From Lysobacter sp. FW306-1B-D06B (GTDB lineage Bacteria; Pseudomonadota; Gammaproteobacteria; Xanthomonadales; Xanthomonadaceae), in contig NZ_CP151802.1 of the NCBI RefSeq assembly GCF_038446665.1, positions 2,542,001 to 2,606,000 of the forward strand: a stretch of DNA of 64,000 bases, given 5' to 3'. Positions 1-64,000 of this stretch are shown here, one piece after another (the first letter of the stretch is position 1; each line of letters starts with the position of its first letter). The notes under the pieces were generated by a model. The model was not told the DNA's origin and did not search any database. It saw only the letters and a list, made by a program, of their open reading frames with translations. A program made the position numbers and the translations under genes.

Positions 1-113
1 CGATGAATGCGTTTCGATGATCGCGTTTCCATGAATCCGCCGATGCCGGCGCGCGCCGCGCCGATGACGAACGACGCGCCCGGCCTCCCGCAACCGCAGA
101 GGAGCCCCCGGCC

Positions 114-578
114 ATGTCGTCCCCACGTCTACAGGAATTCCTGAACTCCAATCGCGTCAGCTACGACACGATGACGCACCCGCACGCCTTCACCGCGCAG
201 GAAACGGCGATGCGCGCCCATGTCGACCGCCATGCGATGGCCAAGACGGTGATGGTGAAGCTCGACGGCCGCCTCGCGATGGCCGTGCTGCCCTCGGACG
301 AGTGGCTCGACGTTTCGCAGCTGCGGCAGGTCAGCGGCGCGCGCGAGGTCGCGCTGGCGAGCGAAACCGACTTCAAGGATCGCTTCCCCGAATGCGAGGT
401 CGGGGCGATGCCGCCGTTCGGCAACCTCTACAACATGGACGTGTACGCCGCCGAAAGCCTGGCCGATGACGGCCGCATCGCATTCAACGCCGGTTCGCAC
501 CGCGAACTGATGCGCATGGAATGGAGCGACTTCGAACGCCTGGTGCATCCGCGCGTGGTGGAGCTGACGCGGCATTGA
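114..578 (+). CDS. YbaK/EbsC-type aminoacyl-tRNA deacylase domain protein
   Basis: The 154-residue product matches the stand-alone YbaK/EbsC (prolyl-tRNA-editing-like) fold, which in known members hydrolyses wrongly charged tRNA in the cytoplasm. Supporting sequence: the N-terminal 'THPHAFTAQETAMRAHV' segment, a conserved lysine in 'MAKTVMVKLDG', and the 'GAMPPFGN' loop that is typical of the family. The length is normal for a single-domain member. The ATG at 114 follows an AGAGGAG ribosome-binding site about 9 bases upstream. It appears monocistronic and is followed by a palindromic repeat. Substrate specificity (Cys-tRNAPro or another mischarged tRNA) cannot be read from the sequence. Confidence 0.85.
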   Translation: MSSPRLQEFLNSNRVSYDTMTHPHAFTAQETAMRAHVDRHAMAKTVMVKLDGRLAMAVLPSDEWLDVSQLRQVSGAREVALASETDFKDRFPECEVGAMPPFGNLYNMDVYAAESLADDGRIAFNAGSHRELMRMEWSDFERLVHPRVVELTRH

Positions 579-584
579 GCACCA

Positions 585-646
585 GCCCTCTCCCCTTGCG
601 GGAGAGGGACCGGTCGCCGAAGGCGGCCAGGGAGAGGGGTAGGGCG
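585..646. repeat. Short palindromic intergenic repeat (CTCTCCC type)
   Basis: Just after the deacylase gene, a CCCTCTCCCC...GGGAGAGGG hairpin is followed by a second GGGAGAGGGG arm. This looks like the REP-like repeats scattered between genes in Xanthomonadaceae. It could also act as a transcript 3' end, but there is no T-run. Confidence 0.5.
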
Positions 647-713
647 CCTGCGAGCGCCCCACGTCACCGCCTCTTCACCTGAATTTGGCACCACCCTGTG
701 GCTTAGTGCGTAC

Positions 714-2972
714 ATGAACAGCGCCGCGAAGGACGCAGGCCCCGCCCGCCAGGCATGGCAACGCCTGCCGCCCCGCGTTCGCACCTGGGTGGCGCGCATC
801 GCACTCGCGCTGGCGTTGCTGTACGCGCTGTACGTGATCGCCGGCAACGTGTTCATCAACACGCCGCTGGGCGAGTGGGTGGCGAACCGCAAGCCGGAGA
901 AGTTCCAGATCGAGTGGGGCGGCGGCTACACGTTCTGGCCCGGCCGCGCGACGGTGCACGACGTGAAGATGAAAGGGCACGTCGCCCGCACGTACTGGTC
1001 GGTCAATGCGGAGAAGGCGAGCGGGCGCGTGGCGATCTGGCCGTTGTTGCGCAAGACCGTGCGCGTGCCCGAAGTGGTCGCCGAAGGCGTCACCGGCGGC
1101 GCGCAGATGAAGGGCGAGCGCACACCGCCGCCGCAGGCGCGCCCGGGCGGCTGGGTGTTGCAGTTCGACCGCATCCGCACCGATTCGATCCGCGGCGGTT
1201 ATTTTGGCGACCTCGTGCTGGAAGGCCAGGGGCGCGCCGAAGTCGGCTTCTACAAGCAGCTGCGCGGCGGTGCACTGGAACTCATGCCCTCGACCGCGCA
1301 CTTCGACAACGCGCGCCTGAAGTCGGGCAAGGAAGAGCTGCTGCGCGACGGCCGCATCGACGCGCGCTTCGCCATCGCACGCCATACGCGCGCGCAGGCG
1401 CCCGGCATTCGCAAACTGCTGCTCACCGATGCCGCGCTGGAGCTGGACGGCAAGGCCTCGGCGATCAAAGTGGACGTGGACCCGCAAGGCAAGGTGACGC
1501 TGACCAACGTACCTGGCGAAGGCAAGGCGCAGGTGAAGCTGGGACTGGCGCGCGGCGAGGTGATGCCGGGCAGCCGCGTGCGCTGGAACGTACCCGTCAG
1601 CGGCCGCGATGCGACCGGCGCCATGCACCGCAGCGCGCTCGATGTCGCGCTGGACGTGGATCGCGACATGCGTCTGGTCGCCAAGACGCCTGCGCAGCAC
1701 ACCGGCCGCGTGTCGCTCGACGCGGACCTGGTGGTGCGCGGCACGAAGATTCCGCTGGCGCCGCCGCACGAAAGCCTGCGCGAGTTGCTGCCCCGCAGTT
1801 CCGGCCACGTCGTCGGGCGCTGGCATTTCGCTTCGCTGCGTTGGCTGGGGCGCATGTTCAGCGATGCGCCCTGGCTGGCGCTGGATGGCTCGGGGCTGGT
1901 GGACGCCGACGTGCGCGTGGTGGACGGCAAGGTGGCCGGCGGCAGTCGCGTCACCGTGCCGGAAGTCGATGCCATCGCGCACGTCATGGGCAACCGCATC
2001 AGCGGCCGCGCCAGCGCCGACGCGCGCCTGGACGCCGGTCCGAACGACGAACTGCTGCCCAGCCTCGACCTGCGCATGCAGCGCTTCAACGTCGCCGCCG
2101 ACGATGCGCCGTCGCAGCCGTACATCGAAGGCAACGATCTGCAGCTGTCGCTGAAGACACTGTCGGGCGTGGAGCGCGAGGCGATGCGCCAGCCCGGGGC
2201 GATGCGGGAGCTCGGCAACGCATTGAATGCGCACCTCACCTTCGCCAACGCGAAGGTGCCCGATCTGCGCGCCTACAACCGCTACCTGCCCAACGAGCAC
2301 ATCCGCTTCGACGGCGGCTCGGGCACGCTGTCGGGGGACCTCACCCTGGACGGCGCGGGCGTGATCGGGCAGGGCACGCTGGGCGTGGATGCGAAGGCCG
2401 CGCGCATGCACCTGGCCGGGCTGGCATTGCGCACCGACATGGACACCGACCTGCGCCTGCGTCGCGCGGACATCAAGCGGCGCAACTTCACCATCGACGG
2501 CAGCCGGGTTTCGTTGAATAACGTCAGCTTTACCGAGCCCGGTGGCGAATCGCGCAGTGGCTGGTGGACGCGCATCGACCTGGACCGCGCGCACATGGAC
2601 TGGGACAAGCCGATCAGCATCAATGGACGCGTGCGCGTCGCGATGAAGGACGTGGGCTTCCTGCTGTCGATGTTCTCCAAGCAGCGCGACTATCCGAAGT
2701 GGGTGTTCAAGCTGATCGGCTCCGGGCAGGCGCAGGTCAGTGCGAAGGTGCAGTGGAGCGGCGACACGCTCACCCTCGACAACGTGCAGGCCGACAACCA
2801 GCGCTACCAGGTCAAGGCGCGCCTGCGCCTGCACGGGAAGAGCCGCACCGGCAGCCTGTACGCGCACTGGGGCGTACTCAGCACCGCGGTGGCGGTGAAC
2901 AACGGGAATCGCGACTTCCACGTGATGCACGCGCGCGAGTGGTATGACGCGCAGCCGGCGTTGTTGCGCTGA
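714..2972 (+). CDS. Large AsmA-like / DUF748-like envelope protein
   Basis: The product is 752 residues with a single N-terminal membrane anchor (about residues 25-47) and a long periplasmic region. The rest is rich in short beta-strand patterns such as 'LDADLVVRG', 'GSGTLSGDLTLDGAG' and 'INGRVRVAMKDV', as seen in AsmA/TamB-like proteins that span or line the periplasm and influence outer-membrane lipid or protein traffic. I cannot place it in a named family with certainty. It stands alone, with a repeat on the left and the convergent pilus operon on the right. The ATG at 714 puts the anchor at the right distance from the N-terminus. Role inferred only. Confidence 0.6.
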   Translation: MNSAAKDAGPARQAWQRLPPRVRTWVARIALALALLYALYVIAGNVFINTPLGEWVANRKPEKFQIEWGGGYTFWPGRATVHDVKMKGHVARTYWSVNAEKASGRVAIWPLLRKTVRVPEVVAEGVTGGAQMKGERTPPPQARPGGWVLQFDRIRTDSIRGGYFGDLVLEGQGRAEVGFYKQLRGGALELMPSTAHFDNARLKSGKEELLRDGRIDARFAIARHTRAQAPGIRKLLLTDAALELDGKASAIKVDVDPQGKVTLTNVPGEGKAQVKLGLARGEVMPGSRVRWNVPVSGRDATGAMHRSALDVALDVDRDMRLVAKTPAQHTGRVSLDADLVVRGTKIPLAPPHESLRELLPRSSGHVVGRWHFASLRWLGRMFSDAPWLALDGSGLVDADVRVVDGKVAGGSRVTVPEVDAIAHVMGNRISGRASADARLDAGPNDELLPSLDLRMQRFNVAADDAPSQPYIEGNDLQLSLKTLSGVEREAMRQPGAMRELGNALNAHLTFANAKVPDLRAYNRYLPNEHIRFDGGSGTLSGDLTLDGAGVIGQGTLGVDAKAARMHLAGLALRTDMDTDLRLRRADIKRRNFTIDGSRVSLNNVSFTEPGGESRSGWWTRIDLDRAHMDWDKPISINGRVRVAMKDVGFLLSMFSKQRDYPKWVFKLIGSGQAQVSAKVQWSGDTLTLDNVQADNQRYQVKARLRLHGKSRTGSLYAHWGVLSTAVAVNNGNRDFHVMHAREWYDAQPALLR

Positions 2973-3110
2973 CACGCTTCGCGGCTGCATCTCATCCCGC
3001 CCTTCGCGCCACCTTCCCCATCAAGCGGAGAGGCCAGTTCCCCGTCGACTGGAGACATCATGGCGATGGGAGGGCGTTGCGGCGCGCATGCATCTTCCCG
3101 CAGGGAGCCG

Positions 3111-4101
3111 TCAGAACGTCACGGTCACGATGATGGTGTCGGCGTACGTGCCGATCGCCGCGCTTTGCGGTGGCAGCTTGGCGTACACCGTGTTGGTTTG
3201 TGCCGAGGCGTTGCCGATGCCCGCAACGGTGGACGACCCGCTGCTGCCATCGCCCCAGGGTTGGGTTCGCCCGGCATCGACGTAGAGCCCGTAGGCGAGC
3301 GTTTCGTTGCCTCCTGAGCGCGTCATGCGGCGCGCGCCCACGGTCGCGCCGACACCGCTCCCCGCGCTCAACGCAAGGCTGTACGTCGTCCCCGTGCCGC
3401 ACGTGGTGGTGATCACGCCGGTGGCGTTGACGGCCGCGCTGAGGACGCCTTGCTGTCCGAAGTCGATGTTGGTTGCGCTGACCGAACAGCTGGTGCCGAC
3501 GTTCGCCACCACGGTGAATGAAAATCGCGAGTTGATGGGCGGCGTGGACGAGGTGCAGGTGGGTGGACCGTAGGTGGAGTTGAACTCAGCAACCTGCACC
3601 GTGCCTTCGTTCGTGGTGAAGGTCGACGAATACGTGCCCAGATTGGGCTTCTGTCCGCCGGGTATCCGACCGTAGATGGAGTACGTTCGGATCGCCGACC
3701 CGCCCGGGTTGTAGATATCCGCAATGAACGTCATTCGGGACGGATCCGAGGTGCTGGTCCACAGGGAGTTGCGGGCCGCGTCTTGGTAGAAGTTGAAGTT
3801 GAGCGAGTTGGTCCCCTGTTTCATGGTCCGCAGGGTCCAGCTTCCCGTCACCAGTCCAAAGTTCACGCAGGCGCGGACGTACTGGTCGTGGAGGTTCTTG
3901 CAGTCGACGGTGAGCGTGCCCACGTAAATCGGTGGGATTGTTCGATGCCGGATCCACATCGCCGAAATTCAAGGTGGAGTCGATCAGAACCGTGCACGAC
4001 TGCGCGCGCAATGGCAGGCCGCTAGACAGCAACCACACCGCTGCGGCGAAGCACGCCTGCAACGCGAGCGATGAAAGGCGCTTGCGTGTGGTCGGGTTCA
4101 T
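3111..4101 (-). pseudogene. Two-domain spore-coat-U tip protein of chaperone-usher pilus (CsuE-like), frameshifted
   Basis: Last gene of the pilus operon. The start at 4101 overlaps the usher stop as ATGA, which implies coupled translation. The first 60 residues give a signal peptide ('LALQACFAAAVWLLSSGLPLRAQ') and the opening of a spore-coat-U domain ('CTVLIDSTLNFGDVDPASNN'). The frame is then lost at a short A-run near 3926-3928, and the rest of the first domain plus a complete second domain ('CSVSATNIDFGQQG' through 'YADTIIVTVTF') continue in the next frame. Removing one base restores about 329 residues, the usual length for a CsuE-type two-domain tip adhesin. The second domain ends in the hydrophobic C-terminal strand expected for donor-strand exchange. 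It could be a true inactivation or a base error in the assembly. Confidence 0.75.
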
Positions 4102-6528
4102 GGCAGCACCTGCGAGGATTTGCACACGAAGGGGCCTATCGTCGTCAGCACGTCGGCGGCGTCGAACAGGACTTCCGCCGTGCACGTCGCATCGTTCGCT
4201 TCGGCCGAAACAGTCTGGCGCGGCCCGAGTTGCTCGATGAACACCTGGCCGTCGTAGCCCATCGTCGCGGTCAGGCCGGAGTCGGTCACCGTCACCGTCG
4301 TGCCAACCGGCAACGGCTGCCCGCGCTCGTCGACGAGGATGACGACGGCGCCGGTGTAGCGCCCCACCGGGAAGGCAGCCAGCACGCCCGACAGCCCGCG
4401 CGGCGCCACTTCCATGCGGTCGGCGTCCACGCGCACGTCCGGTGGCAGCTCGACGGTTCCCAGCATCAGGCGATTGCTCTGCCACGAGAGCAGGTCCGGA
4501 ATGAGCAGGTGACCTTCGCGATTGGTCGCGCCGACGAGGCGATTCTCACGCAGGATGGGGATGTCGGCCATGCCGTTGGTGGAGACCACGGCGAACGCGT
4601 CACTGATCGTGCGCGACGCGAGCAGGTCGCCGTCCATCCAGACCAGTGCGCCGGTCGCGAACAGCGTGGCATTGGTGTAGGTGAAATCGTCACGCGTGGA
4701 GTGTTCGAGCAGCAGCGAGGCATCGCCGTAAGTGCCCCGGTAGTCCACGCGTCCCATGCCGTGCCGGTAGCCGTCATCGCCGCCGTCGAGCAGCGCACTC
4801 CAGCCGAACCCGCCGCGGTCGTAGTCCATCGAACGGCTCGCCGAGATCGATGCCGTACTCTCCTTGCCGTATCGGCTGGCACTGCTGGCCACGCTGGCGC
4901 GGCGCTCCAGCGAAAGCGATGCGCCGAGGTAGATGCCGAGGGAATCGGACACGTCCCGGTCGTGGAACACGTTGGCCGCCGAAGGAACCGTTGTATCCGA
5001 TCGAAAGGATGTGCGAGCCGCCCAGGTCCGAGGCTTGCTGGCGCGTATAGACAAGGGTGACCGAATGGCGTTGGCCCAGCGGAACGCCCAGCGAAGCATG
5101 CAACTGACGCTGTGGCACGGTCACGTCCTTCAGACTGCCCAGGTCGCGATAACCGCCATCCGCGCGCAGGCCCAGCAGGTCGATGTTGAAATGCGGCGAC
5201 TGGTACTGGTAACCCAGGCCCCATTGCATGCCGTGCTGGTCGCCGTCGCTGATCGTCGCCGATGCATTGAGCACGCCGTAATTGCCCAGCTCCACCAGGC
5301 CACCGATGCCCAGGTTGTACAGGCCGCGCGTGAGTTCGGTGTGGGCTTCCAGCGTGAAGCCATCGCGCACGCCATGACGCCATGACGCATTGGCCGCCGG
5401 ATCGTCCGCGTAGTCGAACGAACGGCTGCCGTAGCTGCGGCGTGGATAGCCCACTTCCACCGAATAGTCGTACAGCCCGCGGCCGAGCAGTCGCGTATCG
5501 ATGTACAGCGGGCGACTGAGGCTGACCTCGCGCCCCATCGCGTCCTGGTACACCACCGTCGCGATGCCTGCCCCCGTCAGTGCCGGTGGGGGGGCGATCA
5601 GGAACGGGCCTCCGCTGGCGTTGCCGGTGAACTGGCGCAGGCCGTTGATGTAGAGGTCCACCATCGTGGGAACAACGGCGGTGCCGCCGATGGCCGGCAC
5701 CGGAAACGTCACCAGGTTCGGCCGCACTTCGAAATTGCGTGACACGCTCAAGCCGCCCAGATGGATCGCGCGCGACCACGTCAGTGACGAGGACACCAGA
5801 TCGCCCGCTGTGTATGTGCGCAGGGCGTCGGGCTGGGTGTAGGTCCAGTAGCTGTCCTGACGGATGTAGTCGTATTCGCCGGCCTGCACGGTGGTGTAGC
5901 CGGTGTTGACGAACACGCCCGCGGGCGAGAAGAAGCGCAGTTCGGTACTGAGTGCGAATGTGCGATTTCGGCGCTCGTACTGCGCTTCGAACTCCTCTGC
6001 GCCCAGGACTGGAAGCCGGCCGTAACGCGCCGATCCGAGCAGCGGCACGTGCAAGCGGCGGCCCTGCCGTTTCTCTTCGAACGCCACCCGCGTGTTCTGA
6101 AGTTGCGCAGCGTAGTTGAGCACCAGTCCGGTGCCCGATCGCGTCAGCATGGGCGGCGGTGGCAGCACGCCGAGTTGTTCGGGCACGAGCCCGGCTTCAG
6201 GCAGGGTGAACTCGATGCGCTGGGTGTCCTCCACATAGTTGAAGGCAAGGCCGGGAATGTCGGCGAGCAGGATCTGGCGGTCCGCGTCGAGCGGGAGGTC
6301 ATCCACGCGCACGCCGATCTCGGTCAGCTCATCGGCTGAGATGCGCAAGCCGGCGTTCGTGCGATCCACCTGCACAACCAGCCCGGTCGGCCGACCGTTC
6401 AAGTAGGCCTCCAGGTAGTACGACGCGGGCGGCACGTCGGCGCTTTGCGCGCGCGAAATCGTGGGCGAGACGATGCACATCAGCCCCAGGATGCAGATGA
6501 ACAGCGTTGTGCGCGTGTACGCGCGCAT
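4098..6528 (-). pseudogene. Outer-membrane usher of chaperone-usher pilus (CsuD/FimD-like), frameshifted
   Basis: The usher is the beta-barrel pore that polymerises pilus subunits at the outer membrane. From the ATG at 6528 (GGAGAGG site just upstream) come a signal peptide, the N-terminal domain ('YYLEAYLNGRPTGLVVQV'), and barrel strands with a plug ('GLRQFTGNASGGPFLIAPPP'). At about residue 515 (near 4974-4990) the reading frame shifts by one base. The remaining barrel and the C-terminal domains ('VELPPDVRVDADRM', 'LPVGTTVTVTDSG') continue in another frame to the stop at 4098. Restored length is about 809 residues, normal for ushers. As read, the protein would lack its last third and be non-functional. 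It lies between the chaperone and tip-protein genes, as in csu operons. Confidence 0.82.
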
Positions 6529-6601
6529 CCAATGCCTCTCCCTTCCGCAGCGGCAGGGCGGCGCCGTGAGGCATCGCCGTCGTCGCAACCCGCTCTGCCG
6601 G

Positions 6602-7321
6602 TTACAGGTCGACCTTGAGCGGCTGTCCGTTGAACATCGCGGTCATGCGCACGGGGCGCCCCTTGGCGGCGGCGTTGGCGGGGATCGTAACGGTCCACTG
6701 CATCGTCCTGCCCGCCAGCACATAGCCCAGCAGCCCGCCCACGACGGGCGTGGTGGCCCCGCCGGCGTGTTCGATGACCACTTCGGATGCCTGCACGTGC
6801 GAGTCGCTCTTGTTTTGCGCATTGAGCGTCAGCGCATTGCCGGTGACGTGCGCGGCGATCGTGACCTGGCCCGGCGGCATCGTCGCCTTGGGCAGCACGA
6901 ACACCGGCACTGAATAGCGCATCTGCACGGACACGCCGATGGTCGGCGCGTTCTTCGCATCGGGAATCTCGTCCACGACCAGGCGATAGGCTTCCTCGGT
7001 CGTGATGGCCGACTTGTCCACGCGCACGACGCGGATCGACTGGGTCTGTTTGGGCGCGAGCGTCGCCATGGGCGGACTGGCCACCAGCTTCTGCGTCGGC
7101 GTGAGGCGATCCTGGTTGCCCTGCTGCTCCCAGGCGAACACGCGCACCTGCGCCTTGATCGGCGTGTCGCCTTCGTTGGTGATGGTCATCACCGCCGTCG
7201 CCTTGCCCGGGGCCAGCGTGATGCTCGTGGGCATGACGTGGATGGACGCGGCCATTGCTCCGCCAACGGCGAACGACAGAGCAGTCACTAGCAGCGCATT
7301 GCACAGGTGGGTGAACTTCAT
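6602..7321 (-). CDS. Periplasmic pilus chaperone (PapD/CsuC-like)
   Basis: This 239-residue protein has a cleavable signal peptide ending 'GGAMA' followed by a PapD-type immunoglobulin domain. Features: 'SIHVMPTSITLAPGKATAVMTITNEGDTP', the edge-strand region 'QTQSIRVVRV', and the second-domain 'NKSDSHVQASEVVI'. Such chaperones bind pilin subunits in the periplasm, complete their fold by donor-strand complementation and deliver them to the usher. The gene lies 51 bases after the last small pilin gene and 73 bases before the usher start on the same strand, so it belongs to the same operon. It is intact, unlike the two genes downstream. Confidence 0.9.
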   Translation of the reverse strand: MKFTHLCNALLVTALSFAVGGAMAASIHVMPTSITLAPGKATAVMTITNEGDTPIKAQVRVFAWEQQGNQDRLTPTQKLVASPPMATLAPKQTQSIRVVRVDKSAITTEEAYRLVVDEIPDAKNAPTIGVSVQMRYSVPVFVLPKATMPPGQVTIAAHVTGNALTLNAQNKSDSHVQASEVVIEHAGGATTPVVGGLLGYVLAGRTMQWTVTIPANAAAKGRPVRMTAMFNGQPLKVDL

Positions 7322-7372
7322 GGCGCGTCTCCGTGCAGCAGGTGAGGACCGGCGGGCACGGTGCCCGCGCGG

Positions 7373-7918
7373 TTAGTAGGTGATCGTCGCGGTGATGGTG
7401 GTGGTGTAGGTGCCGGGCGCCTTGGTGGTCTGCATCGCGTAGATGCGGCCGTAGATCGTGTAGCTCTGGTTGCTGCCGGTGCCCGTGCCGCCGGCGGTAT
7501 CGGTGCCGGGCGTCATGCCCCAGATTTGCGTGTATCCGGCATCGCGGTAGAGGTTGAACGTCATGGTGCCGCCGGGACCGCTCAGAGAGCGCACCGCGAC
7601 GGTGGAGCCGCCGACCGATCCGGCGTCCAGGCTCACCGAGTAGGCCGTGCCGGGCGTGCAGGCGACGACGAGGTTGCTCGTGCCGTAGTACGCGATGTTC
7701 TGCACACCGATCGTGCCGAAATCGAGGTTCGGGATGGCGATGATGGTGCAGTCGTTGATGATGCTTGCATTGACGGTGAACGAAGCGGTGCGCGTCGCGG
7801 CGTCCAGCGGTGCGATGCCCAACGCCGACACCATGATCGATATGGCGCAAAGGCGAGACGCGCGCAGCACGATGGACGCAACGCGAGCCGCCTCGTGCCG
7901 GTGGCCGGTGGTCGCCAT
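7373..7918 (-). CDS. Spore-coat-U domain pilin subunit (Csu-like)
   Basis: 181 residues with an N-terminal export signal (hydrophobic stretch around residues 17-39, then 'LDA|ATRTASF') and one spore-coat-U domain. The domain has the conserved disulfide pair ('NDCTIIAIPNLDFG' and 'VVACTPG'), 'YSVSLDAG' and the terminal donor strand ending 'TTTITATITY'. It is the third of three consecutive pilin genes, four bases after the stop of the preceding one. In archaic chaperone-usher systems such subunits form the rod or the adaptor, and the sequence does not say which. The 39-residue leader is longer than usual, so the true start may be an internal ATG ('MVSALGIAPLDA'). Confidence 0.85.
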   Translation of the reverse strand: MATTGHRHEAARVASIVLRASRLCAISIMVSALGIAPLDAATRTASFTVNASIINDCTIIAIPNLDFGTIGVQNIAYYGTSNLVVACTPGTAYSVSLDAGSVGGSTVAVRSLSGPGGTMTFNLYRDAGYTQIWGMTPGTDTAGGTGTGSNQSYTIYGRIYAMQTTKAPGTYTTTITATITY

Positions 7919-7922
7919 CGGA

Positions 7923-8429
7923 TCAGTAGGTGATCGTGACGGTCACCGTGCTGGCGTAACTGCCCACGGCAGGCGCCGTCTGCGGCGGGATGCGGGCGTA
8001 GATGGTGTACAGGTTGTTGCTGCCGTTGCCGGTACCGCCGACGGTGTCGGTGCCGGTGGTGTTTCCCCAGTTCTGCGTGCGACCGGTATCGCGGAACAAC
8101 TGGTATTTCAGCGAGCCACCGCCGCCGCTGGCCATGCGTCGATCGGTGATGGTCGAACCTGCGCCGGTTCCTGCGTCCAGTGCAACGGTGTAAGTCGTGC
8201 TGGGCGTGCACGCGACGGTCAGCACGCTGGTGGTGTCGATGTTGGCCGTTGTCACGCCGACGGTGCCGAAGTCGATGTTCGGCGCGCTGATGATGGTGCA
8301 GTCGCTGACCATGGTCGCCAATACCTGGAACGTGGCTGTCTTGGTAGCGGCAGTCGACGTCGTCGGGCTGAACGCAACGACGGCGATCGTGACGATGCAC
8401 AGCGGTTTGAGGAGGAGCACGGGATGCAT
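7923..8429 (-). CDS. Spore-coat-U domain pilin subunit (Csu-like)
   Basis: 168 residues. The ATG at 8429 has an AGGAG site about 7 bases upstream. A signal peptide ('LLLKPLCIVTIAVVAFSPTTSTA') precedes one spore-coat-U domain with paired cysteines ('SDCTIISAPNIDFG', 'TVACTPS'), 'YTVALDAGTG', 'QLFRDTGRTQNWG' and the terminal strand 'STVTVTITY'. It closely resembles the next pilin in the operon and probably arose from it by duplication. It is an exported pilus subunit assembled by the chaperone and usher downstream. Confidence 0.87.
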   Translation of the reverse strand: MHPVLLLKPLCIVTIAVVAFSPTTSTAATKTATFQVLATMVSDCTIISAPNIDFGTVGVTTANIDTTSVLTVACTPSTTYTVALDAGTGAGSTITDRRMASGGGGSLKYQLFRDTGRTQNWGNTTGTDTVGGTGNGSNNLYTIYARIPPQTAPAVGSYASTVTVTITY

Positions 8430-8479
8430 GGCGGATCTCCTGATGTCAGTGCTGCGACCGGACCCGATGCCCGGCCGGA

Positions 8480-8782
8480 CTAGTACGTGACGAAGACGAT
8501 GAGTCGGCGAGCCGCGGGCGTGTGGTCCGCACGGCCGGAGGAGATGCGCGGCGTCATCGACACCGCGTGCGGTACGGCGGGCGAGCAGATCACCTGCACA
8601 CGCTCGTTCGAGCGGACAGCTGCGGGCATCGTGTCGAAGGACGATGGAGCGCGCATCAGGCACGATGCGTCGATCCGCGCGGTAACCTGAAATGAGCCGG
8701 TCCGCGTCGCCGCCGATGCCGCGCACGCGAGCATGAGCGCGCTTGCGACCGCGCCCGCACGAATCGTGCACTCCATCGCCAT
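8480..8782 (-). CDS. Short spore-coat-U-like secreted protein, first gene of the pilus operon
   Basis: About 100 residues from the ATG at 8782 (AGGAG site upstream). A signal peptide ('AGAVASALMLACAASA') is followed by 'ATRTGSFQVTARIDASC', matching the start of the two pilins downstream. A second cysteine ('VQVICSPAVPHAVSM') and a terminal 'RRLIVFVTY' fit the first and last strands of the spore-coat-U fold. The middle of the domain is much shorter than in its neighbours. It occupies the position of the major subunit gene in csu operons. It is either a minimal subunit or a degenerate pilin. Family membership is inferred from termini, cysteine spacing and position, not from full-length similarity. 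Confidence 0.6.
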   Translation of the reverse strand: MAMECTIRAGAVASALMLACAASAATRTGSFQVTARIDASCLMRAPSSFDTMPAAVRSNERVQVICSPAVPHAVSMTPRISSGRADHTPAARRLIVFVTY

Positions 8783-9002
8783 GGCGCGGGCTCCTGGGTT
8801 GTCGTCCGGTGTGCGGCCGGTGAGGGAGGGCGGAGGCATCGGTCACGTGTGCCTCGCCCCATGCTTTCCCCGCGCGTGTTCAGCGACGGTGAAATGGCGT
8901 GAATTCGCACACGAAGGTGCGTGCCGGGCGACGAACGGCGAGCGCCTGAGTGCAAAGCGCCTTGCGACCAATGCATCGCAACGGGACGCGTCGCCACAAA
9001 AA

Positions 9003-9030
9003 GAAACAGGGCGCCTGGGCGCCCTGTTTC
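9003..9030 (-). terminator. Rho-independent terminator after rluB
   Basis: A perfect inverted repeat (GAAACAGGGCGCC / GGCGCCCTGTTTC, arms 9003-9015 and 9018-9030) is followed on the minus strand by a T-run (complement of the A-run at 8998-9002). It lies 18 bases past the rluB stop. The plus-strand side also has a short T tract, so it may act in both directions. Confidence 0.8.
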
Positions 9031-9047
9031 TTTCACTACTTCAACGA

Positions 9048-10799
9048 TCAGCCGCGCGGACCGCGACCGCCGCCGGGGCGTCCGCCACCGCGCGGACCGC
9101 CCGGACGCGGACCAGCGCCGGCCGGACGCGGACCGCCGCCACCGGGGCCGCGGTTGCCGCCCGGACGGTTGCCGCCGGGCTTGCCGCCCGCCGGCTTCGG
9201 GCCGCCCGGACCGCCGGGACGACCGCCCGGACGCGGCGCGCGCGGCTTGTCGCCGTACGGGTTGAAGCTGCCGGGATTGGCGTGATCGGACGGGAAGCTC
9301 GGCGCGTTGCCCGGATGGCCGTACGGACGCGAGCTGCGCTGGCCCTGACCCTGGCCCTGACCGCCGCCCGGGCCACGGCGTTCACCATAGCCGCCGCCAC
9401 CGCCACCGCCACCGCCACCGCCGCTGCGTTCGCCGTAACCGCCACCGCCGCTGCGCTCGCCACCGAAGCCGCCTTCGCGACGCGGACCGCGTTCGCCGTA
9501 GGCACCGCCGCCGCCCGGACCGCGGCTACCGCCGCCCGGACCGCCCGGTCCACGACCGCCGCCGCCCGTGCGCGGCTTGTCGCCGTAGGGCTTGCGGGGG
9601 CCGCGTGCATCGGGATTGCGGTGACCGCTCGGGCCGGTATCGACGCCATCGGGCACGTACCAGGTGCGGAACGCCGCCGGATTGCCTTCCGGCAACGGCT
9701 TGGGACCCTTTTCCTTGCGCTGCTTGAACGGCTTGTTGCCGGCCTTCGCCGCGGCTTCGCCGCTGACGGTCAGGCCGCCGTGCTTGCGCGGGCCGCCGCG
9801 ACCGCGACCGCGGTCTTCGCGCACGTGGTCGAAGCGGCGCAGTTCGCGGCCTTCGTCGGCCGTGTTGTGGCCGCCGACGTAGCCGTGCGAGCGGGCCTTG
9901 CCGGTCAGGTCGATCGTCGACTTGGCGGCCTTGCGCTGGCCGATCACCGGCTGCAGCGTCAGCGCCGACGGCGTGCCGTCTTCCAGACCGAGCTTGTTGC
10001 GCAGCGATTCCACCGCCTCGGAGGCGAGTTCGCGCGACTGGCCGCGCAGCAGTTCGCGGGGCAGGGCGACTTCGCCGTAGCGGATTCGCTTGAGGCGGCT
10101 CACCTGGCAGCCCTGCGACTCCCACAGGCGGCGCACTTCGCGGTTGCGGCCTTCCTTCACCACGACGCGGAACCAGTCGTGCGAATCGGTGCCGCCGATG
10201 CGTTCGATCTCGTCGAACTTGGCCGGGCCGTCTTCCAGCGCCACGCCGCGGGCGAGGCGGTCGACGATGTTGTCCGGCACGACGTCCTGGCCTTCCGGCG
10301 CGCGCACGCGGCAGACGTATTCGCGCTCGACTTCGAAGGACGGGTGCATCAGCGCGTTGGCCAGCTCACCGTCGGTGCTGAGCAGCAGCAGGCCGGTGGT
10401 GTTGATGTCCAGGCGGCCGATGGCGATCCAGCGCGCGCCCTTCAGCGCGGGCAGGGCCTCGAACACCGTCGGGCGGCCTTCGGGGTCTTCGCGCGTGGTC
10501 ACTTCGCCTTCGGGCTTGTTGTACATCAGCACCCGCGAGGCTTCGGTCAGCGCACTGGCGACGAACTGGCGTCCGTCGATCTCGATGCGGTCGCCGCTCT
10601 TCACGCTCATGCCCACCTGCGCGGTCTCGCCGTTGACCTTCACCAGGCCGTCGGCGATGCGCTGTTCCAGCGCGCGGCGCGAACCCAGTCCGGCCTGCGC
10701 GAGCACCTTGTGCAGGCGCTCTTCCAATCGCGGCGCCTCGGTGGCGTCCGGATCGGCGGCGCGTTTGAGGGTGAGCTTGCGGCTCTTTTCTTCAGTCAT
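9048..10799 (-). CDS. rluB: 23S rRNA pseudouridine(2605) synthase RluB with long Gly/Arg/Pro-rich tail
   Basis: 583 residues. An N-terminal S4 RNA-binding domain (about residues 24-80, 'RLEERLHKVLAQAGLGSRRALEQRI') precedes the RsuA/RluB catalytic domain with the 'GRLDINTTGLLLLSTDGELAN' motif, whose aspartate (D131) is the expected catalytic residue. RluB converts a uridine in helix 80-93 of 23S rRNA to pseudouridine in the large ribosomal subunit. From about residue 300 the protein becomes basic, and from about 405 it is almost pure Gly/Arg/Pro with tyrosines, including 'GGGYGER' units. E. coli RluB is roughly half this length, so the tail is an extension. The ATG at 10799 overlaps the end of scpB by 8 bases. 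Confidence 0.92.
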   Translation of the reverse strand: MTEEKSRKLTLKRAADPDATEAPRLEERLHKVLAQAGLGSRRALEQRIADGLVKVNGETAQVGMSVKSGDRIEIDGRQFVASALTEASRVLMYNKPEGEVTTREDPEGRPTVFEALPALKGARWIAIGRLDINTTGLLLLSTDGELANALMHPSFEVEREYVCRVRAPEGQDVVPDNIVDRLARGVALEDGPAKFDEIERIGGTDSHDWFRVVVKEGRNREVRRLWESQGCQVSRLKRIRYGEVALPRELLRGQSRELASEAVESLRNKLGLEDGTPSALTLQPVIGQRKAAKSTIDLTGKARSHGYVGGHNTADEGRELRRFDHVREDRGRGRGGPRKHGGLTVSGEAAAKAGNKPFKQRKEKGPKPLPEGNPAAFRTWYVPDGVDTGPSGHRNPDARGPRKPYGDKPRTGGGGRGPGGPGGGSRGPGGGGAYGERGPRREGGFGGERSGGGGYGERSGGGGGGGGGGGYGERRGPGGGQGQGQGQRSSRPYGHPGNAPSFPSDHANPGSFNPYGDKPRAPRPGGRPGGPGGPKPAGGKPGGNRPGGNRGPGGGGPRPAGAGPRPGGPRGGGRPGGGRGPRG

Positions 10800-11814
10800 T
10801 TTTGTGTTGCTCCGACTCGGCCAGTTCGGCTTCGTCATCATTCGGAACGGTCGTCGTCTCGACGGCGTTGTCTTGCTCGTGATCGTTCGCGTCCGCCGCG
10901 CGCTTGCCCGGCGCGGCTTCGGGGTCGCCCTGGAGGGCATATTCGGTTTCGTCGATGTCGAGGTCGGTGACCTCGTCTTCGGTGATTTCGGTGTTGTCTT
11001 CGTCAGCCTCGGCATTGGCGACTTCGTCGACGGAGTCGCCGGTCTGCGCGTGCCCGGCGTTCTCGTCGGCGGCTTCGTCGCTGCCGGTGTCGTCGGCCTC
11101 GCCTTCGGCCGCGCCGGCGGCGTTTTCTTCGTCGGCGCCGCCGTCGTTCGCGGCGGCGGTGTCGTCGGCCGCGTCCTCATCCGACGCCTGCGCGCCGTCG
11201 AGGTTGGATGCGTCGGCGCCTTCGTCCGCGATGCCCGCGGCGATCGGAGCCGGCGTGCCTTCGAACGCCAGCTGCGGTTCCAGCTCGCCGATGTCCTTCA
11301 GTTCCGACAGCGGCGGCAGTTCGTCCAGGCGCTTGAGGCCGAAGTAGTCCAGGAACACCTTCGTGGTGCCGAACAGCGCCGGCTTGCCGGGCACGTCGCG
11401 GTGGCCGACGACGCGGATCCACTCGCGCTCTTCCAGCGCCTTGATGATGTTGCTGTTGACCGCCACGCCGCGCACCTGCTCGATCTCGCCGCGCGTGATC
11501 GGCTGGCGGTAGGCGATGAGTGCCAAGGTCTCAAGCGTGGCGCGCGTGTAGCGCGTCTGGCGCTCGGTCCACAGGCGCGCCACCCAGGAGTGGACGTCGG
11601 CCTTGACCTGAAAGCGGAAGCCGGAGGAGACCTCGACCAGCTCCACGCCGCGGTCGGCACAGGCTTCGCGCAGGGTTTCCAGCGCCTGCTCGACGCTGTC
11701 GGCCGGCGCCGGCTGGTCTTCGGGGAACAACGCGTGCAGCTGCGCCAGCGTCAGCGGCTGGTTCGCCGCCAGCAGCGCGGCTTCGACGATGCGGGTGATC
11801 AGTTGTTGATCCAT
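10792..11814 (-). CDS. scpB: Segregation and condensation protein B
   Basis: 340 residues. The first roughly 185 form the paired winged-helix ScpB core ('LITRIVEAALLAANQPLTLAQL', 'TRATLETLALIAYRQPITRGEIEQVRGV', 'GRDVPGKPALFGTTKVFLDYFGL'-like region). ScpB binds the ScpA kleisin as part of the Smc-ScpAB complex that organises and segregates the chromosome. From about residue 195 to the end there is an unusually long, strongly acidic Asp/Glu/Ala tail that looks disordered. Typical ScpB is about 180-220 residues. The gene lies between scpA and rluB on the same strand and overlaps rluB. The complex's Smc subunit is encoded at 37589. Confidence 0.92.
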   Translation of the reverse strand: MDQQLITRIVEAALLAANQPLTLAQLHALFPEDQPAPADSVEQALETLREACADRGVELVEVSSGFRFQVKADVHSWVARLWTERQTRYTRATLETLALIAYRQPITRGEIEQVRGVAVNSNIIKALEEREWIRVVGHRDVPGKPALFGTTKVFLDYFGLKRLDELPPLSELKDIGELEPQLAFEGTPAPIAAGIADEGADASNLDGAQASDEDAADDTAAANDGGADEENAAGAAEGEADDTGSDEAADENAGHAQTGDSVDEVANAEADEDNTEITEDEVTDLDIDETEYALQGDPEAAPGKRAADANDHEQDNAVETTTVPNDDEAELAESEQHKND

Positions 11815-11842
11815 GGATCGATCGGTTTCCAGTCTCTTGGCC

Positions 11843-11933
11843 CGTCAGTCCCGCGAACGCGGGCATCCGGTGCCTTGGAAGCGTTTGACGCCAAATCGGA
11901 GGTCGCCGGATTCCTGCTTTCGCGGGGACGACG
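11843..11933. repeat. Inverted repeat of the 'TCCCGCGAAAGCGGGA' type
   Basis: Between scpA and scpB two imperfect arms face each other: 'CCCGCGAACGCGGGCATCCGG' near 11850 and its near-complement 'CCGGATTCCTGCTTTCGCGGG' near 11908. This is a dispersed palindromic repeat unit related to those at 26086, 41998 and 57536. Confidence 0.55.
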
Positions 11934-11962
11934 GGGTGTTGCGGGATGACGCCTTGGCGCCG

Positions 11963-12877
11963 TCAGCCATCGTTGGCTGCCGGCTCGTCGAACTCGCTGC
12001 TCAGTTCGATCTCTTCCCCGTCCTTGAGCAGCGCGAGCGACTTCACGTAGATCGGTGCGAACGGTGCTTCCTGCACGATTTCCACCAGTTGCTCCTTGGC
12101 CAGCGTGAGCATGCCCAGGAACGTGACCACGATGCCGAGCTTGCCTTCCTCGGCGGTGAACAGCGTTTCGAAGCGATAGAAGGCGCCGTCCTTCAAGCGT
12201 TCCAACAGCTCGCCCATGCGCTGGCGGACGCTGAGGGCATCGCGCTTGATCGCGTGCTGGGTGAACAGCTCGGCGCGCTTGAGCACGTCGTGCAGGGCCA
12301 GCAGCATTTCCTTCAGATCCACCGGAGGCGGCAGTCGCACCGAGGCGCGGTCCGGGACGAAGGCCTGCACCGGCGCGGTGTCGCGGTCCTGGCGGGGCAG
12401 GGAATCGATGTCCTCGGCGGCCTTCTTGAAACGCTCGTACTCCTGCAGGCGGCGGACGAGCTCGGCGCGGGGGTCTTCTTCCTCGCCTTCCTCGTTCGGT
12501 GCGCGCGGCAGCAGCATGCGCGACTTGATCTCGGCCAGCATGGCGGCCATGACCAGGTAGTCGGCGGCCAGCTCGAAGCGCATCTCGTGCATGGCCTGGA
12601 TGTAATCGACGTACTGGCGGGTGATGTCCGCCACTGGGATGTCGAGGATGTCCAGGTTCTGCCGGCGGATCAGGTACAGCAGCAGGTCGAGCGGGCCCTC
12701 GAACGCCTCGAGGATGACCTCCAGCGCATCCGGCGGGATGTACAGGTCCTGCGGGATCTGCAACACGGGCTGGCCGTGCACCACCGCCAGCCGCATTTCC
12801 TGCTGCTGAGGCGTGGTGTGGGCCGGGGCGGCCACGGGTTGCGGATCGCTCGCGTCGGCTGCGCGTTCTTCGGTCAT
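11963..12877 (-). CDS. scpA: Segregation and condensation protein A (kleisin)
   Basis: 304 residues from the ATG at 12877. The ScpA pattern is clear: '[35 protein letters not shown]' in the N-terminal Smc-binding half, '[22 protein letters not shown]', and a C-terminal winged-helix segment ('[26 protein letters not shown]'). ScpA bridges the Smc head domains. A 30-residue N-terminal extension precedes the conserved core. A longer reading frame to 12901 would need a GTG start and adds only arginine-rich residues, so the ATG is preferred. It is the first gene of the scpA-scpB-rluB group. Confidence 0.93.
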
Positions 12878-13235
12878 TCGGAGGCGGCCCCTCCGGGCCA
12901 CGGCACTGCATATCGCTCAGGCTGGCGGCCGTCGGGGCCACCGGGGATGCAACGGACTTGCTAAGACGAACTTGTCGGAACGTCGGGCCCGGTCCGAACG
13001 GCCATGGCCGGCGCGTCACGCGAGGGCGTGGCGGGCGACTTGGGGTTTCGGGCTCGGGGCCGTCGGGGGCAGCGGCGCACCTGGGTGCGTGCGAGGCGAC
13101 GGTGTGGGGAGCCGGTCGCGTCGGGCCGCTGCAGCCGGCCTTGTGAAGGCAAGGGTACGGCCTCGCCCGGGCCGTGTCCAGCCGCTTGCCGACTACAATT
13201 CAGCTCGTTTCCCCCAATCCGAGGACGCACGGCGC
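12878..13235. other. Intergenic region between divergent scpA and yciI-like genes
   Basis: About 360 bases without a supported gene. It must hold the divergent promoters of the scp operon and the yciI-bolA pair. A TACAAT -10-like hexamer lies at 13194-13199, 37 bases before the yciI-like ATG, but no convincing -35 box is visible. No repeat or RNA gene recognised. Confidence 0.5.
13194..13199 (+). promoter_or_regulatory. Candidate -10 element of the yciI-bolA promoter
   Basis: TACAAT differs by one base from the sigma-70 -10 consensus and sits at a plausible distance (37 bases) upstream of the ATG at 13236. There is no clear -35 box. Confidence 0.35.
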
Positions 13236-13535
13236 ATGTGGTACGTGATCGAAGGCTATGACGGCAAGGACGTGCTCGCCCAGCGGCTGGCTGCGCGGCC
13301 CGAGCACCTGGCGCGCCTGACCGCGCTGCGCGACGAGGGCCGGCTGCTGCTCGCCGGGCCGTGCCCGGCCATCGACGCCGAAGATCCGGGCCCGGCCGGC
13401 TTCAGCGGGAGCGTGGTCATCGCGGAGTTCGAGTCCCTCCAGGCCGCCCGCGCCTGGGCCGATGCCGATCCCTACGTGGCCGCCGGCGTCTACCAGCGCG
13501 TGGAGGTTCGTCCGTTCCGCAAGGTGCTGCCGTGA
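13236..13535 (+). CDS. YciI-family protein
   Basis: 99 residues with the complete YciI fold pattern: '[43 protein letters not shown]', the glycine/proline loop '[32 protein letters not shown]' and the closing '[10 protein letters not shown]'. The conserved His of 'RPEHLARL' and the Asp of 'ADPY' are the expected active-site pair. YciI proteins are small ferredoxin-like-fold proteins of poorly defined function. The stop overlaps the start of the bolA-like gene as GTGA, so the two are translationally coupled, an arrangement often seen in this family. Confidence 0.85.
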
Positions 13536-13825
13536 GCGGCCGCCCGCTGCCCAGGGCCGAGCGCGCGGCCGCGATCCGCACTGCGCTGGAGGCGGCCCTG
13601 GCCCCGATTTCGCTGGAGATCGAGGACGAAAGCCACCGCCACGCCGGGCATGCCGGCGCGGCGGACGGGCGAGGGCACTTCCGGGTGGACGTGGTCAGCG
13701 CGGCCTTCGCCGGGCTGACGCCGATTGCCCGCCATCGCGCGATCTACGCCGCGCTCGGCAACCTGATGGACACCGATATCCACGCATTGGCGATCCGCGC
13801 GCGGACCCCGGCCGAGGCGGAATGA
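13532..13825 (+). CDS. BolA-family protein
   Basis: 97 residues from a GTG start that overlaps the yciI-like stop (GTGA). The BolA core is present: '[64 protein letters not shown]'. This includes the 'HAGH' and 'GHFRV' stretches and the helix-turn-helix-like segment ending '[12 protein letters not shown]'. BolA proteins pair with monothiol glutaredoxins in iron-sulfur handling and influence envelope gene expression. The GTG start rests on the coupling, because no in-frame ATG gives a complete domain. Confidence 0.85.
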
Positions 13826-13947
13826 GCCCGGCGAGTCGGCTGCGCGTCGTTGTCGCGGCGCAGCAATGGTCGCGTGGATTGGTGGCAGGAAGGCAGACGT
13901 TGGCGACGTTTCGCGCAACGACATAACGTCCGCTTTACACTCGAATT

Positions 13948-13961
13948 TGAAAACGATTACA
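13948..13961. promoter_or_regulatory. LacI-type operator upstream of the lacI-family gene
   Basis: The 14-bp near-palindrome TGAAAACGATTACA has the central CG typical of LacI/GalR operators. It lies 30 bases upstream of the regulator's GTG start, which suggests autoregulation. Closely similar sites occur at 15050 and 36200. Confidence 0.65.
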
Positions 13962-13991
13962 GTCCGCGCGCATTGTCCGCGGAGGCCCTGC

Positions 13992-15008
13992 GTGTCGAGC
14001 GTAACCATTAAAGACGTCGCCCGCGTGGCGCAGGTATCGGTGGCCACCGTTTCGCGCGCGCTCAATGGCCACGGCAACGTGGCCGAAGACGTCCGCAACC
14101 GCGTCTTCGCCGCCGCGCAGGAGTTGCGCTACACGCCGCACGCCGCCGCGCGCAGCCTGAGCAGCCGGCGCACCCAGACGCTCGGCGTGGTCCTGCCGGA
14201 CCTGCACGGCGAATTCTTCTCCGAGCTCATCCGCGGCATCGACCAGATCGCCCGCGCGCAACGGCTGCACCTGCTGGTGTCCAGCTATCACGGCAATCCG
14301 GAAGAGCAGGGCGCCGCGCTGCGCGCGATGCGCGGACGCGTCGACGGACTGATCGTCATGTCGCCCTTCGTCGAAACGCCGAGCCTGGGCGAACACCTCG
14401 ATCCGTCGCTGCCGACCCTGCTCATCAACAGCCAGGCCGAACTCGACGGCACCGCCGTGCTGGGCGTCGACAACTACGGCGGCGCGGTGACGATGGTCGA
14501 GCACCTCGTCGCCATCGGCCATCGTCGCATCGCCTTCATCGCCGGTCCCACCGGCAATTTCGATGCGCACGAGCGTCTGCGCGGCTATCGCGATGCGCTC
14601 GCGCAGCGACTGCCCGGCACCGCCGAATGGGTGTTGCAGGGCGACTTCTCCGAAGCCTCCGGGCACCGTGCCGGACACGAGTTGCTCGCCGCCGCGCAGC
14701 GGCCCGATGCCGTGTTCGCCGCCAACGACATGATGGCGCTGGGCTGCCTGTTCGCCTTCGCGCAGGCCGGCGTGAACGTGCCGGGCGACATCGCCGTGGC
14801 CGGCTTCGACGACATTCCTCTGGCGCGCTACGTCCACCCGGCGCTCACGACCATCCGCGTCAACATCGCCGAACTCGGCGCGCGCGCGGCCCGATTGCTC
14901 ATCGCGCAGGTCGCCGGAGATGCGGCCAGCGAATCGTCGGTGCTTTCGACGGAGCTGATCGTGCGCGAGTCGAGCGGTTCGCCCACGCCTTCCCCGCGTT
15001 CTCCGTGA
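13992..15008 (+). CDS. LacI/GalR-family transcriptional regulator of the glycan locus
   Basis: 338 residues. The N-terminal helix-turn-helix and hinge are intact ('TIKDVARVAQVSVATVSRALNG', then 'YTPHAAARSLSSRRT'), followed by a periplasmic-binding-protein-like sugar sensor domain ('LGVVLPDLHGEFFSELIRGID', 'PDAVFAANDMMALGCLFAFAQAGVNVPGDIAVAGFDDIPLARYVHPALTTI'). The GTG start at 13992 follows a GGAGG site 6 bases upstream. A longer frame from 13866 adds 42 residues ahead of the HTH and would run through the operator, so it is rejected. The gene directly precedes the TonB-receptor gene, and its likely operator recurs before that gene and at the GH1/ATPase block, so it is the probable repressor of the whole regulon. 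The inducer is unknown. Confidence 0.9.
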   Translation: MSSVTIKDVARVAQVSVATVSRALNGHGNVAEDVRNRVFAAAQELRYTPHAAARSLSSRRTQTLGVVLPDLHGEFFSELIRGIDQIARAQRLHLLVSSYHGNPEEQGAALRAMRGRVDGLIVMSPFVETPSLGEHLDPSLPTLLINSQAELDGTAVLGVDNYGGAVTMVEHLVAIGHRRIAFIAGPTGNFDAHERLRGYRDALAQRLPGTAEWVLQGDFSEASGHRAGHELLAAAQRPDAVFAANDMMALGCLFAFAQAGVNVPGDIAVAGFDDIPLARYVHPALTTIRVNIAELGARAARLLIAQVAGDAASESSVLSTELIVRESSGSPTPSPRSP

Positions 15009-15049
15009 CCAACGCCCGCTGAGCGTCACGGATTCTTGTGGCTGTTCGC

Positions 15050-15063
15050 TGTAAACGATTCCA
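15050..15063. promoter_or_regulatory. LacI-type operator upstream of the TonB-dependent receptor
   Basis: TGTAAACGATTCCA lies 35 bases before the receptor ATG, between it and the regulator gene. It matches the sites at 13948 and 36200 at the central AAACG.TT core. Its position fits repression of the receptor and of the genes downstream. Confidence 0.65.
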
Positions 15064-15097
15064 TGCGGTTCGACATGCTTTTGGAGAGAGGAAGCAT

Positions 15098-18067
15098 ATG
15101 AATTCAAGGTTCCCCCGCCTTCCGTCGCGCAGGCTGCTTGCCTGCGCCCTGGCCAGTTGCCTGGCCGTCGCCGCCCCCGCGGTGATGGCGCAGAGCACCT
15201 CGGCGACCATCCGTGGACAGGTCACCGTCGACTCGGCCCCCGCGAGCGATGCGCAGATCACCGCCACCAACACGGCCACCGGACTCTCGCGCAAGGTGCA
15301 GGCCGTCAACGGTACCTACAACGTCGGCGGCCTCCCGCCCGGCACCTACCGCATCGACGCGGTCGCCGGCGGGCAGACCACGACCAAGACCGTAACGCTG
15401 GCCGTCGGCCAGACCGCCACGCTGAATCTTTCGGCCGGCGGCGTCGCGGAGACCGGTCCGGTCGCAGACGCCACGACGGTCGACACGGTCACCGTCACCG
15501 GTGTGGCGCTGGCGGAAGTGAAGACATCGGAAATCGCCACCTACGTAAGCGGCAAGCAGATCGACATGCTTCCGCAGAATTCGCGCAACTTCCTGTCCTT
15601 CGTCGATCTGGCGCCGGGCATGGAATTCCAGCAGGGCGCCGACGGCTCCACGCGCATCCGCTCCGGCGCCGGCACTCCCAATGGCATCAACGTCTACATC
15701 GACGGCGTCGGCCAGAAGGATTACGTGCTGCGCGGCGGCATCAGCGGCCAGGACTCCACCAGCGGCAACCCGTTCCCGCAATCGGCCATCGGCGAATACA
15801 AGATCATCACGCAGAACTACAAGGCCGAGTACGACCAGCTCAACAGCGCAGCGATCGTGGCCACCACGCGCTCGGGCACCAACAACTTCGAAGGCAGCTT
15901 CTTCTGGGACCGCACCTCCAAGGACTGGCGCACGCGCACGGTCTTCGAGGAGCGTCTGGACACCAAGGCCGAAACCGGTGCCGAACAATACGGCGCCACG
16001 TTCGGCGGCCCGATCCTGCGCGACACGGCGCACTTCTTCCTGGCCTACGAGGCGAAGGAGTTCGACCGGGCGCGCTCGCTGACGCTGGGCGAGGGCTACA
16101 CCATCGACCGGTTGCCGGCAGCGCTGCAGGAAGAGGCCGGTACCGGACTGTTCATCGCGCCCTTCAAGGAAGATCTGTACTTCGCCAAGATCGACTGGCT
16201 GCTGGGTGAGGACCATTATTTCGAATTCACCACCAAGTACCGCGACGAGAGCGAGCTGACCAACCTCGGCAACGGTCCCAACCTGCCCAGTTACGCCACC
16301 AACAAGCTCAACGAGGAAACGCGCGTAGACCTGCGCTACCAGTTCACCCATGGTGCCTGGCTCAACGACGCGCACATCACCTACGAGGACGCTAGCTTCA
16401 ACCCCAGCCCGCTCAACAACGGCGTGGCGTACAACCTGATCAACTTCAACGGCAGCGACGTCAACGCGCGCCTGATCACGCGCAGCGGGGCGGGCTCGGA
16501 CTTCCAGGAGAAGGGACAGAAAGGCTGGGGCTTCCAGGACGACCTGACCTACACGGGCCTCACGGGCCACACCATGAAGATGGGCGTGAAGTTCAAGGAT
16601 GTCGACGTCAGCGCGATCGAGCGCCAGCCGTACAACCCGCAGTTCACCTACGACGTCAACGGCAGCCTCGTCCAGCCCATCCACGTGCGGTTCGGTTCGG
16701 CCCTGCCGGGTGTCGGCGACGGCAGCGCGGAGTCGAGCAACAAGCAGTACGGCATCTATTTCCAGGACGACTGGGAGGTCAACGACCACCTGATCCTCAA
16801 CCTCGGCCTGCGCTACGACTACGAGAAGAGCCCCAGCTACACCAACTTCGTCACGCCCGCCGACGTGGTCGACGCGCTGCGCGCGTCCACGGCGATCAAC
16901 GCGCCGAACTCCGGCGTGAACATCAACGACTACATCAGCACCGGCAACAACCGCGACTCGTTCAAGGACGCCTGGCAGCCGCGCGTGGGTTTCTCCTACG
17001 ACCTCAACGCCGACCAGCGCCACGTGATCTACGGCGGTGCGGGACGCGCCTACGACCGCAATCTCTTCGACTGGCTGCAACTGGAAGTCACCAAGGCCAC
17101 GTTCCCGGCCACCAACGTGTACTTCCGCCGCGGCGACGGTACGTGCCCGCTCGCGACCGAACCGTGCGTGGACTGGAATCCGGCGTTCTTCGATCCGGCG
17201 ACGCTGGCCGCGCTCGCGTCGCCCGACGGAGGTGGACGTGAGGTGTTCCTGCTCGACAACGATCTGAAGGTGCCGTACTCCGACCAGTTCAGCCTGGGCA
17301 TGCGTAACACCGTGGGCGAATGGCTGACGGACGCCACGATCTCGTACGTGGAAGGGCACGACGGCTTCGCATGGTTGCTCGGCAACCGTCGCGACGACGG
17401 CACGTTCTTCGCGCCCGGCTTCCAGTGGGGCTCACCGTTCAACCAGGGACTGGACGGTTTCAGCAACCTGATCCTGGGCACCAACGGCCTCAAGACGCGC
17501 ACCAGTTCGCTGTACCTGAAGGCGGAGAAGCCGTACACGGCCGAATCCGGCTGGGGCGTCACCATCGCGTACACCTTCCTGCACGCGGAGGAGATGCGCG
17601 AGTCGCCGGAAGTCTTCGCGCTGGATTACCCCACGCTCAACCAGTACGGCTGGAACGACGCCGAAGTGCCCGATCACCGCCTCGTCGCCACCGGCCTCTA
17701 CGACGGCCCGTGGGGCGTGACGCTCTCGGGCAAGATCACGCTGTCGTCGAAGATCCCGCGCTACTTCGTCAACTGCTTCGACATCGATCGACCGAACAAC
17801 TGCTTCATCGATCAGTACAAGCCGGATGGCGACTTCGGTTACAAGCAGGTCGATCTGGCGGCGCAGAAGGACTTCGACACCGGTTCGGGCTTCAAGATGT
17901 GGGTGCGCGGTGACATCCTGAACGTCTTCGACTGGGCGAACTACGACGGCTACGACGATTTCCCCGGGAACTTCGGGTCCCCGGCGAACCCCAACTTCGG
18001 TGAACCGAACTCGCAGGTCGCATTCCCGACCCGTACGTTCAAGCTCTCGCTCGGCTTCAACTTCTGA
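15098..18067 (+). CDS. Oar-like TonB-dependent receptor with N-terminal carboxypeptidase-regulatory-like domain
   Basis: 989 residues from the ATG at 15098, which has a GGAGAGAGGAAG ribosome-binding region. After a signal peptide (to 'AVMAQ') comes a carboxypeptidase-regulatory-like beta domain (about 30-115, 'TIRGQVTVDSAPASDAQITATN', 'YNVGGLPPGTYRIDAV'). Then the plug (about 145-255, 'LPQNSRNFLSFVDLAPGMEF', 'NGINVYIDGVGQKDY') and a long beta-barrel ending in 'KLSLGFNF' with the terminal phenylalanine used for barrel assembly. It should move a large ligand, probably an oligosaccharide, across the outer membrane with TonB energy. It is preceded by a LacI-type operator and followed by the GH144-like lipoprotein and an ABC importer, so a glucan ligand is likely. 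Specificity is inferred from context. Confidence 0.9.
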   Translation: MNSRFPRLPSRRLLACALASCLAVAAPAVMAQSTSATIRGQVTVDSAPASDAQITATNTATGLSRKVQAVNGTYNVGGLPPGTYRIDAVAGGQTTTKTVTLAVGQTATLNLSAGGVAETGPVADATTVDTVTVTGVALAEVKTSEIATYVSGKQIDMLPQNSRNFLSFVDLAPGMEFQQGADGSTRIRSGAGTPNGINVYIDGVGQKDYVLRGGISGQDSTSGNPFPQSAIGEYKIITQNYKAEYDQLNSAAIVATTRSGTNNFEGSFFWDRTSKDWRTRTVFEERLDTKAETGAEQYGATFGGPILRDTAHFFLAYEAKEFDRARSLTLGEGYTIDRLPAALQEEAGTGLFIAPFKEDLYFAKIDWLLGEDHYFEFTTKYRDESELTNLGNGPNLPSYATNKLNEETRVDLRYQFTHGAWLNDAHITYEDASFNPSPLNNGVAYNLINFNGSDVNARLITRSGAGSDFQEKGQKGWGFQDDLTYTGLTGHTMKMGVKFKDVDVSAIERQPYNPQFTYDVNGSLVQPIHVRFGSALPGVGDGSAESSNKQYGIYFQDDWEVNDHLILNLGLRYDYEKSPSYTNFVTPADVVDALRASTAINAPNSGVNINDYISTGNNRDSFKDAWQPRVGFSYDLNADQRHVIYGGAGRAYDRNLFDWLQLEVTKATFPATNVYFRRGDGTCPLATEPCVDWNPAFFDPATLAALASPDGGGREVFLLDNDLKVPYSDQFSLGMRNTVGEWLTDATISYVEGHDGFAWLLGNRRDDGTFFAPGFQWGSPFNQGLDGFSNLILGTNGLKTRTSSLYLKAEKPYTAESGWGVTIAYTFLHAEEMRESPEVFALDYPTLNQYGWNDAEVPDHRLVATGLYDGPWGVTLSGKITLSSKIPRYFVNCFDIDRPNNCFIDQYKPDGDFGYKQVDLAAQKDFDTGSGFKMWVRGDILNVFDWANYDGYDDFPGNFGSPANPNFGEPNSQVAFPTRTFKLSLGFNF

Positions 18068-18130
18068 CCCGGTCCGCCGGCCGCCTACCTCGTCGGGGCG
18101 GTCGGCGGACTCGGGGTGTCTTCTTACTGG

Positions 18131-19783
18131 ATGAACAGCGTGCTGATGTTTCAATCGATCCGACGCAGTTGGGGAACTGCATCGCTGGTGGCGGTGCTGG
18201 TGTTCATTTCGGGCTGCGGGCGTAACGAGCCGGCATCACAGACCTATCCGATCGCAGCCGCGCCTCCGGTGGAAGTCGAACCGCTCAAGCCGACCAAGCT
18301 CGAACTGCCGCCGCTGTTCCGCGACATCGAGAAGCGCACGTTCCAGTTCTTCTGGGATACGACGAACGAAGTCAACGGCCTCACGCCCGATCGCTATCCC
18401 TCGCGTCCCTTCGCGAGCATCGCCTCGGTCGGTTTCGCGCTCACCGCGTACCCGATCGGCATCGAGAACGGCTGGGTCAGCCGCCGCCAGGCGGTGGACC
18501 GCACGCTCACCACGCTGAAGTTCTTCCGCGACATTCCTTCCGGCGAGCAGGCGGAAGGCAAGGGCGCCTATCACGGCTTCTACTACCACTTCCTGGAGAT
18601 GGACACCGGCCACCGCTACCAGAGCTGGGTCGAACTCTCCAGCGTGGACACGGCGCTGCTGATGATGGGCGTGCTGTTCGCGCAGAGTTACTACGACCGC
18701 GACGATCCGCGCGAGAAGGAAATCCGCGACATCGCCGACACGCTCTATCGCCGCGTCGACTGGCCGTGGCTGCAGCGCAACGCGCCGTTGATCTCGATGG
18801 GCTGGTTCCCCGAGAGCGGCTTCATCCAGCACGACTGGACCGGCTACAACGAGGCGATGATGCTCTACATCCTCGCGCTCGCTTCGCCCACGCATCCGGT
18901 GGAGCCGGAAGCATGGGAGGTGTGGACGCGCACCTACAACGACTCCTGGGGCGTCTATCAGGGCGAGGAATACCTGGCCTTCGGCCCGTTGTTCGGCCAT
19001 CAGTACAGCCACGTCTGGATCGACTTCCGCGGCATCCAGGACGACTACATGCGCGAGCGCGGCATCGATTACTTCGAGAACAGCCGCCGCGCGGCTTACG
19101 CGCAACGCGCCTACGCCATCGCCAATCCGATGAAATGGAAGGACTACGGCCCGGAAGTGTGGGGCCTCACCGCCAGCGACGGCCCGCAGCAGACGCTGCA
19201 GGAGTTCCGCGGCGAACAGCGCCAGTTCCGCCACTACTCCGCACGCGGCGCCGGCCTGCGCGACACCTTCGACGACGGCACCATCGCGCCGACGGCGGCC
19301 ATCGCGTCGCTGCCGTTCGCGCCGGAGATCGTCATTCCCAGCACCGTGGCGATCCACGAACGCTACGGCGAGTACCTGTACTCCAGCTACGGCTTCCTGG
19401 ATTCGTTCAATCGCAGCTTCGACTTCGACATCCCGCTCAAGACCGGCCGCCTCGTGCCGGGCGAGGGCTGGGTCGCCAGCGATTACATCGGCATCGACCA
19501 GGGGCCGATCCTGGCGATGATCGCCAACTACCGCAACGACTTCGTCTGGAACGTGATGAAGCGGAACAAGTACATCCGCGACGGATTGCAGAAGGCGGGC
19601 TTCAAGGGCGGTTGGCTGGAACCGGTGAAGGAGGGCGAGACCGCATCGACGCAGCCCAAGCCGCAGACCAAGGAAGAGAAGGACGCCGCCACGGCGCGCG
19701 CGCTGGGCGAGGCGGAGTCGCGCGTGAACCGCGGATCGCAGACGCCGCCGCCCGCACCCGAATCCAAGCCGCAGCCGAAGTGA
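18131..19783 (+). CDS. GH144-like glucanase lipoprotein (glucoamylase-like domain)
   Basis: About 550 residues. The signal peptide ends in a lipobox ('VFISGC', Cys about residue 29), so the enzyme is lipid-anchored. The body is the (alpha/alpha)6 'glycoamylase-like' domain: 'FRDIEKRTFQFFWDTTNEVNGLTPDRYP', 'GYNEAMMLYILALASPTHPV', 'FGPLFGHQYSHVWIDFRGIQDDYM', 'GVASDYIGIDQGPILAMIANYR'-like end. Characterised members of this group (GH144) are endo-beta-1,2-glucanases. Its place between a TonB receptor and an ABC sugar importer fits cutting an imported glucan in the periplasm. The last 60 residues are a charged Pro/Lys-rich tail. The start is uncertain: GTG at 18116, ATG at 18131 and ATG at 18146 all keep the signal peptide. 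Confidence 0.82.
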   Translation: MNSVLMFQSIRRSWGTASLVAVLVFISGCGRNEPASQTYPIAAAPPVEVEPLKPTKLELPPLFRDIEKRTFQFFWDTTNEVNGLTPDRYPSRPFASIASVGFALTAYPIGIENGWVSRRQAVDRTLTTLKFFRDIPSGEQAEGKGAYHGFYYHFLEMDTGHRYQSWVELSSVDTALLMMGVLFAQSYYDRDDPREKEIRDIADTLYRRVDWPWLQRNAPLISMGWFPESGFIQHDWTGYNEAMMLYILALASPTHPVEPEAWEVWTRTYNDSWGVYQGEEYLAFGPLFGHQYSHVWIDFRGIQDDYMRERGIDYFENSRRAAYAQRAYAIANPMKWKDYGPEVWGLTASDGPQQTLQEFRGEQRQFRHYSARGAGLRDTFDDGTIAPTAAIASLPFAPEIVIPSTVAIHERYGEYLYSSYGFLDSFNRSFDFDIPLKTGRLVPGEGWVASDYIGIDQGPILAMIANYRNDFVWNVMKRNKYIRDGLQKAGFKGGWLEPVKEGETASTQPKPQTKEEKDAATARALGEAESRVNRGSQTPPPAPESKPQPK

Positions 19784-19790
19784 GCCTGCG

Positions 19791-21125
19791 ATGATCCACG
19801 CGCGCGCGTCCGGCACGGCAGGCATCGGCACGAGGGTTGCGCGCTGGATGGCGTTCGTCCTGGCGATGCTCGCCACGCTCGTCATCGCCGGTTGCGGAGG
19901 CGAGCGCGACACGCGCCAGGTGGTGCGCTTCTGGGCGATGGGCTTCGAAGGCGAGATGGTGCGCCAGCTCATCCCCGACTTCGAACGCCTGCATCCCGAC
20001 ATCCGCGTGGAAGTGCAGCAACTGCCGGTCACCGCCGCGCACGAGAAGCTGCTGACCGCCTTCGCCGGTGACGGCCTGCCCGATGTGTGCGGGCTGGGCA
20101 ACACCTGGCTGGCAGAGTTTGTCGAGCTGCGCGCGGTCGCGCCGCTGGAGCCGTTCCTCGCGCGTACGCCGTCGATGTCGCCCGACGATTACTTCCGGGG
20201 CTCGTGGGACACCGGCGTGATCGGCAGTCATGTGTACGCGGTGCCGTGGTACGTGGAAACGCGCTTGCCGTTCTATCGACGCGACATCCTTGAGGCCGCG
20301 GGCGTGAAGCAACCGCCGCGCACCTGGGCGCAATGGCGCGAGGCGATGGCGGCGGTGAAGCGCCACGTCGGGCCCGAGCGTTACGCGATCCTGCTGCCGC
20401 TCAACGAGTACGAGCCGCTGCTGAACCTCGCCATCCAGCAGCCCGACCCGCTGCTGCGCGACGACGGCCGCTACGGCAATTTCCGCAGCGACGGCTTCCG
20501 CCGCACGCTGGCGTTCTACAACGACATCTTCGTGCAGAAGTGGGCGCCGCCCTTCAGCAACAACCAGATCTCCAACGTCTGGAACGAGTTCGGCCGCGGC
20601 CTCTACACCTTCTACGTCAACGGCCCCTGGAACATCGCCGAATTCCGCAAGCGCCTGCCGCCGTCGATGGAAGGCAAGTGGGGCACGATGCCGTTGCCGG
20701 GTGCGGACGGCCCGGGTGCGTCCGTCGCCGGCGGCGCGAGCTTCGTCGTGTTCCAGCAGGCGAAGAACAAGGACGCGGCGTGGAAGCTGGTCGCGTACCT
20801 GTCGGATCCGCAGGTGCAGGTGCGATTCCACACGCTCACGGGCAACCTGCCGCCACGCCGCAGTGCGTGGGAGAGCAGCCAGGCGCTGGCGACCGACCCG
20901 TACACGTTGCCGTTTCGCGAACAGCTCGAACGCGCCAAACCCGCGCCGAAAGTACCGGAGTGGGAACGCATCGCGCAGGAGCTGCGCATCGTCGGCGAGC
21001 AGCTGGTCGCCGGCCGCTACACCGTGGACGAAGCGGCGACGGAACTCGACCGCCGCGCCGACGCCATCCTCGAAAAGCGCCGCTGGATGATGGATCAGGA
21101 CGCCGCCACCGGAGGTTCGCGATGA
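19791..21125 (+). CDS. ABC sugar transporter substrate-binding lipoprotein
   Basis: 444 residues. A lipobox ('LVIAGC', Cys 35) follows a hydrophobic leader. The mature part is a family-1 extracellular solute-binding protein: 'VVRFWAMGFEGEMVRQLIPDFERLHPDIRVEVQQLP', 'DVCGLGNTWLAEFVELRAVAPLEPFL', 'AVPWYVETRLPFYRRDI', 'GASFVVFQQAKNKDAAWKLVAYLSDPQVQVRFH'. It captures an oligosaccharide in the periplasm for the two permeases downstream, overlapping the first as ATGA. It begins 7 bases after the GH144-like gene, which supports one operon. The N-terminal 19 residues before 'MAFVLAML' may not be translated. Confidence 0.9.
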   Translation: MIHARASGTAGIGTRVARWMAFVLAMLATLVIAGCGGERDTRQVVRFWAMGFEGEMVRQLIPDFERLHPDIRVEVQQLPVTAAHEKLLTAFAGDGLPDVCGLGNTWLAEFVELRAVAPLEPFLARTPSMSPDDYFRGSWDTGVIGSHVYAVPWYVETRLPFYRRDILEAAGVKQPPRTWAQWREAMAAVKRHVGPERYAILLPLNEYEPLLNLAIQQPDPLLRDDGRYGNFRSDGFRRTLAFYNDIFVQKWAPPFSNNQISNVWNEFGRGLYTFYVNGPWNIAEFRKRLPPSMEGKWGTMPLPGADGPGASVAGGASFVVFQQAKNKDAAWKLVAYLSDPQVQVRFHTLTGNLPPRRSAWESSQALATDPYTLPFREQLERAKPAPKVPEWERIAQELRIVGEQLVAGRYTVDEAATELDRRADAILEKRRWMMDQDAATGGSR

Positions 21126-22018
21126 GCATCGCGCCCAGGGTCAGCGCCTCCACCGCCGGCTGGATGTTCGCCGCGCCCGCGCTGGTGGTGATCGGCCTGT
21201 TCTTCGGATTGCCGGTGCTGGCAGCCTTCGCACTGAGCCTGACGGATTTCGACATCTACTCGCTGGCGGATCTGTCGAACCTGCGCTTCGTCGGACTGGG
21301 CAATTACTGGAACCTGCTGCAGGACCCGCTGTTCTGGAAGGCGCTGGGCAACACGATGTACTTCGTCGTGGTCGGCGTGCCGCTGTCGATCGCGGTGTCG
21401 CTGGGCGCGGCGTTGCTGCTGCATTCCAAGGTCGCGGTTTTCAAGCCGTTCTTCCGCACCGCGTTCTTCGCGCCGGTGGTCACCACGGTGGTCGCGGTGG
21501 CGGTGATCTGGCGCTACCTGTTCCACACGCGCTACGGACTGGTGAACTGGGGGCTCACTTCCATCGGGCTGGATCCGATCGACTGGCTGGGCGATCCCAC
21601 CTGGGCGATGCCGACCATCATCGCCTTCGCCGCGTGGAAGAACTTCGGCTACAACATGATCATCTTCATCGCCGGTCTGCAGTCGATCCCCGAGGACCTG
21701 TACGAAGCCGCGCGCATCGACGGCGCCACGCCCGCGCAGCAGTTCTGGAACGTGACCTTGCCGCAGCTGGGGCCGGTGCTGCTGATGGTCGGCATCCTCA
21801 CGCTGTCGGGCTATTTCCAGCTGTTCGCCGAGCCTTACGTCATCACCCAGGGTGGGCCGCTGCAAAGCACGGTGAGCGTGCTGTACCTGATGTACGACGA
21901 GGGCTTCAAGTGGTGGAACCTGGGCAATGCGTCGGCGGTGGCGTTCCTGCTGTTCGCGCTGATGACGGTGGCGACCAGCGGCCTGCTGTGGTTCGCACGA
22001 CGCAAAGGAGCGGAATGA
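21122..22018 (+). CDS. ABC sugar transporter permease (MalF/UgpA type)
   Basis: 298 residues with six predicted membrane spans. The ATG at 21122 overlaps the binding-protein stop (ATGA). The cytoplasmic EAA loop, which docks on the ATPase, reads 'EDLYEAARIDGATPAQQFWNVTLPQLGPVL', a canonical sequence for sugar permease 1. Other typical elements are 'AFALSLTDFDIYS' and 'PYVITQGGPLQSTVSVLYLMYDEGF'. It pairs with the next gene to form the channel. The matching ATPase is not in this operon, and the likely one is at 36310. Confidence 0.92.
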   Translation: MSIAPRVSASTAGWMFAAPALVVIGLFFGLPVLAAFALSLTDFDIYSLADLSNLRFVGLGNYWNLLQDPLFWKALGNTMYFVVVGVPLSIAVSLGAALLLHSKVAVFKPFFRTAFFAPVVTTVVAVAVIWRYLFHTRYGLVNWGLTSIGLDPIDWLGDPTWAMPTIIAFAAWKNFGYNMIIFIAGLQSIPEDLYEAARIDGATPAQQFWNVTLPQLGPVLLMVGILTLSGYFQLFAEPYVITQGGPLQSTVSVLYLMYDEGFKWWNLGNASAVAFLLFALMTVATSGLLWFARRKGAE

Positions 22019-22019
22019 C

Positions 22020-22841
22020 ATGACCCCGCGCCTGGCCCGTGCCATCGTCAACGGCCTGATGATCGCGCTGGCGGTGATCAGCCTCGCGCCGCTGCTGTGG
22101 ATGCTGTCGGTGTCCTTCATGCAGCCCGGCGAGGCCAGCCACTTCCCGCCGCCGTTGTGGCCTTCCAACGCCACGCTGGCGAACTACCACGAGCTGTTCG
22201 CCCGCGCCGGCATGGGCCGCTACCTGCTCAACAGCACGCTGATCGCGACGGTCGCCACGGCCATCGCGCTGCTGCTCAACACCATGGCGGGTTACGCCTT
22301 CGCCAAGCTGAAGTTCGCCGGGCGCGAGCGCGTGTTCCGACTGTTGCTGGCCGCGCTGGTGATCCCGGCGCAGGTGACGATGATGCCGCTGTTCCTGATG
22401 CTCAAGCAGATGGGGCTGGTGAATACGTACGCCGGCGCGGTGGTACCGCTGATGGCGAGCGTGTTCGGCATTTTCCTGGTGCGCCAGTACGCGCGCTCGA
22501 TCCCGGACGAACTGCTGGAAGCGGCGCGCATCGACGGCGCCAGCGAGACACGCATCTTCTTCCAGATCGTGCTGCCCGTGCTCAAGCCGATTCTGGTGAC
22601 ACTGGCGATCTTCGTGTTCCTGGGCGCGTGGAACGACTTCATGTGGCCGCTGATCGTGCTCAGCGATTCGGGCCATTTCACGCTGCCCGTCGCGCTGGCC
22701 TCGCTGTCGCGCGAGCACGTGCAGGACAACGAGATGATGATGGCCGGGTCGGTGGTGACGGTGTTGCCGGTGCTGATCCTGTTCCTGGCGTTGCAGCGGT
22801 ACTACCTGCAGGGCCTGCTGGTCGGGAGCGTGAAAGGGTGA
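22020..22841 (+). CDS. ABC sugar transporter permease (MalG/UgpE type)
   Basis: 273 residues with six membrane spans. The ATG follows the stop of the partner permease by one base and has an AAAGGAG site upstream. Typical MalG features: 'SLAPLLWMLSVSFMQPGE' at the N-terminus, 'PAQVTMMPLFLMLKQMGLVNTYAGAVVPLMASVFGIFLVRQY', and the EAA loop 'DELLEAARIDGASETRIFFQIVLPVLKPI'. It forms the import channel with the preceding permease. The stop overlaps the GTG of the large hydrolase gene. Confidence 0.92.
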   Translation: MTPRLARAIVNGLMIALAVISLAPLLWMLSVSFMQPGEASHFPPPLWPSNATLANYHELFARAGMGRYLLNSTLIATVATAIALLLNTMAGYAFAKLKFAGRERVFRLLLAALVIPAQVTMMPLFLMLKQMGLVNTYAGAVVPLMASVFGIFLVRQYARSIPDELLEAARIDGASETRIFFQIVLPVLKPILVTLAIFVFLGAWNDFMWPLIVLSDSGHFTLPVALASLSREHVQDNEMMMAGSVVTVLPVLILFLALQRYYLQGLLVGSVKG

Positions 22842-25800
22842 GAGCGGTGAAGCGTGTGGCGTGGGCCGGTGTGCTCGTTCCGATGATGGCGTGGGCGCAG
22901 GGCGTCGGAGAGATCCGAGTGCTGGACGCCTTCGAAACCACGACGCCGTGGCAGGTCGTCACCTCCGATCAGGTCAGCGGCAAGCTGCGCACAGTGCCGG
23001 GCGCGGACGGCAAGGCGGTGTGCCTGGATTACGATTTCAACGGTGTGTCCGGTTACGCCGGCCTGCAACGCGAACTGCCGCTGGACTATCCCGACGACTA
23101 CGAGTTCGGTTTCCGCGTGCGTGGCGACTCGCCGCCCAACGATCTGCAATTCAAGCTGGTCGACGACAGTGGCGACAACGTGTGGTGGGTAAACAAGCCG
23201 CGCTTCGAGTTTCCCAAGGAGTGGACACCGGTCGTCTACAAGAAACGTCACATCAGCCGTGCATGGGGTCCTACGCCGGACTCGACGCTGCGCCACAGTC
23301 GCAAGGTCGAGTTCACGATCTACAACAGCGTCGGCGGCAAAGGGACGGTGTGCCTGGACACGCTAACCTTCCGTCGACGGCCGGTGGACACCACACCGCC
23401 GCCGCGTCCTTCGGCACGCGCCAGCGTGGAGATGGTCGGCGGCGCTCCGGCGTTCGCCGTCGACGACGACGCGGCCAGTGCCTGGATCGCACCGGTAGAG
23501 GTGTCGCCCGCGCCACTGCTGGAAGTGGACCTGGGGCGTCTGCGTGAGTTCGGTGGACTGACCCTGCGCTGGGCGCCGGGTCACGCGGCGACGCGGTACC
23601 GCGTCGCGCTGTCTCGCGACGGTCGCGACTGGCAGGACGTGCGCGAAGTATCCAGTGGCAATGGCGGCCAGGACCCGATCGCGCTGCCCGAATCGGAGGC
23701 GCGTTACCTGCGCCTGCAATTTGAGGCCGGCCAGGATGCGCAGCCTTACTCGCCGCCGTACTACGCGCTTGCGGACGTAGTGATCGAGCCGCTGGCCTTC
23801 GCGGCGACGCCGAACGACTTCGTGCGTTCCGTCGCGAAGGATGCGCCGCGTGGGCATTTCCCGCGCGGTTTCAGCGGCGAGCAGCCGTACTGGACGATCC
23901 TCGGCCTGGACGGCGGCGTCGAACAGGGCCTGATCGGCGAGGATGGCGCCATCGAAGTGGGCAAGGGCGCCTTCAGCATCGAGCCGTTCGTGGTGAGCGA
24001 CGGCCGGCTCGTGTCGTGGGCGGACGTGAAGACGACGCAGTCGCTGCAGGACGGCTACCTGCCGATTCCCTCGGTGCACTGGCAGCACGCCGAGTTCGCC
24101 CTCGACATCACCGCCTTCGCGCACGGCGAGCGCGACAATTCCCATCTCACCGCGCGCTATCGCCTGCGCAACACCTCCGACCACCCGCGTCGTTACGTCT
24201 TCGCGCTGGCGGCGCGGCCGATGCAGGTGAATCCGCCGACGCAGTTCCTCAGCACCGTCGGTGGCGTGAGTGCGATCCATTCGATCAGCGCGAGCGAAGG
24301 CGTCATCTCGGTCGAGGGCCGGAATCCGGTGCGCGCGAGCAAGTCCCATGCTGCCTTCGCCAGCCGTTTCGACGAGGGCGACGTGGTGGCGCGGATGGCG
24401 CGCGCGGACTGGTCTTCGTTCTGCGCGGGCGGCTGCGAGACGGGCAACGTGTTCACCGCGGTCGGCCCTTCAACCACGAGCGTGTCCGACGACACCGGGC
24501 TCGCATCGGGTGCGCTGTTGTACTCGGTGGAACTGGCGCCGGGCCAGGCGAGCGAGTTCGACTGGAGCGTGCGCCTCACCGGGAAGGACCCGCAGCCGCC
24601 GCGTCCGCCGATCGACGCCGCCAAGGCACAGGAGGCCACCGCCGCGCTGTGGCGGAGCAAGCTCGACCGCGTGCAACTGCGTGTTCCCGCGCATGGGCAG
24701 CACGTCGTCGACACGCTGCGCACCGCGCTGGCGCACATGCTGATCAGCCGCATCGGACCGCGCCTGCAACCGGGAACGCGCTCGTATTCGCGCGCGTGGA
24801 TCCGCGACGGCGCGATGATCGGCGAAGGCCTGTTGCGCATGGGCCGCGAAGACGTGGCGACGGAGTTCCTTCGCTGGTATGCGCCATATCAATTCGACAA
24901 CGGCAAGGTGCCGTGCTGCGTGGACGATCGCGGCAGCGATCCGGTGCCCGAGAACGACAGCCACGGCGAGCTGATCTTCACCATCGCCGAGGTGTACCGC
25001 TTCAACCGCGACCGCGCCCTGCTCGAATCGATGTGGCCGCACGTGGTCGGCGCGTTCGAGTACATGGAGAAGCTGCGCCTGAGCGAGCGCACGGAGGCGA
25101 ACCGCGCGCGCAATCCCGCGTTCTACGGAATGATGCCGGCCTCGATCAGCCACGAAGGCTATTCGGCCAAGCCGATGCACTCGTACTGGGACAACTTCTG
25201 GGCGCTGCGCGGCTACAAGGATGCGGTGGAGATCGCGCAGTGGCTGGGCAAGGGTGACGATGCGAAGCGGTTCGCCGTCTCGCGCGACCAGTTCCGCGAC
25301 GACCTGTACGCCTCGCTGCGCGCGGCGACGCAGCAGCACGGCATCGACTTCCTGCCGGGTGCGGCGGAGCTGGGCGATTTCGATGCGACTTCCACGACGA
25401 TCGCGCTCGCGCCCGGCGGCGAACAGGGGCGGTTGCCGCAGGACCTGCTGACGAACACGTTCGAACGCTACTGGCGCGAGTTCGTGGCCCGTCGCGATGG
25501 CACGCGCGAGTGGAAGGACTACACGCCCTACGAGCTGCGCACCATCGGCACCTTCGTCCGCCTGGGCTGGCGCGATCGCGCGCACGAGGCGCTGGATTTC
25601 TTCTTCGCCGACCAGCAGCCGCGCGCGTGGAACCAATGGGCCGAAGTCGTCTCGCGCACGCCGCGCAAGCCGTTCTTCGTGGGCGATCTGCCGCATGCGT
25701 GGGTTGCTTCGGATTACGTGCGTTCGGCGTTGGACCTGTTCGCGTACACGCGCGATGCGGACGATGCGCTGGTGCTCGCCGCGGGCATTCCGTCGGGCTG

Positions 25801-26059
25801 GCTGGCGGGCGAGGGCGTCGGCGTTTCGAACCTGCGCACGACGTACGGGCCGCTTGGCTATTCGCTGATGGAGCGCGATGGGCGTGTGCTGTTCTCGCTG
25901 TCGCCCGATACGAAAGTGCCGCCGGGCGGTGTGGTGCTGACCTGGCCGTATGCGACGGCGCCGGGGGCGACGCGGATCGACGGAAAGCCCGCGCAGTGGA
26001 AGGGGGGCGAGCTGAAGATCGAGCGTGCGGGAGCGAAGGTCGAAGTCGCGCTGCGTTGA
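22838..26059 (+). CDS. Large exported multidomain (alpha/alpha)6 glycoside hydrolase with discoidin domain
   Basis: 1073 residues from a GTG that overlaps the permease stop (GTGA), with GGGAG 9 bases upstream. Order of parts: signal peptide (to 'MMAWAQ'), a galactose-binding-like beta-sandwich (about 25-185), an F5/8 type C (discoidin) domain (about 195-315), a beta-rich linker, an (alpha/alpha)6 helical domain (about 600-1000), and a short C-terminal beta domain. The helical domain has 'YSRAWIRDGAMIGEGLLRMG' (W about 654), 'ENDSHGELIFTIAEVYRFNRD' and 'NQWAEVV', resembling GH15-type and amylo-alpha-1,6-glucosidase-type enzymes. I cannot assign a family number. Being exported and co-transcribed with a GH144-like enzyme, it probably processes the same glycan before ABC import. 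Its bond specificity is unknown. Confidence 0.75.
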   Translation: MRAVKRVAWAGVLVPMMAWAQGVGEIRVLDAFETTTPWQVVTSDQVSGKLRTVPGADGKAVCLDYDFNGVSGYAGLQRELPLDYPDDYEFGFRVRGDSPPNDLQFKLVDDSGDNVWWVNKPRFEFPKEWTPVVYKKRHISRAWGPTPDSTLRHSRKVEFTIYNSVGGKGTVCLDTLTFRRRPVDTTPPPRPSARASVEMVGGAPAFAVDDDAASAWIAPVEVSPAPLLEVDLGRLREFGGLTLRWAPGHAATRYRVALSRDGRDWQDVREVSSGNGGQDPIALPESEARYLRLQFEAGQDAQPYSPPYYALADVVIEPLAFAATPNDFVRSVAKDAPRGHFPRGFSGEQPYWTILGLDGGVEQGLIGEDGAIEVGKGAFSIEPFVVSDGRLVSWADVKTTQSLQDGYLPIPSVHWQHAEFALDITAFAHGERDNSHLTARYRLRNTSDHPRRYVFALAARPMQVNPPTQFLSTVGGVSAIHSISASEGVISVEGRNPVRASKSHAAFASRFDEGDVVARMARADWSSFCAGGCETGNVFTAVGPSTTSVSDDTGLASGALLYSVELAPGQASEFDWSVRLTGKDPQPPRPPIDAAKAQEATAALWRSKLDRVQLRVPAHGQHVVDTLRTALAHMLISRIGPRLQPGTRSYSRAWIRDGAMIGEGLLRMGREDVATEFLRWYAPYQFDNGKVPCCVDDRGSDPVPENDSHGELIFTIAEVYRFNRDRALLESMWPHVVGAFEYMEKLRLSERTEANRARNPAFYGMMPASISHEGYSAKPMHSYWDNFWALRGYKDAVEIAQWLGKGDDAKRFAVSRDQFRDDLYASLRAATQQHGIDFLPGAAELGDFDATSTTIALAPGGEQGRLPQDLLTNTFERYWREFVARRDGTREWKDYTPYELRTIGTFVRLGWRDRAHEALDFFFADQQPRAWNQWAEVVSRTPRKPFFVGDLPHAWVASDYVRSALDLFAYTRDADDALVLAAGIPSGWLAGEGVGVSNLRTTYGPLGYSLMERDGRVLFSLSPDTKVPPGGVVLTWPYATAPGATRIDGKPAQWKGGELKIERAGAKVEVALR

Positions 26060-26085
26060 TTCCGCCGTTCGGTCTAGCAGCTATA

Positions 26086-26363
26086 CCGTCATCCCGGCGA
26101 AGGCCGGGACCCAGGCGCAGTGCATTCGAACTATCAAGCGCCGAACAACCGCTGCGCCGAAACAACCCCAGCGCCGAAACAACCGCAGCGCCGAAACAAC
26201 CCGAGCGTCATCCCAGCGAAAGCTGGGATCCATGTTGATCTTGCGATCGGGTGACGCTGGCGCGCGCCACGAAGATCCAAAATGGATTCCTGCTTCCGCA
26301 GCAATGACGGAATGGCAGCGGCAAGGCTGCGTGCCTGGGTCCCGGCCTTCGCCGGGATGACGG
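26086..26363. repeat. Nested palindromic repeat block with 17-bp tandem repeats
   Basis: Two perfect 31-bp inverted arms (26086-26116 and 26333-26363, core TCCCGGCGAAGGCCGGGA) flank the block. A second, inner pair of diverged arms ('TCATCCCAGCGAAAGCTGGGATCC' type near 26208 and its partner near 26282) lies inside. Between them, four tandem copies of a 17-bp unit (GCGCCGAAACAACCCCA) occupy 26138-26204, the first one base short. No ORF in the block is supported. It fills almost the whole gap between the hydrolase and the convergent efflux operon. Confidence 0.8.
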
Positions 26364-26417
26364 TGTCTTTATCGCCTCGAGCAGCGCTGCGGCCGAGGTG
26401 CGCGCGAGCGCCGAGGG

Positions 26418-27557
26418 CTACTTCTTCTCCGCCACGAACGCCCGCGCCTTCACCGGACTGCCTGCGGTCAGCAGCGCGTTCGGCGCCAGCACGACGGTGT
26501 CGTTTGCCGCCACGCCGGAGAGGATCTCGATGTCATTGCCCAGGTTGCGCCCCAGGGTGACATCGCGGAAGTCGAGCCTGCCGTCCTTCACGGTCGCCAC
26601 CTGCGCGCCGCTGCCGCGCTGGATCACCGTCGACACCGGCACCACCATCGCCGGCGCCGCGCGCGAGAGATGCAGGGCGACCGTACCGACCATGCCGGCG
26701 GGAATGCGGCTGTCGGGATTGGGCAGGCGCAGCTCGGTACGCATCACGCCCGCATCGCGCGAGATGGCATTCGCGCTGCGCACGACCTGCGCCTTGAACG
26801 TCTGGCCCGGGAGTTCGGGGAAGGTGACGTCGCCTTCCACGCCGGCCTGCAACTGCAGCGCCACGTTCTGCGGAACGTCGACCACCACGCGCAGCGGATC
26901 GAGCGCGTTCACCTCGAACATCGGTTCGGCACTGGCCGCATCGCCGACCACGCGATCGCCGCGTTCCACATTGCGCGCGACGACGATGCCGGAGAACGGT
27001 GCACGCACGGTCTGGAAGCCCTGTCGCTCGCGCGCAGCCGCCAGTCGCGCTTCGGCGGCGCCGCGCGCGGCGATGGCCACGTCGTAGTTGGCCTTGCGGT
27101 CGCTGTAGAGCTCCTTGGAGATCGCGCCGGAGCCGATGAGCACTTCGGCGCGGTCGTAGTTCACCTTCGCCAGTTCCTGGTCGGCCTTGGCCTGGGCGAG
27201 CACGGCGGCGGCTTCGCGCACGGCCTGGTCGGATTCGGGCGCGGAGATCACCGCCAGCACCTGGCCGGCTTCGACCTTGTCGCCCAGGTCGGCGCGGCGT
27301 TCGCTGACGAAGCCGGTCGCGCGCGGGAAGAGCTGCGCCGATTCTCCGGCGAGCGCGCGCGCGGGCAGGCGCAGTTCGAAGGTGTTGTCGGCGGCCTTGG
27401 CCTGCACGGTCAGGACTTCCGCCACGACCTGCGGCGGCGTGGTTTCGGCCGAGCTGCCGTTACAGCCGGTCAGCGCGATCGCGAGCGACAGCGCGCTGAA
27501 GGCGAGCAGGGCACCCCGTGCCGACGTGAAGCGCGCGTGAGAGAGGGAGGTGGTCAT
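26418..27557 (-). CDS. RND efflux periplasmic adaptor (membrane fusion) lipoprotein
   Basis: 379 residues from the ATG at 27557, which overlaps the stop of the RND pump gene (ATGA). The lipobox 'ALTGC' (Cys 32) anchors it to the inner membrane. The adaptor structure is complete: lipoyl half-motifs 'GFVSERRADLGDKVEAGQVLAVISAP' and 'QTVRAPFSGIVVARNVERGDRVV', an alpha-hairpin between them ('AVREAAAVLAQAKADQELAKVNYDRAEVL'), then beta-barrel and membrane-proximal domains. It connects the pump to an outer-membrane channel. No outer-membrane factor gene is present in this window. Confidence 0.92.
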   Translation of the reverse strand: MTTSLSHARFTSARGALLAFSALSLAIALTGCNGSSAETTPPQVVAEVLTVQAKAADNTFELRLPARALAGESAQLFPRATGFVSERRADLGDKVEAGQVLAVISAPESDQAVREAAAVLAQAKADQELAKVNYDRAEVLIGSGAISKELYSDRKANYDVAIAARGAAEARLAAARERQGFQTVRAPFSGIVVARNVERGDRVVGDAASAEPMFEVNALDPLRVVVDVPQNVALQLQAGVEGDVTFPELPGQTFKAQVVRSANAISRDAGVMRTELRLPNPDSRIPAGMVGTVALHLSRAAPAMVVPVSTVIQRGSGAQVATVKDGRLDFRDVTLGRNLGNDIEILSGVAANDTVVLAPNALLTAGSPVKARAFVAEKK

Positions 27558-30500
27558 GGGGTGGCTCCTGCTTCGGCACCTTCGGCACCGGGCACGTCTT
27601 CGGGATGGGCGGCATGGCGCGCGGCGGCGGGCATGCGCCGGCCGAGCACCGCGAGGATCGAGGGAACGAGGATCAGCGTGGCCGGCGTGCCGAACAGCAG
27701 GCCGCCGATGACGGCACGGCCCAGCGGCGCGTTCTGCTCGCCGCCTTCGCCCAGGCCCAGCGCCATCGGCACGATGCCCAGCACCATGGCGCTTGCGGTC
27801 ATCAGCACCGGGCGCAGGCGCACGGCGGCGGATTCGTAGGCGGCGAGTTCCGGATCGTGGCCCTGCGCGACCAGGCCGCGCGCGAAGCTCGTCACCAGCA
27901 CGCTGTTCGCGGTGGACACGCCGATCACCATCATCACGCCCATCAGCGCCGGCACGCTCAGCGGCGTGCCGGTGACGAACAGGGCGAACGCGGCGCCGGC
28001 GATCGCGATGGGCAGGCCGGACATCGCCACCAGCGGCTGTATCCACGACTGGAAGTTCACCACCAGCACGAGGAAGACGAGCGCGGCCGACATCAGCAGG
28101 CCCGCGGCGAGTTCGCTGTAGGCGCTCTGCATCTCGCCGGCCTGGCCGACGATCTCGATGCGGTTGCCGGGCTTGAGGCGGCCTTCCAGTTCCTTGGTAA
28201 TGCCGTTCAATGCGTCGTAGACCGAGCCCAGGTCCGTGCCTTCGACGTTGGCCAGCACGCTGATCGTCGGCGCCAGCGTCGTGCGGGCGAGCGAGGCCGG
28301 CACGCGGCGCGGCGTGACCGTGGCGATGTTGCGCAACAGCACCGCCTGCCCATCGCTGCCGATGCGCAGCGGCGCGTTGAGCAGTTCGTCGATGTTGGTC
28401 ATGTTCACCGGCGGCGCCTGCACCTGCACGGTGTAGGCCAGCGCGTTGACGGTGTCGGTCCAGTACACCGGCGTCACCGTGCCGGAGGAGCCCAACACCG
28501 CGAGCACGGCGCGACTGGCCTGCTGCGCATCCAGGCCGAGTTGCGCGGCACGCGTGCGGTCGATGTGCACCTGGTATTCGGGCAGATCGAGCACCTGGCG
28601 CAGCGCGACGTCCACCGCGCCCGGGACTTTGCCCAGTCGCTGTTCGATCTCACGCGCGAGCGCAAGATTGCCCGCGTTGTCGCGACCGATGATGCGCACC
28701 TCGAACGCCGCCGCGGCCGAACCGGCCAGCGTGCGGCTGGTCGCGTCCGGCGGGCGCTCGAACATCTTCACGTCGGGGTACTTCTGGGCGATGAGGTGGC
28801 GGATCTTCGACAGGTATTCGTGGCTGGGGCCGTGCGGCGTCTTCAGCTGCAGCATGATCTCGGCCTCGAACGAGCCGACCACCGCGCTGTCGACCAGCGA
28901 CAGGTTCACGGCGTCGGGCACGCCGATCTGCTCGTAGACGGTCTGCAATTCGTCGGCCGGAACGATCTTGCGGATCTCGCGCTGGATGTCGGTGACGCGC
29001 GCAGCGGTTTCCTCAAGACGCGTGCCCGACGGGAAACGCACCTGGAAACGCAGCTGGCCGGCATCGACATGCGGGAAGTACTCGCGGCCCAGCGACACCG
29101 CCGACACGCCGCCGATGGCGATCACCAGCAGCGCGGCAATGGCGAGCACGCCGCCGTGGTGGCCCAGCTTCACCAGCAACGCATGGTGCCGGTCGCGCAG
29201 CGAATCCAGCGTGTGCTCGACCTTGTGGTTGATCTTGAGCAGCAACTTCTCGGGCGCCCAGCGCGGGTTCGCGCGGCTCTTGATGTCCGCCGGCAGCAGC
29301 AGGTAGCACAGCACCGGGATGAGCGTGCGCGAGAGCAGGAACGAGGCGAGCATCGCGAAGATCACCGCCAGCGCCAGTGGCGTGAACACCCACGCCGACA
29401 GGCCCGTCATCAGCAGGATCGGCGTGAGCACGATGCAGATGGCGATGGTGGACACCATCTCCGGGAACACGACTTCCTTCGCGCTGTCCAGGATCGCCGT
29501 TCGCACGTCCTTGCCCAGGGCGATGTTGCGGTTGGTGTTCTCCACGTCCACCACGGCGTTGTCGACCAGGATGCCGATCGCCAGCGCCAGGCCGCCCAGC
29601 GTCATCACGTTGAAGGTGTAGCCCAGCAGGCTGAGCATCGCGACGGAGGCGAGCAGCGCCAGCGGAATCGCCGACAGCACGATCAGGCTGGAACGCCACG
29701 AGCCGATGAACACCAGCACCACCAGTGCGACCAGCAGGCCGACCAGCAGCGCTTCGTGGCGGATCGAGCCGATCGCGTTGTCGACGAACACCGACTGGTC
29801 GAAGATCGGCTGGATGCGCGTGCCGGGCGGCGCGGAGGCTTCGATTTCGGGAAGACGCTCGCGCACCGAGCGCACCAGCTCCACGGCCGATGCGTTGCCG
29901 AGCTTGATCAGCGCAACGGCCACCGCGCTGGAACCGTCCATGCGCGCGACGTTGGTCTGCAATGCGCCGCCGTCGCGCACCGAAGCGATGTCGCGCACGT
30001 ACACCAGCGTGCCGTTGCGCGAGGCAACGGGGATGTCGAGGAAGTCCGCCGCCGTTGCGGGGCTCGTGTCGAGCGAGATCTGCATCTCGCGCGCGTTTTC
30101 GCGGATCGCGCCGGAGGGCAGGGTGGGGCTGCCGCGTTCGAGCGCGCCGGTGACGTCGGCCGGCGTGAGGCCGTAGGTCTGCAACGCCGCCGGGTTGAGG
30201 TCGACCATGATCTGCCGTGCCGCGCCGCCGTAGGGCAGCGACATGCGGATGCCGGGGATCGTCTGGATCTGCGAGCGCAATTGCAGGCGCGCGTAGTCGT
30301 ACAGCTGTGCTTCGGTCAGCGAATCCGAGGACAGCACCAGCATCAGCACCGGCGTGGAGGACACGTTGTTGCGGATCACCAGCGGCGGCGAAGTGCCCGG
30401 CGGCATGCGGCGCAGGATCGTCTGCGAGACCGAGGTGATCTGGCCCAGTGCGCGATCCAGGCTCACCGTGGGCTGGAAATCGATGCGCACGATGCTGGCG

Positions 30501-30763
30501 CCGTTGATCGTCTCCGAGCGCACTTCTTTCAGGTCATCGACCGTGTTCATGATCGCCACCTCGGAGAACGAGGTGAGCTTGGCGGCCATGTCCGCAGCCG
30601 GCAGGCCGTTGTAGGTCCACACCAGGTTGACCGAGGGGATGCCGACCTCGGGGAGGATGTCGGTGGGCATGCGCCGCGCGGCCAGGGTGCCGAACAGCAG
30701 GATCAGGATCGCGAGCACGCCGATGGTGTACCGGCGGCTCAGGGCGTACTGGACAATCCACAT
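27554..30763 (-). CDS. RND-family inner-membrane efflux transporter (AcrB/MdtB-like)
   Basis: 1069 residues, full length for the family, with twelve predicted membrane spans and two large periplasmic loops. It opens with 'MWIVQYALSRRYTIGVLAILILLFG' and contains 'MPTDILPEVGIPSVNLVWTYNG'. The proton-relay helix reads 'GGLALAIGILVDNAVVDVENTNR', with the acidic residue expected in H+-driven pumps. There is a matching second-half segment 'SGLPIAIAGAAFALFVTGTPLSVPALMGVMMVIGVSTANSVLV'. It expels drugs, solvents or other small molecules from the periplasm or inner membrane. It is first in the operon and divergent from the AraC-type gene. Substrate unknown. Confidence 0.92.
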   Translation of the reverse strand: MWIVQYALSRRYTIGVLAILILLFGTLAARRMPTDILPEVGIPSVNLVWTYNGLPAADMAAKLTSFSEVAIMNTVDDLKEVRSETINGASIVRIDFQPTVSLDRALGQITSVSQTILRRMPPGTSPPLVIRNNVSSTPVLMLVLSSDSLTEAQLYDYARLQLRSQIQTIPGIRMSLPYGGAARQIMVDLNPAALQTYGLTPADVTGALERGSPTLPSGAIRENAREMQISLDTSPATAADFLDIPVASRNGTLVYVRDIASVRDGGALQTNVARMDGSSAVAVALIKLGNASAVELVRSVRERLPEIEASAPPGTRIQPIFDQSVFVDNAIGSIRHEALLVGLLVALVVLVFIGSWRSSLIVLSAIPLALLASVAMLSLLGYTFNVMTLGGLALAIGILVDNAVVDVENTNRNIALGKDVRTAILDSAKEVVFPEMVSTIAICIVLTPILLMTGLSAWVFTPLALAVIFAMLASFLLSRTLIPVLCYLLLPADIKSRANPRWAPEKLLLKINHKVEHTLDSLRDRHHALLVKLGHHGGVLAIAALLVIAIGGVSAVSLGREYFPHVDAGQLRFQVRFPSGTRLEETAARVTDIQREIRKIVPADELQTVYEQIGVPDAVNLSLVDSAVVGSFEAEIMLQLKTPHGPSHEYLSKIRHLIAQKYPDVKMFERPPDATSRTLAGSAAAAFEVRIIGRDNAGNLALAREIEQRLGKVPGAVDVALRQVLDLPEYQVHIDRTRAAQLGLDAQQASRAVLAVLGSSGTVTPVYWTDTVNALAYTVQVQAPPVNMTNIDELLNAPLRIGSDGQAVLLRNIATVTPRRVPASLARTTLAPTISVLANVEGTDLGSVYDALNGITKELEGRLKPGNRIEIVGQAGEMQSAYSELAAGLLMSAALVFLVLVVNFQSWIQPLVAMSGLPIAIAGAAFALFVTGTPLSVPALMGVMMVIGVSTANSVLVTSFARGLVAQGHDPELAAYESAAVRLRPVLMTASAMVLGIVPMALGLGEGGEQNAPLGRAVIGGLLFGTPATLILVPSILAVLGRRMPAAARHAAHPEDVPGAEGAEAGATP

Positions 30764-31027
30764 GGTGCGGCCGGCCTCTGCGGGGCGAAGCGTCTGGAGA
30801 CGGCGCCAACCGCAACGTCCCGCGCGACCTGCGCCGCGACGGGCGGCAGGGCGTGGGGCACGACGCGTGGGCCTTTCGTGTCCGGGTTATGGTCGCGCCG
30901 CGGCGGTTGCGTTGGAAAGTCCATTGCTGCGAAATCATTGCCCGATCCTGCAAATCGACCGGATCGGCAACATGACCTCTGGCCTAGACGCCATAATCGG
31001 CATGGTTGAGGAACGTGACGGAACGCC

Positions 31028-31966
31028 ATGAATGCCAGTGTTTCCACGGCAACGCCCGAACACCATGCCGGTTGCCCCGCGCTGCGCGAGCTTGCCGGCC
31101 GGATTGCCCGATTGACGCCGTCCGACGGCGTCCATGGCACCGCGTACGCGCCGCTGAGCGTGGTCCGCATCAGCCAGCCGACCGAGTGCATGCCGGCCGT
31201 GTACGAGCCGCGTCTGGTGATCGTCGCGCAGGGCTGCAAGACCGCGACGCTGGCGGGGCAGACCTACTACTACAACCCGCTCAACTACCTCGTCGTGTCG
31301 GTGACGCTGCCGGTGTCGGGGCAGGTGATCGAGGCCACGCCGGATGAGCCGTACCTGTGCCTGCGCCTGGACATCGATCCGGACGACGTGGCGAGTCTTC
31401 TCGTGGACGCCGGGCAGTCGCCGGCACCGCCGCCTTCAGGCGTGGACCCGGGGCTGTACGCCGCGCGCGTCAACGCGCCGCTGATGGACGCCGTGTTGCG
31501 GTTGATGCGCCTGCTCGACGCGCCGGACGATCTGGCGATGCTCGCGGCGATGACGCGGCGCGAGATCCTCTATCGCGTGCTCACCGGCGAACTCGGCTAC
31601 CGCCTGCGTGCACTGGCGATGACCGACACACGCTCCAGCCGCATCGCGCGCGCCGTGGCGAAGCTGCGCGAGGACTACCTGGAGCCGCTGAGCATCGATG
31701 AACTCGCGCGCACCGTGCACATGAGCACTTCCTCGTTCCACCACCAGTTCAAGGCGGTGACGACGATGTCGCCGCTGCAGTTCCAGAAGCATCTGCGCCT
31801 GCACGAAGCGCGGCGCCTGATGATGGCCGGCGGCATGGAGGCGCTCTCCGCCGCGCGCCATGTCGGCTACGAGAGCCCGTCGCAGTTCAGTCGCGAGTAC
31901 AAGCGCCTGTTCGGTGCGCCGCCACGCTCGGAGGTGGGTCGTTCGCGGGGTGTGCCGCAGGTGTAG
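31028..31966 (+). CDS. AraC-family transcriptional regulator
   Basis: 312 residues. The N-terminal AraC-type sensor region (about 30-185: 'EPRLVIVAQGCKTATLAGQTYYYNPLNYLVVSVTLPVSGQVIEA') is the cupin-like AraC_N domain, and the C-terminal part has two helix-turn-helix motifs ('LSIDELARTVHMSTSSFHHQFKAVTTMSPLQFQKHLRLHEARRLM', 'AARHVGYESPSQFSREYKRLFGAPP'). It is divergent from the RND operon across 264 bases, which makes it the probable regulator of that pump. The inducer is unknown. Weak ribosome-binding site (GAGGAA further upstream than usual). Confidence 0.9.
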   Translation: MNASVSTATPEHHAGCPALRELAGRIARLTPSDGVHGTAYAPLSVVRISQPTECMPAVYEPRLVIVAQGCKTATLAGQTYYYNPLNYLVVSVTLPVSGQVIEATPDEPYLCLRLDIDPDDVASLLVDAGQSPAPPPSGVDPGLYAARVNAPLMDAVLRLMRLLDAPDDLAMLAAMTRREILYRVLTGELGYRLRALAMTDTRSSRIARAVAKLREDYLEPLSIDELARTVHMSTSSFHHQFKAVTTMSPLQFQKHLRLHEARRLMMAGGMEALSAARHVGYESPSQFSREYKRLFGAPPRSEVGRSRGVPQV

Positions 31967-32147
31967 GTCTCCCGGGCCGCCGCTGCGCCCGCCCGCCCGC
32001 CTGAAGTCGGGCGCCAATCCCCACGGTGGGGAGTGGCGCGCCCGCTGCGTTGTGTTCATTCGGGCACAACAGCCGGCCGTGGGCGCCGTCAGACTGGACG
32101 CGCGCCGGCACGCGCCGATGCATCCGACGCCAACAGGGGATCGCGCC

Positions 32148-32720
32148 ATGAGCACGTTGCAGGACCTGAGGATCGATTTCGAACGCCGTAGCCGTCGTTC
32201 CATGTCCATGCCGATCGCCGGGACCATCGTCTGGTCGGTGGCGGGCGTCGCCGGACTGTTCCTGCCTCTGAAATCGGGCGTCACCGTGCTCGTGCTCGCG
32301 ATGGCGCTGATCTTCCCGCTCGCCCTGGCCGTCGCGTCCGTTCGCGGCGAGGAACTCACCGGCCGCGACAATCCGCTGTCACGGCTGATGGGCGCGTGCG
32401 TGGTGATGGTCAACCTGCTGTGGGCACTGCACATCCCGCTGTACTTCGCGATGCCGCGGTTCGTGCCGCTGAGCCTGGGAATCGCGCTCGGGCTGCACTG
32501 GGTCGTGTACTCGTGGATCGTCGCGCATCCGCTGGGTTACCGGCACGCGATCGTGCGCACCCTCGGGCTGCTCGCGGCGTGGTGGCTGTTTCCGGAATGG
32601 CCGGTCACGGCCTGCGCGGCGGTCGTGGTCGCCGCCTATGCGTTCACGCTGGTCGAGATGGCGCGCCGCCCCGTGCCTGCCTTGGCGCAACCGGCGCAGA
32701 TCGCCTCCGAGCCGGCCTGA
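32148..32720 (+). CDS. Small multi-pass membrane protein (DUF7010-like)
   Basis: 190 residues with about five to six hydrophobic helices and a basic N-terminus ('MSTLQDLRIDFERRSRRSMSMPIAGTIVWSVAGVAGLFL'). The arrangement and the opening segment resemble the DUF7010 group, for which no function is known to me. The ATG at 32148 follows a purine-rich 'AGGGGAT' about 6 bases upstream. It follows the AraC-type gene on the same strand after 181 bases and is convergent with pgl, 7 bases away. The role is not inferable from context. Confidence 0.65.
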   Translation: MSTLQDLRIDFERRSRRSMSMPIAGTIVWSVAGVAGLFLPLKSGVTVLVLAMALIFPLALAVASVRGEELTGRDNPLSRLMGACVVMVNLLWALHIPLYFAMPRFVPLSLGIALGLHWVVYSWIVAHPLGYRHAIVRTLGLLAAWWLFPEWPVTACAAVVVAAYAFTLVEMARRPVPALAQPAQIASEPA

Positions 32721-32727
32721 TCCGGCG

Positions 32728-33468
32728 TCATTCGCACCAGTGCACTTCCAAGGGTCGGCCGTGCTTGCTGTCCAGTGCGAGCAGCACGGGCCAGCGTTGC
32801 GGGTCGTTTGATGCGACGGCCTGCTCGAAGATCATGCGCTTGCGCTCGCCCTGCAACAGCAGAAGGCGATGCGGGATGCGCGCCAGACCGTACGGCGTGA
32901 GGCTGATGCGGCGCGGCCACTGGCGAGCGCCCGGGCAATCGTGCGCGTCCACGACCGCGTAGTCGCGCGGGCTGGCGAGGATGCGGTCGAAACCTTCCAT
33001 GCCGGGGAACAGCGACGCGACGTGGCCGTCTTCGCCCATGCCGAGCACCGCGATGGCCGCCTGGTTGCGCGCGTGCGCGTTGGCGGTGGCCACCGCGCCT
33101 TCGATGTGGCGGCCGGGCTGCGTCATCGGTTCGAAATGCGCGACGGCGGCGTGATCGCGCAGCAGGTCGCGGTGCACGAGCCAGGCGTTGCTGTCGGGGT
33201 CGTCGGGCAGCAGCCAGCGCTCGTCGACCAGACCGACATCCACGCGCTCCCACTCGAGCGGTGCCTGCGACAGAGCGCGATAGACCGGCCCCGGCGTGCC
33301 ACCGCCGGACAGCAGCAACCGCGCGCGCGGCCGCAGGCTCAGTTCGCGGCGCAGTTCGGCGGCGATCGCCACGGCCGCGGCCCAGGTCCAGACCTCGTGG
33401 TTCGGATGCACGTGCAGCACGTACGCCGCAGCGGCGTCGTCGCGCGGAAGGGGCGAGCGGTCGGCCAT
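32728..33468 (-). CDS. pgl: 6-phosphogluconolactonase
   Basis: 246 residues. It carries the sugar-phosphate-binding 'LLLSGGGTPGPVYRALSQAPLEWERVDVGLVDERWL' motif and the 'IAVLGMGEDGHVASLFPG' loop with the catalytic histidine, both typical of the Pgl (DevB) family. It hydrolyses 6-phosphogluconolactone to 6-phosphogluconate in the pentose-phosphate and Entner-Doudoroff routes. It lies 40 bases after glk on the same strand, so the pair probably forms one transcript that channels glucose released by the upstream beta-glucosidase. Confidence 0.93.
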   Translation of the reverse strand: MADRSPLPRDDAAAAYVLHVHPNHEVWTWAAAVAIAAELRRELSLRPRARLLLSGGGTPGPVYRALSQAPLEWERVDVGLVDERWLLPDDPDSNAWLVHRDLLRDHAAVAHFEPMTQPGRHIEGAVATANAHARNQAAIAVLGMGEDGHVASLFPGMEGFDRILASPRDYAVVDAHDCPGARQWPRRISLTPYGLARIPHRLLLLQGERKRMIFEQAVASNDPQRWPVLLALDSKHGRPLEVHWCE

Positions 33469-33508
33469 GCGCGAATCCTCGCACAGCCCACCTCAAGACG
33501 ACGTCTGC

Positions 33509-34498
33509 TTACGCGACGTCCTGGGCGAGCGCGGCGGCGCCGAGCAGGCCCGGCTGCGGATGCACCACCGCCAGGGTCGGAATGCGCGCCATCACCGGCG
33601 AGAACCGGCCCTTGTATTCGAAGCGCTGGCGGAAGCCGGAATGGGCGATCGACGGCAGCAGCTTGGGCACCAGCCCGCCGGTGAGGAAGACGCCGTCCCA
33701 TGCGCCCAGCGTCAGCACCAGATCGCCGGCCGCCGCGCCGAATACCGCGCAAAAGACGTCGATCGTGCGCAGGCTGCGCGGGTCGCCGTCTTTCGCCCGC
33801 GCGGTGACGTCGGCGGGCGTGAGCGGGCCGGGGTCTTCGCCGGCGATGTTGCTCAGCGCACGGTGCAGGTTCACCAGGCCCTGGCCGCTGACCAGGCGTT
33901 CGTTCGACACGCGACCGAACTCGGCCGACATCTGCTGGAGGATCTCGATCTCCTCCGGCGAGTTCGGCGCGAAGCTGACATGGCCGCCTTCGGTCTGCAG
34001 CGGAAAATGGCGGCCGCCGCGACGCAGCAGCCCGCCCACGCCCAGGCCGGTTCCCGCGCCGATGATGGCGAAGGTGCGGTCCTGGCGATCGTGTCCATTC
34101 CAGCCGATGCCGCCCAGCGCGACCACATCCTGCGGACGCAGCAGCGAGGCGCCCATGGCCTGCGCGGCGAAGTCGTTGACCAGGCGCAGCGATTCCAGAC
34201 CCAGCGATTCGCCCGTGCGTGCGGCGGAAATCACCCAGGGATGGTTGGTGATGCGCGCCTCATCGCCGTCCACGCGACCGGCCACGGCGAACACGCCCGT
34301 GCGCGCACGCGCGCCGGTGACGTCCAGGTAGTGCGCGGCGGCATCGGCGAGCGAGGGAAAGTCCGCGACGGCGAACTCGCGCACGCTGTCCATCAGCAGC
34401 GGATCGGTGTCGTCGTGCCGGGCCAGCGCGAAACGCGCGTTGGTGCCGCCGATGTCGGCGAGCAGGGCGTGGGATTCGGGGGCGGAGGAGTCGCTCAA
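33509..34498 (-). CDS. glk: Glucokinase
   Basis: 329 residues, the bacterial hexokinase-type Glk. The N-terminal phosphate loop is 'LLADIGGTNARFALARHDD', the sugar-binding region contains 'NDFAAQAMGASLL', and the ATP site contains 'AIIGAGTGLGVGGLL'. It phosphorylates cytoplasmic glucose with ATP. The start at 34498 is TTG. No in-frame ATG lies ahead of the phosphate loop, so either this weak start is used or the gene starts further upstream. Upstream lies the GH1 beta-glucosidase gene, and downstream pgl. Confidence 0.92.
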   Translation of the reverse strand: MSDSSAPESHALLADIGGTNARFALARHDDTDPLLMDSVREFAVADFPSLADAAAHYLDVTGARARTGVFAVAGRVDGDEARITNHPWVISAARTGESLGLESLRLVNDFAAQAMGASLLRPQDVVALGGIGWNGHDRQDRTFAIIGAGTGLGVGGLLRRGGRHFPLQTEGGHVSFAPNSPEEIEILQQMSAEFGRVSNERLVSGQGLVNLHRALSNIAGEDPGPLTPADVTARAKDGDPRSLRTIDVFCAVFGAAAGDLVLTLGAWDGVFLTGGLVPKLLPSIAHSGFRQRFEYKGRFSPVMARIPTLAVVHPQPGLLGAAALAQDVA

Positions 34499-34642
34499 GG
34501 CATCACCACGGCGGAGTCGTCGCGCATCGCGCAGGTTGTCGCGCAGCGTAATGGACCGTCACGCGTCTGTCTGCGATGCGGGCGCGCCAAGGTGATGTCC
34601 GGGCGACTGAATACGAAATCAGCGCGCGGCAACATGGTTCCC

Positions 34643-34716
34643 GTAGCCCGGGGAAGCGAAGCGCATCCGGGCAGATGCGCCGACGAACCCGGGTGCGCTT
34701 CGCTTACCCGGGCTAC
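34643..34716. repeat. Palindromic repeat (GTAGCCCGGG type)
   Basis: Two facing arms, starting GTAGCCCGG...GCGAAGCGCA at 34643 and ending TGCGCTTCGC...CCCGGGCTAC at 34716, form a long imperfect hairpin between the GH1 gene and glk. It resembles REP-type elements. It could also separate expression of the two genes. Confidence 0.65.
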
Positions 34717-34782
34717 AAAGACGGCGGGACCCGCTGCCGAGGGAGGGAATGGGGCAGCGGATCCCGTCGCGAAAACGCGCCC

Positions 34783-36168
34783 TCAGTAGGGCAGCGGATC
34801 GGACAGCGAACGCCCGTGGCTTGCGATCACCTTCGAGTACCACAGCGCGCTGTCCTTGGGCGTGCGCTCCTGCGTGGCGTAGTTCACGTGGATCATGCCG
34901 AAGCGCTTGGAATAGCCCAGCGACCATTCCAGGTTGTCCAGCAGCGACCACAGCATGTAGCCGCGGATGTCCACGCCGGCGTCGATGGCGTCGTGGATCG
35001 CCCGCAGGTGCTTGCGCAGGTAATCGGTGCGCAGCGGGTCCTTGATGCGTCGCTTGCCGTCGTCGTCCGCCATCGCGGTCGGCGGATCGAAGAACGCCGC
35101 GCCGTTCTCGGTGATGTAGACCGGCAGGTCGCCGTAGGTCTGCTTGAACCACAGCAGCAGGTCGGTCAGGCCTTGCGGGAACACTTCCCAGCCGGTCTCG
35201 GTGTAGGTGCCCAGCGGCTGGCGCACGACGCCGGTGTTGAGCGGGTAGCTCTCGGCGGCCTTGGTCACGCTGCGCGTGTAGTAGTTGATGCCGACGAAGT
35301 CGAGCTTCTGCTTGATCAGCTCGTAGTCTTCCGCCGGCCACTGCGGCCAGGCGTCACCGAAGATCTCCTTCAGTTCCGGCGGGTAATGGCCGAGCAGGGC
35401 GGGGTGCAGGTACTGCTCGTTCATGTAGGCATGCGCGCGGCGAACGGCGGCGGCGTCTTCCTTCGAATCGGTCGCCGGGTACTTCGGCTCGATGTTCACC
35501 ACCAGGCCGATCTCGTGCTTGCCGATCTCGCGATACGCCTTCACCGCCGCGCCGTGTGCGCGCATCAGGTTGTGCGAGGCGATCGGCGCTTCGTACTTGC
35601 TGCGATGGCCCGGCGCCAGCGCGCCGTGCAGGTAGCCGCCGTCGGTGACCACCCACGGCTCGTTGAGCGTGACCCACTTCTTCACGCGGCCGTCGAGCTC
35701 GCGGTACATCACGCTGGCGTACTCGGCGAACCAGTCGGCGATGTCGCGGTTGAGCCAGCCGCCGCGATCGTCCAGCGCCGCCGGCAGGTCCCAGTGGTAG
35801 AGCGTGAGCAGCGGTTCGATGCCGTTGTTGAGCAGTTCGTCGACCAGGCGCGAGTAGAAGTCCAGGCCCTTCTGGTTCACGCGGCCGGTGCCGTCGGGCA
35901 GGATGCGCGACCACGACACGCTGAAGCGGTAGGCCTGCAGGCCCAGCTCGCGCATCAGCTTCACGTCGTCGCGCCAGCGGTTGTAGTGATCGCACGCGAC
36001 ATCGCCGGTGTCGCCGTTGAGCATCATCCCGGGCGTGTGCGCGAAGCGCGTCCAGATGCTCGGGCCGGCGCCATCGGCCAGCGGCGAGCCTTCGATCTGA
36101 TGGGCGGCGGTGGCGGCGCCCCACAGGAAGCCCTTGGGGAATGCGAACTGATCGGACGCTTGACTCAT
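34783..36168 (-). CDS. GH1 beta-glucosidase
   Basis: 461 residues, cytoplasmic (no signal peptide). GH1 signatures: 'FPKGFLWGAATAAHQIEGS' near the start, the acid/base glutamate in 'TLNEPW' (E170) and the nucleophile in 'YITENG' (E354), plus 'GYMLWSLLDNLEWSLGYSKRFG' near the end. It releases glucose from beta-glucosides. The ATG at 36168 is preferred over the longer frame to 36246, because the longer frame would run through the LacI-type operator at 36200-36213. It is divergent from the ABC ATPase and upstream of glk and pgl. The linkage preferred cannot be read from sequence. Confidence 0.93.
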   Translation of the reverse strand: MSQASDQFAFPKGFLWGAATAAHQIEGSPLADGAGPSIWTRFAHTPGMMLNGDTGDVACDHYNRWRDDVKLMRELGLQAYRFSVSWSRILPDGTGRVNQKGLDFYSRLVDELLNNGIEPLLTLYHWDLPAALDDRGGWLNRDIADWFAEYASVMYRELDGRVKKWVTLNEPWVVTDGGYLHGALAPGHRSKYEAPIASHNLMRAHGAAVKAYREIGKHEIGLVVNIEPKYPATDSKEDAAAVRRAHAYMNEQYLHPALLGHYPPELKEIFGDAWPQWPAEDYELIKQKLDFVGINYYTRSVTKAAESYPLNTGVVRQPLGTYTETGWEVFPQGLTDLLLWFKQTYGDLPVYITENGAAFFDPPTAMADDDGKRRIKDPLRTDYLRKHLRAIHDAIDAGVDIRGYMLWSLLDNLEWSLGYSKRFGMIHVNYATQERTPKDSALWYSKVIASHGRSLSDPLPY

Positions 36169-36199
36169 CGGTACGGTGGCCTGACGGGGTGGATAGGCA

Positions 36200-36213
36200 T
36201 GAAAACGGTTACA
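36200..36213. promoter_or_regulatory. LacI-type operator between GH1 beta-glucosidase and ABC ATPase genes
   Basis: TGAAAACGGTTACA matches the site before the lacI-family gene at 13 of 14 positions. It lies 32 bases upstream of the GH1 start and 97 bases upstream of the ATPase start on the other strand, so one repressor could control both directions. Confidence 0.65.
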
Positions 36214-36309
36214 TGGCAGGATAGCGGACGCCGGTGACATTTGCATCGCCGGCGCGTCGAAAATGCCGGTACGGTCCGTCGAGGCCGCCCAGGGGCTCCC
36301 GAGGAATTC

Positions 36310-37410
36310 ATGGCGAAGGTCACGCTGGATCGTCTGCGCAAGGTGTACCCCAACGGCTACGTGGGCGTGGACGACGCGACCTTCGAGATCGGCGACGGCG
36401 AGCTGATGGTGCTGGTCGGTCCTTCCGGCTGCGGCAAGTCCACGCTGCTGCGCATGATCGCCGGGCTTGAGACGATCACCTCCGGCGAGTTGCGCATCGG
36501 CGATCGCGTGGTGAACGACATCGCACCGAAGGATCGCGACATCGCGATGGTGTTCCAGAGCTACGCGCTATACCCGCACATGACGGTGGCCGAGAACCTC
36601 GGCTTCGGGCTGAAGCTGCGCGGCGCGTCCAAGGACGAGGTCGCCCGTCGCGTGCGCGAATCGGCGCAGATGCTGGAACTGGAACCGCTGCTGGATCGCA
36701 AGCCCGCCGCGCTGTCGGGCGGCCAGCGCCAGCGTGTCGCGCTCGGTCGCGCATTGGTGCGGCAGCCGCAGGTGTTCCTGCTCGACGAACCGCTGTCCAA
36801 CCTCGACGCCAAGCTGCGCGCATCCACGCGCGTGGAAATCGCGCGCCTGCACCGCAAGCTCGGCACGACGATGATCTATGTCACCCACGACCAGGTCGAA
36901 GCGATGACGCTGGGCCAGCGGATCGTGGTGCTCGACAAAGGCCGCATCCAGCAGATCGACACGCCGATGGCGCTGTACAACCGGCCGGCGAACCTGTTCG
37001 TGGCCACGTTCCTGGGCAGCCCGAAGATGAACCTGCTGCAGGGCGAGGTGGTGGAGCGCGGCGGCGGGCTGGCGTTGCGCCTGACGGACGGAGTGGACTT
37101 CGCTCTGGTGGCCGAGGAGGAATTGCTCGGCACCTTGCGCCGGCAGGTCGGCCGGCGGCTGATCGTGGGCCTGCGGCCGGAGGACCTCTCCCTGGCCGAC
37201 GCCGGCCCCGGGCGCCTGACGGCCCGGGTGGAAACGGTCGAGCCGGTCGGCAACGAGGCCTTCCTCAATCTGGACTGTGGCGGCGAGGAGATGGTCGTGC
37301 GCCTCCCGCCCCGCAAGCTGCCCAAGGTCGGCGACACCGTCCACCTGGACCACAACCCCGACCACCTGCACTTCTTCGACCCGGATACCGGCCGCAGCCT
37401 GCGCGCCTGA
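36310..37410 (+). CDS. ABC sugar-importer ATPase (MalK/UgpC/MsmK type)
   Basis: 366 residues. Walker A 'GPSGCGKST' (37-45), the Q-loop 'MVFQSYALYPHMTV', the signature 'LSGGQRQRVALGRAL' and Walker B 'VFLLDEPLSNLD' are all intact. The C-terminal third is the TOBE/MalK-type regulatory domain ('VGLRPEDLSLAD'). The ATG at 36310 has GAGG six bases upstream. There are no permease or binding-protein genes beside it. The operon at 19791-22841 has permeases with EAA loops but no ATPase, and the shared operator supports pairing. ATPases of this type often serve several importers. Confidence 0.92.
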   Translation: MAKVTLDRLRKVYPNGYVGVDDATFEIGDGELMVLVGPSGCGKSTLLRMIAGLETITSGELRIGDRVVNDIAPKDRDIAMVFQSYALYPHMTVAENLGFGLKLRGASKDEVARRVRESAQMLELEPLLDRKPAALSGGQRQRVALGRALVRQPQVFLLDEPLSNLDAKLRASTRVEIARLHRKLGTTMIYVTHDQVEAMTLGQRIVVLDKGRIQQIDTPMALYNRPANLFVATFLGSPKMNLLQGEVVERGGGLALRLTDGVDFALVAEEELLGTLRRQVGRRLIVGLRPEDLSLADAGPGRLTARVETVEPVGNEAFLNLDCGGEEMVVRLPPRKLPKVGDTVHLDHNPDHLHFFDPDTGRSLRA

Positions 37411-37588
37411 ACCCGCAGCCGCCCGTCGAAGACCCGGCCGCCGCCGCGTTGCGGCCCGCTATACTCCCTCTGTAAACGGCTGGAAAGCCGTAGCTCGCCC
37501 GTGTCTTTCAAGGACTTGGACGACAAACCTCATCCCAGTTGGTACTTCGAAGGCCGCGCCCAGGCGCCGCCAGAGGCAAGCCCGCCGC

Positions 37589-40500
37589 ATGCGTCTGTCC
37601 ACGATCAAGCTCTCCGGTTTCAAATCCTTCGTCGATCCGACCACGCTGCATTTGCCGACCAACATGACCGGCGTCGTCGGTCCCAATGGTTGCGGCAAGT
37701 CCAACATCATCGACGCCGTGCGCTGGGTGATGGGCGAAAGCTCGGCCAGCCGCCTGCGCGGCGATTCGCTGACCGACGTGATCTTCGCCGGCTCCTCCGC
37801 CCGCAAGCCCGTCTCGCAGGCGATGGTGGAGCTGATCTTCGACAACTCCGACCACACCATCACCGGTGAGTACGCGGCGTTCAACGAGATCTCGGTCAAG
37901 CGCACCGTCAGCCGCGACGGCTCCAGCCAGTACTACCTCAACGGCGCCAAGTGCCGCCGCCGCGACATCACCGACCTGTTCCTGGGCACCGGCCTGGGGC
38001 CGCGCAGCTACTCGATCATCGAGCAGGGCATGATTTCGCAGGTCATCGAGGCCAAGCCGGAAGAACTGCGCGTCTACCTGGAAGAAGCCGCCGGCATCTC
38101 CAAGTACAAGGAACGCCGCAAGGAAACCGAAACCCGCATCCGCCACACGCGCGAGAACCTCGACCGCCTGGGCGACCTGCGTGAGGAAGTCGGCAAGCAG
38201 CTCGAGCACCTCAAGCGCCAGGCGCGTCAGGCCGAGCAGTACCAGGCGATCCAGGCCGAGCGGAAGATCAAGGATGCGGAATGGAAGGCGCTGGAACATC
38301 GCGCCCTCGACCAGAAGCTGCAGGGTCAGCGCGAGAAGCTGGCCCAGCAGGAAACCCGCCTGCAGCAGCTCATCGCCGAACAGCGCGAAGCCGAGCGCGA
38401 GATCGAAGTCGGCCGCGTCAAGCGCGAGGACGCCGCCGAGGCCCTGAACAAGGCGCAGGCCGCCAGCTACGAAGTCAGCGGCACCTTGGCCCGCGTCGAG
38501 CAGCAGATCCAGCACCAGCGCGAGATGGCCAACCGCCTGCACAAGGCGCGTGACGAGGCGATGGCTGCGCTGGCCGAGCTGGGCGAGCACATGGGCAGCG
38601 ACCAGTCCAAGCTCGACGTGCTGCGCGCCGCCGTGGCCGACGCCGAGCCGCGCCTGGAACAGCTGCGCGACGAAGATGAAATGCGCCAGGACGCGTTGCG
38701 CGATGCGGAAGCCGCACTCGTGGACTGGCAGCAGCGCTGGGACGCGCACAGCCGCGCACAAGCCGAGGCCGCACGCGCCGCCGACGTGGAACGCACGCGC
38801 ATCGAACACCTGGACCGCCAGGTGTTGGACGCCGACCGCCGCCGCGAGACGCTCAACAACGAGCGTTCCGGCCTGGACCTGACGGCGCTGAGCGAGTCCT
38901 TCGCCACGTTGCAGGAACAGCACGAAACGCAGAAGTTTTCGATCGACAGCCTCAGCGAGGAGCTGGAGACCCGCAAGGGCGCGCTGGGCGATCTGCAGGA
39001 TCAGCAGCGCGCCACGCAGACCGAGCTGGCCGAAGTGCGCAAGCAGGCGCAAGCCGCGCGCGGACGCTTGTCCTCGCTGGAAACCCTGCAGCACGCCGCG
39101 CTCGGCCAGGAGCAGGGCGCGGCGTTGAGCTGGCTCAAGGCACGCGGGCTGGATTCGGCCACGCGGGTGGGCGAGGCGCTGCAGGTCGAGGCCGGCTGGG
39201 AAAACGCGGTGGAAAGCGCGCTCGGCCAGATGATCGAAGGCGTGCTGGTGGAGTCGCCGGAAACGCTGGTGGAGGCCATCGGCGAACTCGGCGAAGGGCG
39301 GCTGGCGCTGGTCGATCCGCAGAACGATTCGTTGGAGTTCGCGCCGACCTCGCTGGCCTCCAAGGTGCGTGGCCCGATCGCGGTCCGCCGCATCCTCGCC
39401 CGCCTGCATGCGGCCGAGGATCTGAGCCAGGCACGTGCGTTGCTGGCGCGTCTGGGCGAGGGCGAATCCGTCATCACCCGCAACGGCGAACGCATGGGCG
39501 CCGGCTGGGTGCGCGTGCTGCGCTCCGGCGCGGCTCAGCAGGGCGCGCTGCTGCGCGAGCGCGACATCCAGACGCTGCGCGGCGAGATCGAAACGCTGCT
39601 GTCGCGCGAGAAGGAACTGGAATCGCTGCAGGTGCAACTGCGCGATCGCACGCTCGCCGCCGAGCAGCTGCGCGAGGACGCGCAGCGCACGTTGTACATG
39701 GCGCATCGCAGCGTGTCGGAACTGGCCGGCCAGCTGCAGAGCCAGCAGGGCCGCCTGGACAGCGCACGCTCGCGCATCGAGAAGATCGACACCGAACTGG
39801 CGCAGATCGCGCAGAACCTCGAGGCCGCGCAAGAGCAGGCACGCGAAGCGCGCAACCTGCAGGAAGAAGCGGTCATGCGCATGACCGAGCTGGAAGACGC
39901 GCGCCAGGCGCTGGAGAGCGAACGCCGCCGTTTCGGCGAAGCGCGCGAGCAGGCGCGCAACGTCGCCCGCGAGTCGCGCGACACCGCGCACGCACTGGCG
40001 CTCACCCTGGAATCGCAGCGCACCCAGATCACCGCGCTCGAACAGGCCCTGGCACGCATGGGCGGCCAGCGCGGCCAGCTCGACTCGCGCCTGGGCGAAC
40101 TGTCCGCGCAGCTGACCGACGGCGACGATCCGGTCGTCGTGCTGGAAGAGCAGCGCCAGGTCGCGCTCGAGCAGCGCGTGCTCACCGAACAGAACCTCAC
40201 CATCGCGCGCACCACGCTGGACGGCATCGACAACGACCTGCGCCGCTTCGAACAGGTCCGCCACCAGCGCGACGACCAGGCCATCCAGCAGCGCGAGGCC
40301 ATCGGCCAGCGCCGCCTGGAACAGCAGGCGCTCGTGCTCAAGGCCGAGCAGCTGGCCGCGGCCGTGGTCGAGGCGGGCTTCGTGCTGGAGGATGTGGTCA
40401 ACACGCTCACCGACGACATGGACGCGCAGGTCTGGGAGCGCACCGTCAACGAGCTGGACGGCAAGCTGCGCCGCCTGGAGCCGGTCAACCTCGCCGCGAT

Positions 40501-41092
40501 CGCCGAACACGCCGAGGCCGAGCAGCGCAAGGAATACCTCGACGCCCAGAACACCGACCTCACCACCGCCCTGGAAACGCTGGAAGAAGCCATCCGCAAG
40601 ATCGACCGCGAGACCCGCGGCCGCTTCAAGGACACCTTCGACCGCGTCAATTCCGGCGTGCAGGAGCTGTACCCGCGCCTGTTCGGCGGCGGCCACGCCT
40701 ACCTGGAACTCACCGGCGAGGACCTGCTGGACACCGGCGTGTCGATCATGGCGCGTCCGCCGGGCAAGCGCGTGTCGAACATCTCGCTGCTCTCCGGCGG
40801 CGAGAAGGCGATGACCGCCGTGGCGCTGGTGTTCGCGATCTTCCGCCTCAATCCCGCGCCGTTCTGCCTGCTCGACGAGGTGGACGCGCCGCTGGACGAA
40901 GCCAACGTCGGGCGACTTGCTCAGATGGTCAGCGAGATGAGTGAACAGGTACAGTTCCTGTTCGTCACCCACAACAAGGCGACGATGGAAGCCGCGCTGC
41001 AGCTGTCGGGCGTGACCATGCGCGAGCCGGGCGTGAGCCGCCTGGTCTCGGTCGACCTGGCCGAAGCCTCGCGTCTGGCGGGTGTGGCGTAA
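37589..41092 (+). CDS. smc: Chromosome partition protein Smc
   Basis: 1167 residues, full length. Walker A 'GPNGCGKSN' (31-39) in the N-terminal head, a long coiled coil, a hinge domain (about 500-650, 'ALSWLKARGLDSATRVGEALQVEAGWENAVESALGQMIEGVLV'), a second coiled coil, and the C-terminal head with signature 'LLSGGEKAMTAVALVFAIF' (about 1066) and Walker B 'CLLDEVDAPLDEANV' (about 1093). It forms the ring-shaped Smc-ScpAB condensin that folds the chromosome. The ATG at 37589 starts exactly at the conserved 'MRLSTIKLSGFKSFVDPT'. It is followed by zipA and ligA, a common order in Xanthomonadaceae. Confidence 0.96.
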   Translation: MRLSTIKLSGFKSFVDPTTLHLPTNMTGVVGPNGCGKSNIIDAVRWVMGESSASRLRGDSLTDVIFAGSSARKPVSQAMVELIFDNSDHTITGEYAAFNEISVKRTVSRDGSSQYYLNGAKCRRRDITDLFLGTGLGPRSYSIIEQGMISQVIEAKPEELRVYLEEAAGISKYKERRKETETRIRHTRENLDRLGDLREEVGKQLEHLKRQARQAEQYQAIQAERKIKDAEWKALEHRALDQKLQGQREKLAQQETRLQQLIAEQREAEREIEVGRVKREDAAEALNKAQAASYEVSGTLARVEQQIQHQREMANRLHKARDEAMAALAELGEHMGSDQSKLDVLRAAVADAEPRLEQLRDEDEMRQDALRDAEAALVDWQQRWDAHSRAQAEAARAADVERTRIEHLDRQVLDADRRRETLNNERSGLDLTALSESFATLQEQHETQKFSIDSLSEELETRKGALGDLQDQQRATQTELAEVRKQAQAARGRLSSLETLQHAALGQEQGAALSWLKARGLDSATRVGEALQVEAGWENAVESALGQMIEGVLVESPETLVEAIGELGEGRLALVDPQNDSLEFAPTSLASKVRGPIAVRRILARLHAAEDLSQARALLARLGEGESVITRNGERMGAGWVRVLRSGAAQQGALLRERDIQTLRGEIETLLSREKELESLQVQLRDRTLAAEQLREDAQRTLYMAHRSVSELAGQLQSQQGRLDSARSRIEKIDTELAQIAQNLEAAQEQAREARNLQEEAVMRMTELEDARQALESERRRFGEAREQARNVARESRDTAHALALTLESQRTQITALEQALARMGGQRGQLDSRLGELSAQLTDGDDPVVVLEEQRQVALEQRVLTEQNLTIARTTLDGIDNDLRRFEQVRHQRDDQAIQQREAIGQRRLEQQALVLKAEQLAAAVVEAGFVLEDVVNTLTDDMDAQVWERTVNELDGKLRRLEPVNLAAIAEHAEAEQRKEYLDAQNTDLTTALETLEEAIRKIDRETRGRFKDTFDRVNSGVQELYPRLFGGGHAYLELTGEDLLDTGVSIMARPPGKRVSNISLLSGGEKAMTAVALVFAIFRLNPAPFCLLDEVDAPLDEANVGRLAQMVSEMSEQVQFLFVTHNKATMEAALQLSGVTMREPGVSRLVSVDLAEASRLAGVA

Positions 41093-41097
41093 GAGCC

Positions 41098-41184
41098 GGG
41101 ATTCGGGAATGGAGATTCGGGATTCGATGAATGCGGCGCGCCGTCATCGCCTTTGCGAATCCCGAATCCCGAATCTCCAATCCC
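41098..41184. repeat. Inverted repeat (GGGATTCGGGA type) between smc and zipA
   Basis: Arms at 41098-41126 and 41156-41184 are inverted copies of a sequence rich in GGGATTCGGGA / TCCCGAATCCC with few mismatches. This is a dispersed intergenic element distinct from the CATCCCGGCGAA family. It lies directly upstream of the zipA ribosome-binding site (CAGGAG). Confidence 0.75.
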
Positions 41185-41203
41185 ATCATTCAGGAGATAT
41201 CGA

Positions 41204-41944
41204 ATGTCCGACATGACCCTGCTGCGGATCGGCATCCTGATCACCGGCCTGGTGCTGGTCGCCGCGATCGTGTTCTTCGGCCGCCCGCGCAAGCCGGGGC
41301 AGGGCAGGCGGGTGACCCGAGAGCCGTCCGGCGACACGGTCCGTCACGAGCCCACGCTGGGCGAGCAGATCGAGCGCGACGCCGCGCAGGGGCGCGCCGC
41401 GGGCGACGCCACCGCGCAGGCGGAGCTGGAGCTGTTCGACCGCACGCTGGAAGGCGGCGCCAACAGCGAGCTCGGCCGCCGCGTCACGGAGGAGTTCGAC
41501 AAGATCGTCACCCTTTACCTGGCCGCGCGTGCCGGGCAGAAGCTGCACGGTCCGGACATCGTCGTCGCCGCCGAGAAGGCCGGCCTGGTCTACGGCCACA
41601 TGGGCGTGTTCCACCGCCTCGTCGAGAACCACCCCGAGCGGGGACCGGTCTTCAGCGTGGCCAACATCATGAAGCCGGGCAGTTTCGACATGCCCAACAT
41701 CCAGGCCCTGGAGACGCCGGCGATCGCGTTCTTCCTGACGCTGCCGGCGCCGGTCAACGCGCTGGACGCGTGGGAGATGATGCTGCCCACCGCGCAGCGC
41801 ATGGCCGAACTGCTGGACGGCGTGGTGCTGGACGAACAGCGCAACGCGCTCGGCCGCCAGCGCATCGCGCACATCCGCGACGAACTGCGCGCCTACGACC
41901 GCCAGCGCGAAGCGCCGCCGCTAACCAAGCCGGCACGGTGGTGA
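41204..41944 (+). CDS. zipA: Cell division protein ZipA
   Basis: 246 residues. An N-terminal membrane anchor ('MTLLRIGILITGLVLVAAIVFFG', with the N-out topology of ZipA) is followed by a short basic and charged linker and the C-terminal FtsZ-binding domain ('HGPDIVVAAEKAGLVYGHMGVFHRLVE', 'FSVANIMKPGSFDMPNIQALETPAIAFFLTLPAPVNALDAWEMML'). ZipA tethers FtsZ to the inner membrane at the division site. The linker is much shorter than in E. coli. The ATG at 41204 has CAGGAG upstream. Confidence 0.92.
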   Translation: MSDMTLLRIGILITGLVLVAAIVFFGRPRKPGQGRRVTREPSGDTVRHEPTLGEQIERDAAQGRAAGDATAQAELELFDRTLEGGANSELGRRVTEEFDKIVTLYLAARAGQKLHGPDIVVAAEKAGLVYGHMGVFHRLVENHPERGPVFSVANIMKPGSFDMPNIQALETPAIAFFLTLPAPVNALDAWEMMLPTAQRMAELLDGVVLDEQRNALGRQRIAHIRDELRAYDRQREAPPLTKPARW

Positions 41945-41997
41945 GGCCAGTTCCGGCGCGGAACGTCTGATTGATCGGTGCCGGCGCCATCTATCAC

Positions 41998-45588
<3,591 letters not shown>

Positions 45589-45672
45589 CGTCCCGGTTTT
45601 CGCCTTTCCGCCGGCCGTTGATGCCGGTTTACATCCCGACCCTTTACAGTGAAGGCTGGAAGACAGGGGTGC

Positions 45673-46398
45673 ATGATGCGCGGCTGGTTGGTCTCGACGT
45701 TGCTGGTGGGATGGGCGGTGATGGCACCTGACGCAATGGCGCAGGAGTCGGGCGGGCATTTCTACGGCGATCGCATCCTGCGTTGCGAATCCAAGGACGG
45801 GAACGACAACATCTGCCCGGCCGACGTGCGCGGCGGCGTGCGCCTGTTGCGGACGCTTTCGCGTTCGCAGTGCGACGAGAACAAGACCTGGGGTGTCACG
45901 CCGTCGGGCGTGTGGGTGAAGGACGGTTGCCGCGCGGACTTCGTGCTCGGCTACGGCGGCACGGTGGGCAGCGGCACGGGGTCGCGCGTGATCCGCTGCG
46001 AGTCGCGCAGCAACCGCTGGCAGCATTGCCCGGCGGAAACACGCGCCGGCGTCGAACTGGTCCGCCAACTGTCGAAGAACCCCTGCATGCGCGGCCAGAA
46101 CTGGGGCGCCGACGCGCGCGGCGTCTGGGTGTCCGGCGGGTGCCGCGCCGAGTTCCGCATGATGGTCGACGTCGCCAACGAACCGCCGCGTGGCGAGATC
46201 GTCCGCTGCGATTCCGTGGAGAAGCGCCATCGCCATTGCCCGCTCGACACGAAGGGTGGGGTGCGTCTGTTCCGCCAGCTTTCGCGTGCGGCCTGCATCG
46301 AAGGCCGCAGCTGGGGCGTGGACGACGAAGGCATCTGGGTGCAGGACGGATGCCGCGCCGAATTCGAGATCCATCAGCGGCAGCAATCCGGCGGCTGA
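45673..46398 (+). CDS. Secreted DUF3011 repeat protein (three repeats)
   Basis: About 241 residues with a signal peptide ('WLVSTLLVGWAVMAPDAMAQ'). Three copies of the DUF3011 unit follow, each about 50 residues with the pattern 'RCES...CPAD...GVRLLRTLSRSQC....WGV..SGVWVKDGCRADF'. Each unit has three or more cysteines at fixed spacing, which suggests disulfide-stabilised modules. The function of DUF3011 is unknown to me. Two start codons are adjacent (45673 and 45676) behind AGGGG. The next gene encodes a paralogue with glycine linkers, so this is a local duplication. Confidence 0.85.
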   Translation: MMRGWLVSTLLVGWAVMAPDAMAQESGGHFYGDRILRCESKDGNDNICPADVRGGVRLLRTLSRSQCDENKTWGVTPSGVWVKDGCRADFVLGYGGTVGSGTGSRVIRCESRSNRWQHCPAETRAGVELVRQLSKNPCMRGQNWGADARGVWVSGGCRAEFRMMVDVANEPPRGEIVRCDSVEKRHRHCPLDTKGGVRLFRQLSRAACIEGRSWGVDDEGIWVQDGCRAEFEIHQRQQSGG

Positions 46399-46486
46399 AC
46401 CGACGCGGACGGACGCGTTCTGGTGCGGCGCCCGTTAAGGATTCATCGCTAGTCTGAGACAAACTCTCATCGGACAGGGGAATGCG

Positions 46487-47254
46487 ATGACCGCTCAACC
46501 GCTTAGGGGCTTCGGAATTCTTGCGACGCTGGCGCTGGCTGCGCTTTGGGCGCCGTCGGCCTTCGCGCAATACGAGTCGCAAGGCTACGGCGCGCCGCAG
46601 ACCGTGCGCTGCGATTCCAACGACAACCGCTACCGCCAGTGCCCCATCGACGGACGCGGCGCGCGGCTGGTACGCCAGTACTCCAAGTCCGCTTGCGTCG
46701 AAGGACGCACGTGGGGCGTGGGACGCGGATTCGTCTGGGTCAACGGCGGCTGCCGTGCGGAGTTCGCCAGCGGCGGCGGCTGGAACGGTGGCGGCGGCAA
46801 TGGCGGCGATGGCCGCACCGTGCGCTGCGACTCCAACGACAACCGCTACCGTCAATGCGCCATCGACGGACGCGGCGCGCGCCTGGTGCGCCAGTACTCC
46901 AAGTCGCCGTGCGTCGAAGGTCGCAGCTGGGGCGTTGGGCGCGGCTTCGTGTGGGTGAACGACGGTTGCCGTGCCGAGTTCGCCAGCGGCGGTGGCTGGG
47001 GCGGTGGCAACGGAGGCGGTTGGGGCGGCGGCGACGGTGGCGGCCATGGCGGAGGTTGGAACAACCCCGGCCAGACGCTCTACTGCGGCTCCGACGACAA
47101 TCGCCCGCGCCGCTGCAACGTCACCGTTCGCCGCGACGCGCGACTGGTGCGGCAGGCCTCGAAGGCCGCGTGCGTGGAAGGCCGCAGCTGGGGCTGGGAC
47201 AACAACGGCGTCTGGGTGAGCAACGGCTGCCGGGGCGATTTCCAGGTGTATTGA
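46487..47254 (+). CDS. Secreted DUF3011 repeat protein with glycine-rich linkers
   Basis: 255 residues. A signal peptide ('ILATLALAALWAPSAFAQ') is followed by three DUF3011 units ('VRCDSNDNRYRQCPIDGRG', 'RLVRQYSKSACVEGRTWGVGRGFVWVNGGCRAEF' pattern). The first two units are nearly identical to each other, and the third is diverged. Units are separated by Gly/Trp/Asn-rich spacers ('GGGWNGGGGNGGDG' and a longer one of about 30 residues). This suggests recent internal duplication and flexible spacing on the cell surface or in the periplasm. It lies 88 bases after its paralogue. Function unknown. Confidence 0.85.
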   Translation: MTAQPLRGFGILATLALAALWAPSAFAQYESQGYGAPQTVRCDSNDNRYRQCPIDGRGARLVRQYSKSACVEGRTWGVGRGFVWVNGGCRAEFASGGGWNGGGGNGGDGRTVRCDSNDNRYRQCAIDGRGARLVRQYSKSPCVEGRSWGVGRGFVWVNDGCRAEFASGGGWGGGNGGGWGGGDGGGHGGGWNNPGQTLYCGSDDNRPRRCNVTVRRDARLVRQASKAACVEGRSWGWDNNGVWVSNGCRGDFQVY

Positions 47255-47311
47255 GCCACCGGGCGGAACGGGCGGGCGACGTGGTCCACGTCGCCCGGTA
47301 AACTCGCCCGA

Positions 47312-48373
47312 ATGAGCACCGCCATCGATTTCGACCGCTACGACCGCATCCGTCCGATCCGCTGGACCGGGCAGGCCCTGGAACTGCTGGACCAGCGCAA
47401 GCTGCCGTTCGTGGTCGAGTACGTCACCTGCGCCGACAGCGACGCCGTCGCCGAGGCGATCCATGCGCTGACCGTGCGCGGCGCGCCGGCCATCGGCATC
47501 GCCGCGGCCTGGGGCGTGGTGCTGGCATCGCGGACGGTCGAAGCCGCCAACGGCGCGGACGCCGCAGCCGCACTGGAACCGGCGATGCAGCGCCTCAACG
47601 CCGCGCGCCCGACGGCGGTGAACCTCGCCTGGGCGCTGGCGCGCATGCGTCGTGTCCTGACAGTCGCCGGCGCCGATTGGCGTGAGGTGTTGGAACGCGA
47701 GGCGCAGGCCATCGCCGATGAAGACCTCGCCGCCAACCGTCGCATGGGCGCGCTGGGTGCGGCGATGATCGCACCGGGCAGCGGCGTGCTCACGCACTGC
47801 AATACCGGCTCGCTCGCCACCGCCGGTTTCGGCACCGCGCTGGGCGTGATCCGCGCCGGCGTGGCCGAAGGCCGCATCGACAAGGTGTTCGCCGGCGAAA
47901 CCCGTCCCTGGCTGCAGGGCGCGCGCCTGACCGTGTGGGAACTGCAGCAGGACGGCATCTCGCCCACGCTGATCGCCGACTCCGCCGCCTCGCATCTGAT
48001 GAAGTCCGGCGACGTGCAGTGGGTGATCGTCGGCGCCGATCGCATCTGCGCCAACGGCGACACCGCCAACAAGATCGGTACCTACCAGCTCGCCATCGCC
48101 GCGCGCCATCACGGGCTGAAGTTCATGGTCGTGGCGCCGTCGTCGACGGTCGACATGCAGACAGCATCGGGCGATGCCATCCACATCGAGGAACGCGACC
48201 CGGGCGAGCTGTTCGCCGTCGGTGGTGTGCGCACGGCGGCCGACGAGATCGGCGCCTGGAACCCGGTCTTCGACGTCACCCCGCACGAGCTGATCGACGC
48301 CATCGTGACCGAGCGCGGCGTGATCGAGCGGCCGGACGAAGCCGCGATGCGGGCCGCGTTCGGCGCGGGCTGA
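47312..48373 (+). CDS. mtnA: S-methyl-5-thioribose-1-phosphate isomerase
   Basis: 353 residues, the usual length. The eIF2B-like isomerase motifs are complete: '[17 protein letters not shown]', the active-site cysteine in '[22 protein letters not shown]', and the catalytic aspartate in '[27 protein letters not shown]'. It converts 5-methylthioribose-1-phosphate to the ribulose form in methionine salvage. No other salvage gene is adjacent. Gene order mtnA-gyrA is seen in Xanthomonadaceae. Confidence 0.95.
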
Positions 48374-48782
48374 GCGTTCCCGCAGCCTCTGCGGTCCATC
48401 GCGCGGCCCTTCAATCCCAGCAAAGGGCGGGGATCAGGCCTGCCGACATCGCTTCGTCCATGGCGGATGTTTCACGCCTGAGGGCCGGATTGTGCCTGTG
48501 CGGGAATGACGGCCTGGAGCGCCAGGCGAACGCCTCCGAAACAGCCGTTCAAATCGCCCGCAAGTGCTTGTTTCTGGCCGAAAATCGGGGTGCCTCGAAA
48601 CCCCGCTTCGTGGTATGATTTCCTGTCCTTTTGAAGCCGCTTCCGGCGGGCTGCAGTACAGGCCCGTCCCGCCGTTTTCGTGACCTGTCCAAGGGCGCGC
48701 GAAACCGGCCATGCAGGGCGGCGGTTTCGTTGGGGAATGCCTTCGCGCCACCTGCGCGGACACACACACGAACGGAACCCTG
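48374..48782. other. Intergenic region upstream of gyrA
   Basis: About 409 bases without a supported gene. It contains a short GGGGTGCCTCGAAACCCC hairpin near 48587 and, 8 bases after it, the candidate gyrA -10 element. The leader from the promoter to the gyrA ATG is about 160 bases, long enough for regulation, but I recognise no known riboswitch or attenuator. Confidence 0.5.
48611..48619 (+). promoter_or_regulatory. Candidate extended -10 promoter of gyrA
   Basis: TGGTATGAT combines a TG dinucleotide with a TATGAT hexamer (one mismatch to TATAAT), the extended -10 form. The -35 region is poor (TCGAAA-like with short spacing). gyr promoters are often supercoiling-sensitive, and that cannot be judged here. 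Confidence 0.5.
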
Positions 48783-51443
<2,661 letters not shown>

Positions 51444-51460
51444 GCCATCGCCATGTGTTG

Positions 51461-51496
51461 AACAAGAACGCCGCCTCCGGGCGGCGTTCTTGTTTT
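51461..51496 (+). terminator. Rho-independent terminator after gyrA
   Basis: A perfect 15-bp stem (51461-51475 AACAAGAACGCCGCC and 51480-51494) with a TCCG tetraloop, ending in TTTT. The A-rich left side lets it also serve the convergent MOSC gene. Confidence 0.88.
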
Positions 51497-51527
51497 CGCG
51501 GCTGTGATCGTGCGGTGTTCGGGAAAG

Positions 51528-52328
51528 TTACCGCGTCGCCAGCACCGTTACGGCGTCGCCCCGCCGCACGACGCCCGGCGATCGCGCAATCAGGTGCCGT
51601 CCGAACGTCACGCCATCGTCGAAGCGGCGGTAGCCGGTCAGCGTCTTCAGTGGCTCGCCGTCGTGCGACTTGCGGCCCAGCGCGGGGTCGACGTTGACGA
51701 AATTGCAGCGCGTGCAGTCCTTGGCCACGTCGAACTCGACCTCGCCGATCGCCACGCGCGCCCAATCGTCTTCGGCATGCGGCGTGGGCGTGTCGACGAC
51801 GAAGTTAGGGCGGAACCGTGTCATCACGACCGGAACGTCGAGCTTGGTGTTGAGCAGGTCGAGCGAGCCGCGCCCCAGCAGCATGATCGGGAAACTGTCG
51901 GCGAAGCTGACGATGTCGCCCTGCCGCGCGTACACGGGGTTGACCGGCCGCTGCACCGACTCGTCCATGTAGACCAGTCGCGCGTCCGTGCCGAGGTAAC
52001 GGGCGACCCAGGCGCTGGCTTCCTCGGAGGCGGGGACAGCCGCGACCGGCGCCTTCCAGATCTCGACGGTTTCGTGTGCGGCGGGTTGCGGGGCTTCGAC
52101 ACGGATCGACGGCATGCCCGGCGCTTCCAGTATCAGGCCGCCGTCGACCGGGCGGGCCTGGACCAGCGTGATCTGCGGGAACTGCCGCCCGGTGATGAAG
52201 CGGCCGCCGGCGTCGACGATCATCCAGCGCCGGTCGCCGCTCAGACCACGCGCTTCGACGGTCGTCGCGTCGAGGGGCAGGGCGGCGCAGGACTTGATCG
52301 GGTAGACGTAGAGCTCGCTGAGGGTCAT
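51528..52328 (-). CDS. MOSC domain protein (YcbX-like)
   Basis: 266 residues. The N-terminal beta-barrel MOSC_N domain ('MTLSELYVYPIKSCAALPLDATTVEARGLSGDRRWMIVD') precedes the MOSC domain with the conserved cysteine in 'DVAKDCTRCNFVNVDP' and 'RFRPNFVVD'. YcbX-type proteins are molybdenum-cofactor-dependent and reduce N-hydroxylated compounds. E. coli YcbX also has a C-terminal ferredoxin domain, which is absent here, so an external electron donor is needed. The ATG at 52328 starts at the conserved 'LYVYPIKS'. The longer frame to 52445 lacks conserved sequence. Confidence 0.88.
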   Translation of the reverse strand: MTLSELYVYPIKSCAALPLDATTVEARGLSGDRRWMIVDAGGRFITGRQFPQITLVQARPVDGGLILEAPGMPSIRVEAPQPAAHETVEIWKAPVAAVPASEEASAWVARYLGTDARLVYMDESVQRPVNPVYARQGDIVSFADSFPIMLLGRGSLDLLNTKLDVPVVMTRFRPNFVVDTPTPHAEDDWARVAIGEVEFDVAKDCTRCNFVNVDPALGRKSHDGEPLKTLTGYRRFDDGVTFGRHLIARSPGVVRRGDAVTVLATR

Positions 52329-52539
52329 GGCCGGGGCCGGGAATACGGGGCAGGCCATCGTGACCGCCCGGGCCGCCGCCGTAAACAGACGGTGTCCCGG
52401 ACGGAAGGTGAGCGCTCCCATCGGACGTTCATCCGCGCGCGGCACAACGGCTTATGACGCAACCCGTTTCCCCCGTGAATTTCGCAATGCGGCGCCCGCG
52501 CGCCTGCTCCTATACTCGGCGCAAACTTGGGGAGATCGC

Positions 52540-55500
52540 ATGAAGCGCGCCGCAGAAGGAATCGTCCACGCCCGTCTGCTCACCTGGATCGCGTCCATCG
52601 CGATCGCGATGCTGGCGTTGTCCGGATGCCGGCGCGATGCCGACGGCCAGTTGCCGGCGCCCAGCGGCGAGGCAGTGAAGGCGAGGGCCGAGGCGGTGAA
52701 GGGTTTCGCCCTCGTGGCCGCGTATCCCGACCAGAAGGGCGACGAGCAACTCGCCATCGCGCTGGATTTCAGCAAGCCGCTGGTGGGCACGCAGTCGTTC
52801 GACGAACTGATCGCCGTCACCGACAAGAACGGCGCCCCGGTGAAAGGCAGCTGGGTGCTCTCCGACGATGCGAAGACGCTGCGCTTTCCGCATGTGGAAG
52901 CGAGCAAGGATTATTCGGTGGCGATCAAGGCCGGCCTCACCGCCGCGTCCGGCGAGCGCCTGGGCCAGCCGCTGACGAAGCAGGTCTACACCGGTCCGCT
53001 CGATCCCGTCGTCGGTTTCGCCTCGCAGGGCAGCGTGCTGCCCGCGCGCGAAAGCCGTGGCCTGCCGGTCGTGTCGGTCAACGTGCCGGAAGTCGACGTC
53101 GAGTTCCTTCGCGTGCGCGAGAAGGACCTGCCGAAGTTCTTCGCCGAGTACCAGCGCGGCGGCCGTCGCGGCAGTTGGGAACTCAGCAGCGAGTACAGCG
53201 AAAAGACGCCCCTGGAGCGCCTGGCAGAACCCGTTTACGTCAACCGCTTCGTCCTCGGCGGAAAGCCCAACGAACGCGTGCTCACCTACCTGCCGTTGCA
53301 GGACATCAAGGAGCTGCAGGAACCGGGCCTTTACTTCGCCGTGATGAAGCGGGCGGGGCAGTTCCAGGACCAGTTCGAGACGGCGTTCTTCACCGTCAGC
53401 GACCTGGGCCTGCATGCGCGCGCGTACAAGGACACGCTGTTCGTCCACACCGCTTCGCTGCTCAACGGTGCCTCGGTGTCGGGCGTGGAGCTGAAAGTGC
53501 TCGATGCCAAGGGCGAGACGGTGTTCAAGGGAGAAACCGATTCGCACGGCAACGCCTTGTTGCGCTACAAGCTCGACGCCGCGCATGTGCTGGTTGCCAG
53601 CCACGGCCGCGATGTGTCGATGCTGCCGTTCAACCAGCCCGCGCTGGACCTGTCCGAGTTCGCGGTGAGCGGGCGCGAGCAGGCGTGGTTCGATGTGTTC
53701 GCCTGGTCCGGCCGCGACCTGTACCGTCCCGGCGAAACGGTGCGCCTGTCGGCGCTGCTGCGCGACCAGGACGGCCAGCCGGTCGTGCCGAAGGCGGGCA
53801 AGTCGCTGCAACCGCTGTTCCTGCGCTACGTGCAGCCGGACGGCAAGACCTTCCTCGAAACGCGCCTGCAGCCCGACGCTCAGGGCTATGTGCGCCATGC
53901 CCAGGTGATTCCGGTGGATGCGGCGACCGGCCGCTGGCGCGTGGAATTCCGCACCGATCCCGGCAGCAAGGATGCGGTGCAGGGCATGACGCTGCGGGTG
54001 GAGGAGTTCCTGCCCGAACGGCTCAAGCTCGACCTGGATGCCCAGCCCGTCCTCAAGCCCGGCGACGCGCTCAAGCTCAGCGTGGACGGCGCGTACCTGT
54101 ACGGCGCGCCCGCCGCGGGCAACCGTTTCACCGCGAAGCTCGCGGTGGCCGTCGAACAGCACCCGCTGGACCAACTGCCCGGCTACTTCTTCGGTGATCC
54201 CACGCTGACGCTGCCGAAGGAAGCCGCCGACGTCGTCGACACCACGCTCGACGCGCAAGGCAAATTGCAGCAGGACATCGCGCTGCCTGCCGAAGCCAAG
54301 CCGACCAGCACCATCGCCGCCATCGTCACCGGCAGCGTGTACGAAACCGGTGGCCGCAGCGTCAATCGCAGCCTCAAGCGCGTGCTGTGGCCGGCCGATG
54401 CGCTGGTCGGCGTGCGCCCGCTGTTCGACGACAAGGAAGGCGCGGACGCCAATGCCACCGTCGGTTTCGAGATCACGCGCGTGGGCACCGACGCCAAGCC
54501 GCGCCCGGGCCAGGAGCTGCGCGTGACGCTGGTGCGCGAACATCGCGATTACCACTGGAACCACTCCGACGACGGCGGCTGGGATTACGACTTCACGCGT
54601 CGCTACGAAGACGTGCAGACCCGCAACGTGCAGCCCGGCGCCGCCGTCGCGCGCGTGGATTTCCCGGTCGAATGGGGCGATTACCGCCTCGACGTGTTCG
54701 ATCCGGCGACGAAGCTGACGACGCGTTATCCCTTCACCGCCGGCTGGAGTTGGAACGACGAGAACCGCGGCCTCGACGCGCGCCCGGACAAGGTCAAGCT
54801 CGCGCTCGACAAGACCGCGTACCGCGCCGGCGACATGCTCAAGGTGACGCTGACGCCGCCGCACGCGGGCAAGGGCCTGCTGATGGTCGAAAGCGACCGC
54901 ATGCTCTATGTGCAGGACATCGACGCCAAGGCGGGGAGCACGTTCGAGATTCCGGTGACGAAGGACTGGGAGCGCCACGACATCTACGTGACCGCACTGG
55001 TCTTCCGCGGCGGCAGCGCGCCGAGCAAGGTCACGCCGGCCCGCGCGGTCGGTGTCGCATTCGTGCCGATGGACCGGCGCGATCGCAAGGTGGCCGTGGG
55101 TCTGTCGGTTCCCAAGCTGATGCAGCCCGAGCGCGATCTGCCGGTAACCGTGAGCGCGCCGCAGCTTGCGGGGAAGGAGGCGTTCGTGACCGTGTCGGCG
55201 GTGGACGTGGGCATCCTCAACATCACGCGCTTCCCGGTGCCGGACGCCGCGGCGCATTTCTTCGCACAACGCCGGCTGGGCGTGGACGCCTACGACGTGT
55301 ACGGACGCGTCATCGAAAGCTTCGAAGGCGAGATGGCGAAGATCCGCTTCGGCGGCGACATGGCGCTGGATGCGCTGCCGCAGGCCCGTCGCCCGACCGC
55401 GAAGGTGCAGACGGTCGATCTGTTCGCCGGGCCCGTGAAGCTCGACGCGAAAGGCAATGCGCGCGTGCGCCTGGCGGTGCCGGACTTCAACGGCACGCTG

Positions 55501-57489
55501 CGCGTCTCCGCGCTGGTGTATTCGGCGAACACGTACGGCAGTCGCGCGCAGGAGACCATCGTGCGCGCGCCCGTGCTGGCCGAAGCCAGCCTGCCGCGCG
55601 TGCTCGCGCCGGGCGACCGCAGCAATGTCACGCTCGATGTGCAGAACTTCACCGGACGCGTCGGCACGTTCAAGGTGCAGGTGACGGGAGTCGGGCCGAT
55701 CTCCATCGCCGATGGTGCGCGCACGGCGCAGCTTGGCGCGGAAGAGAAAACGACGTACACCTTCCCGCTGCAAGCCCGCGCCGGCTACACCGTGGCGCAG
55801 GTGCGCGTGCGCGTGGACGGAAACGGCTACAAGGTCGACCGGCGTTATGACCTGCCGGTGCGGCCGGCGTGGCCGTCGGTGGTGCGCGCACGCACGCGGG
55901 TGCTCGATTCGCTGGACACGATCGCGCTCGACGAATCGCTGGCCGAGGGCCTGATGCCCGAATCGGTCAACGCACGCTTGTCGGTGAGCGCACTGCCGCC
56001 GATTCCGTTCGCCACCGCGCTGCAGGGCGCGCTGGAGTATCCCTACGGTTGCGCGGAGCAGACCACCAGCAAGGGCTTCGCCGCGCTGGAACTGGATGAC
56101 GCCACGGCGAAGATGCTCGGCACGACCGGCCTGGACGCGGCCAAGCGGCGCGCGCGCATGGAAGGCGCGTTCGGTCGCCTCGCGGCGATGCAGATCGGGT
56201 CCGGGCATTTCTCGATGTGGGGCGACGGCGACTACGTCAATCCGCTGATCACGCCGTACGTGGTGGAGTTCCTGCTCGACGCGCGTGAAGCCGGTTTCGC
56301 CGTGCCCGATTCGATGCTGCAGAAGGCGTTGAAGGTGCTCAACGAGGATCTCCTCTCCGGCGGCGCGCCGTTCTTCGGCTACGACCGGCGCGAGAACCTC
56401 AAGTTCGCCTATCAGGCCTACGCGGGTTATGCGCTGGCACGCGTCAACCGCGCGCCGCTGGGCACGCTGCGTGCGCTGTACGACAACGACCGCAAGCAGG
56501 CCCTCACCGGTTTGCCGCTGGTCCACCTGGGCATCGCCCTGACGCTCCAGGGCGACAAGGTGCGCGGCGCGAAGGCGATCGCCGAGGGCTTCACGCGCGG
56601 CTCGGCGGACCGTCCGGGCTACTTCGGCGACTACGGCAGCCGCCTGCGCGATGACGCGCTGATGATCGCGCTGGTGCACGAGCACAAGCTGGACAAGCCC
56701 GAGTTCGACGCGCGTGCCGTTGCGCTGGGGCGCGAACTCGACGCGCGTCGCAATAGCGGTTGGTTGTGGCTGAGCACGCAGGAGCAGGTGGCGCTCGCGC
56801 GTCTGGGCAAGGCGCTGATGGCCGAGCAGGGCAAGCAGGTGTCGGGCGAATGGAAGGTGGGCGACGCGGCCAGCGACGCCGGTCCGGCGAGGCTGGTGGG
56901 CCGTCTGTTCGATGCCGCGGCCGTCGCGCGCGGTGTGAGCTTCGCGCCCAAGGGCGAGCCGCCGCTGTACGCAAGCTTCGAAGTGGCCGGCGTGCCGCGC
57001 ACGGCGCCTGCACCCGACAACTCGGTCATCGACATCGTGCGCAAGTACTACACGACCCAGGGCACGGAGTGGAACGGCGGTTCGCTCGCCGAAGGCGAGG
57101 CGCTCATCGTGCAGGTCAGCGTGCGCAGCTTGCGGGAGATGCCCGACGCACTGCTCACCGATCTGCTGCCGGCCGGGCTGGAGATCGAGAACTTCAACCT
57201 CGGCGACGCCAAGCAGTGGGCGGGCGTGGTGATCGACGGCATCGAACTGAGCGATCGCGACGACGCGGCCGAAGTACGCCACGAGGAGTTCCGCGACGAC
57301 CGTTACGTGGCCGCGCTCAAGCTCGAGCCGGGTGACACCGCGCGCGTGTTCTACCTGGTGCGCGCAGTCACGCCGGGCACGTACACGGTGCCGCCGTCGC
57401 TGGTGGAAGACATGTACCGACCGGACTTGCGGGGCGTCGGCAAGGTGGCGCCGGCCACGTTGACGGTGGTGCAGCCGGGAGCGAAGTAG
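52540..57489 (+). CDS. Bacterial alpha-2-macroglobulin lipoprotein (YfhM-like)
   Basis: 1649 residues. The lipobox 'LALSGC' (Cys 30) makes it a lipoprotein. Strings of macroglobulin-like domains include 'FDVFAWSGRDLYRPGETVRLSALLRD', the conserved 'VRVDADGYK'-like segments, and a thioester domain with the CxEQ motif intact ('YGCAEQTTS', Cys about 1171). Such proteins trap attacking proteases in the periplasm through the reactive thioester. In E. coli yfhM pairs with pbpC, and here penicillin-binding protein 1C follows 11 bases downstream, so defence and peptidoglycan repair are again linked. ATG at 52540 with GGGGAGA upstream. Confidence 0.93.
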   Translation: MKRAAEGIVHARLLTWIASIAIAMLALSGCRRDADGQLPAPSGEAVKARAEAVKGFALVAAYPDQKGDEQLAIALDFSKPLVGTQSFDELIAVTDKNGAPVKGSWVLSDDAKTLRFPHVEASKDYSVAIKAGLTAASGERLGQPLTKQVYTGPLDPVVGFASQGSVLPARESRGLPVVSVNVPEVDVEFLRVREKDLPKFFAEYQRGGRRGSWELSSEYSEKTPLERLAEPVYVNRFVLGGKPNERVLTYLPLQDIKELQEPGLYFAVMKRAGQFQDQFETAFFTVSDLGLHARAYKDTLFVHTASLLNGASVSGVELKVLDAKGETVFKGETDSHGNALLRYKLDAAHVLVASHGRDVSMLPFNQPALDLSEFAVSGREQAWFDVFAWSGRDLYRPGETVRLSALLRDQDGQPVVPKAGKSLQPLFLRYVQPDGKTFLETRLQPDAQGYVRHAQVIPVDAATGRWRVEFRTDPGSKDAVQGMTLRVEEFLPERLKLDLDAQPVLKPGDALKLSVDGAYLYGAPAAGNRFTAKLAVAVEQHPLDQLPGYFFGDPTLTLPKEAADVVDTTLDAQGKLQQDIALPAEAKPTSTIAAIVTGSVYETGGRSVNRSLKRVLWPADALVGVRPLFDDKEGADANATVGFEITRVGTDAKPRPGQELRVTLVREHRDYHWNHSDDGGWDYDFTRRYEDVQTRNVQPGAAVARVDFPVEWGDYRLDVFDPATKLTTRYPFTAGWSWNDENRGLDARPDKVKLALDKTAYRAGDMLKVTLTPPHAGKGLLMVESDRMLYVQDIDAKAGSTFEIPVTKDWERHDIYVTALVFRGGSAPSKVTPARAVGVAFVPMDRRDRKVAVGLSVPKLMQPERDLPVTVSAPQLAGKEAFVTVSAVDVGILNITRFPVPDAAAHFFAQRRLGVDAYDVYGRVIESFEGEMAKIRFGGDMALDALPQARRPTAKVQTVDLFAGPVKLDAKGNARVRLAVPDFNGTLRVSALVYSANTYGSRAQETIVRAPVLAEASLPRVLAPGDRSNVTLDVQNFTGRVGTFKVQVTGVGPISIADGARTAQLGAEEKTTYTFPLQARAGYTVAQVRVRVDGNGYKVDRRYDLPVRPAWPSVVRARTRVLDSLDTIALDESLAEGLMPESVNARLSVSALPPIPFATALQGALEYPYGCAEQTTSKGFAALELDDATAKMLGTTGLDAAKRRARMEGAFGRLAAMQIGSGHFSMWGDGDYVNPLITPYVVEFLLDAREAGFAVPDSMLQKALKVLNEDLLSGGAPFFGYDRRENLKFAYQAYAGYALARVNRAPLGTLRALYDNDRKQALTGLPLVHLGIALTLQGDKVRGAKAIAEGFTRGSADRPGYFGDYGSRLRDDALMIALVHEHKLDKPEFDARAVALGRELDARRNSGWLWLSTQEQVALARLGKALMAEQGKQVSGEWKVGDAASDAGPARLVGRLFDAAAVARGVSFAPKGEPPLYASFEVAGVPRTAPAPDNSVIDIVRKYYTTQGTEWNGGSLAEGEALIVQVSVRSLREMPDALLTDLLPAGLEIENFNLGDAKQWAGVVIDGIELSDRDDAAEVRHEEFRDDRYVAALKLEPGDTARVFYLVRAVTPGTYTVPPSLVEDMYRPDLRGVGKVAPATLTVVQPGAK

Positions 57490-57500
57490 GCGGAGGCGGG

Positions 57501-59948
57501 GTGTTGCAGCGCTCGCGAATGCAGGCGAAGAACGTCGTCATCCCGGCACAAGCCGGGATCCTGCCTGCCGTTGCGGGCGGCAGGAAAGGCCGCCGAGCGG
57601 TGCTGAAATCGCTGCTCGCAGCTCAATTGCTGCTGATCGCCGCGATGCTTGCCGACCTTGCGTTCCCGCTTCCGCTGCCCGATGCACGCGATCGTGGCGC
57701 CGTCGTCACCGCAGCCGACGGCACGCCGCTGAGGGCTTTCGCCGACGCCGGCGGGATCTGGCGCTACGCGGTGGAACCCGAACAGGTATCGCCGCTCTAC
57801 GTGCAGGCGCTGCTGAACTACGAGGACCGCTGGTTCTGGCGGCACCCGGGCATCAATCCGTTCGCATTGCTGCGGGCGGGTGCGCAATGGATCGGCAGTG
57901 GACGCGTCGTGTCCGGCGGCTCGACGCTGACCATGCAGGTCGCGCGCATCCTCGATGCGAACGCGCACCCCGATGAACGCACCTCCACGCGCACACCCGC
58001 GCGCAAGCTGCGGCAGATGCTGCGCGCGGTGCAACTGGAAGTGCACCTGAGCAAGCGCGAGATCCTGTCGCTGTATGTCAATCGCGCGCCGTTCGGCGGC
58101 ACGGTCGAAGGCGTGGAGGCGGCGAGTTGGGCCTACCTCGGCAAGCCGTCCTCGCGCCTGTCGCACGCCGAGGCCGCGCTGCTGGCCGTGCTGCCGCAGT
58201 CCCCCAGCCGGCTGCGGCCGGATCGCGAGCCCGAGCGCGCCCGCATCGCACGCGACAAGGTGCTCGCACGCATGCAGCAACTGGGGGTGTGGTCGGCCGC
58301 GCAGGTGGAAGACGCGCGCGTGGAGTCCGTGGTCGCGCGGTCGCTGCAACCGCCGCGGCTGGCCCCATTGCTCGCGCAACGGCTGCGATTCGAGCGGCCG
58401 GACGCTGTGCGGCTGGCGTCCACGCTCGACCTGGATCTGCAGCGCACGCTGGAAGACCGCGTCACCGCCTACTTCTCGCAATTGCCCGAACGCACTTCGG
58501 CGGCACTGCTTGTGGTCGACAACGCCACGCTGGAGGCGCGCGCATACGTGGGCTCGTTGGCGTTCGCCGATACGACGCGGCTGGGCCACGTCGACATGGT
58601 GAAGGCCTGGCGTTCACCGGGCTCCACGCTCAAGCCGTTCCTGTACGGCCTGGCGCTGGACGACGGGCTGATCCATTCGGAAAGCCTGCTCGTCGACGCG
58701 CCGCAGGCCTTCGGCGATTACCGGCCGGGCAACTTCGACGCCGCTTTCAACGGGCCGGTCGGTGCGGCGCAAGCGCTGCGGCTCTCGCTCAACGTGCCGG
58801 CGGTGGACCTGCTCGATCGCGTCGGTCCGTCGCGCTTCTCCGCGCGGCTGGCGCATGCCGGCATCCGACTGCAATGGCCGAGCGGCGCGACGCCGAACCT
58901 GACGATGATCCTGGGCGGCACCGGCGCCCGCCTGGAAGACCTGGTGGGCGCCTACGCCGCGCTCAATCGCGAGGGCGTGGCCGGCCGCGTGCGCTACAAA
59001 CCGGACGCCCCGCGCGTGGACCGGCGCCTGCTTTCGCCCGGCGCGGCATGGATCGTGCGCGAGATGCTCGAAGCCAACCCGCGCCCGGGCAGCAGCGCGG
59101 ACACGTTCGACACACGCGGTCGGCCGCGCGTGGCATGGAAGACCGGCACCAGCTACGGCTTCCGCGACGCCTGGGCGCTGGGCGGTACGCGGCGCTACAC
59201 CGTCGGCGTCTGGGTCGGCCGCCCGGACGGCACGCCGCTGCCGGGCCAGTACGGCGCGATCACGGCATTGCCGCTGCTGTTCGAGGTTATCGACAGCCTG
59301 CCGCGCCAGCGCGCCGACGCCGACCTGCGTCCGCCACCGGCCGGCGTGGCGAAAGCGGACGTCTGCTGGCCGCTGGGTCTTCCGCCCGATCCCGCCGCGC
59401 CCCAGCTGTGCCGCCAGAAGCGCGAGGCGTGGACGCTGGACGGCTCGGTGCCGCCGACCTTCGCCGAACGCGATGCACGGCTGTGGAGCGCCGGGATCGA
59501 ACGCTTCGAGGTGGACGCGCAAACCGGACGGCGACTATCGGCGGACTGCACGCGGCCGCATGTGCGCCAGGGCCGCGAACTCGCACGCTGGCCCGCGCTG
59601 GCCTCGCCGTGGCTGTCGAGCCAGGCACGCGAGGCGGCGCGACTGCCGCCGCTTTCGTCCGATTGCACGCCCGACGGTCGCGAGGCCACGCAGGAACTGC
59701 GCATCGAAGGCGTCGCCGACCGCGCCACACTTGCGCCCGCGCCGGGCGGGGAGCGCGCGATTCGGCTGTCATTGCGAGCGCTGGGCGGTGATGCCCGCGT
59801 GCGCTGGCTGCTCGACGGCCGGCTCATCGGCGAATCCCGGGGCGAGGCCGCCTTCGTCCACGACTTCGCCGACCCCGGCGAGCACTCGCTGACGGCCCTG
59901 GCCGACAGCGGTGCCTGGTCGCGTCTGAGCTTCCGCGTCCTGCGTTGA
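57501..59948 (+). CDS. pbpC: Penicillin-binding protein 1C
   Basis: 815 residues as read. A membrane anchor ('LLAAQLLLIAAMLADLAF') is followed by a GT51 transglycosylase domain (catalytic E108 in 'NYEDRWFWRHPG', 'GGSTLTMQVAR'), a transpeptidase domain (S375-T-L-K, 'SLNVP', KTG at 547) and the C-terminal BiPBP_C domain (about 720-815). It builds and crosslinks peptidoglycan. The start is uncertain: the GTG at 57501 (GGAGG upstream) gives a leader whose codons lie in a dispersed palindromic repeat ('VIPAQAGIL'), while a GTG at 57600 behind AGGAAAGG starts just before the anchor. It is coupled to the macroglobulin gene. Confidence 0.93.
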   Translation: MLQRSRMQAKNVVIPAQAGILPAVAGGRKGRRAVLKSLLAAQLLLIAAMLADLAFPLPLPDARDRGAVVTAADGTPLRAFADAGGIWRYAVEPEQVSPLYVQALLNYEDRWFWRHPGINPFALLRAGAQWIGSGRVVSGGSTLTMQVARILDANAHPDERTSTRTPARKLRQMLRAVQLEVHLSKREILSLYVNRAPFGGTVEGVEAASWAYLGKPSSRLSHAEAALLAVLPQSPSRLRPDREPERARIARDKVLARMQQLGVWSAAQVEDARVESVVARSLQPPRLAPLLAQRLRFERPDAVRLASTLDLDLQRTLEDRVTAYFSQLPERTSAALLVVDNATLEARAYVGSLAFADTTRLGHVDMVKAWRSPGSTLKPFLYGLALDDGLIHSESLLVDAPQAFGDYRPGNFDAAFNGPVGAAQALRLSLNVPAVDLLDRVGPSRFSARLAHAGIRLQWPSGATPNLTMILGGTGARLEDLVGAYAALNREGVAGRVRYKPDAPRVDRRLLSPGAAWIVREMLEANPRPGSSADTFDTRGRPRVAWKTGTSYGFRDAWALGGTRRYTVGVWVGRPDGTPLPGQYGAITALPLLFEVIDSLPRQRADADLRPPPAGVAKADVCWPLGLPPDPAAPQLCRQKREAWTLDGSVPPTFAERDARLWSAGIERFEVDAQTGRRLSADCTRPHVRQGRELARWPALASPWLSSQAREAARLPPLSSDCTPDGREATQELRIEGVADRATLAPAPGGERAIRLSLRALGGDARVRWLLDGRLIGESRGEAAFVHDFADPGEHSLTALADSGAWSRLSFRVLR
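57536..57565. repeat. Single-arm CATCCCGGC repeat inside the 5' end of pbpC
   Basis: One arm of the repeat family seen at 26086 and 41998, here with CACAAGCCGGG in place of GAAGGCCGGG. It is itself palindromic (TCCCGGC / GCCGGGA). It lies in the first 65 bases of the longest pbpC reading frame, in-frame and without stop codons. Confidence 0.7.
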
Positions 59949-59970
59949 GCGATTTGCCGGGCGCAGCCGC

Positions 59971-60456
59971 TTACAGGTGCTTGAGCTCTTCCAGCACGTG
60001 TTCGGCCGAGGACACGCGGAACTCGCCGGGCGCTTCGATGTTGAGCAGCTTGACCACGCCATCGTCGGCGTACAGCGCGAAGCGGCGCGCGCGACGACCC
60101 ATGCCGTAGGCGCTGGCGTCCAGTTCCAGGCCGAGTGCGCGGGTGAAATCGCCGTTGCCGTCGGCGAGCATCATCAGCCCGTCGGGCACGTTCTGGCTTT
60201 CGCCCCACGCCTGCATCACGAAGGGATCGTTGACCGCCATGCAGGCGACCTCGATGCCCCGGCTGCGGAACTCGTCGAAGTGCTGCACGAAGCCGGGCAG
60301 GTGCTTTTCCGAGCACGTCGGGGTGAACGCACCCGGCACTGCGAACAGCACCATCCGGCGTCCGTCGAACAGCGCGTTGGTGTCGATGGTTTCGACACCC
60401 TCGCGGATGCGCTGCAGCGGGACTTCAGGGATGCGTTCGCCGATCTGGATGGTCAT
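59971..60456 (-). CDS. Peroxiredoxin of the Prx5 type
   Basis: 161 residues. The peroxidatic cysteine is C48 in 'VPGAFTPTCSEKHLPGF', the Prx5-type motif. 'IEVACMAVNDPFVMQAWGES' and 'RARRFALYADDGVVKLLNIE' also match. It reduces peroxides with a thiol donor (glutathione/glutaredoxin or thioredoxin), and no fused glutaredoxin domain is present. The ATG at 60456 has AGGAA upstream. The longer frame to 60528 adds non-conserved residues. It is convergent with pbpC, with 22 bases between stops. Confidence 0.92.
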   Translation of the reverse strand: MTIQIGERIPEVPLQRIREGVETIDTNALFDGRRMVLFAVPGAFTPTCSEKHLPGFVQHFDEFRSRGIEVACMAVNDPFVMQAWGESQNVPDGLMMLADGNGDFTRALGLELDASAYGMGRRARRFALYADDGVVKLLNIEAPGEFRVSSAEHVLEELKHL

Positions 60457-60688
60457 GTCCGTTCCTGTGGGGTGAGTGTCGAAGCCTTCACGGATTCTAG
60501 ACGGCGCGGGGGAAGCTGGCGTCAACACGCTTGAAAGCGCTGCCTGGCGCGCCTACTTTCCGATCATCACTACGCGCTCGGGCAGGCGCGCGAAGGTTCC
60601 TCGCGAAGACTGCCGCCTCGCCGCGAGTGCGTTAACCTCCCGGCCTGTGCGGCACTGCCGCCGGCCAGCCTTTCGGGACGGACCATAC

Positions 60689-61588
60689 ATGCAGTTCAAG
60701 GATTACTACGAAACTTTGGGCGTGGAGCCCGGCGCCGGCGATGCCGAAATCAAGACGGCGTACCGCCGGCTCGCCCGCAAGTACCACCCGGACGTCAGCA
60801 AGGAGCCGGGTGCGGAAGAGAAGTTCAAGGCCGTCAATGAAGCCTACGAAGCGCTGCGCGATCCGCCCAAGCGTGCCGCCTACGATCAACTGCGCGCGCG
60901 CGGCTACCGCCCCGGCGACGAAGTGCAGCCGCCGCCGGGCGGTTTCGGCGGCAACGGTCACGGCGGTGTGGACTTCGAAGAGATCTTCGCCGGCGGCGGT
61001 GCCGGTGGCGGCTTCAGCGACTTCTTCGAAAGCCTGTTCGGTCGCGGCGGCTTCGGCCAGCGCGGGCCGGGGCCGCAGCCGCGCGGCGACACGCGCGCCA
61101 AGCTCGCCATCTCGCTGGAGACCGTTTACGAAGGCGGCAGCGTGCGCATTTCGGTCAACAACAAGACCCTCGACGTGCGCGTGCCCAAGGGCATCCGACC
61201 GGGGCAGGTGATCCGCCTGGCCGGGCAGGGCGCGCATGGCGATCTGCTGCTGGAGATCGAGTACGCCGCGCACCCGCAGTTCGAAGTGGACGGGCGCAAC
61301 GTCATCCACGTGCTGCCGATCGCACCGTGGGAAGCGGCGCTGGGGGCCATGGTGAGCGTGCCGACGCTGGGCGGCGCGGTGGAGTTGAAGATCCCGCCCA
61401 ATTCCGAGTCCGGTCGGAAGCTGCGCCTGCGCGGTCGCGGATTGCCCAACGACCCCACCGGCAAGCAGCCGCCGGGCGATCAGCTCGTCGAGCTGGAAGT
61501 GCTCGCGCCCCGCATCCACAACGAGGACCAGCGCGAGGCCTACGAGCGCATGCGCGAGGCGTTCGGCGACGACTGGCGTCGCGTCTGA
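60689..61588 (+). CDS. cbpA: DnaJ-like co-chaperone, CbpA type
   Basis: 299 residues. An N-terminal J-domain with the HPD motif ('RLARKYHPDVSKE', about residues 33-35) is followed by a Gly/Phe-rich region ('GGNGHGGVDFEEIFAGGGAGGGFSDFFESLFG') and two substrate-binding beta domains ('RGDTRAKLAISLETVYEGGSVRI', 'GRGLPN'). There is no cysteine zinc finger, which separates CbpA from DnaJ. It stimulates DnaK ATPase under stress. The ATG at 60689 starts at 'MQFKDYYETLGVEP'. A terminator follows. Confidence 0.9.
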   Translation: MQFKDYYETLGVEPGAGDAEIKTAYRRLARKYHPDVSKEPGAEEKFKAVNEAYEALRDPPKRAAYDQLRARGYRPGDEVQPPPGGFGGNGHGGVDFEEIFAGGGAGGGFSDFFESLFGRGGFGQRGPGPQPRGDTRAKLAISLETVYEGGSVRISVNNKTLDVRVPKGIRPGQVIRLAGQGAHGDLLLEIEYAAHPQFEVDGRNVIHVLPIAPWEAALGAMVSVPTLGGAVELKIPPNSESGRKLRLRGRGLPNDPTGKQPPGDQLVELEVLAPRIHNEDQREAYERMREAFGDDWRRV

Positions 61589-61605
61589 GGCGCTGAAAGC
61601 GAAGA

Positions 61606-61624
61606 GGCGCCCTGAGGGCGCCCC
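61606..61624. terminator. Hairpin terminator between cbpA and the convergent membrane-protein gene
   Basis: A GGCGCCC stem (61606-61612), TGA loop and GGGCGCC stem (61616-61622), then CCTT. It lies 17 bases after the cbpA stop and 26 bases from the convergent stop. T-run short, so strength uncertain. Confidence 0.6.
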
Positions 61625-61649
61625 TTGGTACGCAGCGGCGAGAAGCCGC

Positions 61650-62090
61650 TCAGGCCTTGCTGGAGCGAAGTCGCAGGACCAGCAGGACGATGCCCGCCAG
61701 CGCCGCGATTGCCGCGATCACGAACATGCCCATCGAGGCATTGGTTTCGCCTGCCTGGCGGACCACCGAGGTTTTTTCGGGCAGGTAGACGATCGGGAGC
61801 TCGACGAACTCATCGTCGTCGCGCGCACGCTTGCCGGTGTCGGTGTCGACCCGGAGCTTCGCCTTGACGTTCTGGCCCGCCTCGGTGTCGAAGGTAATGG
61901 TCAGATCGAAGTTGCGGTCCATGCCGCGCTTCGTCTTCCATTCGACTTCTTCGATCTGCGCGATCGCCTGCTTGCCGTGATCGGCCAGGCGGGTCATTTC
62001 GGAGTGTTCCGTGTAGCCCATGAAGCCGACGATCGCGGCCACGGCGAAGGCGAGCAGGACAGCAGGCCAGGACAGGATTTTCTGAAGCAT
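61650..62090 (-). CDS. Small membrane protein with two spans (DUF3592-like)
   Basis: 146 residues. An N-terminal membrane helix ('WPAVLLAFAVAAIVGFMGY'), a soluble central part with beta strands ('AIAQIEEVEWKTKRGMDRNFDLTITFDTEAGQNVKAKLRVD'), and a C-terminal helix ('MFVIAAIAALAGIVLLVLRL') ending in basic residues. The topology and the central segment resemble DUF3592 proteins of unknown function. The start is unsure: the ATG at 62090 has no Shine-Dalgarno site, and an upstream start to 62204 would add a polar leader. No functional context. Confidence 0.6.
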   Translation of the reverse strand: MLQKILSWPAVLLAFAVAAIVGFMGYTEHSEMTRLADHGKQAIAQIEEVEWKTKRGMDRNFDLTITFDTEAGQNVKAKLRVDTDTGKRARDDDEFVELPIVYLPEKTSVVRQAGETNASMGMFVIAAIAALAGIVLLVLRLRSSKA

Positions 62091-62271
62091 TGGGAGGGGC
62101 ACTGGTGTGAGAGCCAGTGATTCTCTCGGCCGCACCCGAGGCATTCCATAGGACTCGTCGGAATTGCGCATGCCAGCGCCGGCATTCGACTGGCGTCCGA
62201 CCATCCCTGGGGTGGGCCGCTTTCAGAGTTTTCTGATGGATCGCAGAGGAAGGCTCTGATGCCATTCCCCC

Positions 62272-62394
62272 ATGCGACCTCAACTGCCATCAGGCGCGCG
62301 CTGGATGCGCAACGCCATCTGCTTCCTCTGGGGCGTGAGCGGGATCACCGCCGTGGCGATCCTGGTCGAAGCGATCGACCGGCTGTTCTTCTGA
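62272..62394 (+). CDS. Possible 40-residue single-span membrane protein
   Basis: A short frame encoding a basic N-terminus ('MRPQLPSGARWMRNAICFLW') and a hydrophobic helix with an acidic break ('GVSGITAVAILVEAIDRLFF'), ending just before the convergent response-regulator gene. It has the look of a small membrane protein, but the Shine-Dalgarno (GAGGAAGG near 62245) is better placed for an overlapping ATG at 62259 in another frame. Not supported by any family I know. Confidence 0.3.
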   Translation: MRPQLPSGARWMRNAICFLWGVSGITAVAILVEAIDRLFF

Positions 62395-62403
62395 CCGCGC
62401 GAC

Positions 62404-62769
62404 TCAGGGCTTGATGACCTGGCCGATCACGTCGGACAGGTCGCCCTCGCTGAAGGGCTTGGTGAGGTAGGCCTTGGCGCCCTGGCGCATGCCCCAGACG
62501 CGGTCGGTGTCCTGGTCCTTGGTGGTGACCAGCACGACCGGGATGTGCGAGGTGGTCGGGTCGCGCGTGATCGAACGCGTGGCCTGGAAGCCGTTGAGGT
62601 TCGGCATCACCACGTCCATCAGGATCATGTCGGGAAGTTCGCGCTTGGCCGCTTCCACGCCCGCGGCGCCGTCCTCGGCGGTGAGCGCTTCATGGCCGAG
62701 TTTCTCGACGATGCGCCGGATGCCCATGAGCTGCGACGGCGAGTCGTCGACGATGAGAATACGCGCCAT
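62404..62769 (-). CDS. Single-domain response regulator, PilH-like
   Basis: 121 residues, a bare receiver domain. The acidic pair is in 'ILIVDDSPSQ', the phosphorylated aspartate is D52 ('ILMDVVMPNLNGF'), the Thr is in 'VVLVTTKDQ' and the Lys in 'AYLTKPFSEGDL'. It closely follows the PilH pattern of the Pil-Chp system that controls type IV pilus twitching. No output domain. It is alone here, away from pilG or chpA genes, unlike the usual cluster. The ATG at 62769 is canonical ('MARILIVDDS'). Confidence 0.8.
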   Translation of the reverse strand: MARILIVDDSPSQLMGIRRIVEKLGHEALTAEDGAAGVEAAKRELPDMILMDVVMPNLNGFQATRSITRDPTTSHIPVVLVTTKDQDTDRVWGMRQGAKAYLTKPFSEGDLSDVIGQVIKP

Positions 62770-62859
62770 ATGTTTCCCCCTGAACGTGTGGGGATTGTAG
62801 CCAGCGTCAGGGTTCCCGCAACAGCGGGCAGCGCGGTTTCCGCGCCTCCATTCCGTGCG

Positions 62860-63855
62860 TCAGATCACGACCAGCGTACGTCCCAGCGAACCGCCGGCCA
62901 GCATGGCGGAGAAGACGTCCGGCAATTGCGCCAGCCCGACCTCGCGCGTGCAGATGCGATCGAGGTGGCGCGGCTTCCAGTCGTCGGCCAGGTGCTGCCA
63001 GACGGCTTCACGGATGTCGCGTGCGGTGCCGGCCGAGGCCACGCCCAGCAGCGACACGCCGCGGATGATGAAGGGCATGACCGTGGTCCCCAGGTCCGCC
63101 GCGGCGGCGAGGCCGGCGCTGGCGACGTTGCCGTAGGGCGTGGTCTGCGCGAGCAGGCTGGCGAGCATCGGCCCGCCGACGTTGTCCAGACCGCCGCCGA
63201 AGCGCGCCGATTCCATCGGCCGCGTGGTGGCCAACGCGTCGCGTCCGAGCACCTGCGAGGCGCCGATCTGCTTGAGGTAGTCGACCTGTTCGGCCTTGCC
63301 GCTGATGGCATGCACCTCGAAACCGGCGCGGCTGAAGATGTCCACCGCGAGCGAACCCACGCCGCCGGTCGCGCCGGTCACGGCCAGCGGGCCGAGCTCG
63401 GGCGTCTGGCGGTTCTCGCGCATGCGCAGCAGCGCCAGCGCGGCGGTGAAGCCGGCGGTGCCGAGGATCATGCTTTCGCGCAGGCTCAGCCCCTTGGGCA
63501 ACGGGATCACCCACTTCGACTCCAGGCGCGCGTACTGGCCGTAGCCGCCGTCGCGGATTTCGCTCAGGCCGCACCCGGTGACCAGCACTTCGTCGCCTTC
63601 CTTGAAAGCGGCATCGGTGGAGGCGACGACATGGCCGGCCACGTCGATGCCACCCACCAGCGGAAAGCGCCGCAGGATCTTGCCTTCGCCGGTGCCGGCC
63701 AGCGCGTCCTTGAAGTTGACCGACGAGTAGGTGGCTTTGATCACCACTTCGCCCGGCGCGAGGTCGTCGAGCGTTACCTGCTCGACGCCGCTGCGGTAGC
63801 CGCTGGCGTCGTTGTGGATGCGGAAGACGTCGAACGTGGCAGGGACGGTGGACAT
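62860..63855 (-). CDS. Acrylyl-CoA reductase-type medium-chain oxidoreductase (AcuI/YhdH family)
   Basis: 331 residues. A GroES-like N-terminal domain ('TYSSVNFKDALAGTGEGKILRRFPLVGGIDVAGHVVAS') and a Rossmann domain with the nucleotide-binding 'VTGATGGVGSLAVDIFSRAGFEVHAISG' motif. The 'GSLGRTLVVI' C-terminus and the absence of zinc ligands match AcuI/YhdH. Characterised members reduce acrylyl-CoA with NADPH, giving detoxification. It is monocistronic as seen, and the adjacent genes give no pathway hint. Confidence 0.87.
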   Translation of the reverse strand: MSTVPATFDVFRIHNDASGYRSGVEQVTLDDLAPGEVVIKATYSSVNFKDALAGTGEGKILRRFPLVGGIDVAGHVVASTDAAFKEGDEVLVTGCGLSEIRDGGYGQYARLESKWVIPLPKGLSLRESMILGTAGFTAALALLRMRENRQTPELGPLAVTGATGGVGSLAVDIFSRAGFEVHAISGKAEQVDYLKQIGASQVLGRDALATTRPMESARFGGGLDNVGGPMLASLLAQTTPYGNVASAGLAAAADLGTTVMPFIIRGVSLLGVASAGTARDIREAVWQHLADDWKPRHLDRICTREVGLAQLPDVFSAMLAGGSLGRTLVVI

Positions 63856-63883
63856 AGGGCCTCGCTGGGGGCGGCGATTCGTG

Positions 63884-64000
63884 TCAGCCGATGATATCCG
63901 GGAAGAGGTCGCGCCATTGGGGGTTGGTGGATTCGATGAGGCGGAGCTTCCAGCTTCGGCGCCACTCCTTGATCGTTTTCTCGCGGGAGATTGCGGCGTA
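63884..64000 (-). CDS. GIY-YIG nuclease family protein, C-terminal fragment cut by window edge
   Basis: Only the last 38 codons and the stop are inside the window. The residues 'SREKTIKEWRRSWKLRLIES' and 'NPQWRDLFPDIIG' match the end of short GIY-YIG (UPF0213/YhbQ-like) proteins. The catalytic GIY and YIG strands would lie beyond 64000. Partial because the window ends, not because the gene is broken. Confidence 0.75.
   Translation of the reverse strand, partial: YAAISREKTIKEWRRSWKLRLIESTNPQWRDLFPDIIG

Follow-up and report, generated by a model that had tools for sequence, protein, structure and literature searches.

A predicted LacI-controlled regulon for the uptake and use of beta-1,2-glucan in Lysobacter sp. 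FW306-1B-D06B

Lysobacter sp. FW306-1B-D06B possesses a run of seven genes (13992-26059), all on the plus strand, leading from a LacI-family regulator to a 1073-residue exported protein, here called P2. Positions are those of the window, i.e. the whole 64-kb stretch of DNA that was analysed. The question raised by this locus is which glycan it serves and what part P2 plays in its breakdown. The analysis points to a LacI-controlled regulon for the uptake and use of beta-1,2-glucan, a reading to which a probability of about 0.88 is given. Its direct basis is gene content, gene order, conservation, the sharing of operators and the clan residues of the GH144 enzyme.

Gene content, operators and conservation

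ORF reading and Pfam searches bore out the seven genes, with the order and strand given in an earlier note on this DNA (Table 1). The overlapping starts it claimed are real (21122/21125 and 22838/22841) and its gene boundaries hold overall, except for the TonB receptor, whose first ATG is at 15098 instead of 15038. Likewise, the extent of 13992-26059 stands for these genes but is incomplete without a GH1/ATPase pair at 34783-37410. The operon proper has no ABC ATPase gene; the candidate is the MalK-type gene of this pair, which, from its operator, may serve the importer encoded here. With it, the CUT1-type importer would be complete, possessing a binding protein, two permeases and an ATPase.

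Table 1. Predicted features of the locus, with their positions in the window.
Feature	Position	Strand	Sequence or evidence
LacI-type operator 5′ of lacI	13948..13961	+	TGAAAACGATTACA
LacI-family regulator, GTG start	13992..15008	+	PF00356 1.7e-17, Peripla_BP_3 (PF13377) 4.9e-39
LacI-type operator 5′ of TonB receptor gene	15050..15063	+	TGTAAACGATTCCA
TonB-dependent Oar-like outer-membrane receptor	15098..18067	+	PF25183 9.6e-53, PF00593 3.3e-11, CarboxypepD_reg PF13620
GH144 endo-beta-1,2-glucanase lipoprotein (predicted; lipobox by eye)	18131..19783	+	PF10091 2.8e-88
ABC sugar-binding lipoprotein, Lin1841-like (lipobox by eye)	19791..21125	+	PF01547 (SBP_bac_1) 5.4e-36
ABC permease A, UgpA/MalF type	21122..22018	+	PF00528 (BPD_transp_1); best NCBIfam match UgpA, below cut-off
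ABC permease B, UgpE/MalG type	22020..22841	+	PF00528 (BPD_transp_1); best NCBIfam match UgpE, below cut-off
P2, 1073 aa, exported (signal by eye)	22838..26059	+	PF00754, PF22633 above cut-off
6-phosphogluconolactonase (downstream glucose metabolism)	32728..33468	-	PF01182
Glucokinase (downstream glucose metabolism)	33509..34498	-	PF02685
GH1 beta-glucosidase, signal peptide absent by eye	34783..36168	-	PF00232 2.7e-162; start from sequence
LacI-type operator, GH1/ATPase divergent promoter	36200..36213	+	TGAAAACGGTTACA
MalK/UgpC-type ABC ATPase	36310..37410	+	PF00005, PF08402, PF17912; start from sequence

The interval between P2 and the GH1/ATPase pair has an RND efflux pump with its adaptor (26418-30763), as judged from ORF reading and matches to relatives. 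Within the flanks available, only three of the 78 related loci gave a match to this pump, which may therefore be an insertion in this lineage. The window also has a large bacterial alpha-2-macroglobulin gene with many bMG domains (52327-57489).

Three LacI-type operators were predicted, that of the GH1/ATPase promoter lying some 10 kb downstream of the core operon. A narrow 14-base pattern, built from the lacI and TonB sites only and allowing at most one mismatch, occurs at four places in the 4.24-Mb genome, three of them in this system, including the GH1/ATPase promoter. This is a fairer test than the search with a broader pattern, as the latter was drawn after all three sites were known. The broader pattern is found at exactly the three system sites in the genome (reversed control, 0) and gives five strand-matches with at most one mismatch in the 64-kb window versus 0.14 expected. 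The pattern search of the window identified no operator 5′ of the glucokinase or 6-phosphogluconolactonase gene. The fourth place matching the narrow pattern (C1:537562-537575), with one mismatch, is situated elsewhere in the genome. From their common operator, the GH1 and ATPase genes appear to belong to the same regulon, and the LacI regulator would bind the predicted operators.

Similar sites accompany this system in its relatives. The 80 related loci compared span 1.75 Mb and contain 163 operator-like sites, 162 of which fall no more than 350 bases ahead of a gene for LacI, a TonB receptor, GH144 or the ATPase. For lacI, 61 of 67 loci have a preceding site, the exceptions being L024, L045, L076 and three Duganella loci (L077, L080, L082). 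Of the 42 loci with a plus-strand ATPase gene, 32 have a site before it, and in 38 loci a site precedes GH144. Sites are also present in the lacI-TonB interval (15 of 65 loci) and in the GH1/ATPase gap (13 of the 17 loci with such a divergent pair).

The 80 P2-bearing loci are the best 80 of at least 563 relatives and so over-represent near kin. Wherever 5 kb or more of sequence precedes P2, as in 78 loci (L063 and L066 were left out), the order GH144, binding protein, permease A, permease B and P2 on one strand is kept without exception, which argues that the arrangement is not due to chance. A lacI gene was found in 67 of these loci and not in the other 11; a TonB gene, which may not always be the operon's own, was found in 69 and not in the other nine. 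Lysobacter sp. MMG2 has a near-identical locus (P2 98%, GH144 100% identity). In six loci (L075, L077, L078, L080, L082, L085) a GH1 gene lies directly 3′ of P2 on the same strand. The core operon also occurs in another class: of the four P2 genomes from family f212, three carry it (L192, L193, L194); permease B was missed by the ORF caller in L193 and L194, and the fourth locus (L195) ends at a contig edge. A Croceibacterium plasmid has adjacent TonB, GH144 and P2 genes, with a GH3 gene nearby. Xanthomonas sacchari shares the core order, with a ugpC ATPase, edd, pgl, glk and zwf near P2. Its plasmid P2 (L002:20001-23050) is split into four matching pieces and is missing from the record's gene table, itself incomplete; it may be broken or a pseudogene. 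Related genes carry generic annotations in their records, such as glucoamylase family protein, discoidin domain protein and sugar ABC transporter.

The GH144 enzyme, the importer and the proposed pathway

For the lipoprotein encoded at 18131-19783, the earlier note proposed kinship to GH144, to be abandoned should PF10091 fail to score. The profile gives 295.6 bits, the cut-off being 27 (Pfam, E 2.8e-88), this being the only match in the 4.24-Mb genome at E 0.001. The nearest solved chain is 8xul, i.e. XCC2207 or XcSGL (E 1e-269, residues 36-549). Bit scores against solved chains are 899 for XcSGL (GH144), 167 for CpSGL and 33 for PgSGL3 (GH194), these being pairwise scores, not an all-family tree, and covering only families with solved chains. 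In the available text of PMC12102758, XcSGL is placed in GH144. With beta-1,2-glucan alditol as substrate its activity is given there as 3.85 U/mg, the other polysaccharides examined yielding less than 0.2% of this value, and its residues E239, F286 and Y367 are named as clan-defining. A hand count on the alignment equates these with E241, F288 and Y369 here, XcSGL having been crystallised as E239Q. Judged by its sequence, the lipoprotein is a true GH144, and its characterised relative XcSGL suggests that it would have beta-1,2-glucanase activity. Membership of GH192-194 was considered, since the best-matching structure comes from the paper founding those families (PMC12102758), and was dropped, as the part of its text available puts XcSGL in GH144.

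The binding protein matches 3uor (1e-160) and then Lin1841 (5ysb, 3.4e-62), with the next entry at 1e-28. The first of these is a Xanthomonas homologue deposited as a sugar-binding protein. According to the accessible part of PMC12369401, Lin1841 of Listeria innocua is a binding subunit whose ligands are sophoro-oligosaccharides with 3 to 5 units, and by analogy the protein here may have the same specificity. Kinship to Lin1841 supports a beta-1,2-glucan substrate independently of GH144; the substrate proposed in the earlier note gains support from both proteins.

For the TonB receptor, no plug domain was listed at E 0.01 in Pfam. XCC2208, which judging by locus number adjoins XCC2207, is also listed without a canonical plug in the available text of PMC1790865. 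No SusD family member was found among the seven proteins at E 0.01 (Pfam) and the locus is thus not of the SusCD type. It does have a TonB receptor, an inner-membrane transporter, a degrading enzyme and a regulator together, as in CUT-type loci. In the earlier note the pairing of a TonB receptor with an ABC importer for such a substrate was expected to be a less common design than SusCD-type loci; it is not unusual, being conserved across Lysobacteraceae and beyond and having already been proposed for Ignavibacterium (PMC8861115, available text).

In the proposed pathway, the glucan, or large fragments of it, would cross the outer membrane through the TonB receptor. Endolytic cuts by the GH144 lipoprotein would yield sophoro-oligosaccharides, and the exported P2 may handle a linkage or an end beyond the GH144 enzyme and transporter. 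The binding protein, two permeases and MalK-type ATPase would then import the oligosaccharides. These would be converted to glucose by the GH1 beta-glucosidase, which is predicted to be cytosolic and whose presumed specificity is for such sugars, and the glucose would pass to glucokinase and pentose-phosphate/Entner-Doudoroff enzymes. It counts against this reading that both the GH1 and the TonB family serve a wide range of other substrates, and that the chains closest to the GH1 protein are named simply beta-glucosidase.

P2 and the alternative readings

P2 is modular in structure, possessing an N-terminal beta domain, a discoidin/CBM32-like domain, a supersandwich and a six-hairpin glycosidase domain. 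The earlier note proposed an HMM search of this protein and the GH144-like one; PF10091 was found for the latter, and for P2 only discoidin-type domains (PF00754, PF22633) score above cut-off. The GH15 domain PF00723 was matched neither in P2 nor in 44 P2-family members (Pfam), and the GH78-type PF17389 gave 20.2 bits on P2, below its cut-off of 24.5. PF06202 (GDE_C, amylo-alpha-1,6-glucosidase) matches 17 of the 44 members (best 1.3e-5), while searches of 27 genomes with PF06202 and PF17389 gave nothing alignable. With hhalign, P2 matches a three-sequence GH15 profile at E 9e-8 (probability 94) and SOGP/GH94 at E 2e-4 (probability 45), its E921 (numbering of the 1058-residue form; +15 for that of 1073) aligning with the two acidic residues close to the C-terminus of GH15. 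The best Foldseek match is dextran dextrinase (E 5e-17), a GH15 enzyme. The fold is also found in cellobiose phosphorylases and a GH116 beta-glucosidase, and the GH15 similarity in profile and fold is not diagnostic as it is common to other six-hairpin families. From these comparisons, P2 is predicted to be a carbohydrate-binding six-hairpin glycosidase with GH15-like profile similarity, outside assigned families.

A P2-type paralogue, about 33% identical to P2 (22838-26059), is present in some genomes of the same family (G274, G651 and G742), and is the only form in G633. That of G274 (L094:10347-13466) is near ABC/HlyD-like genes, with no GH144 matched in the stretch. Two methylotroph plasmids (L005:9575-12448, L006:9575-12448) encode a 957-aa discoidin glycosidase with 28-29% identity to P2 and thousands of homologues. 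No GH144 gene lies near the distant P2 relatives on plasmids of Methylocystis and Methylosinus.

P2 was also sought in a draw of 369 genomes of the class, 13 of which have it (in G199 as a fragment). P2 does not always go together with GH144: a clear free-standing GH144 match is present in six of these 13, in G091 and G174 on a different contig from P2. P2 neighbourhoods were read in nine of the 13 genomes, one in each. P2 follows two GH186 genes in L093, and in L089 it is accompanied by GH186, ATPase, binding protein, permease, GH94 and GH1 genes. It is followed by an SOGP gene in L091 and L092, while L095 has a homologue of that gene and L090 a GH94-like neighbour (by eye). No beta-1,2-glucan partner is seen in L087, L088 and L094, the last of these holding the 33% paralogue. 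In most contexts seen, P2 goes with beta-1,2-glucan use. The 1280-aa GH94-type protein by P2 in L089 (4488-8330) is possibly a beta-1,2-glucan phosphorylase.

One alternative for P2, taken as a serious candidate at somewhat worse than even odds, is that it acts on beta-1,2-oligosaccharides or side branches (e.g. as an exo-enzyme, or on beta-1,6 branches) and not on an alpha bond. Its tight linkage with GH144 and transporter genes, and elsewhere with SOGP genes, is consistent with this, as is the sharing of its fold with cellobiose phosphorylases and the GH116 beta-glucosidase. However, the importer and GH1 enzyme should already handle plain beta-1,2-oligosaccharides, and the GH15 profile match is stronger than that to SOGP.

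P2 might instead hydrolyse the single alpha-1,6 bond of alpha-1,6-cyclised beta-1,2-glucans, so making the whole ring usable, which would refine the main reading and is rather doubtful. In its favour are a profile nearer to GH15 than to SOGP/GH94, the dextran dextrinase fold match, the PF06202 matches and the GH186 or SOGP genes that can adjoin P2 where no GH144 gene does (L089, L093 and L091, L092 respectively). The class draw offers further support. GH186 (PF04349) is found in 59 of its genomes, namely 13 of 13 with P2 versus 46 of 356 others. The residue marks of the alpha-1,6-cyclising GH186 clade, as given in the available text of PMC11228985, are present in eight of the 13 versus one of the 46 GH186-positive genomes without P2. 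Without the G199 fragment these figures are 12/12 and 7/12, and the Fisher values for the association ignore phylogeny.

This reading is weakened by a second draw, which took 398 genomes from across the phylum and partly overlaps the first. GH186 is present in only six of its 12 P2 genomes and in two (G651, G742) of the eight that were new, another of the eight, G633, having the distant paralogue only. The five P2 genomes outside the class are without a GH186 (MdoG) match, which also favours an action of P2 on beta-linked substrates. The cyclase-clade signature was found in 10 of 28 genomes sampled from 103 that are GH186-positive and P2-negative, which is not an unbiased rate since the first 13 of the 33 sequences came from the top of the score list. 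The OpgD of the Lysobacter genome itself lacks this signature, with Y, S and H at the columns of W/Y76, D343 and R477 in XccOpgD. As the GH186 link held in the class draw and not in the second, the opening of an alpha-1,6 bond by P2 is put forward as a tentative proposal. That P2 founds a new GH15-like GH family of exported enzymes with this activity is a shade more doubtful still.

Recycling of osmoregulated periplasmic glucan made by the cell itself, instead of scavenging, is an unlikely role for the regulon. The genome does have an opgD-type gene and an adjacent, same-strand opgH-like gene (the latter by eye). However, a periplasmic glucan needs no TonB receptor, and the same operon occurs in the f212 genomes, which are without any MdoG match. 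A different glucan or sugar as substrate, such as maltose, trehalose, or cello- or laminari-oligosaccharides, would suit the generic LacI, ABC and MalK families and the generic record annotations, but is very improbable given the GH144 assignment and the kinship to Lin1841.

Relation to known systems and meaning

Scavenging of beta-1,2-glucan, the preferred reading, has close counterparts. The Xanthomonas campestris locus has the nearest characterised GH144 (XCC2207) and, in the available text of PMC1790865, the TonB receptor XCC2208 without a canonical plug. Xanthomonas loci compared here have the same core order as that of Lysobacter. The XCC2207 locus differs in that only its GH144 enzyme was found to have been assayed, and in the literature found on XCC2203-XCC2208 only XCC2207 and XCC2208 are named. 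Listeria innocua, which has the homologous binding protein, is Gram-positive. Its lin1839-lin1841 genes share the sophoro-oligosaccharide-binding protein but include a GH94 phosphorylase and a GH3 beta-glucosidase, with a TonB receptor and GH144 unnamed in the part of PMC12369401 available. Streptomyces griseus SGR_2422-2427 similarly has an ABC importer and a GH1 beta-1,2-glucosidase, with GH193 in place of GH144 and with a TonB receptor and P2 unnamed in the same available text. Its GH1 enzyme for sophoro-oligosaccharides is a precedent that supports the role proposed for GH1 here (PMC12369401).

For the Ignavibacterium album GH144/SOGP/GH35 cluster, the same sequence of TonB transport, GH144 hydrolysis and Lin1841-like ABC import was proposed (PMC8861115, available text). 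Unlike the present locus, it has SOGP-type and GH35 enzymes, and P2 is unnamed in that description; a beta-glucosidase homologue is denied in the discussion while a putative GH3 is listed in the introduction. The Xanthomonas CUT locus sux also unites a TonB receptor, inner-membrane transporter, degrading enzyme and regulator, but has a single inner-membrane sugar transporter gene and an amylosucrase instead of an ABC importer and GH144 (PMC1790865, available text).

As its plan resembles these published beta-1,2-glucan clusters, the design is not new. This kind of system is known, and no description was found of the regulon with its ATPase and GH1 genes or of the unassigned P2 enzyme. A literature search, with most subscription journals outside its scope, found neither a paper presenting the Xanthomonas/Lysobacter operon as a regulon for beta-1,2-glucan nor an enzyme cutting the alpha-1,6 bond of cyclised beta-1,2-glucan.

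With the regulon, genes that carry generic annotations in Lysobacter, Xanthomonas, Stenotrophomonas and other bacteria come together as a single beta-1,2-glucan pathway that can be tested. The regulon also singles out P2 as an enzyme outside assigned families with a short list of substrates on which it can be assayed. Alpha-1,6-cyclised beta-1,2-glucans are reported for Ralstonia solanacearum, X. campestris and Cereibacter sphaeroides in the available text of PMC11842490. The glucohexadecaose among them is described as vital for X. campestris infection (PMC11228985, available text), and an enzyme opening its alpha-1,6 bond would on that account be a useful laboratory tool. Should P2 be such an enzyme, it would provide the missing step for bacteria consuming each other's cyclic periplasmic glucans, and its substrates would include the glucan reported as vital for plant infection.
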